From the NCBI GenBank assembly GCA_020054475.1, contig JAHWGJ010000001.1:1-64000 (forward strand): DNA of 64,000 nt, given 5' to 3'. Position numbers and translations under genes: made by a program. The notes beneath the pieces are model-generated. The model saw only the letters and a program-made list of their open reading frames with translations. It was not told the DNA's origin and ran no database searches. Shown one piece after another: positions 1 through 64,000 of the stretch (position 1 is the stretch's first letter; each line of letters opens with the position of its first letter). Source of the stretch: Thermoplasmata archaeon (GTDB taxonomy: Archaea > Thermoplasmatota > E2 > DHVEG-1).

Positions 1-82
1 AAATGCACATGGTGAAAAAAAGGTTATTATTCCTAATGAGAAAGAAAATAATATTAAAGCATAATCCATCTTTTTTCGCCTA

Positions 83-592
83 TTAAATAATTTTATTGAT
101 TTCTTTAATTAATATCTCATTTGTTGTAAGACCATTGTGAGTATAAGCAATATCTCCATTTTTGTTTATTATTATGATTTTAGGAACGCTTAGGACATTG
201 TATTTTAATGTAGCATCTTCATTGTAAGAATCTAATGCAAATATCCATTTTGCTTCATAGAATTCCATAAAATTTTTTAAATCTGAATTGCTATCTCCTG
301 CTCCTAAAACAGATATCGACATCATAACTATTTTTTCATTAAAATTATTATATATTTTAATTAATTCATCCATCTGTAATTGGCAAGGTGGACAGTTTAC
401 AAACATAAAATCTAATAATATGATTTTTCCTAAATTTTCTGATAAATTAAATATTTCTCCATTAATTGTATTTAGATTAATATTTGGAGCATCACCCCAT
501 TCTTGTAATTGTTTATTATCTAAGCAACCCGTTATTGAAATTAATAGTATTATTATAAAAAATAGATTAATTTTTTTTTTATTGCTAATTAT
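83..592 (-). CDS. TlpA/thioredoxin-like lipoprotein; 5' end uncertain (no ATG/GTG/TTG at the natural N-terminus)
   Basis: Track ORF 83-406 has CPPC ('FMFVNCPPCQLQ') and thioredoxin-fold features. The same frame stays open upstream to about 600, encoding a lipoprotein signal '..KKKINLFFIIILLISITGCLDNKQ'. Confidence 0.75.
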   Translation of the reverse strand: MISNKKKINLFFIIILLISITGCLDNKQLQEWGDAPNINLNTINGEIFNLSENLGKIILLDFMFVNCPPCQLQMDELIKIYNNFNEKIVMMSISVLGAGDSNSDLKNFMEFYEAKWIFALDSYNEDATLKYNVLSVPKIIIINKNGDIAYTHNGLTTNEILIKEINKII

Positions 593-683
593 TGATTTTT
601 TTTATACGTAATACCTCCCTCATAATATTAAATGAATAAATTATTTAAAAATATACTGGTAATTGAATGTTCAATAAATATTT

Positions 684-752
684 GAAGGAGAAGGAGGAAG
701 AGAATAATTTAAGGGATTTTATATATTGTTCCTCCCTTCCCCCCAGGTCTTT
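684..752. repeat. Homopurine/homopyrimidine inverted-repeat hairpin
   Basis: gaaggagaaggaggaagag ... gttcctcccttcccccc. Confidence 0.5.
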
Positions 753-774
753 TTTATTAAATATTATGTTTTTT

Positions 775-1260
775 TTATAATAGATTTTTTAAAATTGGGA
801 ATTTTGACCATATTATTTCTAATATTTGCTTATTGATGATTTTATTTTTTATATATATTTCAAATGTACTCCATTCGCTTTCATGTCCATGACAGTCAGT
901 TGCTTTTGCCATTACAGAAAATGGGGATTCTGTTTGATAAAAATCATCCCATGAGTGATTATATATTAATCTATATCCCGATTCACATAATTGTGAATTA
1001 TAAAATGCAGGTATATCTGAACATCTAATTGTGTAACAAATTTTATCACATTGTGGATCTTCTGAAGTTATTTCATATGTATATTTAACATGTAATTTAC
1101 CCTCCTTTGGACCTGATATTGTTGGTGGATTTGGTGCATCAGGGTCTGTTCTTGTCAATGATAAAGACCTATTAATTTTATTGTCATTTCCATTAATTAT
1201 TGGCATTAAAAAGGTAAATACCAGCATCGTAACAATAAATATTTTTATCATTTTTTGCAT
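775..1260 (-). CDS. Exported protein with PKD/Ig-like domain and conserved C-terminal motif
   Basis: Signal peptide; 'PPTISGPKEGKLHVKYTYEITSEDPQCDKICYTIRC...' ; C-term 'EWSTFEIYIKNK...FPILKNLL'. Confidence 0.75.
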   Translation of the reverse strand: MQKMIKIFIVTMLVFTFLMPIINGNDNKINRSLSLTRTDPDAPNPPTISGPKEGKLHVKYTYEITSEDPQCDKICYTIRCSDIPAFYNSQLCESGYRLIYNHSWDDFYQTESPFSVMAKATDCHGHESEWSTFEIYIKNKIINKQILEIIWSKFPILKNLL

Positions 1261-1525
1261 ATTTCATTTTCCTCCCGCTTCATTATTAATACGCATATTA
1301 TATTTATATATGTTACTATTGAATCTATATTTTGATTATATGTTACATTTGTTATTTATTATTCTATTAATTATTAATAATTGTTTTTGATATGTGAAAT
1401 GCGATATAATTAATAAAAAAGAAATATTTTATATTATTTTTCTTGAATTTATTATTTATTAATAGAATGATATTATTTTTCAACATATTTTTATATAAGA
1501 ATTTTATTTTTGTGATTGTGGACTT

Positions 1526-1960
1526 ATGAAATCTGTAATTGTTTACTGGTCAAGATATGGAAATGGGAAGAAAATTGTTGATTACTTATCAAAAAAATTT
1601 AATGAAAAAAAGGTTGAAACACAAATTTTTAAAACTGATGAGATTGAGCCGCATGAATTACCTTCTGCTGATTTTTATATATTTTCATCACCTACTGAGG
1701 CTTTCAATGTTCAAAAAAATATGAGAAAATTTATTAAAAATCTGAATGATATGAATGAAAAAAAATATGGCGTAATTAATACTCATGGGATGAATAAAAA
1801 TTGGATTTATAAATTTGATAAAATTCTTTTAAAAAAGAATATGAAAAAGATTTCTGGAATTGATTTTCGGGTTGGAAAAGATGCTAATACTGGAAATGGT
1901 CTTATGAGTGGATGGGAATCAAAGGTAGATACTTTTGTAGACGACTTGTTATTAAAATAA
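1526..1960 (+). CDS. Flavodoxin-domain protein
   Basis: 'VIVYWSRYGNGKKIVDYL' FMN-binding-loop-like N-terminus; size and fold pattern of flavodoxin. Confidence 0.75.
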   Translation: MKSVIVYWSRYGNGKKIVDYLSKKFNEKKVETQIFKTDEIEPHELPSADFYIFSSPTEAFNVQKNMRKFIKNLNDMNEKKYGVINTHGMNKNWIYKFDKILLKKNMKKISGIDFRVGKDANTGNGLMSGWESKVDTFVDDLLLK

Positions 1961-2057
1961 TAGTGAGTATATATTTTAAAAATTTCATTAAATTAGATAT
2001 ATCATTTTATTTTTTGTTTTAATTAATACAAAATTATTTATAGTATAAATAAAATAA

Positions 2058-2071
2058 TTAACATTTGTTAA
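2058..2071. promoter_or_regulatory. TAAC-N4-GTTA palindrome (ttaacatttgttaa)
   Basis: 14 nt upstream of the TTG start of the rhodanese-like gene; one of seven such intergenic sites. Confidence 0.6.
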
Positions 2072-2085
2072 TTAGGTGATACATT

Positions 2086-2598
2086 TTGAAAAAACTATTA
2101 ATACCCTCTATAATTGGAATAATTCTTTTTACATCGTTTGTTAGCGCTAATTCTACATTACATTATGAAACGGTTAAAAATAATAATGAAATTAATCTTG
2201 AATCAAATGGGTTTATTAATATCACAGCATTAGAAGCCTGGGATTTAATGAATAATTCTGATGATGGTCGACAAATTTCTATTGATATTCGTAGATGGGA
2301 TGAATATTCTTCTGAAAGAATCGATACTCCAAATAATGAGGATTGGCCTAGATGGTTTCCATATGAATTTACAAGTGGAGGACCTGGACCTATTAAAAAT
2401 GAAGGTATTTTATTAGATATTTTTATGAAAATATATCAGAATAAAGAGATAATAATTTATTGTCGAACGGGTAGGAGAACTGGAATATCAGCTCAAATAC
2501 TTGTTGATAATGGATTTACTGGCACTATATATAATATGGTAAATGGAATTACTGAATGGAAATCAGAAGGATTACCAACTATTGAAGGTTTAATATAA
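2086..2598 (+). CDS. Exported rhodanese-like domain protein
   Basis: Signal peptide; 'EIIIYCRTGRRTGISAQILVDNGFTG-IYNMVNGITEWKSEGLP' rhodanese active-site loop. SD aggtgat then TTG start. Confidence 0.85.
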   Translation: MKKLLIPSIIGIILFTSFVSANSTLHYETVKNNNEINLESNGFINITALEAWDLMNNSDDGRQISIDIRRWDEYSSERIDTPNNEDWPRWFPYEFTSGGPGPIKNEGILLDIFMKIYQNKEIIIYCRTGRRTGISAQILVDNGFTGTIYNMVNGITEWKSEGLPTIEGLI

Positions 2599-2608
2599 AT
2601 CAAAATTT

Positions 2609-4237
2609 CTATTTTTTTGGTAGCGTAAAGTAAAAAATTGATCCTTCATTGAAACCTGGGCTTTCCACCCAAATTTTTCCATTATGTTTTTCAACAATTC
2701 TTTTACATATTGATAATCCTAAACCGCTGCTTTCAATATCATGTCTTGATTTATCAGCTTTGTAGAATTCATCAAAAATATTATCAATTTGTTTTTTTTC
2801 TAATCCAATTCCCGTATCTTTGATTGATATTATAATTTGATCATTATCTTCTTTAGATTCTAGTAATACTTCTCCGTTTTCATTATTGTATTTTATTGAA
2901 TTATCAATTAAATTTGTGATTAAAACTTCAAATTCTTGTTTATCTGCTCTTACATTGTGTTTGTTATTAATTTTATTTTTTATTTTAATATTATTTTTAT
3001 TAAATATTATTTTCTTATTTTCAATTATTTTTTCAATTTCTTTTTTTAGATTAATATCTTCAAATGTAAATCTTGTTTTTGGTAAATTTAATCTGGCTAA
3101 TTCTAGTGTATTTACAACTAGATTTTTCATTAATTCTACATCTTGATGCAATACTTCCAAAATCTCTTTTTTCTTTGGATTATTTTCTTTTCTTTTCAAA
3201 AGAGGTATTAGATTTATTAATGGGCCAAGTGGTGTTTTTAAATCATGTCCTAGTTGGTTAATAAAATCATTTTTTTGTTTTAACAATGATTCTACTTCTG
3301 TTGTTCTTTCTTTCACTTTTTTTTCAAGATATTTATTCATTTCGTTTAGTTTGTCCTGTGTCTTGTTTAATTCTTCGTTTGTTAATTGAAGATTTTTTGA
3401 TTTTTCATGAAGTTCTTTTGTTCTTAATTTTACTTGTTTTTCAAGGTTTTTACTATATTCTTCTAATTCAATCCTTGATTTATTTAAATCTTCCCTCATA
3501 ATATTAAATGTGTTAGCTAATTCTCCAATTTCATCATTTGAATCTATTTCTACATTGTATCGAAGATTTCCATCTCTCATTTTTATAACACCTTTTCTTA
3601 GTTTTCCAATTGGTGATGTTATAAATTGACTTATAAGGAATAGTATTAAGAAAAATGATATTAATGTAAATCCTGAGGAGTATATTATTACTGTCGTGTA
3701 CATTTCTCTCATCATATCATCTAGATTATTTAGTGATACTATGTATCTAATTGAATAATCATGTCTCCCCCATTCTTCTATATAGGGTTGTATAATGTTA
3801 AATATTTTAGTTTCTTCTATTATTTCATCTGTTGAAGGTTCAGATAATCCCGCTTTTTTTATTAATTCTTCATTTTCTAGGTATCTTTCTTGATTAGTAT
3901 TTTCATCATATTTTCCTTGATTAATTTCATTCGAATCAAATAAAATTTTTCCATTAACATCTACAATTTGAATTTTTTGTATATTATTGTTTAATGACAT
4001 TGATTCATCTATGATTTCTATAAATTTGTAAAATCCTGATTCATAATATAGTTCAAAATTTCTTATTATATATAATACAGATAAACTTGCATATGATTCT
4101 GATCCTTCTATAAGTGTTTCTTTTGCTGAATTATATTCTCTTTGAATAATTACTATTGAACTCACTGAGAATACTATTACAAGTATTATTAGTAAAGGTA
4201 ATATCAATTTAATTTTTATACTGAGAAATTTTCTCAT
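2609..4237 (-). CDS. Membrane sensor histidine kinase (extracytoplasmic region, HAMP, coiled coil, HisKA, HATPase_c)
   Basis: 'FINQLGHDLKTPLGPL' H-box; N/G boxes 'NLIDNSIKYNNENG', 'IKDTGIGLEKKQ', 'GLGLSICKRIVEKHNGKIWVES'; two N-terminal TM segments. Confidence 0.92.
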   Translation of the reverse strand: MRKFLSIKIKLILPLLIILVIVFSVSSIVIIQREYNSAKETLIEGSESYASLSVLYIIRNFELYYESGFYKFIEIIDESMSLNNNIQKIQIVDVNGKILFDSNEINQGKYDENTNQERYLENEELIKKAGLSEPSTDEIIEETKIFNIIQPYIEEWGRHDYSIRYIVSLNNLDDMMREMYTTVIIYSSGFTLISFFLILFLISQFITSPIGKLRKGVIKMRDGNLRYNVEIDSNDEIGELANTFNIMREDLNKSRIELEEYSKNLEKQVKLRTKELHEKSKNLQLTNEELNKTQDKLNEMNKYLEKKVKERTTEVESLLKQKNDFINQLGHDLKTPLGPLINLIPLLKRKENNPKKKEILEVLHQDVELMKNLVVNTLELARLNLPKTRFTFEDINLKKEIEKIIENKKIIFNKNNIKIKNKINNKHNVRADKQEFEVLITNLIDNSIKYNNENGEVLLESKEDNDQIIISIKDTGIGLEKKQIDNIFDEFYKADKSRHDIESSGLGLSICKRIVEKHNGKIWVESPGFNEGSIFYFTLPKK

Positions 4238-4256
4238 TTTTTCCTATTACTTCCTA

Positions 4257-5813
4257 TTATTTTTTTATTTTAATATTTTCTATTCTAATTTCCATATCAG
4301 ATCTAGGGCCCCAGTCGACGTTATCTTCTGATGCATAATTAATTATATTTATTATAAGGGGAATACATGCTACGTCATTCATTGCAATTTTGAATCCTTC
4401 TTGCATATAACCTAACCTTATTTCTGGATCCATTGAAACCATAATTTTATCACTAATAGTATCAATTGATGAATTTGAGTAATAGCCAAGATTATAAGTT
4501 CCATAACCCTTTTTTTCATCTATAGAACGTAGTATATAATCAAATATTTCACCACCATCCCCAGTTGCAGGTATCCATCCAATTATATAAAATGTACTAT
4601 TCCTATTAAGTATTTTATTAAAATAATCTTCTAGTGGTAATGGATTCAATTCTACATTTATTATTGGAGATAATTGTTTTTTAATTTCAGTACAAATTGC
4701 TAGATCATCATACCAATCTACTGGGCAATCAAGTGTTATATTAAAACCATTTTCATATCCTGCATCTTTTAGAAGATTAATAGATCTATTTGGATTATAT
4801 TCTATTATCTCAATATTTGGATTATATCCAAAAATTAAGGGCGATAAAAACTGAGAAGCAGGTTCTGCATAGCCCCCCCGAATATTTGTTATTATTGAAT
4901 TTTTATCAATTGCATGGTAAATTGCTTTTCTAACTCTAATGTCTGACATTGGATTTTTACTATTATTACCATCTCCAATCATTTCTCTAAAATCAAAACT
5001 TAAATATACAACTGTTGTACTTGATATTGTTTGGATTGAAATGCCCTTTTTTTCTTTTATTTCATCAATGTAGATCGGCATAATATTTTCTGCAATGTCT
5101 ATTTCTCCAGATAATAGTTTATTTTTTCTCTCTTCATCATTTTCTATAATCTGAAAAATTGCTTTATCAATTTCAACTTTTTCGCCCCAATAATCTTCAA
5201 ATTTTTGTAAAATTATTTTTTCATTTGGATAATACTCTATTAATTGATATGCTCCTGTTCCGATTGGTTTTGAATTATTGGATGTTTCTATATACCTCTT
5301 CGAGATGATTGGAATATCAACTAGTTTATTTAGAAGAACAGGGGAGGGGCCATTTGTTATAATATCAACGGTATAGTCATCCACGATTATTACATTTGAT
5401 ATTGATGATATTAAATCTTTTAATACATTTGAATTGTTCTGTTTTATAAAATCAATTGAAAATTTAACATCTTCAGATGTGAAATTATTTCCATTTTGAA
5501 AAATGATATTTTGTCTCAAACTGAATCTCCAAGTATTTTGATCAGGGTTATTCCATGATTTAGCTAATCTTGGCGTTATTCGAAAATTCTCATCAAAATC
5601 AACTAGACCATCATATATATTGAAATTTACTTCCATTGTTGATATATCATAAGAGTTTATAAACGGGTAAAATCCAAATATTCTATCGGTAATTCCAATA
5701 TTAAGAATATTTGTTGAATTATTTTCATTTTGATTTAAACAACCTGCAATACTAGTTAATAGTGTAATTAATAGTATAATTGATAAATATTTTTTAAATC
5801 TCATTTTTTCCAC
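4257..5813 (-). CDS. ABC-type peptide/solute-binding lipoprotein (SBP family 5)
   Basis: Lipobox 'TSIAGCLNQ'; family 5 pattern 'RLAKSWNNPDQNTWRFSLRQNIIFQNGNNFTSEDVKFSID', 'NPMSDIRVRKAIYHAIDK'. Confidence 0.9.
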   Translation of the reverse strand: MEKMRFKKYLSIILLITLLTSIAGCLNQNENNSTNILNIGITDRIFGFYPFINSYDISTMEVNFNIYDGLVDFDENFRITPRLAKSWNNPDQNTWRFSLRQNIIFQNGNNFTSEDVKFSIDFIKQNNSNVLKDLISSISNVIIVDDYTVDIITNGPSPVLLNKLVDIPIISKRYIETSNNSKPIGTGAYQLIEYYPNEKIILQKFEDYWGEKVEIDKAIFQIIENDEERKNKLLSGEIDIAENIMPIYIDEIKEKKGISIQTISSTTVVYLSFDFREMIGDGNNSKNPMSDIRVRKAIYHAIDKNSIITNIRGGYAEPASQFLSPLIFGYNPNIEIIEYNPNRSINLLKDAGYENGFNITLDCPVDWYDDLAICTEIKKQLSPIINVELNPLPLEDYFNKILNRNSTFYIIGWIPATGDGGEIFDYILRSIDEKKGYGTYNLGYYSNSSIDTISDKIMVSMDPEIRLGYMQEGFKIAMNDVACIPLIINIINYASEDNVDWGPRSDMEIRIENIKIKK

Positions 5814-6079
5814 CTGTTAAATAATGAAATAGTTATTAAATCTGCGTAATTATTTCTATTATATTTTTTCAATTTTCTCCCCCTAATTAACTCTGTATAC
5901 CCATTTATTTTTTTTTTTGTTTATTTAATTATAGTTTTATTATTTTTATTTAAAACTATAGTAATTAATATTTAAACGTATTTTCAATTTATTTTATAAT
6001 TAGTATCTATTCGTTCAACTATTCATTATAAAAATTTTTATGTATAATATGAAATATTATCAAATATCTACGAAAGATT

Positions 6080-6142
6080 AGAAAGGGAAGAATAATCATT
6101 TAAAAGAGATGACATTTTTTTTTATTCCCTTTCTACCCTCCC
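6080..6142. repeat. Homopurine/homopyrimidine inverted-repeat hairpin
   Basis: agaaagggaagaataa ... ttattccctttct. Confidence 0.55.
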
Positions 6143-6199
6143 TTATAATATTTTATTTAAAAAAAGTAAGATATGAATAAAAAATATCTAAAAAAAATT

Positions 6200-7756
6200 T
6201 TACAATATTTCAATACCACTTGCTAAAAATCGAGAATCTGCTCTTAGAGATAATATGATATCATTTGTAGTTAGTATTAATAATTCTTGTGAGAAAAGAG
6301 GAATTGAAAAAACATCTTCTTCAAGTGCAATTTTAAATCCCTCCTGTAATACTTTTGATCTAAATGTTGGATTCATTTCAGTAGAAGCTTGAATGCCGAG
6401 CTCATCTACTTTTGAATTTGAATAATGTCCTGAATTATAATAACCAATTATGTTTTCTCCAATTGTTCGTATAAATAAATCATAAATGAATCCACCATCA
6501 AAGGATGCCGGACTCCAACCCACTAGCCAAAGTGAGGTGTTTTTTTCATATATTACTTTTTTATTAAATTCTTCAGCAGATAGATAATTTATCTTAATTT
6601 CAATACCTACTTTGGATAGCTGTTCTTTTATTTGTTCACAATTTATTTTATTATATTCATAGCCTAGGGTTATACAATCCATTTCTATCTCAAAGCCATT
6701 AATATAACCAGATTCGTTTAGTAGTTCTTTAGCTAGGGTTTGATTATATGGTAATCGTTTTATCTCAGGATTATAACCAAAAATATATTGAGTAAGCAGT
6801 TGTGATGCTGGTTTTGCATATCCTCTAAATGGGCCATTGATTAGAGGTTCGATATCAATTGCATGATAGAATGCTCTTCGTACTCTTACATCTGCTGTTG
6901 GGTTATTTCCATCAGGAAAACCGTAACTATTATTTTCTCTAACATCAAAACCAATTATATAATTTGATAATGGTGGGTATTTTTCAATATTTATTTTACT
7001 TTCATTTATTAAAATATCAATATTTTCATCAATGTTATAATCAGCAATATTTATTTTTCCAGAGATTAATTCATCTATTCTTTTTTCTTGATCTTCAATA
7101 AATTTGAATATTACCACATCAATTTTTGGTTTTTCTCCCCAATAATTTTCAAATAATTCTATTTTTGTATAATTATTTTCAATGTATTCAACAAATTTGT
7201 ATGGCCCTGCCCCTATAGGTAATTCTATATTTTCATTAGGTTGTTTACTTGGAAATACAATAAAAGTATGCGCAAGTCTTTGGAGTAATCCGGGATAGGG
7301 TTCATTAGTTATTATATCGATTGTATAATCATCAATTATTTTTATATCTTTAATAAAGGATTGATAAGTAGGATAAAATGAAGAGTTTAATGAATACTTT
7401 ACATCATCTGAATTAAAAGCCTGCCCATTATGAAATTTAACATTTTCTCTAAGAAAAAATCGCCATGTATAATCATCAAGATTTATCCAATTAGTCGCTA
7501 ATGAAGGATTTATTTGAAAAAATTCATTAAATTCTACTAATCCATTGTAAATATTACATAACAAAACATATCTATTATTGAGTTTTATTGAATATGGATA
7601 TATCGAATCTAGGTCCATTGAACCATATATTATTGTTTTTTTATTTTCCGTATCGTCTTTAATATCTGAATCTGTTATACAACCTACAGATATTATAATT
7701 ATAAATAATATTAAAATTATTAATAAATTTTTTATTTGATTTATTTTAATGTCCAT
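6200..7756 (-). CDS. ABC-type peptide/solute-binding lipoprotein (SBP family 5), paralogue of the previous gene
   Basis: 'SLATNWINLDDYTWRFFLRENVKFHNGQAFNSDDVKYSL', 'NPTADVRVRRAFYHAID'. Confidence 0.9.
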   Translation of the reverse strand: MDIKINQIKNLLIILILFIIIISVGCITDSDIKDDTENKKTIIYGSMDLDSIYPYSIKLNNRYVLLCNIYNGLVEFNEFFQINPSLATNWINLDDYTWRFFLRENVKFHNGQAFNSDDVKYSLNSSFYPTYQSFIKDIKIIDDYTIDIITNEPYPGLLQRLAHTFIVFPSKQPNENIELPIGAGPYKFVEYIENNYTKIELFENYWGEKPKIDVVIFKFIEDQEKRIDELISGKINIADYNIDENIDILINESKINIEKYPPLSNYIIGFDVRENNSYGFPDGNNPTADVRVRRAFYHAIDIEPLINGPFRGYAKPASQLLTQYIFGYNPEIKRLPYNQTLAKELLNESGYINGFEIEMDCITLGYEYNKINCEQIKEQLSKVGIEIKINYLSAEEFNKKVIYEKNTSLWLVGWSPASFDGGFIYDLFIRTIGENIIGYYNSGHYSNSKVDELGIQASTEMNPTFRSKVLQEGFKIALEEDVFSIPLFSQELLILTTNDIILSLRADSRFLASGIEIL

Positions 7757-7861
7757 TTAATCCTGTATTATAAATACAGTTGCTTTATTTATTGTTTTTT
7801 TAAATATTAGAATTTGTTTTTCATTGGATAAGTTCTGATATTTAAGTCGATTTTTATATAT

Positions 7862-7993
7862 TTAATGTATTATTTCCCCGCAGAATGGACAATGTTTTTC
7901 ATTATAATTTGTTATATATATTTTATTAATTTTTTTATTCCAGTTTTTATCAATTTTTTTTACAAAATCTAAATCTATCATTTCTATTACCAT
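7862..7993 (-). CDS. Small (43 aa) hypothetical protein with one CPFCG knuckle
   Basis: Own translation: MVIEMIDLDFVKKIDKNWNKKINKIYITNYNEKHCPFCGEIIH*. Not in the ORF track because of length. Confidence 0.45.
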   Translation of the reverse strand: MVIEMIDLDFVKKIDKNWNKKINKIYITNYNEKHCPFCGEIIH

Positions 7994-8312
7994 TTAATTA
8001 TTTTCAATATTTATTAGAAAATTGTGAAATATTAAACTATTTTTTAATAATTTGAACTTTTATTTAATTTTTTTATTGTTAATCCATATAATGTTCAATA
8101 AGAAAAATAAATTAAATATAGCCATATATTATTTAAAAGTAAATTTATTAAAAAAATAAAATAATATAAAAATAAGTTTTAATTTTAAGAGTGTATTAAT
8201 TATAATTTAAATTTTTAAAAAATTGTACATAATCATATTAGCTAACATAGTCTATTTCTTTCATATTTAAAAAATATGAGGAAAATAAATCCCCACATAT
8301 GAAGATTTTTTT

Positions 8313-8885
8313 TCAAATCGCCTTTTTAGAATTTATGATGTTTTGCCAATATTGCTTTAATTCCTCTAAAGTTGTATTTAATACAATAGTATCTTTAACA
8401 GTATTTATACTATCAATAGGCATTGGCATTAGAATATTATTTGGAACTTTCCAAGTTTCACATATATATGGATCAACAAAGCATCCGTAATTCTTAAACG
8501 TGCCATCACTTTCAACCCATCCATAAAATGTTCCGACTCTAGAATGATTTTTATCATATACTGTTTTGTCTGTTATTTCATCTGTAGTGCAAGTTGTTTG
8601 CCCACATGGAAATGATTTGTTCCAAAATCTACTAAAATCTTCCATTGTTTTATTTAGAGTTACATGCTGTGTGAAATCTTTGATATAATCACTGTAAATT
8701 GGTATTAATTTACTTGATCCTCTAAACCAAGTTTCTCTTGTATTTTCAGTGGGTCTTACTCCAAAAAAATATCCCGGATAATCATTATTCCAACTATTCC
8801 ACCATTTATCGACATATCCCATAGTAGTTCCATTCAAATCATATACTTCTTTTCCAATATATTCTTTAGGATTGTTTATTTTCAT
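8313..8885 (-). CDS. PRC-barrel-like protein with two related repeats
   Basis: 'EYIGKEVYDLNGTTMGYVDKWW' and second half 'ITDKTVYDKNHSRVGTFYGWV'; both halves end with a 'TLNKTMEDFSRFW'/'VLNTTLEELKQYW' pattern. Confidence 0.55.
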   Translation of the reverse strand: MKINNPKEYIGKEVYDLNGTTMGYVDKWWNSWNNDYPGYFFGVRPTENTRETWFRGSSKLIPIYSDYIKDFTQHVTLNKTMEDFSRFWNKSFPCGQTTCTTDEITDKTVYDKNHSRVGTFYGWVESDGTFKNYGCFVDPYICETWKVPNNILMPMPIDSINTVKDTIVLNTTLEELKQYWQNIINSKKAI

Positions 8886-9041
8886 ATTTCATCTCACCAT
8901 CTATAATTAATTGAAGTATCGTTTTGTTATTAATACTTTTTAATATTATTGTAACGTTTGTAACATTGAAAATAGAAAATTATTAATATATTTGTAATTG
9001 TATATATTTAGTACTATAGATTATAATATGGGGTATTGTTA

Positions 9042-9188
9042 ATGAAAAATGTACTAATGTGCTTAAAAAATAAAAAACCTGTTAAAACAAATCAAAAATG
9101 TCCAAAATTTGACCCAATGCCAGAAATAATGGTTTATAAAAAAACTCATATAAGATGTTATAATTGTAGATTTTTAAATGATAATTAA
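9042..9188 (+). CDS. Small (48 aa) Cys-containing hypothetical protein
   Basis: Own translation: MKNVLMCLKNKKPVKTNQKCPKFDPMPEIMVYKKTHIRCYNCRFLNDN*. Confidence 0.5.
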   Translation: MKNVLMCLKNKKPVKTNQKCPKFDPMPEIMVYKKTHIRCYNCRFLNDN

Positions 9189-9226
9189 ATAATAAAAATT
9201 TTTAATGAAAAATATAATATTGGATT

Positions 9227-9670
9227 TTATGTTCCAAATATTTTTTCAAATAACTGATATAATATAGGTTGATTTTCAAAGAATTTAAAGAAAAATGAAC
9301 TAATAATCTTATTTTTTGGTACACTTAATTCCAAAGATGCCCAATTACTTTCAGCCCCATTGATATCTCTTGCTTTAATTTTAATTATATATGTTCCTTC
9401 AACATATGAATGTGAATTTGATTGTTCTTGTCCTGAAGTATAAGGTCCTATGCAAATTTCAGGAGCATCATCCCCCCATTGAATACAATAACTTATATCA
9501 TCATCTTCAGGATCTATTGATACAAAAGAGTAAGCTAGTACTTCCCCTTCTTTTGCTCTTGTTGGACCTGAAATATTTGGTAAGGATGGTGGTTCATTTG
9601 CACTTACATTAAATGCAAGTAGTGGAAAAAGCAATATCATACATAGGTACATGCTAATTATTTTCTTCAT
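9227..9670 (-). CDS. Exported PKD/Ig-like protein with conserved C-terminal motif
   Basis: Signal peptide; 'PPSLPNISGPTRAKEGEVLAYSFVSIDPEDDDISYCIQWGDD'; C-term 'NWASLELSVPKNKIIS...QPILYQLFEKIFGT'. Start placed at the internal ATG MKKIISMYLCM. Confidence 0.8.
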   Translation of the reverse strand: MKKIISMYLCMILLFPLLAFNVSANEPPSLPNISGPTRAKEGEVLAYSFVSIDPEDDDISYCIQWGDDAPEICIGPYTSGQEQSNSHSYVEGTYIIKIKARDINGAESNWASLELSVPKNKIISSFFFKFFENQPILYQLFEKIFGT

Positions 9671-9687
9671 TATTTTATCCCCAGTAA

Positions 9688-9701
9688 TTAACAACAGTTA
9701 A
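9688..9701. promoter_or_regulatory. TAAC-N4-GTTA palindrome (ttaacaacagttaa)
   Basis: 17 nt upstream of the likely ATG (9670) of the PKD-like gene. Confidence 0.6.
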
Positions 9702-9816
9702 TTATTTATTATTAATTATTAAATAGTATTTTAATATTTGGGTATAAATAATATTAATTTTTAATAAATTATTAAAAATAATTCAAGATAAATGTTAATA
9801 TAATTAAAGGTATAAA

Positions 9817-9999
9817 ATGAATAAAATTGTAGTTATTGATGCAGATAAATGCATTGATTATGGTTTATATACAGAGATTTGTCCAAATAATTTATTATAT
9901 ATCCATAATGGTATTTGCAAAGTATCAGATGAAAAAATGTGTGATAAATCAAAAGGTTGTGAAAAAGTATGCCCAACAGGAGCAATTAAGATAAATTAA
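9817..9999 (+). CDS. Ferredoxin-like 4Fe-4S protein with atypical Cys spacing
   Basis: 'DADKCIDYGLYTEICPNNLL...MCDKSKGCEKVCPTGAIKIN'. Confidence 0.7.
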   Translation: MNKIVVIDADKCIDYGLYTEICPNNLLYIHNGICKVSDEKMCDKSKGCEKVCPTGAIKIN

Positions 10000-10066
10000 A
10001 TGTATCATAAAATTATAAAATATATTTATAGTGGAAAAAATGAATATTTTAATAATGTATTATTTT

Positions 10067-10237
10067 TTATTTTTTTGAATTATTCTTAGGATTCTTTATA
10101 TTAAATTTTTCCTTTTTTAAATTTTCATTAGATTTGTTATTCTTCTTAAATACATCTTTAATGAAAAAATATGATAAAATAACTGTTGCAATTATGAGAA
10201 TGATTGCATCCAAAATTAAAAGAATTGTAAAATCCAT
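10067..10237 (-). CDS. Small (56 aa) single-TM protein coupled to the SSS symporter
   Basis: Own translation: MDFTILLILDAIILIIATVILSYFFIKDVFKKNNKSNENLKKEKFNIKNPKNNSKK*; start overlaps the symporter stop (TAATG). Confidence 0.65.
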   Translation of the reverse strand: MDFTILLILDAIILIIATVILSYFFIKDVFKKNNKSNENLKKEKFNIKNPKNNSKK

Positions 10238-11652
10238 TATTTTATCCTCCTAACATGAATGAAATTTATAATTACAAAAACAAAAAAAGAAACCATAAGT
10301 CCCGGATATAATGGCTCAATTCCAGCTATATATTGCGGCCAACCCCATTGATCAAGATTAAGATAGCCGATTATAAGCCATGATACTGAAGTTCCTGATC
10401 CAAAAATCATTGAAGAAATTGACGCGATTGGTGATTTTTTTCCTTTGTAGAAAAATCCAACTAGAATAGGTACAATTAATGCTGATATTCCAATAGTCCC
10501 TATAGTATACCACATCGTTACAATTGAATCAAAAAATAATGCCAATATTATAGCAAATCCCGCTGTTATAAAAATTCCAATTTTTGTAGCATTCATTACC
10601 TGTTTATCTGTTGCATCGGGTTTGAATATATTCTTATACAGATCATGTGAGATATTCATTGCTCCTAGAAAGGTGAACGAGTCAACAGTACTCATTACTG
10701 TTGCTATTAGACCGGTTAAAAAAATTCCGAGAAATACTGGTGGTAAAAGAGATGCAGCTATTGATAGATATGAAGTAGTAGCTTCAGCAGTTATAAGACC
10801 TGCGTTATTTGCTGCTGCGGCATACATACCTGTAAAAGTAGTACAAATATCAAATAATAACCAGAATCCAACTGCAATGAGAATACCTTTTTTTGGAATT
10901 TTATCATCTTTTGATGCATAGCATCGTTGATAAAATCCAGGATCTGCAAGGGTCCAAAATGCAAGAAGCCCCCATACTAGAATCATTTGTGTTGACCACC
11001 CGCCAGTAAGAGTTAAATGTGTTTCAGGTAGATTTGTTACTAAAAAATCAAAACCCCCATATTTTTGAATTGCTATAGGAATAATCATAGCAACTCCCAC
11101 CATCATTAAAATAAATTGAATGAAGTCTGTATAAATAACTCCAATGAACCCCCCCCGGATGGTATAAAAAATCATTATTATTGAAACAACAAAGATACTT
11201 ACCCATAGTTCCCAACCAAATAATATATTAAAAATAAGACCTAGGGATAGAATATATGCTGCTGGTGTTACCATTATAAAATTAAAAATAGATCCTAGAA
11301 ATCTAGATTTTTTATCATAAAAACGTTCTAATTGATCGGGTATCGTGTAAAGGTTTGTTCTTCGAATTTTATTTGCTAGAAAGAAAGCGAAAAATAAATA
11401 TACTAGATACCAAAAGAATCCTTGTGTTAACCAATTCACAAGCCCATAGTTGAACGATAATTCTCCAACGCCAAGTAATCCACCATACCATGTTGATACT
11501 AGTGTAGCTACAAATATTGGTAGAGTCAGTCTTCTACCTGCAAGAAAGTAATCATTTAGACCATGTACCTTTCTTTTTACAATTAAACCAATAATAAATA
11601 ATATTATAAAATATAAAATAATGATAATATAATCAATTATTGATATATCCAT
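10237..11652 (-). CDS. Sodium:solute symporter (SSS) family transporter
   Basis: 'GLNDYFLAGRRLTLPIFVATLVSTWYGG', 'DPGFYQRCYASKDDK', many TM segments. Confidence 0.92.
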   Translation of the reverse strand: MDISIIDYIIIILYFIILFIIGLIVKRKVHGLNDYFLAGRRLTLPIFVATLVSTWYGGLLGVGELSFNYGLVNWLTQGFFWYLVYLFFAFFLANKIRRTNLYTIPDQLERFYDKKSRFLGSIFNFIMVTPAAYILSLGLIFNILFGWELWVSIFVVSIIMIFYTIRGGFIGVIYTDFIQFILMMVGVAMIIPIAIQKYGGFDFLVTNLPETHLTLTGGWSTQMILVWGLLAFWTLADPGFYQRCYASKDDKIPKKGILIAVGFWLLFDICTTFTGMYAAAANNAGLITAEATTSYLSIAASLLPPVFLGIFLTGLIATVMSTVDSFTFLGAMNISHDLYKNIFKPDATDKQVMNATKIGIFITAGFAIILALFFDSIVTMWYTIGTIGISALIVPILVGFFYKGKKSPIASISSMIFGSGTSVSWLIIGYLNLDQWGWPQYIAGIEPLYPGLMVSFFVFVIINFIHVRRIK

Positions 11653-11658
11653 TTTTTA

Positions 11659-12300
11659 TTAATCCCTCACCCGGATCACTAATAATTTTCCTTTCTTTAA
11701 TGAAACATTAGCTTTCTTTTTAGTTAATTTGTTTGAAACTCCAAACCATCCAAATTTAGTATTTTTATTTGATACTATCCATTTCAATCCTTCATACGAT
11801 AACCCCTTTATATCTGTTAGAGGTATTATTGAAATTATCTCATCTTTTTCTCCGATAATATCTTTTGAAGTTTCGACTAGTTCAATAATATTTTTATTAT
11901 CAATTATTTGAGATTTAATATTTGATTTGATTTTATCCAGACATAATATATTAGAAATAGTATGGTCTATACGATAACCAATTGCACCTAAAATTATGAT
12001 TTCAGCAGGTTTAAATGATTCTGCAAAACTTATTGCTAATTCCATATCTGTTTTATTCTGGTCATCATCTTTAATTATTTTTGTTTTATACTTTTTAAAG
12101 AATTCAATAACATCCGAGCTTGTTGAATCTAAATCACCGATTATATAATCTGGTATAATGCTCATTTTTTTTGCATTATTAGATCCGCCATCTGCGCATA
12201 TTATTAAATCAACATTATGTAATAAATTTTCATGAAAAAAAATATCATTGATTGCCCCATTTCCTATAATAGCAATTTTATTTTTCATTAATTCTACCAT
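11659..12300 (-). CDS. Thiamine diphosphokinase (start possibly 12288)
   Basis: 'LIICADGGSNNAKKMSIIPDYIIGDLDS', 'DDDQNKTDMELAI', 'ILGAIGYRIDHTISNILCL' signature of thiamine pyrophosphokinase. Confidence 0.88.
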   Translation of the reverse strand: MVELMKNKIAIIGNGAINDIFFHENLLHNVDLIICADGGSNNAKKMSIIPDYIIGDLDSTSSDVIEFFKKYKTKIIKDDDQNKTDMELAISFAESFKPAEIIILGAIGYRIDHTISNILCLDKIKSNIKSQIIDNKNIIELVETSKDIIGEKDEIISIIPLTDIKGLSYEGLKWIVSNKNTKFGWFGVSNKLTKKKANVSLKKGKLLVIRVRD

Positions 12301-12375
12301 ACAATAAATAATTTATTTAAGAATTGTAATTTGTATAAAAATGATTTTGATTTTTATAATTTATTATTTTTTGTA

Positions 12376-13848
12376 TTAAACCCAACCTTTATATTCCCAA
12401 AATGAAAAACCAGATATAAATATTGGATGTAAAAAAAATCCCAAGTTTTGAAAGGTACTATCAATATGAAAATTTATTTCCACCCTATCAACATTAATTT
12501 TATAACGATGTAAATCAATAATTTTCCATCTCATATTTGGCCATATATTATAAGTAAAATTGATGATATATTCATTTTTATTATAAAAACTGATTTTCAT
12601 TTCATTAATACGTGGATCAGTGTTTGCTTTAATCCTAAAACCTTTAATTAATTTTGATTCATTTAACGTTAATATAAGAGGTGAATCACTCCACCCTACA
12701 TCTCTGATTTTTTTATAAACGGCATTTTTGTATAGTTTTTCATCTATAATATTTTCTTCACCATTCCAATCATTATCTATATACCCTATAGGTGTAATCC
12801 AATCTGTATCGTAATTATTTGGTGTTACATGAATAGGTAATGGTTTTGACCAATTGCTAATTCGACCTTTTTTATCTTTACATCTTACTCGGACATCAAA
12901 TACAAAATTTTGATCTTTTTTATCATGTATATTTATTCTAACCCATTGATGATCCTTTTCTATTGTTGTATTAGATTCAATTTCAATAAAATCCTCCCAT
13001 TTATCAGGTTTATAAGAATCCCCCCATACCCATTGAAAAGCTAATTCTTTGTCTGAATTATTTGTTGAAAATGTAGAATATTGACCAATTTGGGGTAGTG
13101 TTATTCTTTTTAAATCTCCGTTTGGAGTGGATGGTGCATTCGGTGCTTCTTTATCGGCGTATATTATTATATCATTATGTGATGCAATATTTTGAGGATT
13201 TACAGCATAATGTATTCCATCACCTGTTGGTGGTTGTAGTGGACCTGGTGTTATATCAAGATCAATTTTTCCATTACTCGTATTATAATATGCCGCCCAA
13301 ATTAATTCTGCACAATACCATTTATTTGAATCTGGATCGTTTTTATCATTTGGATTTGCATTTGCCCACCAACTTCCATCCCCCCAACATTTTTGAAAAT
13401 TTCCATCCTCAATCTGATCTGTAGCCCAATTTACAGCTGCTTGCCTCTGGTTTTCGCTTGTATTTTTAACTGTTCCAAAAGTACAATATTGAGTCCATAA
13501 CTTATATTTCCAAAGAGGTGTAATTTGTACTCCACTTGTTCCCCCTATTGGAGGAGGTATGCTTGAATAATCATTAGCTTCGATGAATTGATTGTTTCCA
13601 ATATACATTGCAACGTGATCCCAGGAATTACATATATTGTGGAAAAAGGATATACTTTCAATAAAAACTAAATCCCCAATTTTGATATTTTTTGGTAAAA
13701 CAGGTTGTTTATTTATTTCAAAATTTTTTAATTCAAGTTTATTTCCAGAGACCGTGTTAATAAAAAAAAATGAAAAAATAATTAACCCTATAAAAAATAT
13801 TGAATTTAATTTATTTTTTACTCCCCTTTTTATTATCATGTTCTCCAA
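12376..13848 (-). CDS. Exported NlpC/P60- or YiiX-like papain-fold hydrolase with C-terminal beta domain
   Basis: 'IKIGDLVFIES...SWDHVAMYIGNNQFIEA' and 'KWYCAELIWAAYYN'; signal peptide; Ig-like section. Confidence 0.7.
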   Translation of the reverse strand: MENMIIKRGVKNKLNSIFFIGLIIFSFFFINTVSGNKLELKNFEINKQPVLPKNIKIGDLVFIESISFFHNICNSWDHVAMYIGNNQFIEANDYSSIPPPIGGTSGVQITPLWKYKLWTQYCTFGTVKNTSENQRQAAVNWATDQIEDGNFQKCWGDGSWWANANPNDKNDPDSNKWYCAELIWAAYYNTSNGKIDLDITPGPLQPPTGDGIHYAVNPQNIASHNDIIIYADKEAPNAPSTPNGDLKRITLPQIGQYSTFSTNNSDKELAFQWVWGDSYKPDKWEDFIEIESNTTIEKDHQWVRINIHDKKDQNFVFDVRVRCKDKKGRISNWSKPLPIHVTPNNYDTDWITPIGYIDNDWNGEENIIDEKLYKNAVYKKIRDVGWSDSPLILTLNESKLIKGFRIKANTDPRINEMKISFYNKNEYIINFTYNIWPNMRWKIIDLHRYKINVDRVEINFHIDSTFQNLGFFLHPIFISGFSFWEYKGWV

Positions 13849-13886
13849 TTATGACTAATTTTATTAATTTTAAATATTCAAATTAA

Positions 13887-13900
13887 TTAACAATTGTTAA
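13887..13900. promoter_or_regulatory. Perfect palindrome TTAACAATTGTTAA
   Basis: About 39 nt upstream of the ATG at 13848; identical to the site at 30454. Confidence 0.7.
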
Positions 13901-13958
13901 TATGTATAGTGTTCTTGTTTAAAAAAATTTCTCTTTCAAAATATATTATTAAAAAATG

Positions 13959-14198
13959 TTATTGTATTGAAAAATTTGATGTATATTTTAATAACCATTC
14001 GCAAGACGCACATGGACCATTTTTTTCAGGACCTCCATTTAAGTTATCATTTATAAATAACCAACATTCTCTAAAATTATCATCCCTACATCCCTTTCTA
14101 TAAGCTTTGCAAGTTTTTTTACTTGATTCTGAACATTTAAAATATTTCCAACATGGTAAATCTATTTGATTTAGCGAAGATATTTCCCTTTGTATTAT
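13959..14198 (-). CDS. Two-CW-type cysteine-rich small protein (79 aa); probable ATA start
   Basis: Own translation: (I)IQREISSLNQIDLPCWKYFKCSESSKKTCKAYRKGCRDDNFRECWLFINDNLNGGPEKNGPCASCEWLLKYTSNFSIQ*; AGGAG located 5 nt before the first ATA. Confidence 0.65.
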   Translation of the reverse strand: MIQREISSLNQIDLPCWKYFKCSESSKKTCKAYRKGCRDDNFRECWLFINDNLNGGPEKNGPCASCEWLLKYTSNFSIQ

Positions 14199-14340
14199 AA
14201 CAACTCCTGTCGTAATACTATAAATAAAATATAATTTGTACTATAAATTTTTTTTGTATGCAAAATACAATTTTTTTTAATAAAATCAATAATTATATTA
14301 ATCATTTTTATATTTATTTTTAATACTTCGACTTATTTAA

Positions 14341-14453
14341 TGGAGAGAGAAGAGGGAAGATGGAAAAAACGGGAGAATGGATGGAGGAAGAGAAAGTCTA
14401 TTGATGCGAGGATGGATGCATTTATAAAAAATTATTCGTCCCCCATTCTCCAA
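14341..14453. repeat. Homopurine/homopyrimidine inverted-repeat hairpin
   Basis: gggagaatggatggaggaagagaa ... cccccattctcc (ggagaatgg/ccattctcc). Confidence 0.5.
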
Positions 14454-14817
14454 ATTTTTACATTTAGGAAGATGTATATAAGTTTATCTGAAAACGTAAA
14501 ATATGGGATTTTTTTATTTATGAAAATTGATTGTACCGAGAGTTATGGTGAGGATTTTAAGAAGTTGATAATCAGTTGATTTTTGAGGATGATATGTTTG
14601 AAGATATTTAAAGAGGTAGAGACGTTGAGGCTCTTATTAAACTTAAATTTAATAAGGTTAAAGGAGATTTAATCACCCTATATAAGGATCTTTGATTTAA
14701 GTTGTTTATGAACTAATAGATTATCTTAATTTTTTTAGGGTTGAGAGCATTATTTAGAAACAAGCTTGTTAAATTAAGTGGTTTATTAAAAAAAATTATA
14801 AAATGTTTTATATTTTT

Positions 14818-14876
14818 AAAGGGAAAAAGATTAGGGTTTTTAACCCTTTTTTATTCCCTTTTTCCAGGAGGAGGTA
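14818..14876. repeat. Homopurine/homopyrimidine inverted-repeat hairpin
   Basis: aaagggaaaaagatt-agggtttttaaccct-ttttttattccctttttcc. Confidence 0.5.
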
Positions 14877-15346
14877 AAAATATTAAATCAAAATTTTTTT
14901 ATATCGCTGCATTTGGTATAAAACAATATTTGAAAATTAAGTATTGAAGGTATTTGTATTCTTTAAGATCTTGAATATTTTTTCTTTTAATTCTTTGTTC
15001 TGTATCGTTTTTTTCTATTTTTTTTTGAATTATCTGGTTTATATATTGTATTTCTTCTATGCTTCCCACTTTAAATTCCATCTTCCATCACTCTCATCTT
15101 ATATGACAACGTTTGTCACTATTCATATTTATAGTTTTTGTGTTAAAATTCCAAAATATACATCATTTTATGTTAATTCTATCGTTAATATTTAATAGAA
15201 TTCTTTTCTCTTGATTAATTGAATATTATATTGTGGAAGAATATTTTCATTATACGTATATTATGATCCTTCGATTTTTTTATCTTATGATCGATTTATT
15301 TAGAAAAATTTAGAATATTTCATATAATTTTCTTAATCAATATGAT

Positions 15347-15898
15347 CTAATCTATGCTAACATGATATCCTTCATTATTTTTTTTCTTATGCTTACGTTT
15401 TATAATTATATCGAGAATACCATTTTTGTAGGTGGTTTTAACTTTTGTAGGAATAACAATACATGGAAAATCAATTGTTTTTTGATATTTTCTATTTGGA
15501 GAATTTACAATTATATCTAATGATGCTTCAGAAATATTTAGATCTATTTCTTCTTTTTCTACACCTTGCATCTCAACAGTTATAAAAATATCTTTATCAC
15601 TTTCTATAATATCTGTTAAAGGTTCAAGTTCATCTGGAACAATATTTTTTTCTTCATCGATTTTTTTAGGTCGATTACCAAATTCTTCGATTATTGGTTT
15701 GTCATCAGGACCAATGTGTACGTTAAAACCGTGTACAAATGATTTCCCAGGTTCTAGTTGATCAAAATTATATTCTTTAAAAGCACTTTCCCACATTCGT
15801 TTCATGTTTCGAAAAATACGTTCAAATTCCTCATCGAATCCAAAAAAATCAAATGGGTCCTTCCTTCTTTTATCTTTATCTTCATTAAATGGATACAT
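15347..15898 (-). CDS. Hsp20/alpha-crystallin family small heat-shock protein
   Basis: 'DIFITVEMQGVEKEEIDLNISEASLDIIV...YQKTIDFPCIVIPTKVKTTYKNGILDIIIKRK' ACD with archaeal-type N-terminus. Confidence 0.88.
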   Translation of the reverse strand: MYPFNEDKDKRRKDPFDFFGFDEEFERIFRNMKRMWESAFKEYNFDQLEPGKSFVHGFNVHIGPDDKPIIEEFGNRPKKIDEEKNIVPDELEPLTDIIESDKDIFITVEMQGVEKEEIDLNISEASLDIIVNSPNRKYQKTIDFPCIVIPTKVKTTYKNGILDIIIKRKHKKKNNEGYHVSID

Positions 15899-16044
15899 AT
15901 TTTTTTTACCTCAAATCTAATTAATGTTGTAATACATTTAATATTGAATAATATTAATTATTAAAATTATCATTTGAAAATAATCCAAATTATATTCATA
16001 TCCTAGTTATATTCTAGAAAATCTAATATTCTTTAAATTATATT

Positions 16045-16773
16045 TTATTCAATTTCATTCCAATATGTTAATATATCCATTCCTATTCCAAGAATGTTTG
16101 CTTCATTATTTTCTGTTTGAATTCCTTTTGAAATTATTAATATACCTGTAAAACCTATTATTACACCATTTATTTCTGAGAAATGTGGTTGATTAATTAT
16201 CGAATATTTAAATATATTTTGAACTCCTAAAAATCCTATTGAAAATATGAATCCAGTTCCTTGAAATTCGCTATATCCTGAAAATAATGCTGTTATGTTT
16301 GTATTTAATAAAGGTAAATTTAAAACATTCATATCTAATATTGATGATATTTTTTCACCTTTAATCTTAAATAATATCCCATTAAATATGTTTAGAACAT
16401 CATGATTTAAAGGTAAAATATTTCTAATGTTGTTATCTTTTCTAGATAAGATATTTAGATTATTTCTTAATTCATTTGATTTTTCCTGTGATATAATATT
16501 TGATTCTGAAAGTAAGTTTAATTTATTTGTGATATATTCAGTTGAAGATAAGACGCTATTTTCAGGGTTAAAATCTTCAAATATTGCGTTATAAATATTG
16601 GTTTTGATAAATTTCTCTGATATTTTGTTTTCTTTAGTGTCTAAAATAATAATCTTAACAATTTCATTATTACTTAAATTATTTTCTTCAGATGATACTG
16701 ATATTATGGTTGTTGAAATTATTAATGTTAATATTATTGCATATGACATTGTCTTACAATTTATTTTTTTCAT
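16045..16773 (-). CDS. Exported hypothetical protein
   Basis: Signal peptide 'MKKINCKTMSYAIILTLIISTTIISVSS'; no family recognised. Confidence 0.6.
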   Translation of the reverse strand: MKKINCKTMSYAIILTLIISTTIISVSSEENNLSNNEIVKIIILDTKENKISEKFIKTNIYNAIFEDFNPENSVLSSTEYITNKLNLLSESNIISQEKSNELRNNLNILSRKDNNIRNILPLNHDVLNIFNGILFKIKGEKISSILDMNVLNLPLLNTNITALFSGYSEFQGTGFIFSIGFLGVQNIFKYSIINQPHFSEINGVIIGFTGILIISKGIQTENNEANILGIGMDILTYWNEIE

Positions 16774-16856
16774 AATTAATTCTCCCCATTTTTTATTTAA
16801 TCTATAATATATAACTGTAATATCTATTATTTAAACATATGTTTTTATAATTTTTA

Positions 16857-17516
16857 TTATAAACAACTTCCAAATAATTTTATTATCTTTTCAACTTGTG
16901 TTTTTCCTGTTAATAAAGTTATTACATCTCCAGAATATAATTTTCCTTCATTTGAGGCTATATATAATTTATCTTCACGTTCAATTGTTAGTATTATCGT
17001 ATTTTTTGGAAGTTTTATTTTGTTAATATTTTTTCCACATAGTATTGAATTTGGATCTATTGATACCCTTACAATTTCTGATGATTCGTGGATATTTAAG
17101 AAATTTTCTATGCTTGGTTGTTGAATAGCTCTAAATATTTGTTTTGCCATTAGATCGTTTGGATCTTTTATTAACTTTACATTTTTCTCCATATATAACG
17201 GCGTGCTTTCTTCTCTATTCACTAATGATACGAAATGTTTGATACCCATATTTTTTGCTAGGGAAATTACCATTAGGTTTGTTGAGTCATCATTGGTTGT
17301 TGTAACTAATACATCGGCTTTGTTTATTTCGCTTTCTTCTAGAATATCATTTTTTGTTGCATCACCATTTATAACGATAATATCATGTTTTCTGACAATT
17401 TTCTCACATATTTCAAGATTTTTATCAATTAAAACTATATGATGTCTTTTTTGATTTCGAATGATATCAATCAGAGATTCCCCGATTCCTGATCCACCAA
17501 TTATTACAATAAACAT
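16857..17516 (-). CDS. TrkA-N/TrkA-C (RCK) potassium-uptake regulatory protein
   Basis: 'MFIVIIGGSGIGESLIDIIRNQKRHHIVLIDKNLEICEKIVRKHDIIVINGDATKNDILEESEINKADVLV'. Confidence 0.9.
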   Translation of the reverse strand: MFIVIIGGSGIGESLIDIIRNQKRHHIVLIDKNLEICEKIVRKHDIIVINGDATKNDILEESEINKADVLVTTTNDDSTNLMVISLAKNMGIKHFVSLVNREESTPLYMEKNVKLIKDPNDLMAKQIFRAIQQPSIENFLNIHESSEIVRVSIDPNSILCGKNINKIKLPKNTIILTIEREDKLYIASNEGKLYSGDVITLLTGKTQVEKIIKLFGSCL

Positions 17517-17827
17517 AATTTTATTCCATACCATTTTCTAATTTATTTTTTTTATCTAAATACAATTTCTATATAAGTATATGCAATTTCAATAAATGCT
17601 GTTAGATCAATAGCTAAGATAATTTGAATATATTATAACACGGATTTAAATGTTAATATTTTTTTATTTATTAAATAATATTATTAAAATAAATATTTTT
17701 ATTTATAACATTAAGTTTTCATGGTTATTTACTTAATATAATTATAGAAAAATATTGAGAAATAACAATTAGTTTTTAATATAAGTAAATAATTTAACTT
17801 AATTGAAAATTCAATAAATGTGATCGG

Positions 17828-18028
17828 ATGGATGAGCTATTATATTCTATTGAAATAAATAAAAGTGATAAAGGCTTTATTGGAAAAGTTTCTAATAATA
17901 ACAATGAACTTAAACATTTTAAAAATGAATTTTTTGATGATTTATTACAGGATATTGTAGATGATATAACTCTTGATTTTGATACTGCTAATGAAAATCC
18001 AAAAGATTTTTTTGATGATATCGATTAA
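17828..18028 (+). CDS. Short acidic hypothetical protein
   Basis: 66 aa, good intergenic context; no family recognised. Confidence 0.5.
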   Translation: MDELLYSIEINKSDKGFIGKVSNNNNELKHFKNEFFDDLLQDIVDDITLDFDTANENPKDFFDDID

Positions 18029-18158
18029 TCTATTAATTCTTTAAATTAAAAATCATTCTTATTTTGTATTTTATTCTTTTTTGACGATATTGAATAAATA
18101 TATTATTAATAATAATTTTAGCATTAATTTATTAAAATAAATTTCATTTCAATTTTTT

Positions 18159-18680
18159 ATGGTTGAAAAAGTAAAATATTCAGTTCTAAAAAAGATTGAT
18201 AGTATTGAAATTCGAAAATATCCGGAAATATTACTAGCATTAGTTGAGGGGTTAAATGGTGATAGGGCTTTTGGATTGCTTTTTAATTTTATATCTGGAA
18301 ATAATAAAGTAAATGAAAAGATAAAGATGACTGCTCCAGTTATTAATTCTGAAAAAATTAAAATGACTTCACCTGTAATATCAAAGGGAGATTATATTGC
18401 TTTTATTATGCCTTCCATATATGATAATAATAGTATTCCTATGCCTCTTGATCCAAATATTAAAATAAAGATTGAACCTGAGCGTAAATTAGCTGTAATA
18501 AGATTTAGTGGATATTCAACTTATAATAAAATACAGAAATATGAAGATAAACTTATGATGTTGTTAAAAGAAAATAATATTAAAACAAAGGGTAATCCTT
18601 TACTTATGCGGTATAATAGCCCTTTTGCCCCTCCATTTATTAGGAGAAATGAGGTTGGAATAGAAGTTGAAATTGATTAA
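18159..18680 (+). CDS. SOUL heme-binding family protein
   Basis: 'IEIRKYPEILLALVE', 'KIKMTAPVI..EKIKMTSPVI', 'LPLDPNIKI', 'NPFL.RYNSPFAPPFIRRNEVGIEV' pattern. Confidence 0.92.
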   Translation: MVEKVKYSVLKKIDSIEIRKYPEILLALVEGLNGDRAFGLLFNFISGNNKVNEKIKMTAPVINSEKIKMTSPVISKGDYIAFIMPSIYDNNSIPMPLDPNIKIKIEPERKLAVIRFSGYSTYNKIQKYEDKLMMLLKENNIKTKGNPLLMRYNSPFAPPFIRRNEVGIEVEID

Positions 18681-19008
18681 AATTAAATATGTATATTTTA
18701 TCTTATGTATTTTTGGAATTTTATTGCCTTATTCTCAATTAATTCCAATTTTAATTGAGGGTAATTTTAGTTTGCATTTGATGATGAATCAGCTTTTTAT
18801 TAATAGAGTTAGTACTTTATTTGCTCTTGATTTATTTATTACAGCTACTGTTTTTATTGTTTTTGCATTATATGAGGGTTTTAAATTTAAAATTAAGTAT
18901 TTATGGTTGCCTTTTATTGCTACTATTCTTGTTAGGGCTTCTTTAGGTTTTCCTTTATTTTTATATTTAAGAGAAATAAGTTTAGAAAAAAATAATGATA
19001 ATAATTAA
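18667..19008 (+). CDS. DUF2834 small membrane protein
   Basis: Four-TM layout, 'ILCIFGILLPYSQL', 'FALDLFITATVFIVFALYEG', 'LRE'; overlaps the SOUL gene end. Confidence 0.75.
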   Translation: MKLIKIKYVYFILCIFGILLPYSQLIPILIEGNFSLHLMMNQLFINRVSTLFALDLFITATVFIVFALYEGFKFKIKYLWLPFIATILVRASLGFPLFLYLREISLEKNNDNN

Positions 19009-19039
19009 AATTTAAGTGTAATATTATTTGGAGAAAAAT

Positions 19040-20023
19040 ATGGTTAAATCATTTATTAAGCCAAATATAGTAATAAGTAGATGCATAGAATTTGATAAAT
19101 GTAGATATAATGCTCAAATAATTAGTAGTGATTTTGTTAAAAAATTAAAACCTCATTTTAATTTTATTGCAGTTTGTCCTGAAGTTGAAATTGGGTTGGG
19201 TATACCTCGCTCTGCCGTTAGAGTAGTTTTAAACAATAAAAAGAAACAATTGATTCAACCTGAAACGAATAAAAATTTTACTGAAGAAATGAATGAGTTT
19301 TGTATAGATTTTTTAAACCATATTGAGAATATTGATGGTTTTATTTTAAAATCAAGGTCTCCTTCTTGTGGTATAAAAGATGTTAGGATTTATCCCAAAT
19401 CAGAGAAAACTGCTCCTATTTACAGAGAATCTGGTTTTTTGGGGGAACATGTATTAAAATTTTTTACTAATTCTTCAATAGAAGATGAAGCTAGATTAAG
19501 AAATCCTGCAATTAGAGAACATTTTCTAAGAAAAATATATACAATGAGTAGTTTTAGAAAAGTAATTAAATCTAGTGATATAAATGAATTAATAAAATTT
19601 CATAGTGAAAACAAGTTTTTATTATTGTCCTATGGTCAGAAATATTTGAAAAAACTTGGACAGATTGTTGCAAATAATAAAAAACAGTCTTTAAAAACAA
19701 TTCTGGAAGAGTATGAACAAAATCTGTATTTGGCTTTTAATAAAGGTGCAAGATGTACCAATAATATCAATGTTCTTCAACATACTTTTGGTTATGTTTC
19801 AAACAATTTAAATTCTGATGAGAAAAAAATGTTTATAGATAGTATAACCGATTTTAGGAATGGGCGGATATCTCTAAGTGTTCCATTAAATTTAATTAAA
19901 TCATGGGTTTTAAGATTTGATGTTGAATATTTAAGGAATCAAACATTTTTTGAACCTTATCCGCTTGAATTATTGGACGCTAATGCGATAAGCATTTGTT
20001 CATTAAGGGAATATTGGCAATGA
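19040..20023 (+). CDS. DUF523 + DUF1722 (YbgA-like) protein
   Basis: 'PNIVISRCIEFDKCRYNAQ', 'CPEVEIGLGIPR', 'LKSRSPSCGIKDVRIY', then 'FHSENKFLLLSYGQKYLKKLGQIVAN'. Start placed at the ATG 19040 after GGAG. Confidence 0.92.
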   Translation: MVKSFIKPNIVISRCIEFDKCRYNAQIISSDFVKKLKPHFNFIAVCPEVEIGLGIPRSAVRVVLNNKKKQLIQPETNKNFTEEMNEFCIDFLNHIENIDGFILKSRSPSCGIKDVRIYPKSEKTAPIYRESGFLGEHVLKFFTNSSIEDEARLRNPAIREHFLRKIYTMSSFRKVIKSSDINELIKFHSENKFLLLSYGQKYLKKLGQIVANNKKQSLKTILEEYEQNLYLAFNKGARCTNNINVLQHTFGYVSNNLNSDEKKMFIDSITDFRNGRISLSVPLNLIKSWVLRFDVEYLRNQTFFEPYPLELLDANAISICSLREYWQ

Positions 20024-20922
20024 AAATTGGATATCCGTGTATTAACTGGTCAATTGGTTGTAAAGGTAATAGAACTTTTCGTTTGAAATCATATTCTGAA
20101 GAGAGATTAATTGAAACAGTTGAAAATAATTTAAATTGTCTTGAGAAAATTCTTGAGTTTAATGTTAAAAATAATATTCTTTTTTTTAGAATTTCTTCTG
20201 ATTTGATTCCTTTTGCCTCTCATCCAATATGTAGTTTTAATTGGCAGAGTTATTTCAAGAAAAAATTTGAAAAAATTGGTAAAATCATTTTAAATAATAA
20301 TATTAGAATTTCTATGCATCCTGATCAGTTTATTGTATTAAATTCTAAGGATAATACAGTGGTAGAAAGAAGTATTGCTGAGTTAGATTATCATACTCAA
20401 ATTCTAGATTTTATGAGATTAAAATACAATGCAAAAATTCAATTACATATTGGCGGTGGTTATGGAGATAAAAATACTAGTTTAGATAGATTTGTAAATG
20501 TTTATGATAACCTTGATGATAATATTAAATCGAGACTTGTTATTGAAAATGATGATAATATTTACATGTTAAATGATTGTTTATTTATATCAGAAAAAAT
20601 TCATATTCCAATTTTATTTGATTATTTCCATCATCTTATTTACAATGATAACGAAAATATTGATTATTGTTTAAAATCAATATTAAAAACATGGGATAAA
20701 AAAGATGGAATTCCAATGATTGACTATAGTTCACAGAGGATAGGTAAAAAAAGTGGTAGTCATGCTGAAAGTTTAGATATTCAAGATTTTAAGAATTTTA
20801 TTGAACTTTCAAAATCCTATGATTTTGATATTATGCTTGAAATAAAAGATAAAGAAAAAAGTGCAATTAAAGCGGTTAAAATGGTTGAAAATGATATTAG
20901 ATTTAAAAATAATCAATTATGA
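20020..20922 (+). CDS. uvsE: UV DNA damage endonuclease (UVDE/UvsE family)
   Basis: '[38 protein letters not shown]', '[14 protein letters not shown]', '[12 protein letters not shown]'; ATGA overlap with the upstream gene. Confidence 0.93.
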   Translation: [300 protein letters not shown]

Positions 20923-21038
20923 GAGAAATTGTATAAATTGTAGTATCAAAGCACAAAAGAGTATGTTATCTTTTAACTTTGCGTATTAATTTTCTCATTT
21001 TTTATTTTCGTTTTGTATAAAGAAATATTACTAATAAA

Positions 21039-21353
21039 TTAAAATATATAATAATATTTTATATCAACTATCCTTCTTATTTTACATTTCTTTTTATTTT
21101 GACAAATATAATATAATATTGCAATTATTGTACTTATCAGAAATGCTAAGATTCCCATCATGAAGGTATTGGATATTTGAAAAAAATAGTATATAATTGA
21201 AAAAATAATCAATATAATTCCAAATAGTATATAGCCAATGAATAGAGTATTTCCAAGAATTGAAGATTCTTCTATAAATTTAATCATTGGTTTTGAAAAT
21301 TCACTTTTATTTTTTATTTTTGATTCTTTATTATTTTTTTGTTTTTTATCCAT
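21039..21353 (-). CDS. Small membrane hypothetical protein
   Basis: Two TM segments; no family recognised. Confidence 0.5.
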   Translation of the reverse strand: MDKKQKNNKESKIKNKSEFSKPMIKFIEESSILGNTLFIGYILFGIILIIFSIIYYFFQISNTFMMGILAFLISTIIAILYYICQNKKKCKIRRIVDIKYYYIF

Positions 21354-21411
21354 AATTAAAAAATTTATATGTTCTTTAACATATTAACATTTTTGTAGAA
21401 TTCAATTAATC

Positions 21412-22155
21412 TTATTTTATTATTTCAATTGAAGCTTCAGTATCAAATGGATTAGTCCTTATTGATAGTGAGAATAAATATGGGTAATTATTTTTTAGAT
21501 GTTGCATATAATTTAACCATTGTATTACTATATGTTTGTAACATCTTTCTATATCGATTTTTATATGATTTCTATCAGTTTCAATTAATTTAGATATGTT
21601 TTTCCTGTATTCTAATTCTTCATATAGGTGAAAAACTGTTCTTAATAACTCTGTAAAAGATTCGTGTTCATATAATATTGGATTTTCTAATAATCTTGTT
21701 AGGAAATCTCCTTGAGATATAATAAATTTTTTAAGATTAATTAGATCTATTTTTTGAATATCAATTGTATATTTCTGTTTTTTTAGTAATTTTGATATTT
21801 CAATAAAATTATTATTTTCCCATTTTTGATCTATTATCAACATTTTTTTTATTTTGTTTAAATTTGGATCTGCATCTGAAAATATTGTAAGAAGTTTTAC
21901 TCCTAAAACACTAAAAAATACCCCGATTAACATATTTAATTTTTCTAATTTTTCTTGTTTCTCTTTTCTGTTTAAAAGACTATGTATTACTATGCTAACA
22001 AGCAATATTTCAAAAAATACGAATGCTATATCTCCAATTAAATAAATAAAAATATGATGAGGATCTCTAAATATTAAAAAATGTATAAAATAAACAAATA
22101 TTGAAAGAATAATCAATAAAATTCCAAGTAAAATTTGCCATCTAATTATTTTCAT
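21412..22155 (-). CDS. Membrane hypothetical protein (two TM plus soluble domain)
   Basis: N-terminal TM hairpin, helical soluble C-terminus. Confidence 0.65.
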   Translation of the reverse strand: MKIIRWQILLGILLIILSIFVYFIHFLIFRDPHHIFIYLIGDIAFVFFEILLVSIVIHSLLNRKEKQEKLEKLNMLIGVFFSVLGVKLLTIFSDADPNLNKIKKMLIIDQKWENNNFIEISKLLKKQKYTIDIQKIDLINLKKFIISQGDFLTRLLENPILYEHESFTELLRTVFHLYEELEYRKNISKLIETDRNHIKIDIERCYKHIVIQWLNYMQHLKNNYPYLFSLSIRTNPFDTEASIEIIK

Positions 22156-22291
22156 TTTATCACTTTAATATTATATTAATATATTTTATTTATATTTGCA
22201 AAATAAATTTTTTATGTGTTGTGACACTTTAATATAATAGTAAAACCATATATTATTCATTTATAATATTAATCTTTGGGGGTTTTCATTT

Positions 22292-23209
22292 ATGATTATA
22301 ACATATATATTACAAATGTTAAAACTTACTCGTGCTCATATTGGTATTGCTGTTCTACCTTCATTTTGGCTGGGTTCTCTTTTTGCATTAGTTTTAGGAT
22401 TTGATTTTAATCTTATAATTTTTCTTTGGGGTTTTCTAATTATTTTTTTAATCTATGCTTCTGCTTCATACATAAATGATTATTATGATTTTGAAGCTGA
22501 TAAACATAATAGACAATTTGGGTTTTCTGGTGGTAGTGGAGTTTTATTGAAATATCCCGAATTAAGAAATATTACAAAATGGTTAGCTTTTATGTTTATT
22601 ATTTTTTCTTTATTATTAACTATTATTTTAGCTTTAACAACATTTATTCCTATTTGGTCAGTTGGTTTTATCGCTATTGGAGGTTTTTTTTCTTGGTTTT
22701 ATTCTGCACCACCCATACGTTTTTCTTATAGAGGGTTGAGTGAATTTCCTCATTTTATCGCAGGTCTTATGAATGCTGGCTGGGGTTATTTATTGATTAC
22801 CGGAACAATTGATCTTTCTCTTGTGATTTTTGCTATTCCTTTGTCTTTACATCTATTGAATGTAATTCTCATATTTGAAATACCTGATAAAGAAGCTGAT
22901 ATTAATGGTGGAAAAAAGAATTTTATTGTCAATAGAGGTCGACAAAATAGTTTCTTACTGATTAGCATTATTTTTTGGATTACAACAATTTATTTCTTAG
23001 TTCTTGCAATAATTGGATGGTTTGCTGGTAATATCAATTTTTGGTTTTTATCTTTATTGTCAATACTACCTTCCATAATTTCAACTTATATCTATTTTAA
23101 AAAACCGGTTGAGCAGAAACTAGCAACTAAATATGCTATTAGGACGGCAGTGTCTTTATTTTCAATTTCAATTTTAATATCAATTTATTTTATATATCTT
23201 CAGTTTTAA
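22292..23209 (+). CDS. UbiA-family prenyltransferase
   Basis: 'NDYYDFEADKHNRQFGFSGGSGVL', 'YSAPPIRFSYRGLSE', 'EIPDKEADINGGKKNFIV'. Confidence 0.9.
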   Translation: MIITYILQMLKLTRAHIGIAVLPSFWLGSLFALVLGFDFNLIIFLWGFLIIFLIYASASYINDYYDFEADKHNRQFGFSGGSGVLLKYPELRNITKWLAFMFIIFSLLLTIILALTTFIPIWSVGFIAIGGFFSWFYSAPPIRFSYRGLSEFPHFIAGLMNAGWGYLLITGTIDLSLVIFAIPLSLHLLNVILIFEIPDKEADINGGKKNFIVNRGRQNSFLLISIIFWITTIYFLVLAIIGWFAGNINFWFLSLLSILPSIISTYIYFKKPVEQKLATKYAIRTAVSLFSISILISIYFIYLQF

Positions 23210-23213
23210 ATTT

Positions 23214-24128
23214 TTACATTGGTCTTAATGTTCCTGCAAATACTTGCCATGCTAGAGCTGATTTTGCTATTAAACTTAGGACTATATACATTTTTTCCCC
23301 ATATAAATAATCCTTCCATTTTCCAATTTTTTTGTATTGTAAAAACATGTTTATTGCAAATAAGTTGAAAAATATTGCTATTGTTATGAAGATTGCAATT
23401 ACAAAATCAGGTACTGACTCAGCTGTTATTAATGGTATAAAAACAACAATCCAGGGCACAAATCCTGAGATACATCCAATAATGTATGAGGTCCAATTGG
23501 TTTTATCTGTTGTTTGATTATGAATTTCCATCATTAAACCCATTAAATTCATTACAGCTGTTAGTGTGAATAATGCAATTAATGTTCCAATATCATAAAT
23601 TGTAACAAGCATAGCTATTATAAATAGCATTAGAGAAGCGCTAAATGAATATTCATACCATCTAGCTGGGTTTATATGTTTTTTCAAATTATTTACATAC
23701 CATTTGTATAAAATAGTCGATATTAGAAAATGAGCTATTGCAGACATAAATAAAAATAATGCTACCATGGGGCCTATTCTAAGTTCAATTAATGTCTCTG
23801 AAATAGGAGAAATAGTTTGAGTTATTGCATCAAATACAGGGTGTGAGTATGTAATAGGCAGAGTAAATTCGTTACTTAATATTAGCATTAATAAACCCTG
23901 AAATAAGTGTAAAAAACCCATAATTATGTTAAATAATCTTAATTTTTTAAAACAAGAATCACCTAAATCAGTAAAACAATCTATTTTTTTTGTTTCTTTT
24001 ATTTTACCAAATTTGAAAGTCCCGTATGTTTTACAATTTGGGCATGTAACATATATTTTTTCTCCAATATTTCCAGTTATATTAAATTGATGTTTACAAT
24101 TTGGACAGCTAATTTTTTTTTCAATCAT
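23214..24128 (-). CDS. Heliorhodopsin with N-terminal zinc ribbon
   Basis: N-term 'ISCPNCKHQFNITGNIGEKIYVTCPNCKTYGTFKFG', then 7-TM body 'RWYEYSFSASLMLFIIAMLVTIYDIGTLIALF..GLMMEIHNQTTDKTNWTSYIIGCISGFVPWIVV' and TM7 'YIVLSLIAKSALAWQVFAGTLRPM'. Schiff-base Lys codon at 23262-23264. Confidence 0.93.
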   Translation of the reverse strand: MIEKKISCPNCKHQFNITGNIGEKIYVTCPNCKTYGTFKFGKIKETKKIDCFTDLGDSCFKKLRLFNIIMGFLHLFQGLLMLILSNEFTLPITYSHPVFDAITQTISPISETLIELRIGPMVALFLFMSAIAHFLISTILYKWYVNNLKKHINPARWYEYSFSASLMLFIIAMLVTIYDIGTLIALFTLTAVMNLMGLMMEIHNQTTDKTNWTSYIIGCISGFVPWIVVFIPLITAESVPDFVIAIFITIAIFFNLFAINMFLQYKKIGKWKDYLYGEKMYIVLSLIAKSALAWQVFAGTLRPM

Positions 24129-24278
24129 ATATAATACCATCTTTAATTACAAAAATTATATTTTTCTATTTTTGATATTTTAGTTAATATTTAAGGATAT
24201 CGGAATTATCATTTAATTTAAAAAAAAATTAAAATTTATAATTTATTTATTACTTTATCTTATAATAGAAAATTTTAT

Positions 24279-24294
24279 AATAACTATAGTTATT
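24279..24294. promoter_or_regulatory. Perfect 16-bp palindrome AATAACTATAGTTATT (TAAC-N4-GTTA core)
   Basis: In the divergent region between the heliorhodopsin (-) and the PQQ-type dehydrogenase (+). Confidence 0.65.
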
Positions 24295-24333
24295 TATAAT
24301 AATTATATTATAAATAATTTTGGGGGTTTAAAA

Positions 24334-25863
24334 ATTAAAAAATTAATACCTTTAATTGTTGGATTTCTTATATTAATTCCAATTACAATTGGAACTAATT
24401 CATATCAAGATTCTAATATTGAGATAGGTGAAGTTTCAGGTGGTTTTGGTAAAATACAAATTGAGATTAAAAATAATGGGCAAAATGAAATTAATGATAT
24501 TGAATGGGAAATTTTTGTCACCGGTGGATTATTACAAAATATTGATAAATCTAATTCAGGTGTAATTGATTCAATAGATAGTGGTGATAGTGTATTTATT
24601 TCATCTAATTTTTTAATCGGTTTTGGAGACATTAAAATTTGGATAATTGTAGATGATGTAGAAAAAATAGTTAATGGTTATCTTATTTTATTCTTTGCAA
24701 ATATTTTTCCAGATAAAACTATTGATTTTATAACTATTGCAGATGGTTTAACTTCCCCTGTTGCAATGGCACATTCGGGCGATAATACAAATAGGTTATT
24801 TATTGCTGATCAAATAGGGAAAATATATGTTATTGAAAATGATGAGTTCATATCTGAACCTTTTCTTGATATTACAAATAAAGTAGTTTCTTTAGATACT
24901 GTTTATGATGAGAGAGGTTTATTGGGACTTGCTTTTCATCCAAATTTTGAGAATAATGGTAGATTTTTTGTTTATTATAGCTCTGAAAAAACTGCTGAAA
25001 ATATTAATCATGAAAGTATACTTTCAGAGTTTAGTATATCTGATGAAAATCCAAATTTAGCTGATCCAGATTCTGAAAGAGTTATATTTAGAGTTAATCA
25101 ACCTGAAGCTAATCATAATGGCGGTCAACTTGTCTTTGGAAAAGATGGATATCTTTACATTGGTTTAGGTGATGGAGGTGGTGCAGGTGATGTTCATGGA
25201 ACAATTGGAAATGGTCAGGATATCAATACACCTCTTGGTTCAATTTTAAGAATAGATGTTGACGTTGGGGATCCTTATAGTATTCCTTCTGATAATCCGT
25301 TTGTTGGAAATGAGGGGCTTGATGAGATTTATGCTTGGGGTTTTCGAAATCCTTGGAAGTTTTCATTTGATAGAGAGACAGATTATCTTTTTGTTGCTGA
25401 TGTTGGTCAGGATAATTGGGAGGAGATTGACATTGTTGAAAAGGGAATTAATTATGGTTGGCGTATTATGGAGGGTTATAATCCTTATGATCTTGATTTA
25501 GCTGATCAACTTGATATTGATATTGAAACTCTTGGAAAACCTATTCATGAGTATAGTCATGATGTTGGAAAATCTATTACTGGAGGGTTCATCTATAGGG
25601 GGTTACAATCTGAGGAAATGTTTGGTAAGTATATTTTTGCTGATTGGAGTACTAGTTTTGTTAGATCGGATGGAAAAATATACTTCCTGGAGGAATCTGA
25701 ACCTGATAATTGGGAGAGATATGAATTGATTCCATCTGGCGCATTTAATCGTTTTATATTATCTCTTGGGGAAGATGAGCAGGGAGAAATATATATACTT
25801 AGTAAAACAGTATTAGGACCTTCTGGTAATTCAGGTGATGTTAGACGTATAATTTTTAATTAG
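24334..25863 (+). CDS. Exported PQQ-dependent aldose/glucose dehydrogenase-like beta-propeller; probable ATT start
   Basis: Track ORF starts at 24766, but the frame is open upstream to 'IKKLIPLIVGFLILIPITIGTNS' (signal peptide) preceded by GGGGGT. Propeller: 'RLFIADQIGKIYVIE', 'ERGLLGLAFHPNF', 'HNGGQLVFGKDGYLYIGLGDGG', 'EIYAWGFRNPWKFSFD'. Confidence 0.88.
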   Translation: MKKLIPLIVGFLILIPITIGTNSYQDSNIEIGEVSGGFGKIQIEIKNNGQNEINDIEWEIFVTGGLLQNIDKSNSGVIDSIDSGDSVFISSNFLIGFGDIKIWIIVDDVEKIVNGYLILFFANIFPDKTIDFITIADGLTSPVAMAHSGDNTNRLFIADQIGKIYVIENDEFISEPFLDITNKVVSLDTVYDERGLLGLAFHPNFENNGRFFVYYSSEKTAENINHESILSEFSISDENPNLADPDSERVIFRVNQPEANHNGGQLVFGKDGYLYIGLGDGGGAGDVHGTIGNGQDINTPLGSILRIDVDVGDPYSIPSDNPFVGNEGLDEIYAWGFRNPWKFSFDRETDYLFVADVGQDNWEEIDIVEKGINYGWRIMEGYNPYDLDLADQLDIDIETLGKPIHEYSHDVGKSITGGFIYRGLQSEEMFGKYIFADWSTSFVRSDGKIYFLEESEPDNWERYELIPSGAFNRFILSLGEDEQGEIYILSKTVLGPSGNSGDVRRIIFN

Positions 25864-25878
25864 GAGGAAAAAAAAAAT

Positions 25879-26613
25879 ATGAAAATTGTAAAATATTTGT
25901 TTGTTGTAATTATGCTTGTGACAACGCCCTTTTTTGGATTTAGTGTACTTGCCCATCCACCTATTGATCTGAGTTTAGAATATGAAATTGATACTGGTAA
26001 TTTAATTGTGACAATTACTCATGAAACTCCCGCCCCTGATTTACATTATGTTAATAGGGTTGATATTAAGATAAATGATGTTTTATTTTTATCTCAGGAT
26101 TATACTAGTCAGTCAACTAATGATGTCTTCAGTTACTTCTATAATATTGATTCATCCTTTGGTGATGTGATTATGGTTACTGCGTATTGTAATATTCAAG
26201 GTTCAATAACTAGGACAATTACAATAGAAGATCCAAATCAAGATAATCCACCTGAGATTGAGATTAAAAATCCTATAAAAGGTTATTTTCATTTTTCTGG
26301 AATTAAACTTTTTGCCACTTATCTTGATTTGATTTATGATACAATGGGTTTTGGAGGATTTAGAGTTAAACCTGTTCAGGCAAGAATAACAGATGATATT
26401 GATAGTCCTGAAGATTTAATTGTAACCCTTTATGTAAACGATATTAAAGAAAGAGATATGGTTTATAATGAGGAATCTGAATTATTTGAAGGTAAATGGA
26501 TAGGACCCGATTTAGGTGTATTTACAATGAAAATAACAGCTGAAGATTCTTCAGGCAATATTGGAATTGCTGAAATGGAAGTATGGTATTTCTGCTTCAT
26601 TCCAGAAAATTAA
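25879..26613 (+). CDS. Exported protein with Ig-like domains
   Basis: Signal peptide; 'NPPEIEIKNPIKGYFHFSGIKLF..GKWIGPDLGVFTMKITAEDSSGNIGIAEMEVW'; SD aggagg. Confidence 0.7.
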   Translation: MKIVKYLFVVIMLVTTPFFGFSVLAHPPIDLSLEYEIDTGNLIVTITHETPAPDLHYVNRVDIKINDVLFLSQDYTSQSTNDVFSYFYNIDSSFGDVIMVTAYCNIQGSITRTITIEDPNQDNPPEIEIKNPIKGYFHFSGIKLFATYLDLIYDTMGFGGFRVKPVQARITDDIDSPEDLIVTLYVNDIKERDMVYNEESELFEGKWIGPDLGVFTMKITAEDSSGNIGIAEMEVWYFCFIPEN

Positions 26614-26623
26614 ATAGAAATAA

Positions 26624-28102
26624 TTAATCAATTCCTTTCTTTATTTCTTCGGCTAATATCTGTGATGATATTATCACCATTGGAACTCCAATACCTGGAT
26701 GATTATAATGGCCTGTATAATAAAGATTTTTTACTTTTTTACTACTGTGGCTCGGTCTAAAAACAGCTGTTTGTCTTAATGTATGTGCTAGACCAAGTGC
26801 TGTTCCCTTATAGGCATTATATCTTTCTTTGAAATCTCTTTGTGTAAATATTTTCTTATAAATTATTGATTCAATAATTTTTTCTCCTGTTAGGTTTTCA
26901 AGATGTTTTAATATTTTATCAGAGTATTTCTCCCGTAAATCATCCGAGTCAACTAAATCAGGGGCTACAGGTACTAAAATAAATACATTTTCACAACCAT
27001 TTGGTGCGACTTTTTCATCTGTTTTAGAAGTACAAGACACATAATATGATGGATTTTCAGGCCATTTTGGATTATGAAATATATCCTCAAAATGATTTTC
27101 CCATTCTTTATCAAAATATAGGTTATGATGAACTAATGTTTTCAATTTCTTATTTAATCCTAAATACATTAAAAAAGCAGAAGGTGCAATTTTTTTCTTA
27201 TTCCAATATTTTTCAGTATAGGATATATTTTCTTTATCCAGCAGATTTGTTTCAACATATGGATAATCAGCATTTGATATTACTAGATCAGCTTCATAAA
27301 AACCTTTATCTGTTTCAACACCTTTAATTATTCCCTTTTCAACTACTATTTTTTTTACAGGGTTGTTAAATTCAAAATCAACATCATTTAATTTTGCTAA
27401 TTTTACCATAGCTTCAACTAATTGACCAATTCCACCCCCTATGGGAAACCAGACTCCTAAATTAAAATCAACATGAGACATTAATGAATATAATGCTGGA
27501 CTATCATAGGGACTACCGCCTAGAAAAACTATGGTATATTCTAAAATTTTTCTTATTTTGTCACTTGAAAAATATCTTTTAGCATAATGATCTAACTTAT
27601 CAAACATATGAAGTTTAGTTCCTTCAACTATAAGTTTTGGTTTTATAAAATCGGTAAAATGCTTGTAATCTTTGTATATGAAATCTTTCATGGCTATATT
27701 ATACTGATACTCTGATTTATCAAGATATTCAGATAATTTTTTTGATCCTCCTTCTTCCATTTTTTCAAATAATTCCTTATTTTTTTCAAGATCAGATGAG
27801 ACATCAATAACATCTTCTTTTGAAAAAAATACTCTATAAGCTGGTTCCAATCTTTTCAGTTTTAGATAATCTTCGGGCTTTTTTCCAAATTCATTAAAGA
27901 AATTTTCAAATACATCAGGCATTAAATACCATGAAGGACCCATATCAAATGTGAATCCTTTTTCTTTTAGAACTGATGCCCTTCCACCGGGTTGTTCATT
28001 TTTTTCAATTACCCGAACTTTATGTCCTTCTTTTGCTAATAAAGCTGCTGCTGATAATCCTCCAAATCCCGAGCCGATTACAATTATTGATTTTTTATTC
28101 AT
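26624..28102 (-). CDS. crtI: Phytoene desaturase family carotenoid oxidoreductase
   Basis: 'KSIIVIGSGFGGLSAAALLAKEGHKVRVIEKNEQPGGRASVLKEKGFTFDMGPSWYLMPDVF'; C-term 'NLYYTGHYNHPGIGVPMVIISSQILAEEI'. Confidence 0.93.
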   Translation of the reverse strand: MNKKSIIVIGSGFGGLSAAALLAKEGHKVRVIEKNEQPGGRASVLKEKGFTFDMGPSWYLMPDVFENFFNEFGKKPEDYLKLKRLEPAYRVFFSKEDVIDVSSDLEKNKELFEKMEEGGSKKLSEYLDKSEYQYNIAMKDFIYKDYKHFTDFIKPKLIVEGTKLHMFDKLDHYAKRYFSSDKIRKILEYTIVFLGGSPYDSPALYSLMSHVDFNLGVWFPIGGGIGQLVEAMVKLAKLNDVDFEFNNPVKKIVVEKGIIKGVETDKGFYEADLVISNADYPYVETNLLDKENISYTEKYWNKKKIAPSAFLMYLGLNKKLKTLVHHNLYFDKEWENHFEDIFHNPKWPENPSYYVSCTSKTDEKVAPNGCENVFILVPVAPDLVDSDDLREKYSDKILKHLENLTGEKIIESIIYKKIFTQRDFKERYNAYKGTALGLAHTLRQTAVFRPSHSSKKVKNLYYTGHYNHPGIGVPMVIISSQILAEEIKKGID

Positions 28103-28805
28103 TATTAACCCCCCTTTTTTTTTTCAATTTATTCTTAAAATATAGATAAAACATTAGATAAAATGATAACATAGAGAAATTATAGAAAAAATCCTCTAAT
28201 GGAATTGTCGTTATTCTTATCCCCCAAATTGCCTCAGGGTTGTAGAATACAATTATTGTTGAAGTCAATACATAGTTAAAAATTAAAAATGCTACAAAGG
28301 ATAAAATTATATAGAACCAATAAAGTCTTGATTTTAAGATATTTGGATAAAATTGATTTGCAACAAAAAAGAACAAAGCACAGGATAGCATTGACAATAT
28401 TGTATAATCTTGATAATAAAAAATGAGACCTAATATAACAAATAAAATTGAGATTAGATAATAAAAATATTTATTGTAAAAGATTTCTTTATCTTTTATA
28501 AAGTATACAAAATTTTCATAAATAAATATACATGAATATGGTACAACTATGAAAAATAAAATTTCTTCAATTGGTAATCCTGCTAATTTAAAACCTATAA
28601 GGTATTCTTCATTAAACCACCAATCTCCTCTGAATGTTACTATTGCATCCCATATTATATATACTAAGCCTACAACAGTAATTGAGGCAAATAAAGGTTT
28701 GTAAAATTTGTAATATTTGAATTTCCATTTAAATGATAGAAGGAGAGGAAATATCAAGATTATAAAATCTAAGGTTATATAATTTAAAATCATATACACT
28801 CCCAC
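28095..28805 (-). CDS. Lycopene cyclase domain protein (heterodimeric/CrtYcd type)
   Basis: 'WDAIVTFRGDWWFNEEYLIGFKLAGLPIEEILFFIVVPYSCIFIYENFVY' and 'PLEDFFYNFSMLSFYLMFY' in a second half. Confidence 0.9.
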   Translation of the reverse strand: MGVYMILNYITLDFIILIFPLLLSFKWKFKYYKFYKPLFASITVVGLVYIIWDAIVTFRGDWWFNEEYLIGFKLAGLPIEEILFFIVVPYSCIFIYENFVYFIKDKEIFYNKYFYYLISILFVILGLIFYYQDYTILSMLSCALFFFVANQFYPNILKSRLYWFYIILSFVAFLIFNYVLTSTIIVFYNPEAIWGIRITTIPLEDFFYNFSMLSFYLMFYLYFKNKLKKKRGVNNE

Positions 28806-28924
28806 ATATATTTTCGTAAATATCTAGTTAATATTAAATTTTTCTTTATTTTTTATTAATTGTTTGAATCTGTGGAAAGTGAAACAATTTGAAAGACATT
28901 CTTTAATTTTTAAAATAGTTAAAA

Positions 28925-29380
28925 TTATTTTTCAACAGTATATTTTTTATTAGCATATAAAAATCCAAAACATACACCTGTTTTAGCTTTGCTTTTTTGA
29001 TGATGTATGCTATGAGCATGTAAAATTCTTTTTACGTACTCGCTTTTTGGCCTATATCTTATTTTGATTCTTTTATGAAAAAAGATGTCATGAACAATAA
29101 GATATCCAAAACCATAAAGTGTAATTCCAATACCAATTGCAAATTTAATATCAAACCCTGACAAAGAACCAGTTAAAATAAATAAAAAAGCAATTATACT
29201 AAAAAATAATCCAAAAATATCATTTTTTTCAATTTTTCTCTTATTGGGTCTATGATGATCCTCATGAAAGTACCAACCAAATCCATGCATTACATATTTA
29301 TGGAGAAACCATGCAACTCCTTCCATGAAAATGAAAATGATCGATATAGTAAAAATATAGATAATAGCTGTTTCTATCAT
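28925..29380 (-). CDS. crtZ: Beta-carotene hydroxylase (CrtZ-like fatty acid hydroxylase superfamily)
   Basis: His motifs 'HKYVMHG', 'HEDHHRP', 'HDIFFH', 'HAHSIHHQ'; in crt operon. Confidence 0.88.
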   Translation of the reverse strand: MIETAIIYIFTISIIFIFMEGVAWFLHKYVMHGFGWYFHEDHHRPNKRKIEKNDIFGLFFSIIAFLFILTGSLSGFDIKFAIGIGITLYGFGYLIVHDIFFHKRIKIRYRPKSEYVKRILHAHSIHHQKSKAKTGVCFGFLYANKKYTVEK

Positions 29381-29409
29381 AATTAATCAATTAGAATACT
29401 ATTTTTAAT

Positions 29410-30321
29410 TTAATTAATTTTTGTTTTTAATTTTGCTGAATTTCTTTCTTGAATTATATCAATTTTTTCGAAAAACTTAGTTTTATCATTTAGATTATTA
29501 TTTTCAACAAGATTCATTACTATTGTTGATACAATTGTACTAATATTTGGTTTAATTTTTTGATTATATACTAACATGGGTTGTTCATATATTTTCATTG
29601 CAGTCCAGAAATACATTTCTGAAGCTGTTTTTATAGGAATTAAATATTTTTTTGGAATAAATTTATATCCTTCTTCAGCTTTTTTTAACCATTTAATGTA
29701 ATAATTTATTTGTGCTCTTATAAAATTACTAAATGATTTTTCATTTTTAATTATATAATCATATTCCAATGATTTTAGTCCATATTTTTTTAGTTCTGTT
29801 GATGGCAAATATCTTCGTCCAAGTTTTATGTCGTCTAATATATCTCTGATAAAATTTATGTATTGCATTGATCGTCCTAGGTATTTTGCATATTTAAAAG
29901 ATTTTTCATCTAAATCAAGTATTTTTGACATCATTAAACCTACAACTTCTGCTGATCCATACATATATTGAATTGTTTCTTCGATATTTTCATAAGAATT
30001 TTTTATAATATCTTTTTCCATTGAATTAAAGAAAGCATCCACCCATTCTTGTTTAATATCTTTTCTATTTTGAAGATCAATAAAAGAATCAAGTACTATA
30101 TCTCCTGTTTTTTTTCCTTTTATTCCTTTATTATATAGGTCCTTAAATCTGTAAAATTCATCTATTTTTTGAGGTGTTGAATCTACTAAATTATCTGTTT
30201 TTCTTACAAAGGCGTATAATACGAATACATCTTTTCGTATTATTGATGGAAAAAATATACTACTATAGAAGTAAGTTTTACTACCCTGTTTAAATATTTG
30301 AAATAGTGATTTATTTATCAT
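29410..30321 (-). CDS. crtB: Phytoene/squalene synthase family protein (phytoene synthase)
   Basis: 'SSIFFPSIIRKDVFVLYAFVRKTDNLVDS', 'YMYGSAEVVGLMMSKIL', 'YLGRSMQYINFIRDILDDIKLGRRYLPSTEL'. Confidence 0.92.
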   Translation of the reverse strand: MINKSLFQIFKQGSKTYFYSSIFFPSIIRKDVFVLYAFVRKTDNLVDSTPQKIDEFYRFKDLYNKGIKGKKTGDIVLDSFIDLQNRKDIKQEWVDAFFNSMEKDIIKNSYENIEETIQYMYGSAEVVGLMMSKILDLDEKSFKYAKYLGRSMQYINFIRDILDDIKLGRRYLPSTELKKYGLKSLEYDYIIKNEKSFSNFIRAQINYYIKWLKKAEEGYKFIPKKYLIPIKTASEMYFWTAMKIYEQPMLVYNQKIKPNISTIVSTIVMNLVENNNLNDKTKFFEKIDIIQERNSAKLKTKIN

Positions 30322-30453
30322 AATAATTACCCCTTTGTATGGTTCTATTTTTTTATTTTATATTTATTAGTTATTATTATATTAATATATAAAAATATCT
30401 TTACAGTTATTTCCTTTTTATTTTCAACTATTTTTTTAATCTATCACAAATAG

Positions 30454-30467
30454 TTAACAATTGTTAA
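30454..30467. promoter_or_regulatory. Perfect palindrome TTAACAATTGTTAA upstream of the carotenoid operon
   Basis: 133 nt upstream of crtB ATG; identical to 13887-13900. Confidence 0.7.
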
Positions 30468-30515
30468 TATATTTTCCAATATAAATAGTTTATTATTACA
30501 TTGTAGAATAAATTA

Positions 30516-31736
30516 TTATTCAAAAAAATTGGGACTTATATAACCATTAAACGAAATTGGAATAGTTTGATCAGTTCCACTTATCGAAAAATTACCTTCG
30601 ATGGTTATGACAAACCATTCAGGAAAGATTTTATCAACTCCTGAGGTAATTAACAAAAGATAAGGAATCGTCACCTCAGTATTTATACAAACCTCTTGTT
30701 TTGAAGGAATCCAACATGCCTGCATATCATTTTGTACAATAATCATTGTTTCATTATCAGAAAAGCTTGATATGTAGCATATTAAATCATTTGCTTGTAA
30801 AGTAATTTCACTAGGATTATATATTTTAAATCCAATTTTTGTTAAAACTCCATCTAATTTTAATTTAAATTCCGCAGATATTGAGAAATCCGTTGTACCA
30901 TTTATCAATAATAATTCTTTTATATCTGGAATTTCAAATTGAGTTTTGGAAGATATATTAATTATTTTTTGAAAACCAGCTATATGAGCTCCTGCCTTTG
31001 CATTAAGATTAATATAAACTCTATTAGCATTAAGAGCCTTATAGGATAAATTTCCATTGATTGAAAAATTCTTATAACTATCTGGATTTATTTCATCTGA
31101 TGTTATTTCAATACTACCAACTTTTTCATTTAAATCAGATTCAACTGTTAGTAAAATATCTTTCATTATTAATGTAAAATTATTGGGATTAAAAATCATT
31201 ATATCCCCGAGAAAAGAAATTCCTTCTTCTGTAACTTTTGATATTTCTGCATTTATAGAAATTTCGGGAGGATTTATATTTGAAATTACATCTTCTAAAT
31301 AAGCAATTAAAGTTATGTTAATTGGCACTATTTTATTAATTATACCAAAAAAATTGAATCCAATTTTTCCCGATATTTCATTAATAATTGGTTCAAAATC
31401 ATAATTTTCAAATGAAAAACTACTATTACTTATAAAAGTAGAATTTGATGATTCTGCTATTTCTCCCCCAATAATTTGAATATTTCCAAATACAGAACCA
31501 TTTTCATTCATACATTTTATATTAAAATCTTCCACAATTATTGAAAAAAAGTTTGGATTTTCAATATCAATTTTAATTTCAATAATAATTTCTTCTTCAT
31601 TTAATTCTAGTAATTCTACACTGGCGACAACATCAGGAGCTTCTATTGCTGTAATTATATAAAATAATACACCCCCAAATATTATATTAATAATTATTAA
31701 TATAATTACGACTAATACTCCTAAATTGATTTTCAT
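30516..31736 (-). CDS. Membrane-anchored protein with repeated LEA14/WHy-like domains
   Basis: N-terminal TM; repeats 'EIKIDIENPNFFSIIVEDFNIKC', 'DIMIFNPNNFTLIMKDILLTV', 'GFKIYNPSEITLQANDLICYI'. Confidence 0.7.
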   Translation of the reverse strand: MKINLGVLVVIILIIINIIFGGVLFYIITAIEAPDVVASVELLELNEEEIIIEIKIDIENPNFFSIIVEDFNIKCMNENGSVFGNIQIIGGEIAESSNSTFISNSSFSFENYDFEPIINEISGKIGFNFFGIINKIVPINITLIAYLEDVISNINPPEISINAEISKVTEEGISFLGDIMIFNPNNFTLIMKDILLTVESDLNEKVGSIEITSDEINPDSYKNFSINGNLSYKALNANRVYINLNAKAGAHIAGFQKIINISSKTQFEIPDIKELLLINGTTDFSISAEFKLKLDGVLTKIGFKIYNPSEITLQANDLICYISSFSDNETMIIVQNDMQACWIPSKQEVCINTEVTIPYLLLITSGVDKIFPEWFVITIEGNFSISGTDQTIPISFNGYISPNFFE

Positions 31737-31965
31737 AGTGGCTCAGCTTATATATAATTATAAACTATATTATATTTAAATATAAGCAAAATATTGTTTC
31801 AAAAAATTATCGGATTCTTCTTAGCCTTGATCTTCATAAATTTTAGAATGATGTAATGTATTTACAATGTTTTTTAAATAAGGTGAAATGTTTTATAAAA
31901 GAGTAGTATTAATATTGTTACACTAAATTATTATCATTTATGGAAAAAATATTAAGTGAAATAAT

Positions 31966-32853
31966 ATGAAATCAAAATATATTAGATTATTGCGCCCCGT
32001 AGCCTGGATAACATTCCTCCTCCCATTCTCTGTGGGTTTTGGTCTTGGTATAAAATCAAATAGCCATCCATTTATTATAATATATGCATTTATAGCATTT
32101 ATAACCTGGATGAGCTTTAGTTTTATTTTAAACGCTTTAGCTGATAAACACGTGGATAAATTTCACGATGGAAGATCAAAAGATATGAATCTTGCATATC
32201 AGTCGATTGTTACTGGTGAAATTACAGAGAAAAAAGCTTTGTACCTAAGCATAATATTTTTATTTTCTTCTATTATTTTTGCATGGTTAGTAAACACTCT
32301 TTTTTTCTTACTTATTTTAATTGTTGATGTGGTTGGATATATTTACTCAATGCCACCTTTAAGACTAAAGGCAAAACCTGTAACAGATATCATATGTAAT
32401 ACAACTGCAGGTGGTTTAATATTTATCGCAGGCTTAAGCATTGGTGGTGAAAATTTATATCCTCTTATAATTCTAGCAGTATTTGTAATGACTTCCATCT
32501 TTTATATCCCAACAGTTGTAACAGACTTCGAATTTGATAAAAAAGCAGGTATCAAAACATCTGCTGTTTATTTTTCGCCTAAAAGACTATTACAAGTAAT
32601 GTATCCTCTAACTGCATTTCTAGTTGTTATTGGATTAATTATACTGCTAACTGGAAATTTAGAATTGAAGCTAATTTCCTTACTTATAATTATATACACT
32701 ATTCCATCTACAATTGTCGCGAATTTAAGATTAAAAGGAGAAAGATTATTTATTCATGAAAATTGGATACTAGTTCCATTCATACTATTTTCAACTGTAA
32801 TTATTATTTACGGCATTTTAAAGGTTATGGGTTTATTTATTCCATTGAATTAA
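31966..32853 (+). CDS. UbiA-family prenyltransferase
   Basis: 'RLLRPVAWITFLLPFSVGFGLG', 'NALADKHVDKFHDGRSKD', 'YSMPPLRLKAKPVTDIICNTTAGGLIF', 'VVTDFEFDKKAGIKTSAV'. Confidence 0.85.
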   Translation: MKSKYIRLLRPVAWITFLLPFSVGFGLGIKSNSHPFIIIYAFIAFITWMSFSFILNALADKHVDKFHDGRSKDMNLAYQSIVTGEITEKKALYLSIIFLFSSIIFAWLVNTLFFLLILIVDVVGYIYSMPPLRLKAKPVTDIICNTTAGGLIFIAGLSIGGENLYPLIILAVFVMTSIFYIPTVVTDFEFDKKAGIKTSAVYFSPKRLLQVMYPLTAFLVVIGLIILLTGNLELKLISLLIIIYTIPSTIVANLRLKGERLFIHENWILVPFILFSTVIIIYGILKVMGLFIPLN

Positions 32854-32887
32854 TTTTTCATTCCTAAAAATATTTTTATCTCATACA

Positions 32888-33619
32888 TTAATATTTTTTA
32901 TTAAATATGTAAAAGAGAACTGCAAGTAACGATATATGATATACGAATCCAATAACCAAAGGAACAATGTCAATTGTTCCATTTTGAAGTACTGATTCAA
33001 GTGACATAAGTGACCAAAAGTTTGGAATTGGACTAAATACGTATTTAAGATTACCAAGGTTGAGGAAAAAGGCGAATATTGGAAGCATAAATACTGTTCC
33101 ACCTATTTTGAAAATTGCGAAAGCTTGTACTTTATTTGATGCAAATGAACTTACTAGTAATGCAATAACTGGAGTAAAAAGCGCAAACAATATAGCAACT
33201 GGAATATACGCAAAGTATGAAAATTCTGTTCCTTCTAAAAGTCCTGAGAGTGGAGGGAATATCATTAATGAAATAAATGCAAAAAGAGACATGAAAAACA
33301 TACGATATATCAGATAACTATTTCTTGATATAGGCATAACTCGTAGAACTGCAAGTAAATGTTCGTCTCTTTCGTCAAGTATTAAAAATGCAACAATGAA
33401 GCTATAAATCATTGGAATCGCTATCGTAAAAAACATGAAAACCACTGAAAATTTTCCTGCTAGGGGAAACACATCTTCAATTCTCGGTGCGACTAAATGT
33501 ACAAGTATTCTTGAAAATACAATTAACATAACTGGATAAGCAAAGAATAAAAAAACAAACATACGATCTCTTATAATGTTTTTTAAGTCATTTACTGCAA
33601 GTTTTAGAACATATACCAT
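32888..33619 (-). CDS. ABC-2 type transporter permease
   Basis: Six TM segments; overlaps/abuts the next permease and ATPase genes. Confidence 0.82.
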   Translation of the reverse strand: MVYVLKLAVNDLKNIIRDRMFVFLFFAYPVMLIVFSRILVHLVAPRIEDVFPLAGKFSVVFMFFTIAIPMIYSFIVAFLILDERDEHLLAVLRVMPISRNSYLIYRMFFMSLFAFISLMIFPPLSGLLEGTEFSYFAYIPVAILFALFTPVIALLVSSFASNKVQAFAIFKIGGTVFMLPIFAFFLNLGNLKYVFSPIPNFWSLMSLESVLQNGTIDIVPLVIGFVYHISLLAVLFYIFNKKY

Positions 33620-33624
33620 ATCTT

Positions 33625-34341
33625 TTATCCTCCTTTCATTACAATATGTTTATAAAATGCCTTTTTTGCAATGAAATACAATAGCCCAATCCAGATTAAT
33701 TGATAAGCAATTCCATATGCAATCTCCCATAATTCCAGACTAGTAGCATCAAAAACACCGGTAAAAAGAACAAATGATGCTTGTGTAGGCCATAAGTAAA
33801 ATATTACATTTTCATAAAGTCCAGATAAATGTAACATTGGAGGAAAAAGTAGTCCAAGGAATGCAACTATCATAGCAAGTAAATATTCATTAATACTATT
33901 CACACGAGATACTAGGATGAATCCTAGAAGAATTAGCATAACTGATGTAAGTATTATACTAATAGCTAAATATGCTATGTTAAAATCAATACCGCCAAAG
34001 ATGCTTAATAGTACCACAAATATTGTTGCCGATATAATAGATAGGATTGTAAGTGAAGTTATTTTTGATAAAAGATAATCATCAACTTTCATAGGGGTAA
34101 TTACTAAAGCTTGAAGGACATTTTCCGACTTCTCAAATAAGATTAATGCACCAATAAACATTATGCCTATAATCGCTGGGTCAAAAAATAATAACATTGT
34201 ATGAAAAATTGGTTTATTCATATCAGGGACAGCCTGAGTTGTAAGAAAATATAAAATTACGCTTAGAATTGAAATATGAATTATTTTATATCTGGAAAGT
34301 AGTGTGAATTCCCATCTAAGCATATTTTTCAGATTACTCAT
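33625..34341 (-). CDS. ABC-2 type transporter permease
   Basis: 'NLKNMLRWEFTLLSRYKII', multi-TM, overlaps ATPase gene. Confidence 0.82.
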   Translation of the reverse strand: MSNLKNMLRWEFTLLSRYKIIHISILSVILYFLTTQAVPDMNKPIFHTMLLFFDPAIIGIMFIGALILFEKSENVLQALVITPMKVDDYLLSKITSLTILSIISATIFVVLLSIFGGIDFNIAYLAISIILTSVMLILLGFILVSRVNSINEYLLAMIVAFLGLLFPPMLHLSGLYENVIFYLWPTQASFVLFTGVFDATSLELWEIAYGIAYQLIWIGLLYFIAKKAFYKHIVMKGG

Positions 34342-35369
34342 TTAAGCTGCCTACCTGTAGCTTTAATAAAAATATCATCTAAAGTTGCTTCTGCCGTATG
34401 TATAGTTTGAACATTACCTGTTTTTAAAAGATTTAAAAAATTGTTATTATCCGCCAGATTTTTTAAATCAAAATCTTGACTTAACAATTCACCATTTTTG
34501 AGATGTTCCACTTTAACAATTTTTTTACCATGTCTAATCTTCAACTCTTTTGGACTTTCAATTAAAATTATTTTCCCATCTACAATGAAACCTACTCTAT
34601 CACATAATTCATCTGCATCATTCATATTATGAGTTGTTAGAAAAATTGCTTTTCCTTCCTTTCTTTTTTGAAGGATTATATTTTTTATTAATCGTCTACC
34701 AACTGGATCAAGACCTGTAGTTGGCTCATCTAGGAAAAGAACTTCAGGATCATTAATTAAAGATCGAGCGAAGTTAAGTTTTGATTTCATTCCTTTAGAA
34801 AATGTGGCGACACGATCGTTTGCATCTTTTTCAAGTTCAACCATTTTTAGAAGATCTATAGCCGGTGTTGTTTTTCCCTTATAAAATGATGCGAAAAGTT
34901 CAAGGTTTTCAAGTGCAGTGAGTTTTTGATAATGATTAGGTAGTTCAAAACCTACTCCAATTCTATTATAGATGTCTGTTTTCCAATCAGTTAGATTTTT
35001 ACCTAATAACAATACATTTCCAGAATATTGTTTAAAAAGTCCAATCATTACTTTTTGTGTTGTGGTTTTACCCGCACCATTTGGTCCAAGAAATCCAAAT
35101 ATTTCCCCTTTTGATATCTCAAATGAAACACCATCCACTGCTTTTTTATCAGATTTTGGATATGTAAACTCTAGATTATTTACTACTATTGCATTTGATT
35201 CATCTGTTGTTTTATATTCTTGTTTTTCTTTAGGAAATGAAAATATGCCACTAGTGTTACATTTTGAACATTTAATTTCTATTGTTTCTCCAGAATTTCC
35301 AATAACATTAATTACATTCTTACAGTGAGGACATGCTACTTTTTTTGTTATAGTATTAGTATCACCCAT
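34338..35369 (-). CDS. ABC transporter ATPase with N-terminal zinc ribbon
   Basis: 'VACPHCKNVINVIGNSGETIEIKCSKCNTSGIFSF' followed by Walker A 'GFLGPNGAGKTTTQKVMIG', signature 'TFSKGMKSKLNFARSL', Walker B 'EVLFLDEPTTGLDPVGRR'. Confidence 0.95.
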   Translation of the reverse strand: MGDTNTITKKVACPHCKNVINVIGNSGETIEIKCSKCNTSGIFSFPKEKQEYKTTDESNAIVVNNLEFTYPKSDKKAVDGVSFEISKGEIFGFLGPNGAGKTTTQKVMIGLFKQYSGNVLLLGKNLTDWKTDIYNRIGVGFELPNHYQKLTALENLELFASFYKGKTTPAIDLLKMVELEKDANDRVATFSKGMKSKLNFARSLINDPEVLFLDEPTTGLDPVGRRLIKNIILQKRKEGKAIFLTTHNMNDADELCDRVGFIVDGKIILIESPKELKIRHGKKIVKVEHLKNGELLSQDFDLKNLADNNNFLNLLKTGNVQTIHTAEATLDDIFIKATGRQLK

Positions 35370-35484
35370 CTTTTTCCACCTTTATCATCATATATTTCTA
35401 ATTAGATCATATATTTTATTGATATATTTGATTTGTGCAATACATGTATGATAGTTTATAGAGGATACCCAATATTCAAAAATT

Positions 35485-35829
35485 ATGAAAAAATTAACTA
35501 TTGAGTTGAAAGTAAAAGAAGAATTTTATGAAATGTTAAACTTTTTACTCGATAAAATAGAATCAATTGAACTAATTGAATTAATTAAACTAGATTTTGA
35601 ACAGGGAATAAAAATGGGTATTGCAGCTCTTAACATGAAGGAAGGATATAATATTGAAGATATTGAGATACCAGATTACATGGAAATGTTATCTGTTTTG
35701 AAACAGGATGGAAATAGGTATATTGTTGTTTCAAAGGTAAAAAAATTTAAAAAATTTGTTGGATTTGCTAAAAAATTTGATATTGATATAAAATGGGATA
35801 CCCCATCAATTTTAAAAAAGATAAAATGA
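35485..35829 (+). CDS. N-terminal part of a Bat-type (HTH_10) regulator, or upstream partner of the HTH_10 ORF
   Basis: Same-strand ORF ending in A_AAA_AAG then TGA; overlaps the next ORF by ATGA. Confidence 0.7.
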
Positions 35830-36134
35830 TAATTAGTGTAATGGGAGATGAAAAAAATCTAAAAAAGTTTTTAGACCTAATCAAATATTTAGGTGAAATT
35901 AAAAGTATCAGTTTTAAAAAACCAATATTTAATGAACAAATGATAATCTCATGTTTAACTGAGAAACAAAAAGAAGTTTTAATAGCTGCTAAAAAAAATG
36001 GGTATTATAGCTATCCTAGAAAAATTAATAGTGAGGAATTATCTAAAATTGTTGGTCTTAGTAAACCTACTGTAGTTCAACATCTCAGAAAAGCAGAAGT
36101 ACGTCTGGTTTCAAACTTATTAACAGGCTATTAA
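35826..36134 (+). CDS. HTH_10 (bacterio-opsin activator type) DNA-binding domain protein
   Basis: '[56 protein letters not shown]'. Confidence 0.85.
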
Positions 36135-36152
36135 TATTAAATAAAAAAAAAA

Positions 36153-37241
36153 TTATTTTTCAATTGTAAATGAATCAAATAATGTTCCATCAGGTTTTTT
36201 TGCTTCATAAATTAAAGCTTTTTGATCTGCTTTAATTATACAATAATGATAAGTCTGTTCTGATTTAATAGTCCACCATTTTTCCCCAACTTTATAAAGC
36301 GGTGCGCCACCTCCACCCGTTAAAATATAGTTAACATCATTAACCCTTCCTCGTTCATAACAATGATCATGCCCATTAAAAACTATATCAACATTAAAAA
36401 TGGAGAATAAAGGAGTCCAAATTAATCTAAGAGGATACGTACTTCCATGATTACCAGAGCTATAAGGTGGGTGATGAAAAAAAACTATTGTATATGGTCT
36501 TTTATTATCTATAAGATCCTTAATTAACCATATTGTCTGATTGGGGTTAAATCTATTTAGCTTATTTGAATCAAGGCCAATAAAATGAATTGGCCCATTA
36601 TCGAAAGAATACCAATATTTATTGTCTGGAAACGTGAAATATTTAAAATATGATATTCCATAATATTCATGATTACCTAAAACAGGATATAAGGTGCAAT
36701 TATGAGTATAATTTGAGATAGAGAAAAAATCAATCCATTGACTAACAATTCTTCCATCATTTACAAAATCTCCAGTATGTAATGCAAATTGAGGTTTTTC
36801 CGATTCTATTGCTTTTGCAACTATTTTTGCATTCTTCCATTGATCCCAAACCCCACGTGTATCTCCATATACTATAAATTCAATTGATTCATTTTCATTA
36901 AATGATGTATGAAATGAAAAAATATTACTTTCAATTCCATTGGATATTACTTTATAATAATATTGCTCAGATGATTCAAGATCATCAATTCTTATTTTAT
37001 GAAAATCTGTATTGTTATTCTCATAAATAATCCGATCAAATTCATTATTTAATCCAATATGTATACTATTATTTTCTGTATTAATATTTGTTTGCCAGAT
37101 TATATCTGTTGAATTTTGATTTGTGTTTTGAGGATATGGCCCTAATTCAATTGATATATTCTGAGATAATTTACCTTTAATTTGAATTGAAGGAGCCAAT
37201 ATTATTAATGAGACAATAATCAAGATTATTTTTTTACTCAT
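36153..37241 (-). CDS. Exported metallophosphoesterase (purple acid phosphatase-like)
   Basis: 'YGDTRG', 'LHTGDFVNDG', 'PVLGNHEYYG', 'FFHHPPYSSG', 'FNGHDHCYERG'. Confidence 0.9.
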   Translation of the reverse strand: MSKKIILIIVSLIILAPSIQIKGKLSQNISIELGPYPQNTNQNSTDIIWQTNINTENNSIHIGLNNEFDRIIYENNNTDFHKIRIDDLESSEQYYYKVISNGIESNIFSFHTSFNENESIEFIVYGDTRGVWDQWKNAKIVAKAIESEKPQFALHTGDFVNDGRIVSQWIDFFSISNYTHNCTLYPVLGNHEYYGISYFKYFTFPDNKYWYSFDNGPIHFIGLDSNKLNRFNPNQTIWLIKDLIDNKRPYTIVFFHHPPYSSGNHGSTYPLRLIWTPLFSIFNVDIVFNGHDHCYERGRVNDVNYILTGGGGAPLYKVGEKWWTIKSEQTYHYCIIKADQKALIYEAKKPDGTLFDSFTIEK

Positions 37242-37327
37242 TTTAATTTTTTCTCCAATATATTATTATAATTATTTCATTATTTATTAAATTACCGTTA
37301 AGAAAAAAATGAATTTTTTACTAGAAA

Positions 37328-40300
37328 TTACTTTTTTGATTGGTCATTACATTCACAGGAATCAAAATCGTTTTCAATATTTTCATATTTCTTTGTTGAT
37401 ATTATATACCCTTTTCTTCTCATCCTCCAATCACCCCAATTGTATAGGATTATTGGTAACAATAAAACAGAGGTTAAAAAAGAATAAATAATTGTTATAG
37501 CTAAAATTAATCCAAATTGTTGTTGAGGAGGTATTGGTGCAAAAACTAATATTCCAAAACCAAGTGTTGTTGTCAAAGCAGCGATTAACAATGCCCCCCC
37601 TGTTTGAGATATTGTTTCACAAACAGATGTTCTGAAATCGCCGGTTCTATCAGCTGTAAATCGAAATCTTTGTGTAGCATGGATGGCATAATCAATGCCA
37701 ATACCTATTGTTATACTTGTTACAGTAATTGTTAAAATATTGAGTGAATATCCAATATAAAACATAGTGCCTAATATCCATATCATTGATACTCCAACAG
37801 GTATTATTGCAATTAATCCAAGAATCGGATTTTTATATACTATTATTACTACTAATGTTGCTAATATTATTGAGATAATGGTTGAGGTTACTTGACTAAC
37901 AGTTAGTGAATCAGTTATTGTCAATGTGACTATAAAGTTTCCAGTTACAACAGCTGATGCATTTCCAAATTCTTCAACATCATCATTTAATTCTTTTTTT
38001 AATAATTGAAGTTCATCATTAACATTACCTTCTTTTGTTTCTAGACTGGGGTCAATATATACCCTAATTATAGCTGCATCGTAGTCTTCATCATTTTCAT
38101 GAATTAAAGATCTAAAATTAGATTCATATTCCTCATTTGATCTCAGATAATTAAATAATGATTTTACATCATTATCTGATTTTGGGATATAATTTTCATT
38201 TAAATTAAAAATATTAACAAGAGATCTATTGTTATCCGCGGCTTCATTTATCAATGAAATGATACTTGAAGCTTTAACTGAGCCATCTACATTTAAAGCA
38301 AGATAAGTATCATCCTGCATATTATCATATGTTTTAGATATTCCTTTTAAGCATAATACAGTTGCAATATCTCCTTCGATTAAAATATATTCTTGATTCT
38401 GACTTGAAAAAGGAAAATCCTTTGCAATTTGATCTTGGATTTCTAATGAAGGGGTATCTCCAGGTATAAATTGATCGAAATCAAATCCTGTTTCAATCTG
38501 TGATGCGCCAATAAACATTACTAATGAGATTAAAATCATTAAAGCAAAAATCTTTTTTTGATGACAAAGAACAAGCCTTGAGGTTATTTTCATTATATTT
38601 ATTATTCCGAATCTGCTTGTTTTAAAATTGATTTTGACTTTTTTTCTCTTATCAACTATATATCTTAAAGGTGCTGAGAAGGTTATAGCAGTTATAAAAG
38701 TATAAATAACCCCAATTGCCAGTAGAATTCCAAAATCCCTGACAGGTGGAATAGTTGCACTTAAAAAGGAAATAAATGCAATAACTGTTGTAACCATAGC
38801 AAGAAACATAGCTGTACCTGTTTCATCAACAGATAATCTAATTGCTTCGCCAGGTGTTTTACCTTTAATCAATTCAGTTTTATAACTATGGAAAAGATGA
38901 ACTGAATAATCAACTCCTAAACCAAGAATTACAGGGAATAAAGCAACGGCAATAACATTAAACGGTATATTCAACAATGACATAGTTCCAAATAACCATA
39001 TAGAGGATATTACAAGTGAAAGTATAGCAATTAAAACATATGATGGTTTTCTAAAACTAATGAATAATACTAGAATAATTATAATAAATATTGAAGGGCC
39101 AATAATTTGATTAGCATCACCAGTAACTTCATTAATCTCAACAGATAATACACCTGGACCTGTTGCATTGAAAATTAAATTTGGATTTTCTTCATCTAAT
39201 CCATCGATTATTTCTAATAGTTCTTCTGTTTGACTAACTGATTCATCAATAGTATTTGAACTTTTAATTTCTGCAAAAATTAAAGCTTTTGAGGATATAC
39301 TATTATCCTGATATTCTTTAGAAATAAAAGATAAGGCAGTATTTTTTAAATCAATAATAAAAGGAGGAAATAAATAAAATATATTTGATGAACTTCCAGA
39401 ATTTGGTGCTTTATCGAGATTAATCCATTCTGTACTGTATTCAAAAAAATTATCTGAAATTGAGGAAAAATTAAATTCTTGATCACTTATGTTTTCAAAA
39501 TCTTCAAAGTTATCTAAAGAAAAAAAATCAGATATTATATTTGTTTGAAGATCTTCAAATCTTTTTGTCAAATCATAAAAATATTCAGGTGTTTGACTAT
39601 ATCTTGTTCCAATTGTAAAATTTGTTAGCTTTGCTGGAAGCTCAAAAGAATCAATTTTAGTTGATATCCCATATTTTCCTAATTCTGATTTTAATATTTG
39701 TATTATAATATTGTTTTTTGAGGTGTCAATTGTAATATTTGTATCCTCTAACGGAATTGGAATTTCTATATTTTCATCTGGAATTTTAATCCATATATAT
39801 GGTGTTATTGTGTAATATTTTTCTTGATCCTGAGATTCTATTATATTTTTGATTTCTTTAATATTTCTAAAAAATCCTTTAAAAAGAGTCCATTCAATTT
39901 GTTTTTGTTCCTTAAAAAATGCTATTTGAATTGATATTTTATAATTATATCTAAATGATGGATCAGGGCTTATTTGATTTTCAAATTCTATAAACCATTC
40001 TGTTATATTTACTATTCCGGGGTTTGAATATAATTCTGTATATATTTCACTTAAATCATATAAATTAATTTTCAATATTATTTTTTCTTCATTTTTTATT
40101 ATTTCACTATTGATAATATCTAAACTATTCTTAATATCTGAATCCTGATTGTCATCATTATCAAGTATGATTAATTCATTTATTTCTTCATAATTTAGTA
40201 AATCATTAATTGCTGTTTTTATTTGATCATCTGTACAATTTTCTAATGATTTTCCAAATTCAATTAGGCATATATTGTCAATAAATGTTGCAATTGAAAT

Positions 40301-40612
40301 AGTACTCAAAATATTATCATTTTTTTGTAATTGATTTTGAAAATTATATAATTCTTTTAATAAGTTTGAACTTATTATATTATTTTCATTTTCAGCTAAT
40401 GCCCTAATTATCAATATCTGCTGATTTGAACCAAAATATTCATTTATTTTAATACTAGCTTGAACCAATGGATCTTCTGGGGTGAAATCATTGAAATCTG
40501 TATTAAATTCTAAACCAGTGATAAAGGATGATAAAATAATTGTTATTATAATAATTATAACAATAAAATGCATTGGTTTATCTTCAATAATCCCCCCTAG
40601 AATAGAAACCAT
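37328..40612 (-). CDS. RND superfamily / MMPL exporter
   Basis: 1094 aa; duplicated TM blocks 'LFPVILGLGVDYSVHLFHSYKTELIKGKTPGEAI' and 'TITSITIGIGIDYAIHATQRFRF'. Confidence 0.92.
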   Translation of the reverse strand: MVSILGGIIEDKPMHFIVIIIIITIILSSFITGLEFNTDFNDFTPEDPLVQASIKINEYFGSNQQILIIRALAENENNIISSNLLKELYNFQNQLQKNDNILSTISIATFIDNICLIEFGKSLENCTDDQIKTAINDLLNYEEINELIILDNDDNQDSDIKNSLDIINSEIIKNEEKIILKINLYDLSEIYTELYSNPGIVNITEWFIEFENQISPDPSFRYNYKISIQIAFFKEQKQIEWTLFKGFFRNIKEIKNIIESQDQEKYYTITPYIWIKIPDENIEIPIPLEDTNITIDTSKNNIIIQILKSELGKYGISTKIDSFELPAKLTNFTIGTRYSQTPEYFYDLTKRFEDLQTNIISDFFSLDNFEDFENISDQEFNFSSISDNFFEYSTEWINLDKAPNSGSSSNIFYLFPPFIIDLKNTALSFISKEYQDNSISSKALIFAEIKSSNTIDESVSQTEELLEIIDGLDEENPNLIFNATGPGVLSVEINEVTGDANQIIGPSIFIIIILVLFISFRKPSYVLIAILSLVISSIWLFGTMSLLNIPFNVIAVALFPVILGLGVDYSVHLFHSYKTELIKGKTPGEAIRLSVDETGTAMFLAMVTTVIAFISFLSATIPPVRDFGILLAIGVIYTFITAITFSAPLRYIVDKRKKVKINFKTSRFGIINIMKITSRLVLCHQKKIFALMILISLVMFIGASQIETGFDFDQFIPGDTPSLEIQDQIAKDFPFSSQNQEYILIEGDIATVLCLKGISKTYDNMQDDTYLALNVDGSVKASSIISLINEAADNNRSLVNIFNLNENYIPKSDNDVKSLFNYLRSNEEYESNFRSLIHENDEDYDAAIIRVYIDPSLETKEGNVNDELQLLKKELNDDVEEFGNASAVVTGNFIVTLTITDSLTVSQVTSTIISIILATLVVIIVYKNPILGLIAIIPVGVSMIWILGTMFYIGYSLNILTITVTSITIGIGIDYAIHATQRFRFTADRTGDFRTSVCETISQTGGALLIAALTTTLGFGILVFAPIPPQQQFGLILAITIIYSFLTSVLLLPIILYNWGDWRMRRKGYIISTKKYENIENDFDSCECNDQSKK

Positions 40613-40684
40613 TAATTTTACCTTTTTAGTTATATATTATTTATATATAATAATTTGTTATCTTAAAAATCTATTTATTTATGT

Positions 40685-40808
40685 TTTGTTTCTCTCTCTT
40701 TGTTAAAGATATCTAATAATAAAATAATTTTTTTTCTCCCTTTGTTATTTGTAAGTTTTATTGAGAGAGAAAAATTTTTTTTTAATTATAGCTCTCCCCC
40801 TCTCTCTA
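40685..40808. repeat. Homopyrimidine/homopurine inverted repeats
   Basis: tttctctctc ... gagagagaaa ... ctctccccctctctct. Confidence 0.45.
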
Positions 40809-41288
40809 ATTAAAATACAATTTTCCCTCGCTCCTACAATATTTTTAACTATAATTTAAGATTAAATAGATAATCCAACAGAAGAATTTCTCCCTCATAT
40901 CCATTTTAATATTTTATTATATAGATTTTGAATAATTTATTATAAACATCAAAATTTATTAATATTATAAAATTTAAAATTTTATTGACATTTGTATCAA
41001 GATAAATTGAATCTCGTGAGCAAATGTTTCAACATAAATTGGTATCTTTGAGCAATAATTCCATATTTAATGATTTATTTAAGAAAATATTTTATTTACT
41101 TTTTTTTATGAAATATTATTTAATGATTTTATTAAAAGTTATTTAGATATAGATAATTGATAGTAAAAAAAATGTTTTATTATTAATTGAACTGACTAAT
41201 TATTTGTCTTTATATTAATTAAATTATTTTCGATATTGTATTATCATTTATTGGTAAAAGATTGGCAAATGTATGATTATATTAAATG

Positions 41289-41954
41289 TTAATAAGTTAA
41301 TAATGAAAAAATTGAGGGCATATGAATTTCACCATTTCTTCTAATGATTATTGTATTTATCATTGATCGCATTATATCAATTGGTCCAAAGAATTCACCT
41401 TTACCAATTACCAACACATAATCACCTCCTTGATTATAGGGATCCCAGCAATAAATGTAATAAGTTCCAGATTCAGATATATTCATATCTAGAATAGGGC
41501 CATAATAATATGATTTCCCTCCAAAGGGTTCATAGAATGTTTCTCTTTCAACCCCCTGTTCAACATTTTCTTTTATTATTGCACCATATCCTTCTGGAAT
41601 TTCAAATGGTAATTCTTGATTAGGTGATGGAAGATTAGGCCCAACAAGTGCAAACCAAGGTACAAAATTTTCATAATAATTCTCAATAACAGGTACAATT
41701 ATTTCAATATACACATTCTTAGGTTTGTTATTTATTTTAAATTTATAGACATCAATATCTTCACATTGCGTATCTACATCATTTTCAAGCCAAGCATAAA
41801 AAGCTTTAGATTTTTCAATCATTTTCCAAACATAAAACGGGTTATCCTCTGAATAATCAGATCTTTCAATATATGGAACATGTGCTGTAGCAATAGAAGC
41901 TGTTAATAAAATTGTAATAATTGACAAAATTATTATTATATTATTTTTTATCAT
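41289..41954 (-). CDS. Exported hypothetical protein
   Basis: Signal peptide 'IIIILSIITILLTASIATAHV'; C-terminal YIYCWDPYNQGGDYVLVIG. Confidence 0.65.
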   Translation of the reverse strand: MIKNNIIIILSIITILLTASIATAHVPYIERSDYSEDNPFYVWKMIEKSKAFYAWLENDVDTQCEDIDVYKFKINNKPKNVYIEIIVPVIENYYENFVPWFALVGPNLPSPNQELPFEIPEGYGAIIKENVEQGVERETFYEPFGGKSYYYGPILDMNISESGTYYIYCWDPYNQGGDYVLVIGKGEFFGPIDIMRSMINTIIIRRNGEIHMPSIFSLLTY

Positions 41955-42112
41955 TAATTTTAAATCCCCTATTAAAAAATATATTAACTATTTATATATT
42001 CTTGGATAAGTCAATTAATAATTATTTTAATGAGATAAAAATTTATTATTAATATAAATTATAAAAGGTAAGTAAAAAGATAATGAGAATATTGTAAGAA
42101 TAATATTTATTA

Positions 42113-42508
42113 TTATTTATTTTTAAATTTTAATGATAATGAATTTATACAATATCGTTTCCTAGTAGGTAAAGGCCCATCATCAAATAAGTGTCCTAAA
42201 TGCCCTCCACATTTTTTACATATTACTTCAATTCGTTTCATTCCAAAACTATTATCATTTTTTTCAATTATATTTTCTTTATTTATAGCGTCATTGAAAC
42301 TTGGCCATCCACTTCCAGAATCAAATTTAGTTTCTGAAGTAAACAACTCATTTCCACATGCAGCACATAGATAAATTCCCTTTTTTTTATTATTTAATAA
42401 TTCACCTGTAAATGGTTTTTCAGTACCTTTTCCCCTTAGAACCATATATTGATCAGGAGTTAATTTTTCCTTCCAATCTTTATCAGATTTTTTAATTTCA
42501 TTAATCAT
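42113..42508 (-). CDS. msrB: Peptide-methionine (R)-S-oxide reductase
   Basis: '[56 protein letters not shown]', '[16 protein letters not shown]', 'RYCINS'. Confidence 0.95.
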
Positions 42509-42708
42509 AATATAAATAATATGAAATAAAGTATATATATCTCTTATTCTAATAAAAAAAATCATTAATTAATAAAATTTAATCAAAAATTACCATAATA
42601 TAAACAATAGAATTAAATAATAAAAAATATTTTGTCAAATATATTATATAGCATTACATATTATTGAAAAATAAAGAATAATAATTAATATAACCCGGGA
42701 GGTAAAAA

Positions 42709-42996
42709 ATGGTTGAAATAAATATAGATTCTTGCATCTGTTGTGGTAAACAAATAACTGAGAATGCATCTATTAGAAGAATAATGTGCATCGATTGTAT
42801 GGCAAAAATCATTAAAGAAATAAATATTGAACCAGATGAACATTATTCTGATTTTATCGATTTTGCATATAATATTAAAAATAGATTAGAAAAAGGTGAA
42901 GATGCGGGGAAAATTATGGAAAACATTCCTGACGGTTTTGATGCATGGCTTAAGAAAAATTCTTCATTAAGTGGGTATGGAATTATTTCAGATTGA
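42709..42996 (+). CDS. Small zinc-knuckle hypothetical protein
   Basis: 'CICCGKQITENASIRRIMCIDCMAKI'; sits directly upstream of the AAA+ gene. Confidence 0.6.
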   Translation: MVEINIDSCICCGKQITENASIRRIMCIDCMAKIIKEINIEPDEHYSDFIDFAYNIKNRLEKGEDAGKIMENIPDGFDAWLKKNSSLSGYGIISD

Positions 42997-43135
42997 AATA
43001 TAACTCCCCGTAAGATAATAATTTAGATTAATTAAAGAACATTTAATCATATTTAAACCTAGAATAAATTTTACCATATCAAATCAAATATTAAAATAAA
43101 TATAATATAGATGAACAAATCTTACGTTTTAACAT

Positions 43136-44044
43136 ATGCCTGAAAGTACAGAAGAATATTTTCAAATTATTTCAAAAGAAAACCCATTAGAATTTTTTTC
43201 AAAACATATATGCCCATATCTAGTTGGAACACAATGGGATGTCATTCGTAAAAGTTCCTTATTAATGGGAGTTACAAAGGATAGATCTAATTTGCGGATG
43301 AGACTACATATTTTATTATGCGGGGGTCCTGGAACAGGAAAATCAGAATTTCTAAATTGGTGGCAACAAAAAATGGATGGTGTATTAATAAATTCTGAAC
43401 TTACATCAAAAACGGGTCTTGTAGGTGATGCTAGAGGAAAAAAAATTCATCCGGGATTATTGGCTCAATCAAATGGTTCAGTTTTATTAGTTGATGAACT
43501 TGATAAAATGTCGATTAATGACCAAAATGGATTACTTCAAACAATGGAAGAAGGAGAATATACAATAACAAAAGGAAAAAATCGACAGTCATTTAAAGCT
43601 GAGGTAAGAGTTATTGCAACATGTAATAATTTAGAAAAAATTCAAAAACCACTTTTAGATCGATTTGATTTTCCATTTAATGTTTCTAAAATATCAAGAA
43701 TACAAAGAGCAGAATATGTATCTGATATCATTGATAGCTTTATGGGGAAAAATGCAAAAGACTATTCATTAGTTGTAAAGGCATATCTAAACTGGGCAAA
43801 AAATGCAAAAACTTGGATCGATCCAACAGATGAACCATCTATTAAAAAAACAATTAAAAATTACATTCTCGAAACAGATGCGAATATTGAAGGTATATCT
43901 TACAGAAGTTTAGAATACTCAATTCTAAGAATTGCTTATGCGCTTGCTTTACTTGAAAGAAGTAAAATAACTGAAAATCATATAAGCTATGCAATTGAAT
44001 TGAAAGATAATGTTTTAAAAGGATTTATTGGTTTTATTGAATAG
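43136..44044 (+). CDS. MCM-like AAA+ ATPase domain protein
   Basis: 'HILLCGGPGTGKSEFLNW', 'GSVLLVDELDKMSINDQNGLLQTMEEGEYTITKG', 'VRVIATCNN', 'LLDRFDFPFNV'; no N-terminal OB-fold region. Confidence 0.85.
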   Translation: MPESTEEYFQIISKENPLEFFSKHICPYLVGTQWDVIRKSSLLMGVTKDRSNLRMRLHILLCGGPGTGKSEFLNWWQQKMDGVLINSELTSKTGLVGDARGKKIHPGLLAQSNGSVLLVDELDKMSINDQNGLLQTMEEGEYTITKGKNRQSFKAEVRVIATCNNLEKIQKPLLDRFDFPFNVSKISRIQRAEYVSDIIDSFMGKNAKDYSLVVKAYLNWAKNAKTWIDPTDEPSIKKTIKNYILETDANIEGISYRSLEYSILRIAYALALLERSKITENHISYAIELKDNVLKGFIGFIE

Positions 44045-44271
44045 AATTAGTATAAAACTCATATATTTCAAATAATGTAAAATAAAAAAAAGGATATTTC
44101 CTCACCACATCTATTGATATAGAATTAGTATTTATCAATTAATTGGAATACTTTTTTGCTAATTATAAATTCTTTATTGATTTGAAATTAATAAAAAAAA
44201 ATGCTACAAAATCAATAAAATAGAATATAATATGATATTTATGAACAAAATCTGAATCACTATGATTTTAT

Positions 44272-44285
44272 ATAACAAATGTTAT
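44272..44285. promoter_or_regulatory. TAAC-N4-GTTA palindrome (ataacaaatgttat)
   Basis: 20 nt upstream of the likely ATG at 44306. Confidence 0.55.
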
Positions 44286-44305
44286 TTATGTATAGGGGTA
44301 AATAT

Positions 44306-46147
44306 ATGAAAAAAATAATCATCACTATGATAATTGGCATATTGCTAATTAACTCCATTGCAATAATTGCCATGCCAACGCATGTTGATAATAAAAAAAT
44401 ATTCAATGAAAATCTAATAATATCTAAACCATTGATAAAAGATATTGGAAATTTCATGTCAATCCAAATTGATGAAGCAGATTCATTTTTATATGAACCC
44501 GGAAAGCCATTTCTTCCGGTAATAACTAAAACTTATGAATTTCCATTAGGTACAAAAATAATTAATGTAAATATCTGCTATGAAGGGGATGAAATTATTT
44601 TATCAAAAAAGATTTATCCTTCACCTATCCCAACAACAATTTTAAAAGATATCAATTTAAAATCATTAAATTTGTTTTTTGAAAGAAGTGTTTATGAAAA
44701 TTCTGATTTTTACCCCTCGGAACAATATACTATATCAAAGGGCGCAGGATTGAATAATGGAGAACATGTATTATTTCTTAATATAAGAATTAATCCTCAA
44801 TATTCGCCTCAGAAAAATATTTTAATATTTCCTCAAAATGTAGGAATAAAAATTGAATATATTCTACCTGAAAAATCAATTGTAAAATCAGATGATTACG
44901 ATATGGTAATTATTTCACCAGAAATGTTTTCCTCAGAAATACAATCACTAATAGATCATAAAAACAATGTTGGAATTCAAACATTTTTAAAAACAATTGA
45001 GGAGATTTATGAAGAATTCTCTGGATTTGACGAACCAGAGCAGATAAAATATTTCATAAAGGATGCAGTAGAAAATCTTGGTATTTCATATGTTTTATTT
45101 ATCGGAGATGTAAATCATCTACCAATTAGAAAAACATCAATAAGAATGGAACTTCCTATTGATGATGCAATAACTGATCTTTATTACGCGGATATTTATG
45201 ATTCTAATGGAAATTTTAGTTCCTGGGATTCAAATGAAAACAAAGTTTTTGGAGAATTTAAATTAGAAAATTACATGCCGCCCGGGGATATTATTGATCT
45301 GTATCCTGATATAATGACCGGTCGTATTCCTTGTTCAAATAGCGATCAATTATCTCTTATCATCGATAAAATTATAACTTATGAAACAGAGACTTATGGC
45401 GAACCTTGGTTTAATAATTTAATCTTAATGGCAGGTGATACTTTTCCATATGATGATAAAAATGAGGGTGAAATGATAACAAATATTATTGCAAATCAAA
45501 TGGAACAGTTTGGATACATTCCAGAAAAACTTTTCACATCATTAGATACATTTAAACCAAGAATTATAAACGAGAAAATATCCGAAGGTGCAGGTTTTGT
45601 TAGTTACTCGGGGCATGGATATGAACAAGGTTTCGGTACTTCTCCGCCTCAAAGAGATAAAAGAATAGAATACTTCTCACCATATCTTATAGGTATGAAA
45701 AATAATAATAAACTACCTATTATTTTCTTAGATGCTTGTTCTACAACAAAACTAGATTTTACAATCCATGATCTTAAAGAGTGGTATCCAACACCATTTG
45801 TTATGTTATTATCTTTTTTAAATAATATCCCTTACGATTCAGATAATTTATACCCCTGTTTCTCATGGGAACTACTTAAAAAACAGAATGGTGGTTCTAT
45901 AGCTACAATGGGTTCAACCCGAGTTGCTTTTTTAGGGATGTCAATGGAAGGTGAAGTTGTAGGGGGTATTGCGTTTTTAAATATCAAATTCTTTGAAGCT
46001 TATGAGGCTGGAAGCACTATTGGACCTTTATTCAACTCAGCAATAAATTCATATATAAATAGTGCAGGTTGGAGAGAACCCATTACCCCTCAAGAATTCA
46101 TATTACTTGGTGATCCTAGTTTGAAAATTGGCGGATATTTAAATTAA
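44306..46147 (+). CDS. Exported C25 (gingipain-like) family cysteine peptidase
   Basis: 'VIISPEMFSSEIQSLIDHKNNVGIQTFLKTIEEI', 'VLFIGDVNHLP', 'GFVSYSGHGYEQGFG', 'LPIIFLDACSTTKLDF', 'GDPSLKIGGY'. Confidence 0.88.
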   Translation: MKKIIITMIIGILLINSIAIIAMPTHVDNKKIFNENLIISKPLIKDIGNFMSIQIDEADSFLYEPGKPFLPVITKTYEFPLGTKIINVNICYEGDEIILSKKIYPSPIPTTILKDINLKSLNLFFERSVYENSDFYPSEQYTISKGAGLNNGEHVLFLNIRINPQYSPQKNILIFPQNVGIKIEYILPEKSIVKSDDYDMVIISPEMFSSEIQSLIDHKNNVGIQTFLKTIEEIYEEFSGFDEPEQIKYFIKDAVENLGISYVLFIGDVNHLPIRKTSIRMELPIDDAITDLYYADIYDSNGNFSSWDSNENKVFGEFKLENYMPPGDIIDLYPDIMTGRIPCSNSDQLSLIIDKIITYETETYGEPWFNNLILMAGDTFPYDDKNEGEMITNIIANQMEQFGYIPEKLFTSLDTFKPRIINEKISEGAGFVSYSGHGYEQGFGTSPPQRDKRIEYFSPYLIGMKNNNKLPIIFLDACSTTKLDFTIHDLKEWYPTPFVMLLSFLNNIPYDSDNLYPCFSWELLKKQNGGSIATMGSTRVAFLGMSMEGEVVGGIAFLNIKFFEAYEAGSTIGPLFNSAINSYINSAGWREPITPQEFILLGDPSLKIGGYLN

Positions 46148-46165
46148 TTAAAAAATATCTTTTGT

Positions 46166-47632
46166 TCATTTATATTCAAATTGAATATAATGGGAAAAAT
46201 CTTCAGCAATATCAATAATTCTAGATTCAGATTCACCCTTAAGATAAACATTGAAGAATTCTAAAATGAATGATCTTACAATCTCAATCATCAATTTTGC
46301 ATCAACTGTTCCAAATCCTAGTATATTTTGAGGTATTAATGGAAGCATATGCGATAACAATAATCCTACATCAGTATATCCATAATGAGAAGACCCATTA
46401 ATACTCATTCTATATATGTCTGATTCTTGCTTATCCCAAATATAATCAACTCCGGATGAGTTAAATCTTCCATCAGCAGTCATCATAAAAAAAGGTTTAG
46501 TAACTCCTATTGGAATTAGTTCTTCATATGATACACCATCAAGTGTTAATCCACAGTCGATACGATCATCTTCAAAACAACAAATTGAAGTGGATGCACC
46601 TCCAAAAGAATGACCATACATGCCTACATTTTCTAAATTAAGACGTTCTTTTAAAATATCATCCGTATCATTTAAAATTTCTGCATAATCTAGAGCGGAT
46701 TTTGCATCATCAGCAATTGTACGTATTGCAATTTTTGCATAATCCGGATTATTTTGTGAGTAAAAATCCTGATAATATATTGATCTATCATCAGGAAATT
46801 CAACTACCCCTGCTATGTATGGATGATTCATAGAAATTACAACATACCCTTTTGAGACCAAATCCTCAATAAAAGAACTATAAATTTCAAGTGTTCCATC
46901 AAGACCATGGGAAAACAATATCACAGGAAATAAATTTGAATTAGAAGCAATAGGTACATTTATTTTTCCATGAGGTTTTACATCTTCATAAGCTGTTTTT
47001 GACACCCCTAAAAGTGGTATTGGAGCACGCCCCATCAACCATGCGAACATAAGTTCAGTCATATATGTATACCACTCGCCTTCAACTTCTTTATCTGTAG
47101 GATACCATATCTTAAGAACAAGTTCTCTAAAATCATCAGGATTTTCAGTTAGAAGTTCTTTACGAGATTCATCGATAAGATGAAAATTTTTTACTCCAAT
47201 CCCATATTTGCCATTCAAAGGAGGAATATAAGATGAAGTATAACTCGCCTTAATAAATCCATTGGGAATTATGAGATATGACTTAAAAGCTGATCTATGA
47301 ATCTCGATTAATCCAATTAGCGGGATTGAAAAAATACCTTTTTTAAAAACACCATATAATAAATTATTTTTGAACCAACCTTTGGCCTCAAAGGATTCAT
47401 CATTAATAAGAATTGTAGCTTGAAAAACTCCGTTTGTTGAGGATCTCCCGTGATTTATCATTCCAGTTATATCCCCATTTGATTTTCCGATAGTTATTGT
47501 ACCTTCAAAAATACCATCAGTCCATATGTCCTCGGAGATACTCTTTGGTAGTTGAGCATTTATGTTAAATGAAGATATGATAATAATTAAAACAAAAACT
47601 ATTGAAGTTATTATTTTTAAATTCCATTTCAT
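46166..47632 (-). CDS. Exported alpha/beta hydrolase (PAF-acetylhydrolase/dienelactone hydrolase-like)
   Basis: 'FPVILFSHGLDGTLEIYSSFIEDLVSKGYVVISMNHP', 'NVGMYGHSFGGASTSICCFEDDRI'. Confidence 0.85.
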   Translation of the reverse strand: MKWNLKIITSIVFVLIIIISSFNINAQLPKSISEDIWTDGIFEGTITIGKSNGDITGMINHGRSSTNGVFQATILINDESFEAKGWFKNNLLYGVFKKGIFSIPLIGLIEIHRSAFKSYLIIPNGFIKASYTSSYIPPLNGKYGIGVKNFHLIDESRKELLTENPDDFRELVLKIWYPTDKEVEGEWYTYMTELMFAWLMGRAPIPLLGVSKTAYEDVKPHGKINVPIASNSNLFPVILFSHGLDGTLEIYSSFIEDLVSKGYVVISMNHPYIAGVVEFPDDRSIYYQDFYSQNNPDYAKIAIRTIADDAKSALDYAEILNDTDDILKERLNLENVGMYGHSFGGASTSICCFEDDRIDCGLTLDGVSYEELIPIGVTKPFFMMTADGRFNSSGVDYIWDKQESDIYRMSINGSSHYGYTDVGLLLSHMLPLIPQNILGFGTVDAKLMIEIVRSFILEFFNVYLKGESESRIIDIAEDFSHYIQFEYK

Positions 47633-47770
47633 TTTAATTCAATCCTTCAATATTATTAATATTATAACATTGTTATATAATTTTTTAATGATTAATAAAA
47701 AAAATTTAAGAAATATGATAAAATCTATGAAATTTATATATATCATATGATATAACTTATAACAATACGT

Positions 47771-48988
47771 ATGAAAAAAAAATCTAATATTCACAATTTT
47801 ACAGGGTACAGATGGGTCATTTTAATAGTTTTTATCATAGTTGCATTAACCTCTCAATTGTTATGGTTAACATTTGCACCTATTTCATCTGAAATGGAAA
47901 AACTATATGGCGTTACTGCATTTGATATTTCATTATTGTCCCTAGTTTGGCCTTTAATATTCGTTGTTACAGCAATTCCTGTAGGAATATTTATAGATAA
48001 AAAAGGATTTAAAATCAGTGTTACAGTTGGAGCAATATTTTTAGCTATATTCTCCATTATTAGAATTTTCTCAGCTATACCTGAATATAATTTTATTATC
48101 TTATTAATCTCTCAATCAGGTGCTGCAATTTCTCAACCTTTCATTTTTGGCAGTATCACAAAACTATCTGCATCTTGGTTTCCTGAAAATGAACAAGGTC
48201 TAGCCACAGGTCTTGGAACTATCGGTTTATTCCTTGGAATGATGGTTGCATTAGCCATTACACCAATAATTTTTCTATCATATGGGACTGTAAATTTACT
48301 GATTATTTATGGTTATATCTCATGTGCTGCAGCATTTTTCTTTATTTTATTAGCAAAAGAAGGGAGAAAAACATCTATAAAAGATACAAGTTCTGCGTTC
48401 TCACTAAATGATCTTTGGTCATTATCAAAATTAAAGCCATTTTTAATCCTAGAATTTGGATTTTTTGTTGTTGTAGGAGGTTTTACTGCACTTATGACCT
48501 GGCTAGAACAAATACTTAATTCCCTACATGGAATAGGCATTGATCAGGCAGGAATAATTGGTGGAATAATGATAATAGGGGGAATTATCGGTTCAATAAT
48601 AATACCTGCAATTTCAGATAAAATAAATAAAGTTAAAATATTTGTCATAATCAATTTAGCAATAGGTACTTTTTTACTATACCTAGTAGGCTTCTTTCAT
48701 GATTTTATATTACTTGCATTGATTTTTTTTATTATGGGTTTTTTCTTAATGTCTGCACTCCCATTAGTATTAGAGATGTCTAGTAGAATTGCAGGCCCCG
48801 GAATTGAAGGGCAAGCTTCTTCATTATTATGGTTTTTTTCTCAAGTGGGATCAGTATTATTAATCATAATAGTAGAACCAATAAAATCTATTTGGAATAG
48901 TTACTATAATTCAATTATTTTAATTGTATTATTATGGATAATCTCCTTAATTCTATTTCTTGGAATTAAAGAAAATCCCAAAAAATAA
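47771..48988 (+). CDS. MFS transporter
   Basis: 12-TM pattern; 'FDISLLSLVWPLIFVVTAIPVGIFIDKKGFK'. Confidence 0.9.
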   Translation: MKKKSNIHNFTGYRWVILIVFIIVALTSQLLWLTFAPISSEMEKLYGVTAFDISLLSLVWPLIFVVTAIPVGIFIDKKGFKISVTVGAIFLAIFSIIRIFSAIPEYNFIILLISQSGAAISQPFIFGSITKLSASWFPENEQGLATGLGTIGLFLGMMVALAITPIIFLSYGTVNLLIIYGYISCAAAFFFILLAKEGRKTSIKDTSSAFSLNDLWSLSKLKPFLILEFGFFVVVGGFTALMTWLEQILNSLHGIGIDQAGIIGGIMIIGGIIGSIIIPAISDKINKVKIFVIINLAIGTFLLYLVGFFHDFILLALIFFIMGFFLMSALPLVLEMSSRIAGPGIEGQASSLLWFFSQVGSVLLIIIVEPIKSIWNSYYNSIILIVLLWIISLILFLGIKENPKK

Positions 48989-49167
48989 AAAAATAGTTTA
49001 ACAAAATTGAGGATATATTATAATTTGAAAATGAAAAGTATACTCAATTATCAATTATTTAATATATGAAAAAATACATTTCAATTTTTAGATAATTTAA
49101 AAAAATATTAAACATAATAAATTAGATGGGTTGCACAATGATAATTAAAATTTAATTAGAAATTATC

Positions 49168-50820
49168 ATGAGTATACTCATATTTGCTACATATTATTCT
49201 TTAGGAGAAAAAATGAGGGAAGAAGCTGAAATTGTAAAAGAATTACGAGAATTGGAAAAAACTGGTACATTTACAAATACATATAATTACAAATATAAAA
49301 ATTCAGCAAATGAATCTCTAGAAGAAAATATTCAATTAGAAAATAATTGTTCTTTTGATGAATCATTTAAATTTAAAAAATTTAATGGAGAGTTATATAA
49401 AAAACTTGTTGAAAATTCTTTAGAAGGTATATTAATTCTAGATCTAAAAGGAAAAATTTTATTTGTAAATCCAGCTGTAATGAATATATTTGGATTCAAT
49501 ACAAATCAAGATATAATTGGAAAAAATTTTCTAAATTTAATTCATCCAGATTACCATAATCAACTAATCAAAGATCAAAAATTATTATTTATAGGTAAAG
49601 AAAGAATTCTAAATACTTACAAAGGAATATCAACTAGTGGGGAGAAAATCTGGATAGAAGGTCTTGGATGTAAAATTAATTTTTTAAACGAAAACGCTCT
49701 TGCTATTTTCATAAGAGATATAACTCATAGACAAAAAACATGGTATGAATTAGTAAAACTAGTTGATAAATATAAAGCATTAGCTGATATGTCAACAGAT
49801 GGCATAATTATAATCGATAATCTGGGAAGAATAACTTATTCAAATACATCATTTGAGAAGTTATGTGGAAAAAACAAAGAACAATTAAATGGTACGCCTT
49901 TTAGAAATTTTTTATCAAAAGATTCAATCTACCAATATCAAGAAATATTTATTGGTGCAAGAAAGACTGGAAAAAAAATTAAGGATATAGAACTAGAATT
50001 TCTTAACATTAGTAATGAAATAATTCCTATTGAACTTAGTCTTTCACCATTAAAAAATATTAATAATGAATTTTCAGGAATAGCATGTACTATTCATGAT
50101 ATAACCGTTCATAAAAAAATTGAAACTGAACTGAAAAAATCAAGAAAATTAAAAACTGAATTTATGAACATAGCCGCTCATGAATTAAAATCACCAATTA
50201 CTCCAATAAAAGGATATTTAGATTTAATAATTTCAGATAATAAAGCAAATACTAATACAAAAAAATGGGGTAAAATTAGTTTAAGAAATACTGAACGTTT
50301 ATTAGATTTAATTAATGACATTTTGGATGTATCAAGACTTGATAGTGACACTATGAGTTTTACAATGGAAAAAACAAATCCTATGATTTTTTTAAATGAA
50401 GCGATAGAAGATATTGAACCATTATTTAAAAAGAAAAAATTGGAATTAATAAAAAAAATACCTAATAATCTACCAAATATATTAGCTGATAAATATAGAT
50501 TGGAACAAGTTATTAAAAATATAGTTGGAAATGCAGTTAAATTTACAGATAAAGGGAAAATTAGCATTAAAGTAAAAGAAATTGATAAAAAATTTCAAAT
50601 TATTATTGAGGATACAGGTATTGGAATTTCAAATCATGAATTGGATAAGATATTTACTAAATTTTATCAAGCATATACTGGAAACGATCGTAAATGTGAG
50701 GGGACAGGTTTAGGTTTATTTATAAGTAAAGAAATAATTAAAAGACATAATGGAAAAATTTGGGCTGAAAGTAAAATAGAAATAGGAAGTAAATTCTTTA
50801 TTGAAATACCAATCATATAG
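49168..50820 (+). CDS. PAS-PAS sensor histidine kinase (soluble)
   Basis: Two PAS blocks, 'FMNIAAHELKSPITPIKGYLDLI' H-box, 'IEDTGIGISNHELDKIFTKFYQAYTG...GTGLGLFISKEIIKRHNGKIWAES'. Confidence 0.92.
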   Translation: MSILIFATYYSLGEKMREEAEIVKELRELEKTGTFTNTYNYKYKNSANESLEENIQLENNCSFDESFKFKKFNGELYKKLVENSLEGILILDLKGKILFVNPAVMNIFGFNTNQDIIGKNFLNLIHPDYHNQLIKDQKLLFIGKERILNTYKGISTSGEKIWIEGLGCKINFLNENALAIFIRDITHRQKTWYELVKLVDKYKALADMSTDGIIIIDNLGRITYSNTSFEKLCGKNKEQLNGTPFRNFLSKDSIYQYQEIFIGARKTGKKIKDIELEFLNISNEIIPIELSLSPLKNINNEFSGIACTIHDITVHKKIETELKKSRKLKTEFMNIAAHELKSPITPIKGYLDLIISDNKANTNTKKWGKISLRNTERLLDLINDILDVSRLDSDTMSFTMEKTNPMIFLNEAIEDIEPLFKKKKLELIKKIPNNLPNILADKYRLEQVIKNIVGNAVKFTDKGKISIKVKEIDKKFQIIIEDTGIGISNHELDKIFTKFYQAYTGNDRKCEGTGLGLFISKEIIKRHNGKIWAESKIEIGSKFFIEIPII

Positions 50821-50851
50821 ATTTTAAATAATTTTAATCGGTGGTGTAAAT

Positions 50852-51184
50852 ATCAGAAAAAAGTGTCCCGCATGTGGGTCAAAAGCTGTAAGATTATATC
50901 AAAATATTAGTGTTAATCATAAAAGGAAATGGAATCCTATTGCATGGTATTGTGTTAATTGTAATTATATTTACAATGTTCTATCAGATACTTTAATTTA
51001 TAAAATTGGCGAAAATGAGATAGTTCATGATAATTGTCCTAAATGTGATTTAAAACTTGTGAGAGTGTACCGGCATATAAACCCTCAAAAAGGAAAACAA
51101 AAATGGATTGGATTAGGTAAATATTGTAAAAGATGTAAGTATATTTGGATAGAAAAAAAAGAAGAAAATAAATGTGTTATTTAA
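50852..51184 (+). CDS. Double zinc-ribbon protein (110 aa); probable ATC start
   Basis: Own translation: IRKKCPACGSKAVRLYQNISVNHKRKWNPIAWYCVNCNYIYNVLSDTLIYKIGENEIVHDNCPKCDLKLVRVYRHINPQKGKQKWIGLGKYCKRCKYIWIEKKEENKCVI*; GGTGGTG lies 5 nt upstream of ATC. Confidence 0.75.
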   Translation: MRKKCPACGSKAVRLYQNISVNHKRKWNPIAWYCVNCNYIYNVLSDTLIYKIGENEIVHDNCPKCDLKLVRVYRHINPQKGKQKWIGLGKYCKRCKYIWIEKKEENKCVI

Positions 51185-51275
51185 ATTATTTTATTATAAA
51201 GCTTGATCTTTTTCCTAAATTATTATATACGAGTATCTGTTTAGGGCAAGCCATAAAATTATAGGGAATTCTAAA

Positions 51276-51374
51276 ATGAAACGTAGTTCACGAGTGTGGA
51301 AAAAAAGAGGAAACATGCGCTGGAAATGGCGTAAGAAACGAATGCGACGTGAAAAAAGGAGTAGACGTAAATAG
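51276..51374 (+). CDS. 50S ribosomal protein L41e (eL41)
   Basis: Own translation: MKRSSRVWKKRGNMRWKWRKKRMRREKRSRRK*; short, almost entirely Arg/Lys/Trp/Met, typical eL41. Confidence 0.92.
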   Translation: MKRSSRVWKKRGNMRWKWRKKRMRREKRSRRK

Positions 51375-51382
51375 ATTACCAT

Positions 51383-51521
51383 GGGGGCATAGTGTAACCC
51401 GGCATCATTGTGGGCTCCAGTTAGGTATGATTATAAAAGGGTCATCTGATTCGTGATGAGTAACTGGAGCGATGACCTGAGAAGAGACCCGCCGATCTGG
51501 GTTCAAATCCCAGTGCCCCCA
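51383..51521 (+). tRNA. tRNA-Trp (CCA) with a 66-nt intron at canonical 37/38
   Basis: Acceptor GGGGGCA/TGCCCCC with discriminator A; T-arm ctggg-ttcaaat-cccag; anticodon stem GTGGG/CCCGC around C-T-CCA-G-(intron)-A. Confidence 0.93.
51421..51486 (+). ncRNA. tRNA-Trp intron containing a C/D-box guide RNA
   Basis: C ATGATTA 51427-51433; D' CTGA 51446-51449; C' GTGATGA 51453-51459; D-like ATGA 51472-51475; both C-D spacers are 12 nt; flanking AGG/CCT stem. Confidence 0.8.
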
Positions 51522-51554
51522 TTCATCATATAGATTTAAAGAGGTGAAATAAAA

Positions 51555-51779
51555 ATGAAATTTGACATTATTAAAATTAATAGAAAAAAATTCAATATTT
51601 TTACATTACTTTCGTTATTATCACTACTAGCTGGAATTATATTTTATATATCGTGGGTTATAAGATTCCCAAATGCATGGGCAGACATCGGCGTATATTC
51701 GCTAACAATAATATTTGTATTAGCGGGAATATTAGGTATTTTAATCACATTATATGAAGCTCCTGAAGAAAATATTTAA
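51555..51779 (+). CDS. Small two-TM membrane protein
   Basis: 74 aa; SD gaggtg upstream; two hydrophobic segments. Confidence 0.6.
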   Translation: MKFDIIKINRKKFNIFTLLSLLSLLAGIIFYISWVIRFPNAWADIGVYSLTIIFVLAGILGILITLYEAPEENI

Positions 51780-53215
51780 ATCATATCCCATGTTAGAATA
51801 GGATTTTTAGTTGCTCCGACATCATCAACACGTTTAACCGGTGTATTATTAGGAGCATTTTTAATAATTTCAGGGTCTTCTTTTGCAATATTTATTAAAG
51901 TATCAACATAGTTGTCAAGATCCTTTTTTGATTCTGACTCAGTTGGTTCGATCATTAAAGCTTCTTTTACAATTAAAGGAAAATAAATTGTAGGTGGATG
52001 TAATCCGTAATCCATTAATCTTTTTGCAATATCCATAGCGCGAATATTTTTTTTCTGTTTTAAATTTTCACAACTTAGAACAAATTCATGTTTCCTTAAC
52101 TTTTTAAATGGTAGTTCATATAATTTAGATTTTAAAATTTTTTCTTTCATATAATTTGAATTTAGAACCGCAATTTCAGATGTTTCCTTTAATCCTTCTT
52201 TACCCATCAAAGTTATATAAGTATATGCCTTCAAAAGAACTGAAAAATTACCATAAAAACCTTTTATTTTTCCAATAGAATCCTTCGCATTATAATCTAA
52301 ATAATATCTTTTTTCATCTTTACATATTCGGGGGATAGGTAGAAATTTCTCCAATTTCATTTTTACCCCTACTGGTCCACTGCCTGGTCCTCCACCACCA
52401 TGAGGTGTTGAAAAAGTCTTATGTAAATTTAAATGTACAATATCAAATCCCATATCGCCGGGTCTAGCTTTCCCCATAATAGCATTCATATTTGCACCAT
52501 CATAATATAGTAAGCCGCCAGCTTTATGTACCAAGTCTGATATTTTAAGAATTTCATCTTCAAAAATTCCTAGTGTATTAGGATTTGTATGCATGAAGCA
52601 AGCTGTTTTAGTAGATAATGCTTTTTTAAGCATTTCTAAATCCACTGTACCTTCATCAGTTGATGGAATTTCAATTAATTTATAACCTGCCATTGTTACA
52701 CTTGCAGGATTTGTTCCATGAGATGTATCTGAGAGAATTACTTCATTTCTTTCAAAATCTTTACGTTTTTCGTGATATGCTCTTGTTATTAACATTCCAA
52801 GAAATTCGCCATGAGCTCCTGCAGCTGGTTGTAGTGAAAAAAAATCCATTCCAGTTATCTCGCATAACGCCCTCTCAAGTTCAAACATTATCTCAAGATT
52901 CCCTTGAATAGTTGAACAATCTTGAAAAGGATGAGTTCCAGAAAATTTACTCCAGGAGGAAATTTCTTCGCATATTTTTGGATTATATTTCATTGTACAA
53001 GAACCAAGTGGATACATTCCTGAATCAATACCATAATTCATCTGACTTAATCTATGAAAATGTCGTACAATTTGAGTTTCATCTAAGTGTGGAATTTTAA
53101 TTTTCTTGTTACGTTTTAATGTTTGTGGAATATTATTGACAAAATCACATTTATCATCTGACAATTGGGCAAGTTTATTTAATAAAGGTTCGTCATAAGA
53201 TGCTGATTTATACAT
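51776..53215 (-). CDS. gcvPB: Glycine dehydrogenase (decarboxylating) subunit 2
   Basis: 'GMYPLGSCTMKYNPKI', 'LQPAAGAHGEFLGMLITRAYHE', 'LNLHKTFSTPHGGGGPGSGPVGV'. Confidence 0.95.
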   Translation of the reverse strand: MYKSASYDEPLLNKLAQLSDDKCDFVNNIPQTLKRNKKIKIPHLDETQIVRHFHRLSQMNYGIDSGMYPLGSCTMKYNPKICEEISSWSKFSGTHPFQDCSTIQGNLEIMFELERALCEITGMDFFSLQPAAGAHGEFLGMLITRAYHEKRKDFERNEVILSDTSHGTNPASVTMAGYKLIEIPSTDEGTVDLEMLKKALSTKTACFMHTNPNTLGIFEDEILKISDLVHKAGGLLYYDGANMNAIMGKARPGDMGFDIVHLNLHKTFSTPHGGGGPGSGPVGVKMKLEKFLPIPRICKDEKRYYLDYNAKDSIGKIKGFYGNFSVLLKAYTYITLMGKEGLKETSEIAVLNSNYMKEKILKSKLYELPFKKLRKHEFVLSCENLKQKKNIRAMDIAKRLMDYGLHPPTIYFPLIVKEALMIEPTESESKKDLDNYVDTLINIAKEDPEIIKNAPNNTPVKRVDDVGATKNPILTWDMI

Positions 53216-54584
53216 TATTAATCTCCTTTAAAACAGAAATTAGTTTCTCAAATTTTATATCATTATGTAGCTCGGAGGTCCCAAAAAGCATACAATTCTT
53301 CATTTGAGGATAAAACTCTTCTAGTAAAAATCCACCTTGAATATTTCTTCTTAATAGATATTTATTAATTGTTTTGATATCTCCATCATATTTAATTACA
53401 AATTCATTAAAATGAAAACTGTTGAATTTTTTTTCAAAACCATTAATTGAAGTTATTTTTTTTGCAAGTTTTTGTCCGTTTTCTAAATTAATTCTACTCA
53501 AATCTTCAAAACCTTTACAGCCTAGCCATGCTAGATAAGTTACTGCTGCAAGCGCACATAAACCTTCATTAGTGCAGATATTGCTTGTAGCTTTCCCTCG
53601 TCTAATATGTTGTTCTCTTGTTTGAAGAGCCATACTAAATGCTTGTTTTCCTTCTTTATCCTTTGTCATACCGATAATTCGTCCAGGCATTTGTCTTAAA
53701 AATTCTTTTTTACATGAAAAAATTCCTAAGCTCGATCCACCAAAGTTCAAGGGATTTCCTAATGATCTTCCTTCACCTATTGAAATATCAGCCCCATAAT
53801 CTCCAGGGCTTTTTATTACCCCTAAAGATAAAGGATCTATCCCAACAACAAAAAGAGCTCCTGAATCTTTTATAATTTCATTTATTTCGTTGATATTATC
53901 TTCAAAGATTCCAAAAAAATTTGGGTTTTCAACATATACTCCCGAGATATCTTTGTTAATTTTTTCTTTTAAATCCTCAATATCAACCTTCCCTGTTTTA
54001 GCATCGTAATTTATTTCATTTATCTTAATATCAGGTCCTTTTGCATAATTTGATAAAACTGATTTTTTTTCCCAAGAGATGTTATTTGGAATTAGAAAAT
54101 TTTTTTTCTTATTTATACGACTACACATTAAAAAAGCTTCACTTAAAGCTGTTACTCCATCATATAATGAACAATTTGCTACGTCCAAGCCTGTTATTTC
54201 TGCAATTATACTTTGATATTCAAACATCGCTTGTAAGAATCCTTGAGATGCTTCAGATTGATATGGAGTATATGCTGTAAAGAATTCTGATCTTGACGTA
54301 ATTGATTTAACCACTGAAGGAATAAAATGAGGTTTTATTCCACCTCCTAAAAAAATTAACATTTCATTAAATGATTTATTTTTACTGGATAGTTCTTTTA
54401 GTTTTTCAAAAGTTTCTTGTTGAGTTAAAGAATTTGGTAAATTCAGGTTATTTATCTTAATTTTTTTTGGAATATCAGAAAATAAATCTTCGATATTTTT
54501 AAGATCAATTTCTTTTAACATCATTTCTTTTATAGGTGAATTTGGAATAAATTTCATTTCTTCCCCATTCACCGTAATTATCAA
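53208..54584 (-). CDS. gcvPA: Glycine dehydrogenase (decarboxylating) subunit 1
   Basis: 'FLGGGIKPHFIPSVVKSITSRSEFFTAYTPYQSEASQGFLQAMFEYQSIIAEITGLDVANCSLYDG', 'MPGRIIGMTKDKEGKQAFSMALQTREQHIRRGKATSNICTNEGLCAL'. Confidence 0.95.
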   Translation of the reverse strand: MIITVNGEEMKFIPNSPIKEMMLKEIDLKNIEDLFSDIPKKIKINNLNLPNSLTQQETFEKLKELSSKNKSFNEMLIFLGGGIKPHFIPSVVKSITSRSEFFTAYTPYQSEASQGFLQAMFEYQSIIAEITGLDVANCSLYDGVTALSEAFLMCSRINKKKNFLIPNNISWEKKSVLSNYAKGPDIKINEINYDAKTGKVDIEDLKEKINKDISGVYVENPNFFGIFEDNINEINEIIKDSGALFVVGIDPLSLGVIKSPGDYGADISIGEGRSLGNPLNFGGSSLGIFSCKKEFLRQMPGRIIGMTKDKEGKQAFSMALQTREQHIRRGKATSNICTNEGLCALAAVTYLAWLGCKGFEDLSRINLENGQKLAKKITSINGFEKKFNSFHFNEFVIKYDGDIKTINKYLLRRNIQGGFLLEEFYPQMKNCMLFGTSELHNDIKFEKLISVLKEINNV

Positions 54585-54716
54585 TTTGTTAAAGTAACTT
54601 ATGGATTTTATTAAAATAATTATGCATCAAATTTAAATAGATCGTATATCTTTAATAATAAAATATAAAATAAATATAAATGATTAAAATTTATAAACTT
54701 GAAAAAGGGGACATAT

Positions 54717-56594
54717 ATGAAATTAGTTTGTAAGAAAAACCTATTTGAAAAAATTAAGAATTTTAAAGGATTATGGTTTCATATCGTTGGCATTGCTTGC
54801 TTAATTTGGTTTATAATCAGAGTTTTACCTGCACCACATAGATCTCAATATCCCTGTCAACAGATATCTATTTCAATAGCACTTGGTTATATAACTTTTT
54901 GGAGTATAATATTATATGGATTTACTACATTTTTGAAAAAAGTTAAAACAAAAACATTTGCTGTTTTACCATCAATAGTTGTTGTATTTTTACTTGTTTT
55001 TAGTATTAGTGGAATGGTTTTTGGAAGTGATTATTTAGCAGAAAAACCAAATTTTAGTTCATGGAATCCCATAACCAAAGATCCGATGGGTACTCCATTT
55101 GGAATTAATCCTGGAAGAGTTGTTTGGGTTTGGAATCCAGATGCAACAGAGGAAGATCCATCAGGTTTTTGGTGGGAAGAGAAAAATAATAATCAAAACG
55201 TTATAAATGATATGTTTTCAAGAGGATTAAATGATTTAACAGGTGAATTATCGGATAAAAATTCATGGGATGCCCTATTTATGGATTTTAATAGAAAACA
55301 TGGTTTTGGAGAAAATAGTTATAGTGTTGGTGAAAAAATTGCAATTAAAATAAATCTTAATAATGCATATTTATGGGATCCTTTTGATAGAATTGATGAT
55401 TATGAACATGAAGATAATGAACGAGATGCAAGTCCGTATGTTGTAATATCTTTGTTGAATCAATTAGTAAATAACGTAGATGTAAATCAAGATGATATAA
55501 TAATATATGATGCATCAAGAATTATAGGTAATTGGTTTTATGATATAGTTACAAGTGTTTATCCAGAAGTTCATTTTATTGATGCTGAAGGTGGAAAATC
55601 CGGTAGAGAACTTGTTGAATCAAGTAGTTTTGGAATTTATTTCTCAGATGGATTATTTAGAACATTGCCAAAATGTGTTGTCGATGCAAAATATTTAATC
55701 AATATGCCTTTGTTGAAAAAGCATCCAATTCAAAATGGTGTTACTCTCTCAGGAAAAAATTTATTTGGTACTTTTATCGAACGAGTATCTGATTTGCATG
55801 CTTATCATGAATCTGGTTTAATATTAGGGAATCCTACGCCCCAAACTGATTTACTAGCACATGAACAATTAGGTGGAAAAACACTTTTATATTTAGGTGA
55901 TGGAACATATGGTACTTTATTAGATCACTGTACAATATGTAAATTCAACATGTTTCCATTCAATGATGATTGGACAAATAGTTTATTTTTCTCTCAAGAT
56001 CCAATTGCAATTGATTCAGTAATGTTTGATTTTCTAAACTTTGAAGGTCCAAGCCCAATTGAAGGTTCTCAAAATTACCTTCATCAATCTGCTGAACCAT
56101 TATTAAATCAATATGATCCTGAAAATGATGGACAGTATCTATCAGAGAGTTTAGGGGTTCATGAACATTGGAATACTAGTGTTTCAATATTTTCATCAGA
56201 TAGATATTCAGGTTCGGAAAATAATGGAATAGATTTAATAGCAATAGGTGAAGAATTTATAACCCCTTCAGTTGTAATTACTCAGCCAGCAGAAAATAAA
56301 TTATATATCAATGGGGTTGAAAGTTCAATAAAGATTGGTTGGAAACCTACTTATTCATTTCCAATAACATTAATAATTGGCAATATAACTATTAAAGCAC
56401 AAGTAAACAATATTCCGGTTATTGATTATATAAAATTTTATATTGATGAAGAATTAAAATATCAGGATGATAAAGCCCCATATGAATTTGAATGGAATAA
56501 AATTTCGTTTTCAAAACATATGATAAAGGTTTTAGTATCAATTGAAGGAGAAGAAAATTTGTATACTGAAAGAATCGTTTGGAAATTTTTATAG
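54717..56594 (+). CDS. Membrane-anchored DUF362 protein with C-terminal Ig-like domain
   Basis: 'EKIAIKINLNNAYLW', 'ASPYVVISLLNQLVNNVDVNQDDIIIYDASR', 'LINMPLLKKHPIQNGVTLSGKNLFG'. Start placed at ATG after gggg. Confidence 0.82.
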   Translation: MKLVCKKNLFEKIKNFKGLWFHIVGIACLIWFIIRVLPAPHRSQYPCQQISISIALGYITFWSIILYGFTTFLKKVKTKTFAVLPSIVVVFLLVFSISGMVFGSDYLAEKPNFSSWNPITKDPMGTPFGINPGRVVWVWNPDATEEDPSGFWWEEKNNNQNVINDMFSRGLNDLTGELSDKNSWDALFMDFNRKHGFGENSYSVGEKIAIKINLNNAYLWDPFDRIDDYEHEDNERDASPYVVISLLNQLVNNVDVNQDDIIIYDASRIIGNWFYDIVTSVYPEVHFIDAEGGKSGRELVESSSFGIYFSDGLFRTLPKCVVDAKYLINMPLLKKHPIQNGVTLSGKNLFGTFIERVSDLHAYHESGLILGNPTPQTDLLAHEQLGGKTLLYLGDGTYGTLLDHCTICKFNMFPFNDDWTNSLFFSQDPIAIDSVMFDFLNFEGPSPIEGSQNYLHQSAEPLLNQYDPENDGQYLSESLGVHEHWNTSVSIFSSDRYSGSENNGIDLIAIGEEFITPSVVITQPAENKLYINGVESSIKIGWKPTYSFPITLIIGNITIKAQVNNIPVIDYIKFYIDEELKYQDDKAPYEFEWNKISFSKHMIKVLVSIEGEENLYTERIVWKFL

Positions 56595-56719
56595 GATAGA
56601 ATAATATTATTTAATCAAATTTTTTTATCTATGAAATATATAAATTATAATAATTCAATGTTTAATGCATTTCTGGTTGCTTACTTTATTTTTAAATTTT
56701 ACAATTTAATTTGGTAAAA

Positions 56720-57970
56720 TTAATATTTTATAAAAACTGCAATATCAAATGGTTCTTTTGCTGGATGTAAATCGAAAAAAATCCAAGGCAGAATATTGAA
56801 AAAACCTTCACCATATCTCATTTTTCCAAAAATTATCTTTGGTAAAAACCTTTCTCTACCCCAGTAATTTTCATTAATAATAGTATTATTTGTATCTATT
56901 AATTCTATTAGATAAACATCCTTCTTATTTCTATAAAAATTATTATATCCAATAAATGATTCTGATGAATAACTAATCCAAATACCTATATAGCTATTAT
57001 CTTCAACATTATTATATCTAATAAATGCAGGTTTTGACCATACTAGGCTAACCCCTTCTGAATTGTTTTTTATAATATTTTTAGTTATTTTAATATTGTT
57101 AGAACCAGCTACAAAAGGGTAAATATTATCATAAATTCCCTTTTCATTAGATTCTATAATATTTTTTAAAATTATAGTATGATTTGAAGCACCATAAAGT
57201 ATACCAATTAAATTTTTTGAAAGTATATTCTCTGAAATATTATTGAAATTAGAATAGTATAATACAATTCCTTTACTTGTATCTGTTATCTTATTCTTAT
57301 ATAAATTACAATTATTTGAATGAAATAGGAATATTCCATTATGAAGATTTGAAATATTTTGATTAGATATAGTTATATTATTACAATTCGAAAGAATAAT
57401 TTGCCCGGTAGGGTAATCAATTATTTTATTGTTTTCTCCTTCTAAATATATTAGAGGTTCACCATTCACAATATTATTTTTAATAGTAGCTCTAAAAGTG
57501 ATTATATTTGGTGTTAAATAATCATAACTTATGCCACAACCAATGAAATTATTATCAATGATAGAGATATCATAGCAATAACTCAATGATATCCCATCGT
57601 GAACTTCATCAATACTTCTGTTTTGTATTGTAAAATTTGATATGCTAGCATAGCTTTTTGTTATTCTTACTACGTCTCTATTTTTCCCTCCCTCTATTAT
57701 TGTATTATTTCTATACTCCCCTTTAAGATAGATTGCTTTGTTTATGTATATTCTTTCTTGATAAAATCCATTGTAAACAAAAATTGTATCTCCGTTAGAT
57801 GCATTATCTATTGCATCCTGTATTCTTGTATAATCAGCTCCTCCGTCATCATCGACATAGATAATATTGTTTGATGGAATCTTATAACTGGAAGTAATAG
57901 GGGTCATGCTTGAAAGTAATAGTATTAGAATTAAAATCCAAATAATGGATTTTTTTTCATTTATTCCCAC
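56720..57970 (-). CDS. Exported NosD-like parallel beta-helix protein
   Basis: 'IYVDDDGGADYTRIQDAIDNASNGDTIFVYNGFYQERIYINKAIYLKGEYRNNTIIEG' followed by right-handed beta-helix repeats. Confidence 0.9.
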   Translation of the reverse strand: MGINEKKSIIWILILILLLSSMTPITSSYKIPSNNIIYVDDDGGADYTRIQDAIDNASNGDTIFVYNGFYQERIYINKAIYLKGEYRNNTIIEGGKNRDVVRITKSYASISNFTIQNRSIDEVHDGISLSYCYDISIIDNNFIGCGISYDYLTPNIITFRATIKNNIVNGEPLIYLEGENNKIIDYPTGQIILSNCNNITISNQNISNLHNGIFLFHSNNCNLYKNKITDTSKGIVLYYSNFNNISENILSKNLIGILYGASNHTIILKNIIESNEKGIYDNIYPFVAGSNNIKITKNIIKNNSEGVSLVWSKPAFIRYNNVEDNSYIGIWISYSSESFIGYNNFYRNKKDVYLIELIDTNNTIINENYWGRERFLPKIIFGKMRYGEGFFNILPWIFFDLHPAKEPFDIAVFIKY

Positions 57971-58050
57971 ATATATAAGATTAGTTGTTCTTGTATAAAA
58001 TATTTTGTAGCATTATTACTTGCTGATTATGATTTAGATTGAAATAATGG

Positions 58051-59136
58051 TTAGAGTAAATATTGAAGAATCGGGAATCTTTCCATTAATCTAAATATCC
58101 AAGAGTTAATATTATCGATTAATTTGCTTTTTGGCATGCTAACCTCAAATGTTGCCCAATCACTCTCCAAACCATAAACATCAACAGCTTTAACCTGAAT
58201 TATATAATCACCCTGCTCAGGCCAAATATGGGATAAGACAATTTCTTCACCAGAAATATAAGGGCCAAACTCATATATTTCATCTTCGCAACAACCCCAG
58301 TTTACATGATAAATAATATCATCTCCATCTGGATCAATGGCCAGTATATTGTAATCATATTCTTCACCATATTTTCCCGATTTTGGGCCATCTATATCTG
58401 GAGCAATAGGGGCATCATTAGTAGGTTCTTCAATTGTAATAATGACAGTTAAAGGGTCAGACCAATCACTTTCATCACCAAGGATGCCTGTTGTAATTAT
58501 TGACTCATTTCTTGGTCCATCCATGGCTTTAACCTTAACCTGATAAGTGCCTGGTTCACTCCATTCATATTCAGCCCACATTCGCTTATTGTTTTCATAT
58601 GGGCCAAGCCATCCAGAGCAGTTTCCATCACCCCAAGAGAAATTGTAATATAATCCATCACCATTGGGATCAGATGTACGTGTGCTATACTCATAAGAAT
58701 ATCGGTTCCTTGCACGTGTTGGGCCAGATGGTTTTTCAGGCTTATTCGGAGGATCATTCATTGACCCTTTTGTTGTAAAAGACCAAATAGGACTACTATT
58801 AGAGTTTCCATTATTATCCCATGCATTGATTCTCCAATAATATGTTGTTTCAAAATCAAGCATACCCGGATTATAAGTCATACTACTATGATTATCCTCT
58901 AAAAGAGATGGATTGGATTCTAATCCAAAATAAACATCATAAGTGACTCTATCACCCTGATCAGGATCACCGCCTTCCCAGGTTAAATGAGATGTTACCG
59001 GCACATCTATTGCATCATCTGAAGGATCCGGGTTTGATGGTGCATATGGCGGATTATTTAAAAAACTATATGCTGATACAACTCCTGTTAAAAAAAATAA
59101 AATACATACACATATTACAAAAATCTTCCTTTTCAT
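58051..59136 (-). CDS. Exported multi-domain Ig/PKD/fibronectin-like protein with conserved C-terminal motif
   Basis: 'NPPYAPSNPDPSDDAIDVPVTSHLTWEGGDPDQGDRVTYDVYFG', two PKD-like blocks, C-term 'DWATFEVSMPKSKLIDNINSWIFRLMERFPILQYLL'. Confidence 0.88.
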   Translation of the reverse strand: MKRKIFVICVCILFFLTGVVSAYSFLNNPPYAPSNPDPSDDAIDVPVTSHLTWEGGDPDQGDRVTYDVYFGLESNPSLLEDNHSSMTYNPGMLDFETTYYWRINAWDNNGNSNSSPIWSFTTKGSMNDPPNKPEKPSGPTRARNRYSYEYSTRTSDPNGDGLYYNFSWGDGNCSGWLGPYENNKRMWAEYEWSEPGTYQVKVKAMDGPRNESIITTGILGDESDWSDPLTVIITIEEPTNDAPIAPDIDGPKSGKYGEEYDYNILAIDPDGDDIIYHVNWGCCEDEIYEFGPYISGEEIVLSHIWPEQGDYIIQVKAVDVYGLESDWATFEVSMPKSKLIDNINSWIFRLMERFPILQYLL

Positions 59137-59274
59137 TATTTTTTTACCCCCAATTATTCTTTAATAGTTATAATAGATCATCCGCTTATATTAATCTATT
59201 GATTATTCTTTTTTAATCAATAAAAAAAATAAGATAGAATGATTTTATAACCATCCAAATCTTATTTAATTAAT

Positions 59275-59529
59275 TTATTTTCCTCCAGGACCATGTCCTG
59301 TTCCATCATGTGGGCCTTCTCCTTCACCATCACAGGTTCCATCGCCAGGTCCAGGTCCGTCACCATCACAATCACAGGTTCCATCGCCAGGTCCAGGTCC
59401 GTCACCATCACAATCACAGACTCCATCGCCTGTTCCATCACCAGGACCATTTCCCTTATGTGCACTGACTAAAACAGATGAAAAGATTAATCCCAAGACC
59501 AGGATTCCGATTATTACTATTTTTCTCAT
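59275..59529 (-). CDS. Secreted Gly/Asp/Pro/Cys-rich repeat peptide
   Basis: Signal peptide 'MRKIVIIGILVLGLIFSSVLVSA' then HKGNGPGDGTGDGVCDCDGDGPGPGDGTCDCDGDGPGPGDGTCDGEGEGPHDGTGHGPGGK; DNA has 42-nt tandem units. Confidence 0.7.
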   Translation of the reverse strand: MRKIVIIGILVLGLIFSSVLVSAHKGNGPGDGTGDGVCDCDGDGPGPGDGTCDCDGDGPGPGDGTCDGEGEGPHDGTGHGPGGK

Positions 59530-59596
59530 TTTCTTTTTCACCTCCTGATAGCCTATGAGCAACTATCAATTCTTTTTTTCAACTCATTATTCTGAG

Positions 59597-59610
59597 TTAA
59601 CAGTTGTTAG
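59597..59610. promoter_or_regulatory. TAAC-N4-GTTA palindrome (ttaacagttgttag)
   Basis: 67 nt upstream of the ATG at 59529. Confidence 0.5.
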
Positions 59611-59620
59611 TATTTCTGAA

Positions 59621-59675
59621 TATAAATATATTCTTGGAAATTTTTCGAATTATTGGAAAAAAATCGAATAAAAAA
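59621..59675 (-). promoter_or_regulatory. Promoter with tandem 19-bp TTGGAA..TCGAA repeats (copy 1)
   Basis: tataaatatattc-TTGGAAATTTTTCGAATTA-TTGGAAAAAAATCGAATAA; nearly identical to 59999-60055. Confidence 0.65.
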
Positions 59676-59749
59676 TAGAAAAAAAGGAGAGAAAATTATG
59701 AATATATTATCAAAATTTTCATTATAAACTGATTATCTCGTCTGTTGAA

Positions 59750-59968
59750 TTACCAACCAGGTCCATCAGGAATCCCATCATGGGAATTAGGTGCAGGTCC
59801 TGGTCCTAAATTTGATCCATTTGATTCATCAAATCCACTTCTATCAGGTTCTACATCACCAGAATACGGTGTAGATTTTCCAGAGTTTTCATCTGCTATT
59901 GAGATTCCAGTTAGTATCACTACTAATACAAGAAAACTCACCAATATTGTTATTATTTTCCCTTTCAT
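59750..59968 (-). CDS. Secreted Gly/Pro/Asp-rich short peptide
   Basis: 'MKGKIITILVSFLVLVVILTGISIADENSGKSTPYSGDVEPDRSGFDESNGSNLGPGPAPNSHDGIPDGPGW'. Confidence 0.65.
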   Translation of the reverse strand: MKGKIITILVSFLVLVVILTGISIADENSGKSTPYSGDVEPDRSGFDESNGSNLGPGPAPNSHDGIPDGPGW

Positions 59969-59998
59969 TATATCACTAACCAATTTAGGAATTATAAT

Positions 59999-60055
59999 TA
60001 TAAATATATTCTTGGAAATTTTTCGAAAGTTTGGAAGAAAATCGAATAAAAAATT
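59999..60055 (-). promoter_or_regulatory. Promoter with tandem 19-bp TTGGAA..TCGAA repeats (copy 2)
   Basis: tataaatatattc-TTGGAAATTTTTCGAAAGT-TTGGAAGAAAATCGAATAA. Confidence 0.65.
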
Positions 60056-60179
60056 GATTAAGTATGATTAATTTTAATATTTCTTATTATATATTTTCCA
60101 TAAGAAATAAAGGGGATAAATCAAGTATTTTAATTTGGTTTATCACACATTGTTTTTATGATAGTGGAAAATGTTTATT

Positions 60180-61403
60180 TCATAAATTTGATTTTTTTTC
60201 ACATGATAATGTACACATCTTACAATTATTAATACATGGTTCAAAATGTATATCTATATCACAGAAACCATATTGCTTTATTAGAAGTAATTTTAATGCA
60301 TGACAAAGATCATGAGATTCCTGAATGGGCATATCCTTATCTACAACTAGATGCATTTTGACCTTGTCTTTTTCTCCAGATTGAATAATACTTACTTTAT
60401 GGAATGATTTTATTTCTTTTTGTTTTTCCAAAATAGTATTGATAACTTTTCTCTTTTCCAGCATATCTTCAGAATTTTTTGAGACTTTTGATGAGGGGTC
60501 TAAATGTATAATAGTGGAGTATTTGGTTTGATTTTTGATTTTTTCTTCTAAATTATCAGCTATTTTATGTGCTTCATCAAGTTGTAGACTACTATCTACT
60601 TCCACATGTAACGTTAATATTTTTTTAGCCCCATAATCATGAAGAGATATATCATGTATTCCTTTGATATTATCAGTTTTTTCTGCTATTTCTTCAATTT
60701 TTTTAATAATTTTTTCATCAGGCGCTTTTCCAATTAAAAAATTTGATGATGTTTTGAGTAGCCTTATACCAACATATATGATTATTATTGAGACACTTAA
60801 CCCAAATATTGGATCAAGAATTGGAAAACCAAATCGAGATCCTAAAATCCCTATTGAAACCCCAATTGATGATATCGCATCGCTGCGATGATGCCATGCA
60901 TCAGCCTTTAGAACATCACTATCTATTTTTTTTGCAAGGGCATTTGAATATCTTGCCATGACTTCTTTTACAATGGCAGAAATTATAACTATTATGCTGA
61001 TTAAAATGGCAAATTCTCCATGAATTAATGTTTCTCCAGTAATTATTCGTTCAATTGATTGTTGAATAAAACCTAACCCCACTATAATCAATAATATTGC
61101 AATTATCAGGGTTGAAATATATTCTGCCCTCCCATGGCCATGCGGGTGTTCTTTATCAGGTTTTTTAGCTGCAATTCTAAATCCAAATATAACAACGCCA
61201 GAGGTGGCAGTATCTGATAGTGAATGAACCCCATCAGCTATTAGTGCAATGCTATTGATATAAAGGCCAAGAATTAGCTTTAATAAAAAAAGTAATGTAT
61301 TCCCAATTATGCTTACCGTTGCCTCTAGATATCCATATTTTGCTCTTATCTTGGGATCATCAGTTTCCCCATAATCAGGTATAAATTTAAAGGATTTCGA
61401 CAT
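60180..61403 (-). CDS. Cation diffusion facilitator family transporter
   Basis: 'LIADGVHSLSDTATSGVVIFG', 'HPHGHGRAEYISTLIIAI', 'LKADAWHHRSDAISSIGVSIGI'. Confidence 0.93.
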   Translation of the reverse strand: MSKSFKFIPDYGETDDPKIRAKYGYLEATVSIIGNTLLFLLKLILGLYINSIALIADGVHSLSDTATSGVVIFGFRIAAKKPDKEHPHGHGRAEYISTLIIAILLIIVGLGFIQQSIERIITGETLIHGEFAILISIIVIISAIVKEVMARYSNALAKKIDSDVLKADAWHHRSDAISSIGVSIGILGSRFGFPILDPIFGLSVSIIIIYVGIRLLKTSSNFLIGKAPDEKIIKKIEEIAEKTDNIKGIHDISLHDYGAKKILTLHVEVDSSLQLDEAHKIADNLEEKIKNQTKYSTIIHLDPSSKVSKNSEDMLEKRKVINTILEKQKEIKSFHKVSIIQSGEKDKVKMHLVVDKDMPIQESHDLCHALKLLLIKQYGFCDIDIHFEPCINNCKMCTLSCEKKSNL

Positions 61404-61490
61404 CTATAACTATGATTTGTTATTTAGATAAAGGTTTTTTGTTTTAAATGAGTATTAATTTCAGAAATAATCCAAATAAATAACAATATT

Positions 61491-61688
61491 TTATCCCTTT
61501 TTTTCTTTTAAACAGTTGATAAAAAAACCAAAAGCAACAATCGCAAATAATATGGTAGAAAACGAGTAAATACCAACACCAATCATATCATCAGGAAGCC
61601 TGCCATAATAACGGATTGTTCCATATAGCTAAAGAATAGTGCCAAGAGACATTAGTATTGCACCAATCAACCAACCTGACTTCTTCAT
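61491..61688 (-). pseudogene. Small two-TM membrane protein ORF with in-frame TAG at codon 20
   Basis: Own translation: MKKSGWLIGAILMSLGTIL*LYGTIRYYGRLPDDMIGVGIYSFSTILFAIVAFGFFINCLKEKKG*; TAG at 61631-61629. Confidence 0.5.
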
Positions 61689-61868
61689 AGATTTAAATAG
61701 AATCTTTTTGTTTATTAAATTTATTTTTTTAAAATTCAAACATTTCTAAAAAAAATCTTACCTTATACTCTCAAATTTTTCTTTAGAACAATTTATTTGA
61801 CAGATATTTAATAAGTGTTTATAAAGAATTAATAGTTTTAATATATTTTTTTAAGAAGGATAAAATGA

Positions 61869-62027
61869 ATGATACATATTAAATGCAAGAAATGCGGTTG
61901 GCGTTCACCATTCTCTTCAAAAATAGATGGTTATACTGTTAAAAGCCAATTAAAGAAAGATGGTTTAATATGTCCAGATTGCGGTGAGATATTAATCAAA
62001 AGAAAAGGAAAAATAAAAGAGAAATAG
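61869..62027 (+). CDS. Small zinc-ribbon protein (52 aa)
   Basis: Own translation: MIHIKCKKCGWRSPFSSKIDGYTVKSQLKKDGLICPDCGEILIKRKGKIKEK*. Confidence 0.75.
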   Translation: MIHIKCKKCGWRSPFSSKIDGYTVKSQLKKDGLICPDCGEILIKRKGKIKEK

Positions 62028-62082
62028 TGTTATAAATCAATAACTGTTTTATTAGTCAAAATAATCTTGGTGATAAAAAAAA

Positions 62083-62283
62083 ATGAAAATTGAACTTGAT
62101 GAAAAAACAATTGATAATATTGTAGATTATGCAATCAAAAACCCTTCAAAAGTTAGGAAATTAATCAAATTATTGGGGGAGGAGACATTATCTGTTTTAA
62201 AAGAAAGAAAGATGATTGATGAAGGTGCAAAACTATACAGGGAGATAACTAGAGCGATTAATGAAACGTATAAGAAAAAATAA
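62083..62283 (+). CDS. Small helical hypothetical protein
   Basis: 66 aa; good codon pattern; no family recognised. Confidence 0.55.
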   Translation: MKIELDEKTIDNIVDYAIKNPSKVRKLIKLLGEETLSVLKERKMIDEGAKLYREITRAINETYKKK

Positions 62284-62468
62284 TGTAAGAATATTAAAAA
62301 AAAACCTGCATGAAAAATAGAACTTTCTGCATATGCATAAAAATTTCTGCAAGGTTTTTGTAAAGCTAAAAATATTTTTAATCGTGTAATTATTATTTAA
62401 TGCATTAATCAAAAATTTAATATTTCTTTCTGATTATGATGTTTTGAAGCATCATAAGAGATAAAAAA

Positions 62469-62520
62469 GTTGAAGGCAGAAGATTTTTAGAGATGATTAT
62501 TATTTTTCCTTCTTCCCAGA
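62469..62520. repeat. Imperfect purine/pyrimidine hairpin between convergent genes
   Basis: tgaaggcagaagattttta ... ttttccttcttccca. Confidence 0.4.
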
Positions 62521-62554
62521 TACTTTTTATTAGAGAATAGATTTAATTATTGTT

Positions 62555-62788
62555 TTAGAATCTAAATCCTGTTAATGTTTTGGTGTCTATTACGCCTTCC
62601 ACCGATCTAATCTTATTGGTTACTATTTTACCAAGTTTTTCAAAGTTTGCTACCTCAATTTTAGCTATTAGATCATATTCACCAAAAAGAGGTTCTAACT
62701 CAATTATTTGTGACATTTTTGATAATCTATTATATACTTCATGTTCCCGTGCAGGTGCAGCTTTTATTAATATGAAACCAATAGACAT
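62555..62788 (-). CDS. Stand-alone Lrp/AsnC ligand-binding (RAM) domain protein
   Basis: 'GFILIKAAPAREHEVYNRLSKMSQIIELEPLFGEYDLIAKIEVANFEKLGKIVTNKIRSVEGVIDTKTLTGF'. Confidence 0.9.
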   Translation of the reverse strand: MSIGFILIKAAPAREHEVYNRLSKMSQIIELEPLFGEYDLIAKIEVANFEKLGKIVTNKIRSVEGVIDTKTLTGFRF

Positions 62789-62826
62789 CTAATATCTTAT
62801 TCCTATGCTATTTTAAAATTTTAATT

Positions 62827-63357
62827 TTAAGAAAAGTTCCCTTTCGATAAATCATCTTTATTGTTTTTTAACTTAATTTCTTCAAAATTACCATTTTGAA
62901 TATTTTTTCTAACATTACCATAATGAAAATATTTCCCATTCATGACAATATAAACTCCATGTGGTAAACTTTGAACAAAAGCCAAAGCACTCCCTAAATT
63001 AAACATCCCATCAGAACTACCAAATGCATAAGGTATTATAGCACCTGTAAGAACAATTGTTTTATTCTTAATATTTTCTCCTAAGATTTTAGCAGTATTA
63101 ACCATCTTATCAGTACCATGCGTAATTAGAATTTTCTCTTCTTTAGAGTCCCGACATTCTTTTAATATAATATCAACATCGGAATAATTCATATTTAAAC
63201 TATCACACATCATCAATGTTAGTATTTTAAGTTCAAGTCTTGATCTCCCTAATTTTAACGTCTCAGGTATATGAGTTTTGTTAAAAAATAATTCACCAGT
63301 AAGTTCGTTATATTCTTTATCAAATGTTCCACCAGTTATTATTATTTTAATTGACAT
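62827..63357 (-). CDS. Single-domain asparaginase-like protein (N-terminal domain only)
   Basis: 'IIITGGTFDKEY', 'ILITHGTDKMVNTAKILGENIKNKTIVLTGAIIPYAFGSSDGMFNLGSALAF'; 176 aa. Confidence 0.85.
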   Translation of the reverse strand: MSIKIIITGGTFDKEYNELTGELFFNKTHIPETLKLGRSRLELKILTLMMCDSLNMNYSDVDIILKECRDSKEEKILITHGTDKMVNTAKILGENIKNKTIVLTGAIIPYAFGSSDGMFNLGSALAFVQSLPHGVYIVMNGKYFHYGNVRKNIQNGNFEEIKLKNNKDDLSKGNFS

Positions 63358-63361
63358 AATA

Positions 63362-63514
63362 TTATACAGATTTTACAACTTGTTTCCAGAATATATAGTC
63401 CATTGAAGCTATTTGTCTAGGTGTATATTCTTTCCCATGAATTATCAAGAAGACTTCATCAGCTTTTCCTGCTTTTTCGAATTTTTTTAACCATTTTTCT
63501 GGTGTTATTTCCAT
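63362..63514 (-). CDS. Small hypothetical protein (50 aa)
   Basis: Own translation: MEITPEKWLKKFEKAGKADEVFLIIHGKEYTPRQIASMDYIFWKQVVKSV*; ends just upstream of the asparaginase-like start. Confidence 0.6.
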   Translation of the reverse strand: MEITPEKWLKKFEKAGKADEVFLIIHGKEYTPRQIASMDYIFWKQVVKSV

Positions 63515-63786
63515 TAAGTTTCACCTCTAGATTTTTTAATATTGGTATTATTCCATACAAAACGGAATATTAAAAACTGTTAGCGAGTTAATACTTATTA
63601 AAATTACCACTATGTACGATATAAATAGCAATATACGGACATTATGCTAATAAAATTTAATAATTAACAATTAATGTATAATTAAAGAAAATATTAGAAG
63701 TATTAATGCAAAAATAACGACAAAGAAAGGATTAATAATAAAAAATACATACTTTCATCAGAAATTAAGTTGGAGAATAACGTTAT

Positions 63787-64000
63787 ATGAAAAATAAAAA
63801 TTTAGATGAAATAGATATAAAAATATTAAGAACACTACAAAAAAATGTAAGGACTCCTTTTAAAGAAATTGCAAATCAATGTAATATTTCTATGGATACA
63901 ATAAAAAGTAGATACAACAAAATGATGAAAAATGAAGTAATTCGAGGTAGTACAATTGTAGTAGATCCAAAAAAAATGGGTCAAGGAAACTTAGTAATAA
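63787..64000 (+). CDS. Lrp/AsnC family transcriptional regulator (truncated by window end)
   Basis: Own translation: MKNKNLDEIDIKILRTLQKNVRTPFKEIANQCNISMDTIKSRYNKMMKNEVIRGSTIVVDPKKMGQGNLVI... Confidence 0.88.
   Translation, partial: MKNKNLDEIDIKILRTLQKNVRTPFKEIANQCNISMDTIKSRYNKMMKNEVIRGSTIVVDPKKMGQGNLVI

Follow-up and report, generated by a model that had tools for sequence, protein, structure and literature searches.

The locus studied here raises the question of what a zinc ribbon does at the N-terminus of a heliorhodopsin (HeR), a protein family in which fused domains have so far been taken as clues to a signalling output. The gene is located on the minus strand, at 23214..24128 of the window (the whole 64,000-nucleotide stretch of DNA that was analysed), and encodes 304 residues; another ATG, located 12 bp before this start, could also be used. 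The original prediction of a heliorhodopsin at this position was confirmed; the open reading frame lies exactly there and contains both quoted peptides. In profile searches the protein matched PF18761 (Pfam) at 4e-96 over residues 63-301 (321.4 bits, cut-off 26.7) and NF038020 (NCBIfam) with 350 bits (cut-off 100), i.e. far above both thresholds. Its closest relatives were Thermoplasmata/Thermoplasmatota records, and phmmer matched it at 3e-120 to TaHeR from Thermoplasmatales archaeon SG8-52-1 (6IS6, 7U55), with about 75% identity in the 7-TM body. The AlphaFold2 model (mean pLDDT 92.3) presented the 7-TM fold with a long A-B loop, which joins helices 1 and 2 and includes the strands 89-100 and 105-117. 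The top PDB matches of this model in Foldseek were the three TaHeR entries, 6IS6 among them, with a TM of 0.95 normalised by target and 74% identity. The residue K289 in 'AKSALAWQ', proposed earlier as the retinal lysine, fell on the Schiff-base K238 in helix 7 of TaHeR and was invariant in 37 aligned HeRs. E159 occupied the counterion column, aligned with E108 of TaHeR, and the E108D mutant structure 7CLJ differed at exactly this column of the alignment. The gene product is a HeR with a ribbon, and it is likely to serve in vivo as a light sensor, not as a pump. Its family membership suggests the inverted topology, which would place the N-terminus in the cytoplasm.

The CPNC..CPNC ribbon expected before the 7-TM body was found as a CPNC-X17-CPNC motif at residues 8-32 (24033..24107, minus strand), within a ribbon that spans residues 1-40; the bound zinc itself is predicted. 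In the model the ribbon formed a confident beta structure of four strands (2-7, 14-19, 24-28 and 35-39; pLDDT 93-95). The linker after it, of ~17 residues (41-57), is floppy, with pLDDT mostly 46-68. The pattern CPxC-X17-CPxC occurred within the first 60 residues in 0/200,000 shuffles of the HeR protein. When the isolated 46-aa ribbon was scanned, no Pfam ribbon family reached its curated cut-off, and the best one was Zn_ribbon_4 (PF13717), with an E-value of 1.4e-6 and 28.5 bits vs a cut-off of 30.3.

The original prediction mentioned that zinc-ribbon HeRs had already been noted in archaea, and this is correct. Bulzu et al. 2021 (mSphere, PMC8612252) described six Thermoplasmatales HeRs with an N-terminal CxxC-17x-CxxC, named Znf-HeR (variant ntv1), whose ribbon is similar to zinc_ribbon_4 (PF13717). 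Most of them have genes for lycopene cyclase, phytoene desaturase and SQS-PSY at their flanks, together with photolyase or UvdE. The window HeR is a member of the same type and shows no essential difference from them, having the same ribbon spacing, a Thermoplasmata-type host, carotenoid genes and UvdE. The window thus repeats the Znf-HeR neighbourhood, and neither the fusion nor its context is new in kind. The earlier view that the context deserves study is one we share, but its carotenoid genes and UvdE were already published in 2021 by Bulzu et al. The MORN-HeR proteins of Firmicutes, described in PMC8612252 as well, also carry an N-terminal cytosolic domain, which consists, however, of MORN repeats.

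Homologues were surveyed for the ribbon extension in the 46 genomes of the window's archaeal family. A HeR above cut-off was present in 17/46 genomes, and in 15 of these 17 it carried the ribbon, one per genome, with the four ribbon cysteines conserved in all 15 and an extra cysteine in the linker of most. The exceptions were G034, whose HeR (locus L030) is the closest to TaHeR, and G035, in which the N-terminus is broken; the second HeR of G018 also had no ribbon. None of the HeRs that were read outside the family, whether in the same phylum or in other phyla, had an in-frame ribbon upstream. On the 7-TM tree the ribbon HeRs formed one group (SH-aLRT 82) beside TaHeR and L030, indicating that the ribbon was gained once, or gained and then lost. 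TaHeR, the sister on this tree, has the same Schiff-base lysine and counterion as the window HeR, but neither its chain nor L030 has a ribbon. Degraded HeR copies with internal stops were seen in L032 (G035), L125 (G044) and L132 (G030), which suggests repeated gene loss in the family. In G014, whose ribbon HeR branches early, the ribbon was at most 65% identical to the other HeR ribbons compared. It may point to two independent acquisitions, but the ribbon tree, too short at 41 columns to separate one acquisition from two, did not reject a single HeR clade (AU p 0.18).

The surroundings of the gene have the character of a carotenoid/UV island. The convergent neighbour of HeR is a UbiA-family prenyltransferase (22292..23209, plus strand), and on the same side and strand lie a UvdE/UvsE UV-damage endonuclease (19996..20922; 8e-65), a DUF523-DUF1722 protein (19028..20023; near HeR also in L036 and L067), a DUF2834 membrane protein (18667..19008) and a SOUL haem-binding protein (18159..18680), the last being found near HeR in five loci, window included. 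On the other side there are, on the plus strand, a GSDH-like sugar dehydrogenase (24766..25863; near HeR in L036) and beside it an exported protein without family (25879..26613; start ...LA|HPPIDLS), and, on the minus strand, a CrtI/CrtID-type phytoene desaturase (26624..28102; NF058655 above cut-off), a lycopene cyclase of the CarR/CrtY c-d type (28095..28805), a CrtZ-like carotene hydroxylase of the FA_hydroxylase family (28925..29380) and a phytoene/squalene synthase family protein (29410..30321); for the last two, the cluster suggests carotene as substrate and phytoene synthase as function, respectively. Before the GSDH ORF, an open stretch in another frame (24330-24760) has a hydrophobic start, then SGGFGKIQIEIKNNG, and none of the usual start codons; the N-terminus may be missing from the GSDH ORF here, owing to a frameshift or to a separate gene at 24330-24760. 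Photolyase, which is bound and modulated by the heliorhodopsin TfHeR (PMC9769723), was considered as a partner and rejected as not general, with a match in 4/46 genomes and none in the window's genome.

Such a neighbourhood could be read as the target of a HeR-specific output domain, as Bulzu et al. 2021 and the original prediction did: light would move the ribbon, which would release or recruit a dedicated cytosolic effector (a kinase, a regulator or nucleic acid) that controls the genes for carotenoids and UV repair. The light-protection genes around HeR, with UvdE near it in both the window and L036, the retention of the ribbon in 15/15 ribbon HeRs on a flexible tether, and, in L035 and L067, the presence of PAS-histidine kinases at a distance of 2-4 kb are in agreement with this explanation. 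However, the histidine kinases of the window are located at 2609-4237 and 49168-50820 and none adjoins HeR, and, as described below, the same ribbon is present on proteins with no photosensory part. We consider a dedicated effector unlikely.

A ribbon profile built from HeR ribbons only was searched against the 46 family genomes and revealed ribbon copies in all of them, 2-11 in each, the best non-HeR match (4e-24) coming from a genome without HeR. We read 35 distinct non-HeR copies, picked across ORF lengths and thus not a random sample, and 28 of them were carried by ABC ATPases; the ABC domain after the ribbon was identified in several cases by Pfam and in the remainder by eye, from the typical start of the domain. 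The remaining carriers were MMPL/RND exporters, T2SSE secretion ATPases, one membrane protein and one other protein without assignment. In the window the ribbon (35202-35348) is at the N-terminus of a DrrA-like ABC-transporter ATPase (34338..35369, minus strand), which is followed by two ABC-2 permeases (33625-34341 and 32888-33619). With a broader ribbon profile, matches were strong in the family and its order, and in the rest of the phylum most were weak. Between the G014 HeR ribbon and an ABC-ATPase ribbon of G005, a genome without HeR, the identity was 87% at the protein level and 86% at the DNA level. The G014 ribbon is closer to this ABC ribbon than to the other HeR ribbons compared, which shows that the module moves between genes. 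The presence of the same ribbon on ABC, RND and T2SSE proteins weakens the earlier claim that the head of this HeR suggests a dedicated signalling output. HeR seems to have acquired a module that membrane-associated machines in general carry at the N-terminus, for docking or for stability. The sharing with ABC ATPases, as well as the neighbour c1 described below, are not mentioned for Znf-HeR in the passages of PMC8612252 consulted, and a search of open papers gave no report of the sharing, which is weak evidence of novelty.

If the ribbon is a stability module, it could be a passive element that assists folding, stability or membrane insertion and was spread by domain shuffling, with no part in signalling or docking. 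Its occurrence on unrelated membrane-associated proteins would fit, as would the observation that TaHeR folds without it (6IS6), and the sequence of the ribbon changes more rapidly than that of the HeR core (median amino-acid distance 0.39 vs 0.18). Nevertheless, the metal-ligand cysteines were invariant in every ribbon HeR read. A purely passive role seems doubtful to us.

Another possibility is a metal or redox switch, in which zinc or cysteine oxidation would modulate the HeR photocycle and so couple light with metal or oxidative stress. Possible zinc binding by HeRs has been mentioned (Hashimoto 2020, as cited in PMC8612252). The additional linker cysteines of most members would suit such a switch, and CDF-family (zinc-type) efflux genes of two subtypes were observed a few genes from ribbon HeRs in five related loci (L029:8678-9886, L031:11138-11902, L035:11661-12476, L036:11014-11940 and L067:13146-14111). 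On the other hand, three of these five loci belong to one genus, no CDF gene was seen near HeR in the window, and the ABC ATPases bear the same ribbon. Moreover, structural zinc sites of the ribbon kind are usually not switches. Altogether, we regard a switch of this type as quite improbable.

Among the readings of the ribbon we place docking first, although not strongly, and tentatively treat the HeR ribbon as a docking module shared with other machines. The whole reading, to which we give a probability of roughly 40%, is that of a light-sensing HeR with a borrowed, general docking ribbon, coupled to export or membrane stress. According to it, light acting on the retinal at K289 of HeR, whose gene belongs to a carotenoid/UV-response island in this archaeon of the Thermoplasmatota, would change the cytoplasmic face of the HeR dimer. 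The ribbon, held at this face by the flexible linker of ~17 residues, would serve as a general docking or assembly module, which the family adds to membrane-associated machines at their cytosolic N-termini, above all to ABC-exporter ATPases. Through it HeR would meet either these machines or a partner that they have in common with HeR, and the docked HeR would then couple light to export or to a membrane-stress response, in which c1 would probably assist HeR, either outside the membrane or within the light response. In favour of this reading, the ribbon is under purifying selection, with omega of about 0.18 vs 0.06 for the core, rough values given that dS is near saturation, and its four cysteines are invariant. 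We infer zinc, the docking role and the partners of the HeR ribbon; docking to export machines would be in line, by analogy, with the binding of HeRs elsewhere to photolyase, to glutamine synthetase, which is modulated by HeR (PMC9529153), and to an ABC exporter. In the last case, OcHeR of an actinobacterium binds and modulates the exporter OmrDE (PMC11109279), which ties a HeR to ABC export. The contact there is made by intracellular loops and not by an N-terminal domain, no ribbon being reported, and this speaks against docking through the ribbon. Also against it, the ribbon-ABC gene of the window is 10 kb from HeR, no such gene was seen directly beside HeR in the loci of relatives, and the close ribbonless HeRs (TaHeR, L030) persist. 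A more far-reaching version, in which one ribbon marks ABC, RND and T2SSE machines and, moved onto HeR, would let a light sensor join the cytosolic hub of the exporters, with c1 as its outer-face partner, is in our opinion unlikely; if true, it would mean light control of export and would explain the output of HeR in one lineage. The shared ribbon redirects the search from a bespoke effector to a common docking partner or an export machine.

The protein which we call c1 (41289..41954, minus strand) is exported and matched no family in the libraries scanned and no PDB relative; its structure model was poor (pLDDT 45). It has about 213 aa and 74% mean column identity. In the window c1 is 17 kb from HeR; orthologues are found, for instance, at L023:8119-8757, L024:9339-9977 and L036:9233-9889. 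In relatives c1 directly adjoins HeR in 9/16 related loci, from five genera: it is divergent to HeR in seven of them, whereas in L023 and L024 it has the orientation of HeR and lies just before it (gaps of 36 and 23 bp). c1 was found in 13/17 genomes with HeR vs 2/29 others (Fisher p 2e-6, kinship ignored) and, counted by genus, in 9/11 vs 0/12 (p 7e-5, species tree not modelled). Outside the family, a strong orthologue was present in 1/297 other genomes of the phylum (G135), where HeR was found as well. In G012 (L170), c1 is located within a one-strand carotenoid block, UbiA-CrtZ-PSY-c1-25879 homologue-GSDH, in which the homologue of the exported protein 25879-26613 stands beside both c1 and GSDH, indicating that c1 is a part of the carotenoid/light island. 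c1 is probably a partner of HeR, at the outer face of the membrane or within a common response to light, and it provides a concrete new candidate. The conserved start AHVPY (A|HVPY) would leave a histidine at the N-terminus after the predicted signal-peptide cleavage, which at best hints at metal binding.

The source of the chromophore was also considered. Searches of the 46 family genomes for Blh and for RPE65-type oxygenases found neither, whereas the Blh search was positive in a HeR-bearing haloarchaeon, as was the RPE65 search in its control genomes; local retinal synthesis by either enzyme was therefore rejected. As the window genome is only 72% complete, it is the family-wide absence that carries weight. 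For the host of TaHeR it was proposed that there is no known retinal-making route and that a fenestration may admit external retinal (PMC9385722); the absence observed here extends this proposal to the whole family. With no known retinal oxygenase, the carotenoid cluster could serve photoprotection, a novel cleavage route or, conceivably, an antenna, and the combination poses a testable question on the source of the chromophore.

Some further genes were noticed in these loci. An MMPL gene of the window (37328-40612), in which the ribbon was undetected, adjoins c1. In G031 (L209), c1-HeR is immediately preceded by an MMPL/RND exporter that carries the same ribbon at its N-terminus, and in G018 (L210) a ribbon MMPL/RND exporter is ~3 kb from the second, ribbonless HeR. 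A Peptidase-C39-like (DUF3335) gene was located directly downstream of HeR in three loci (L027:928-1872, L035:10946-11617 and L067:10979-11617).
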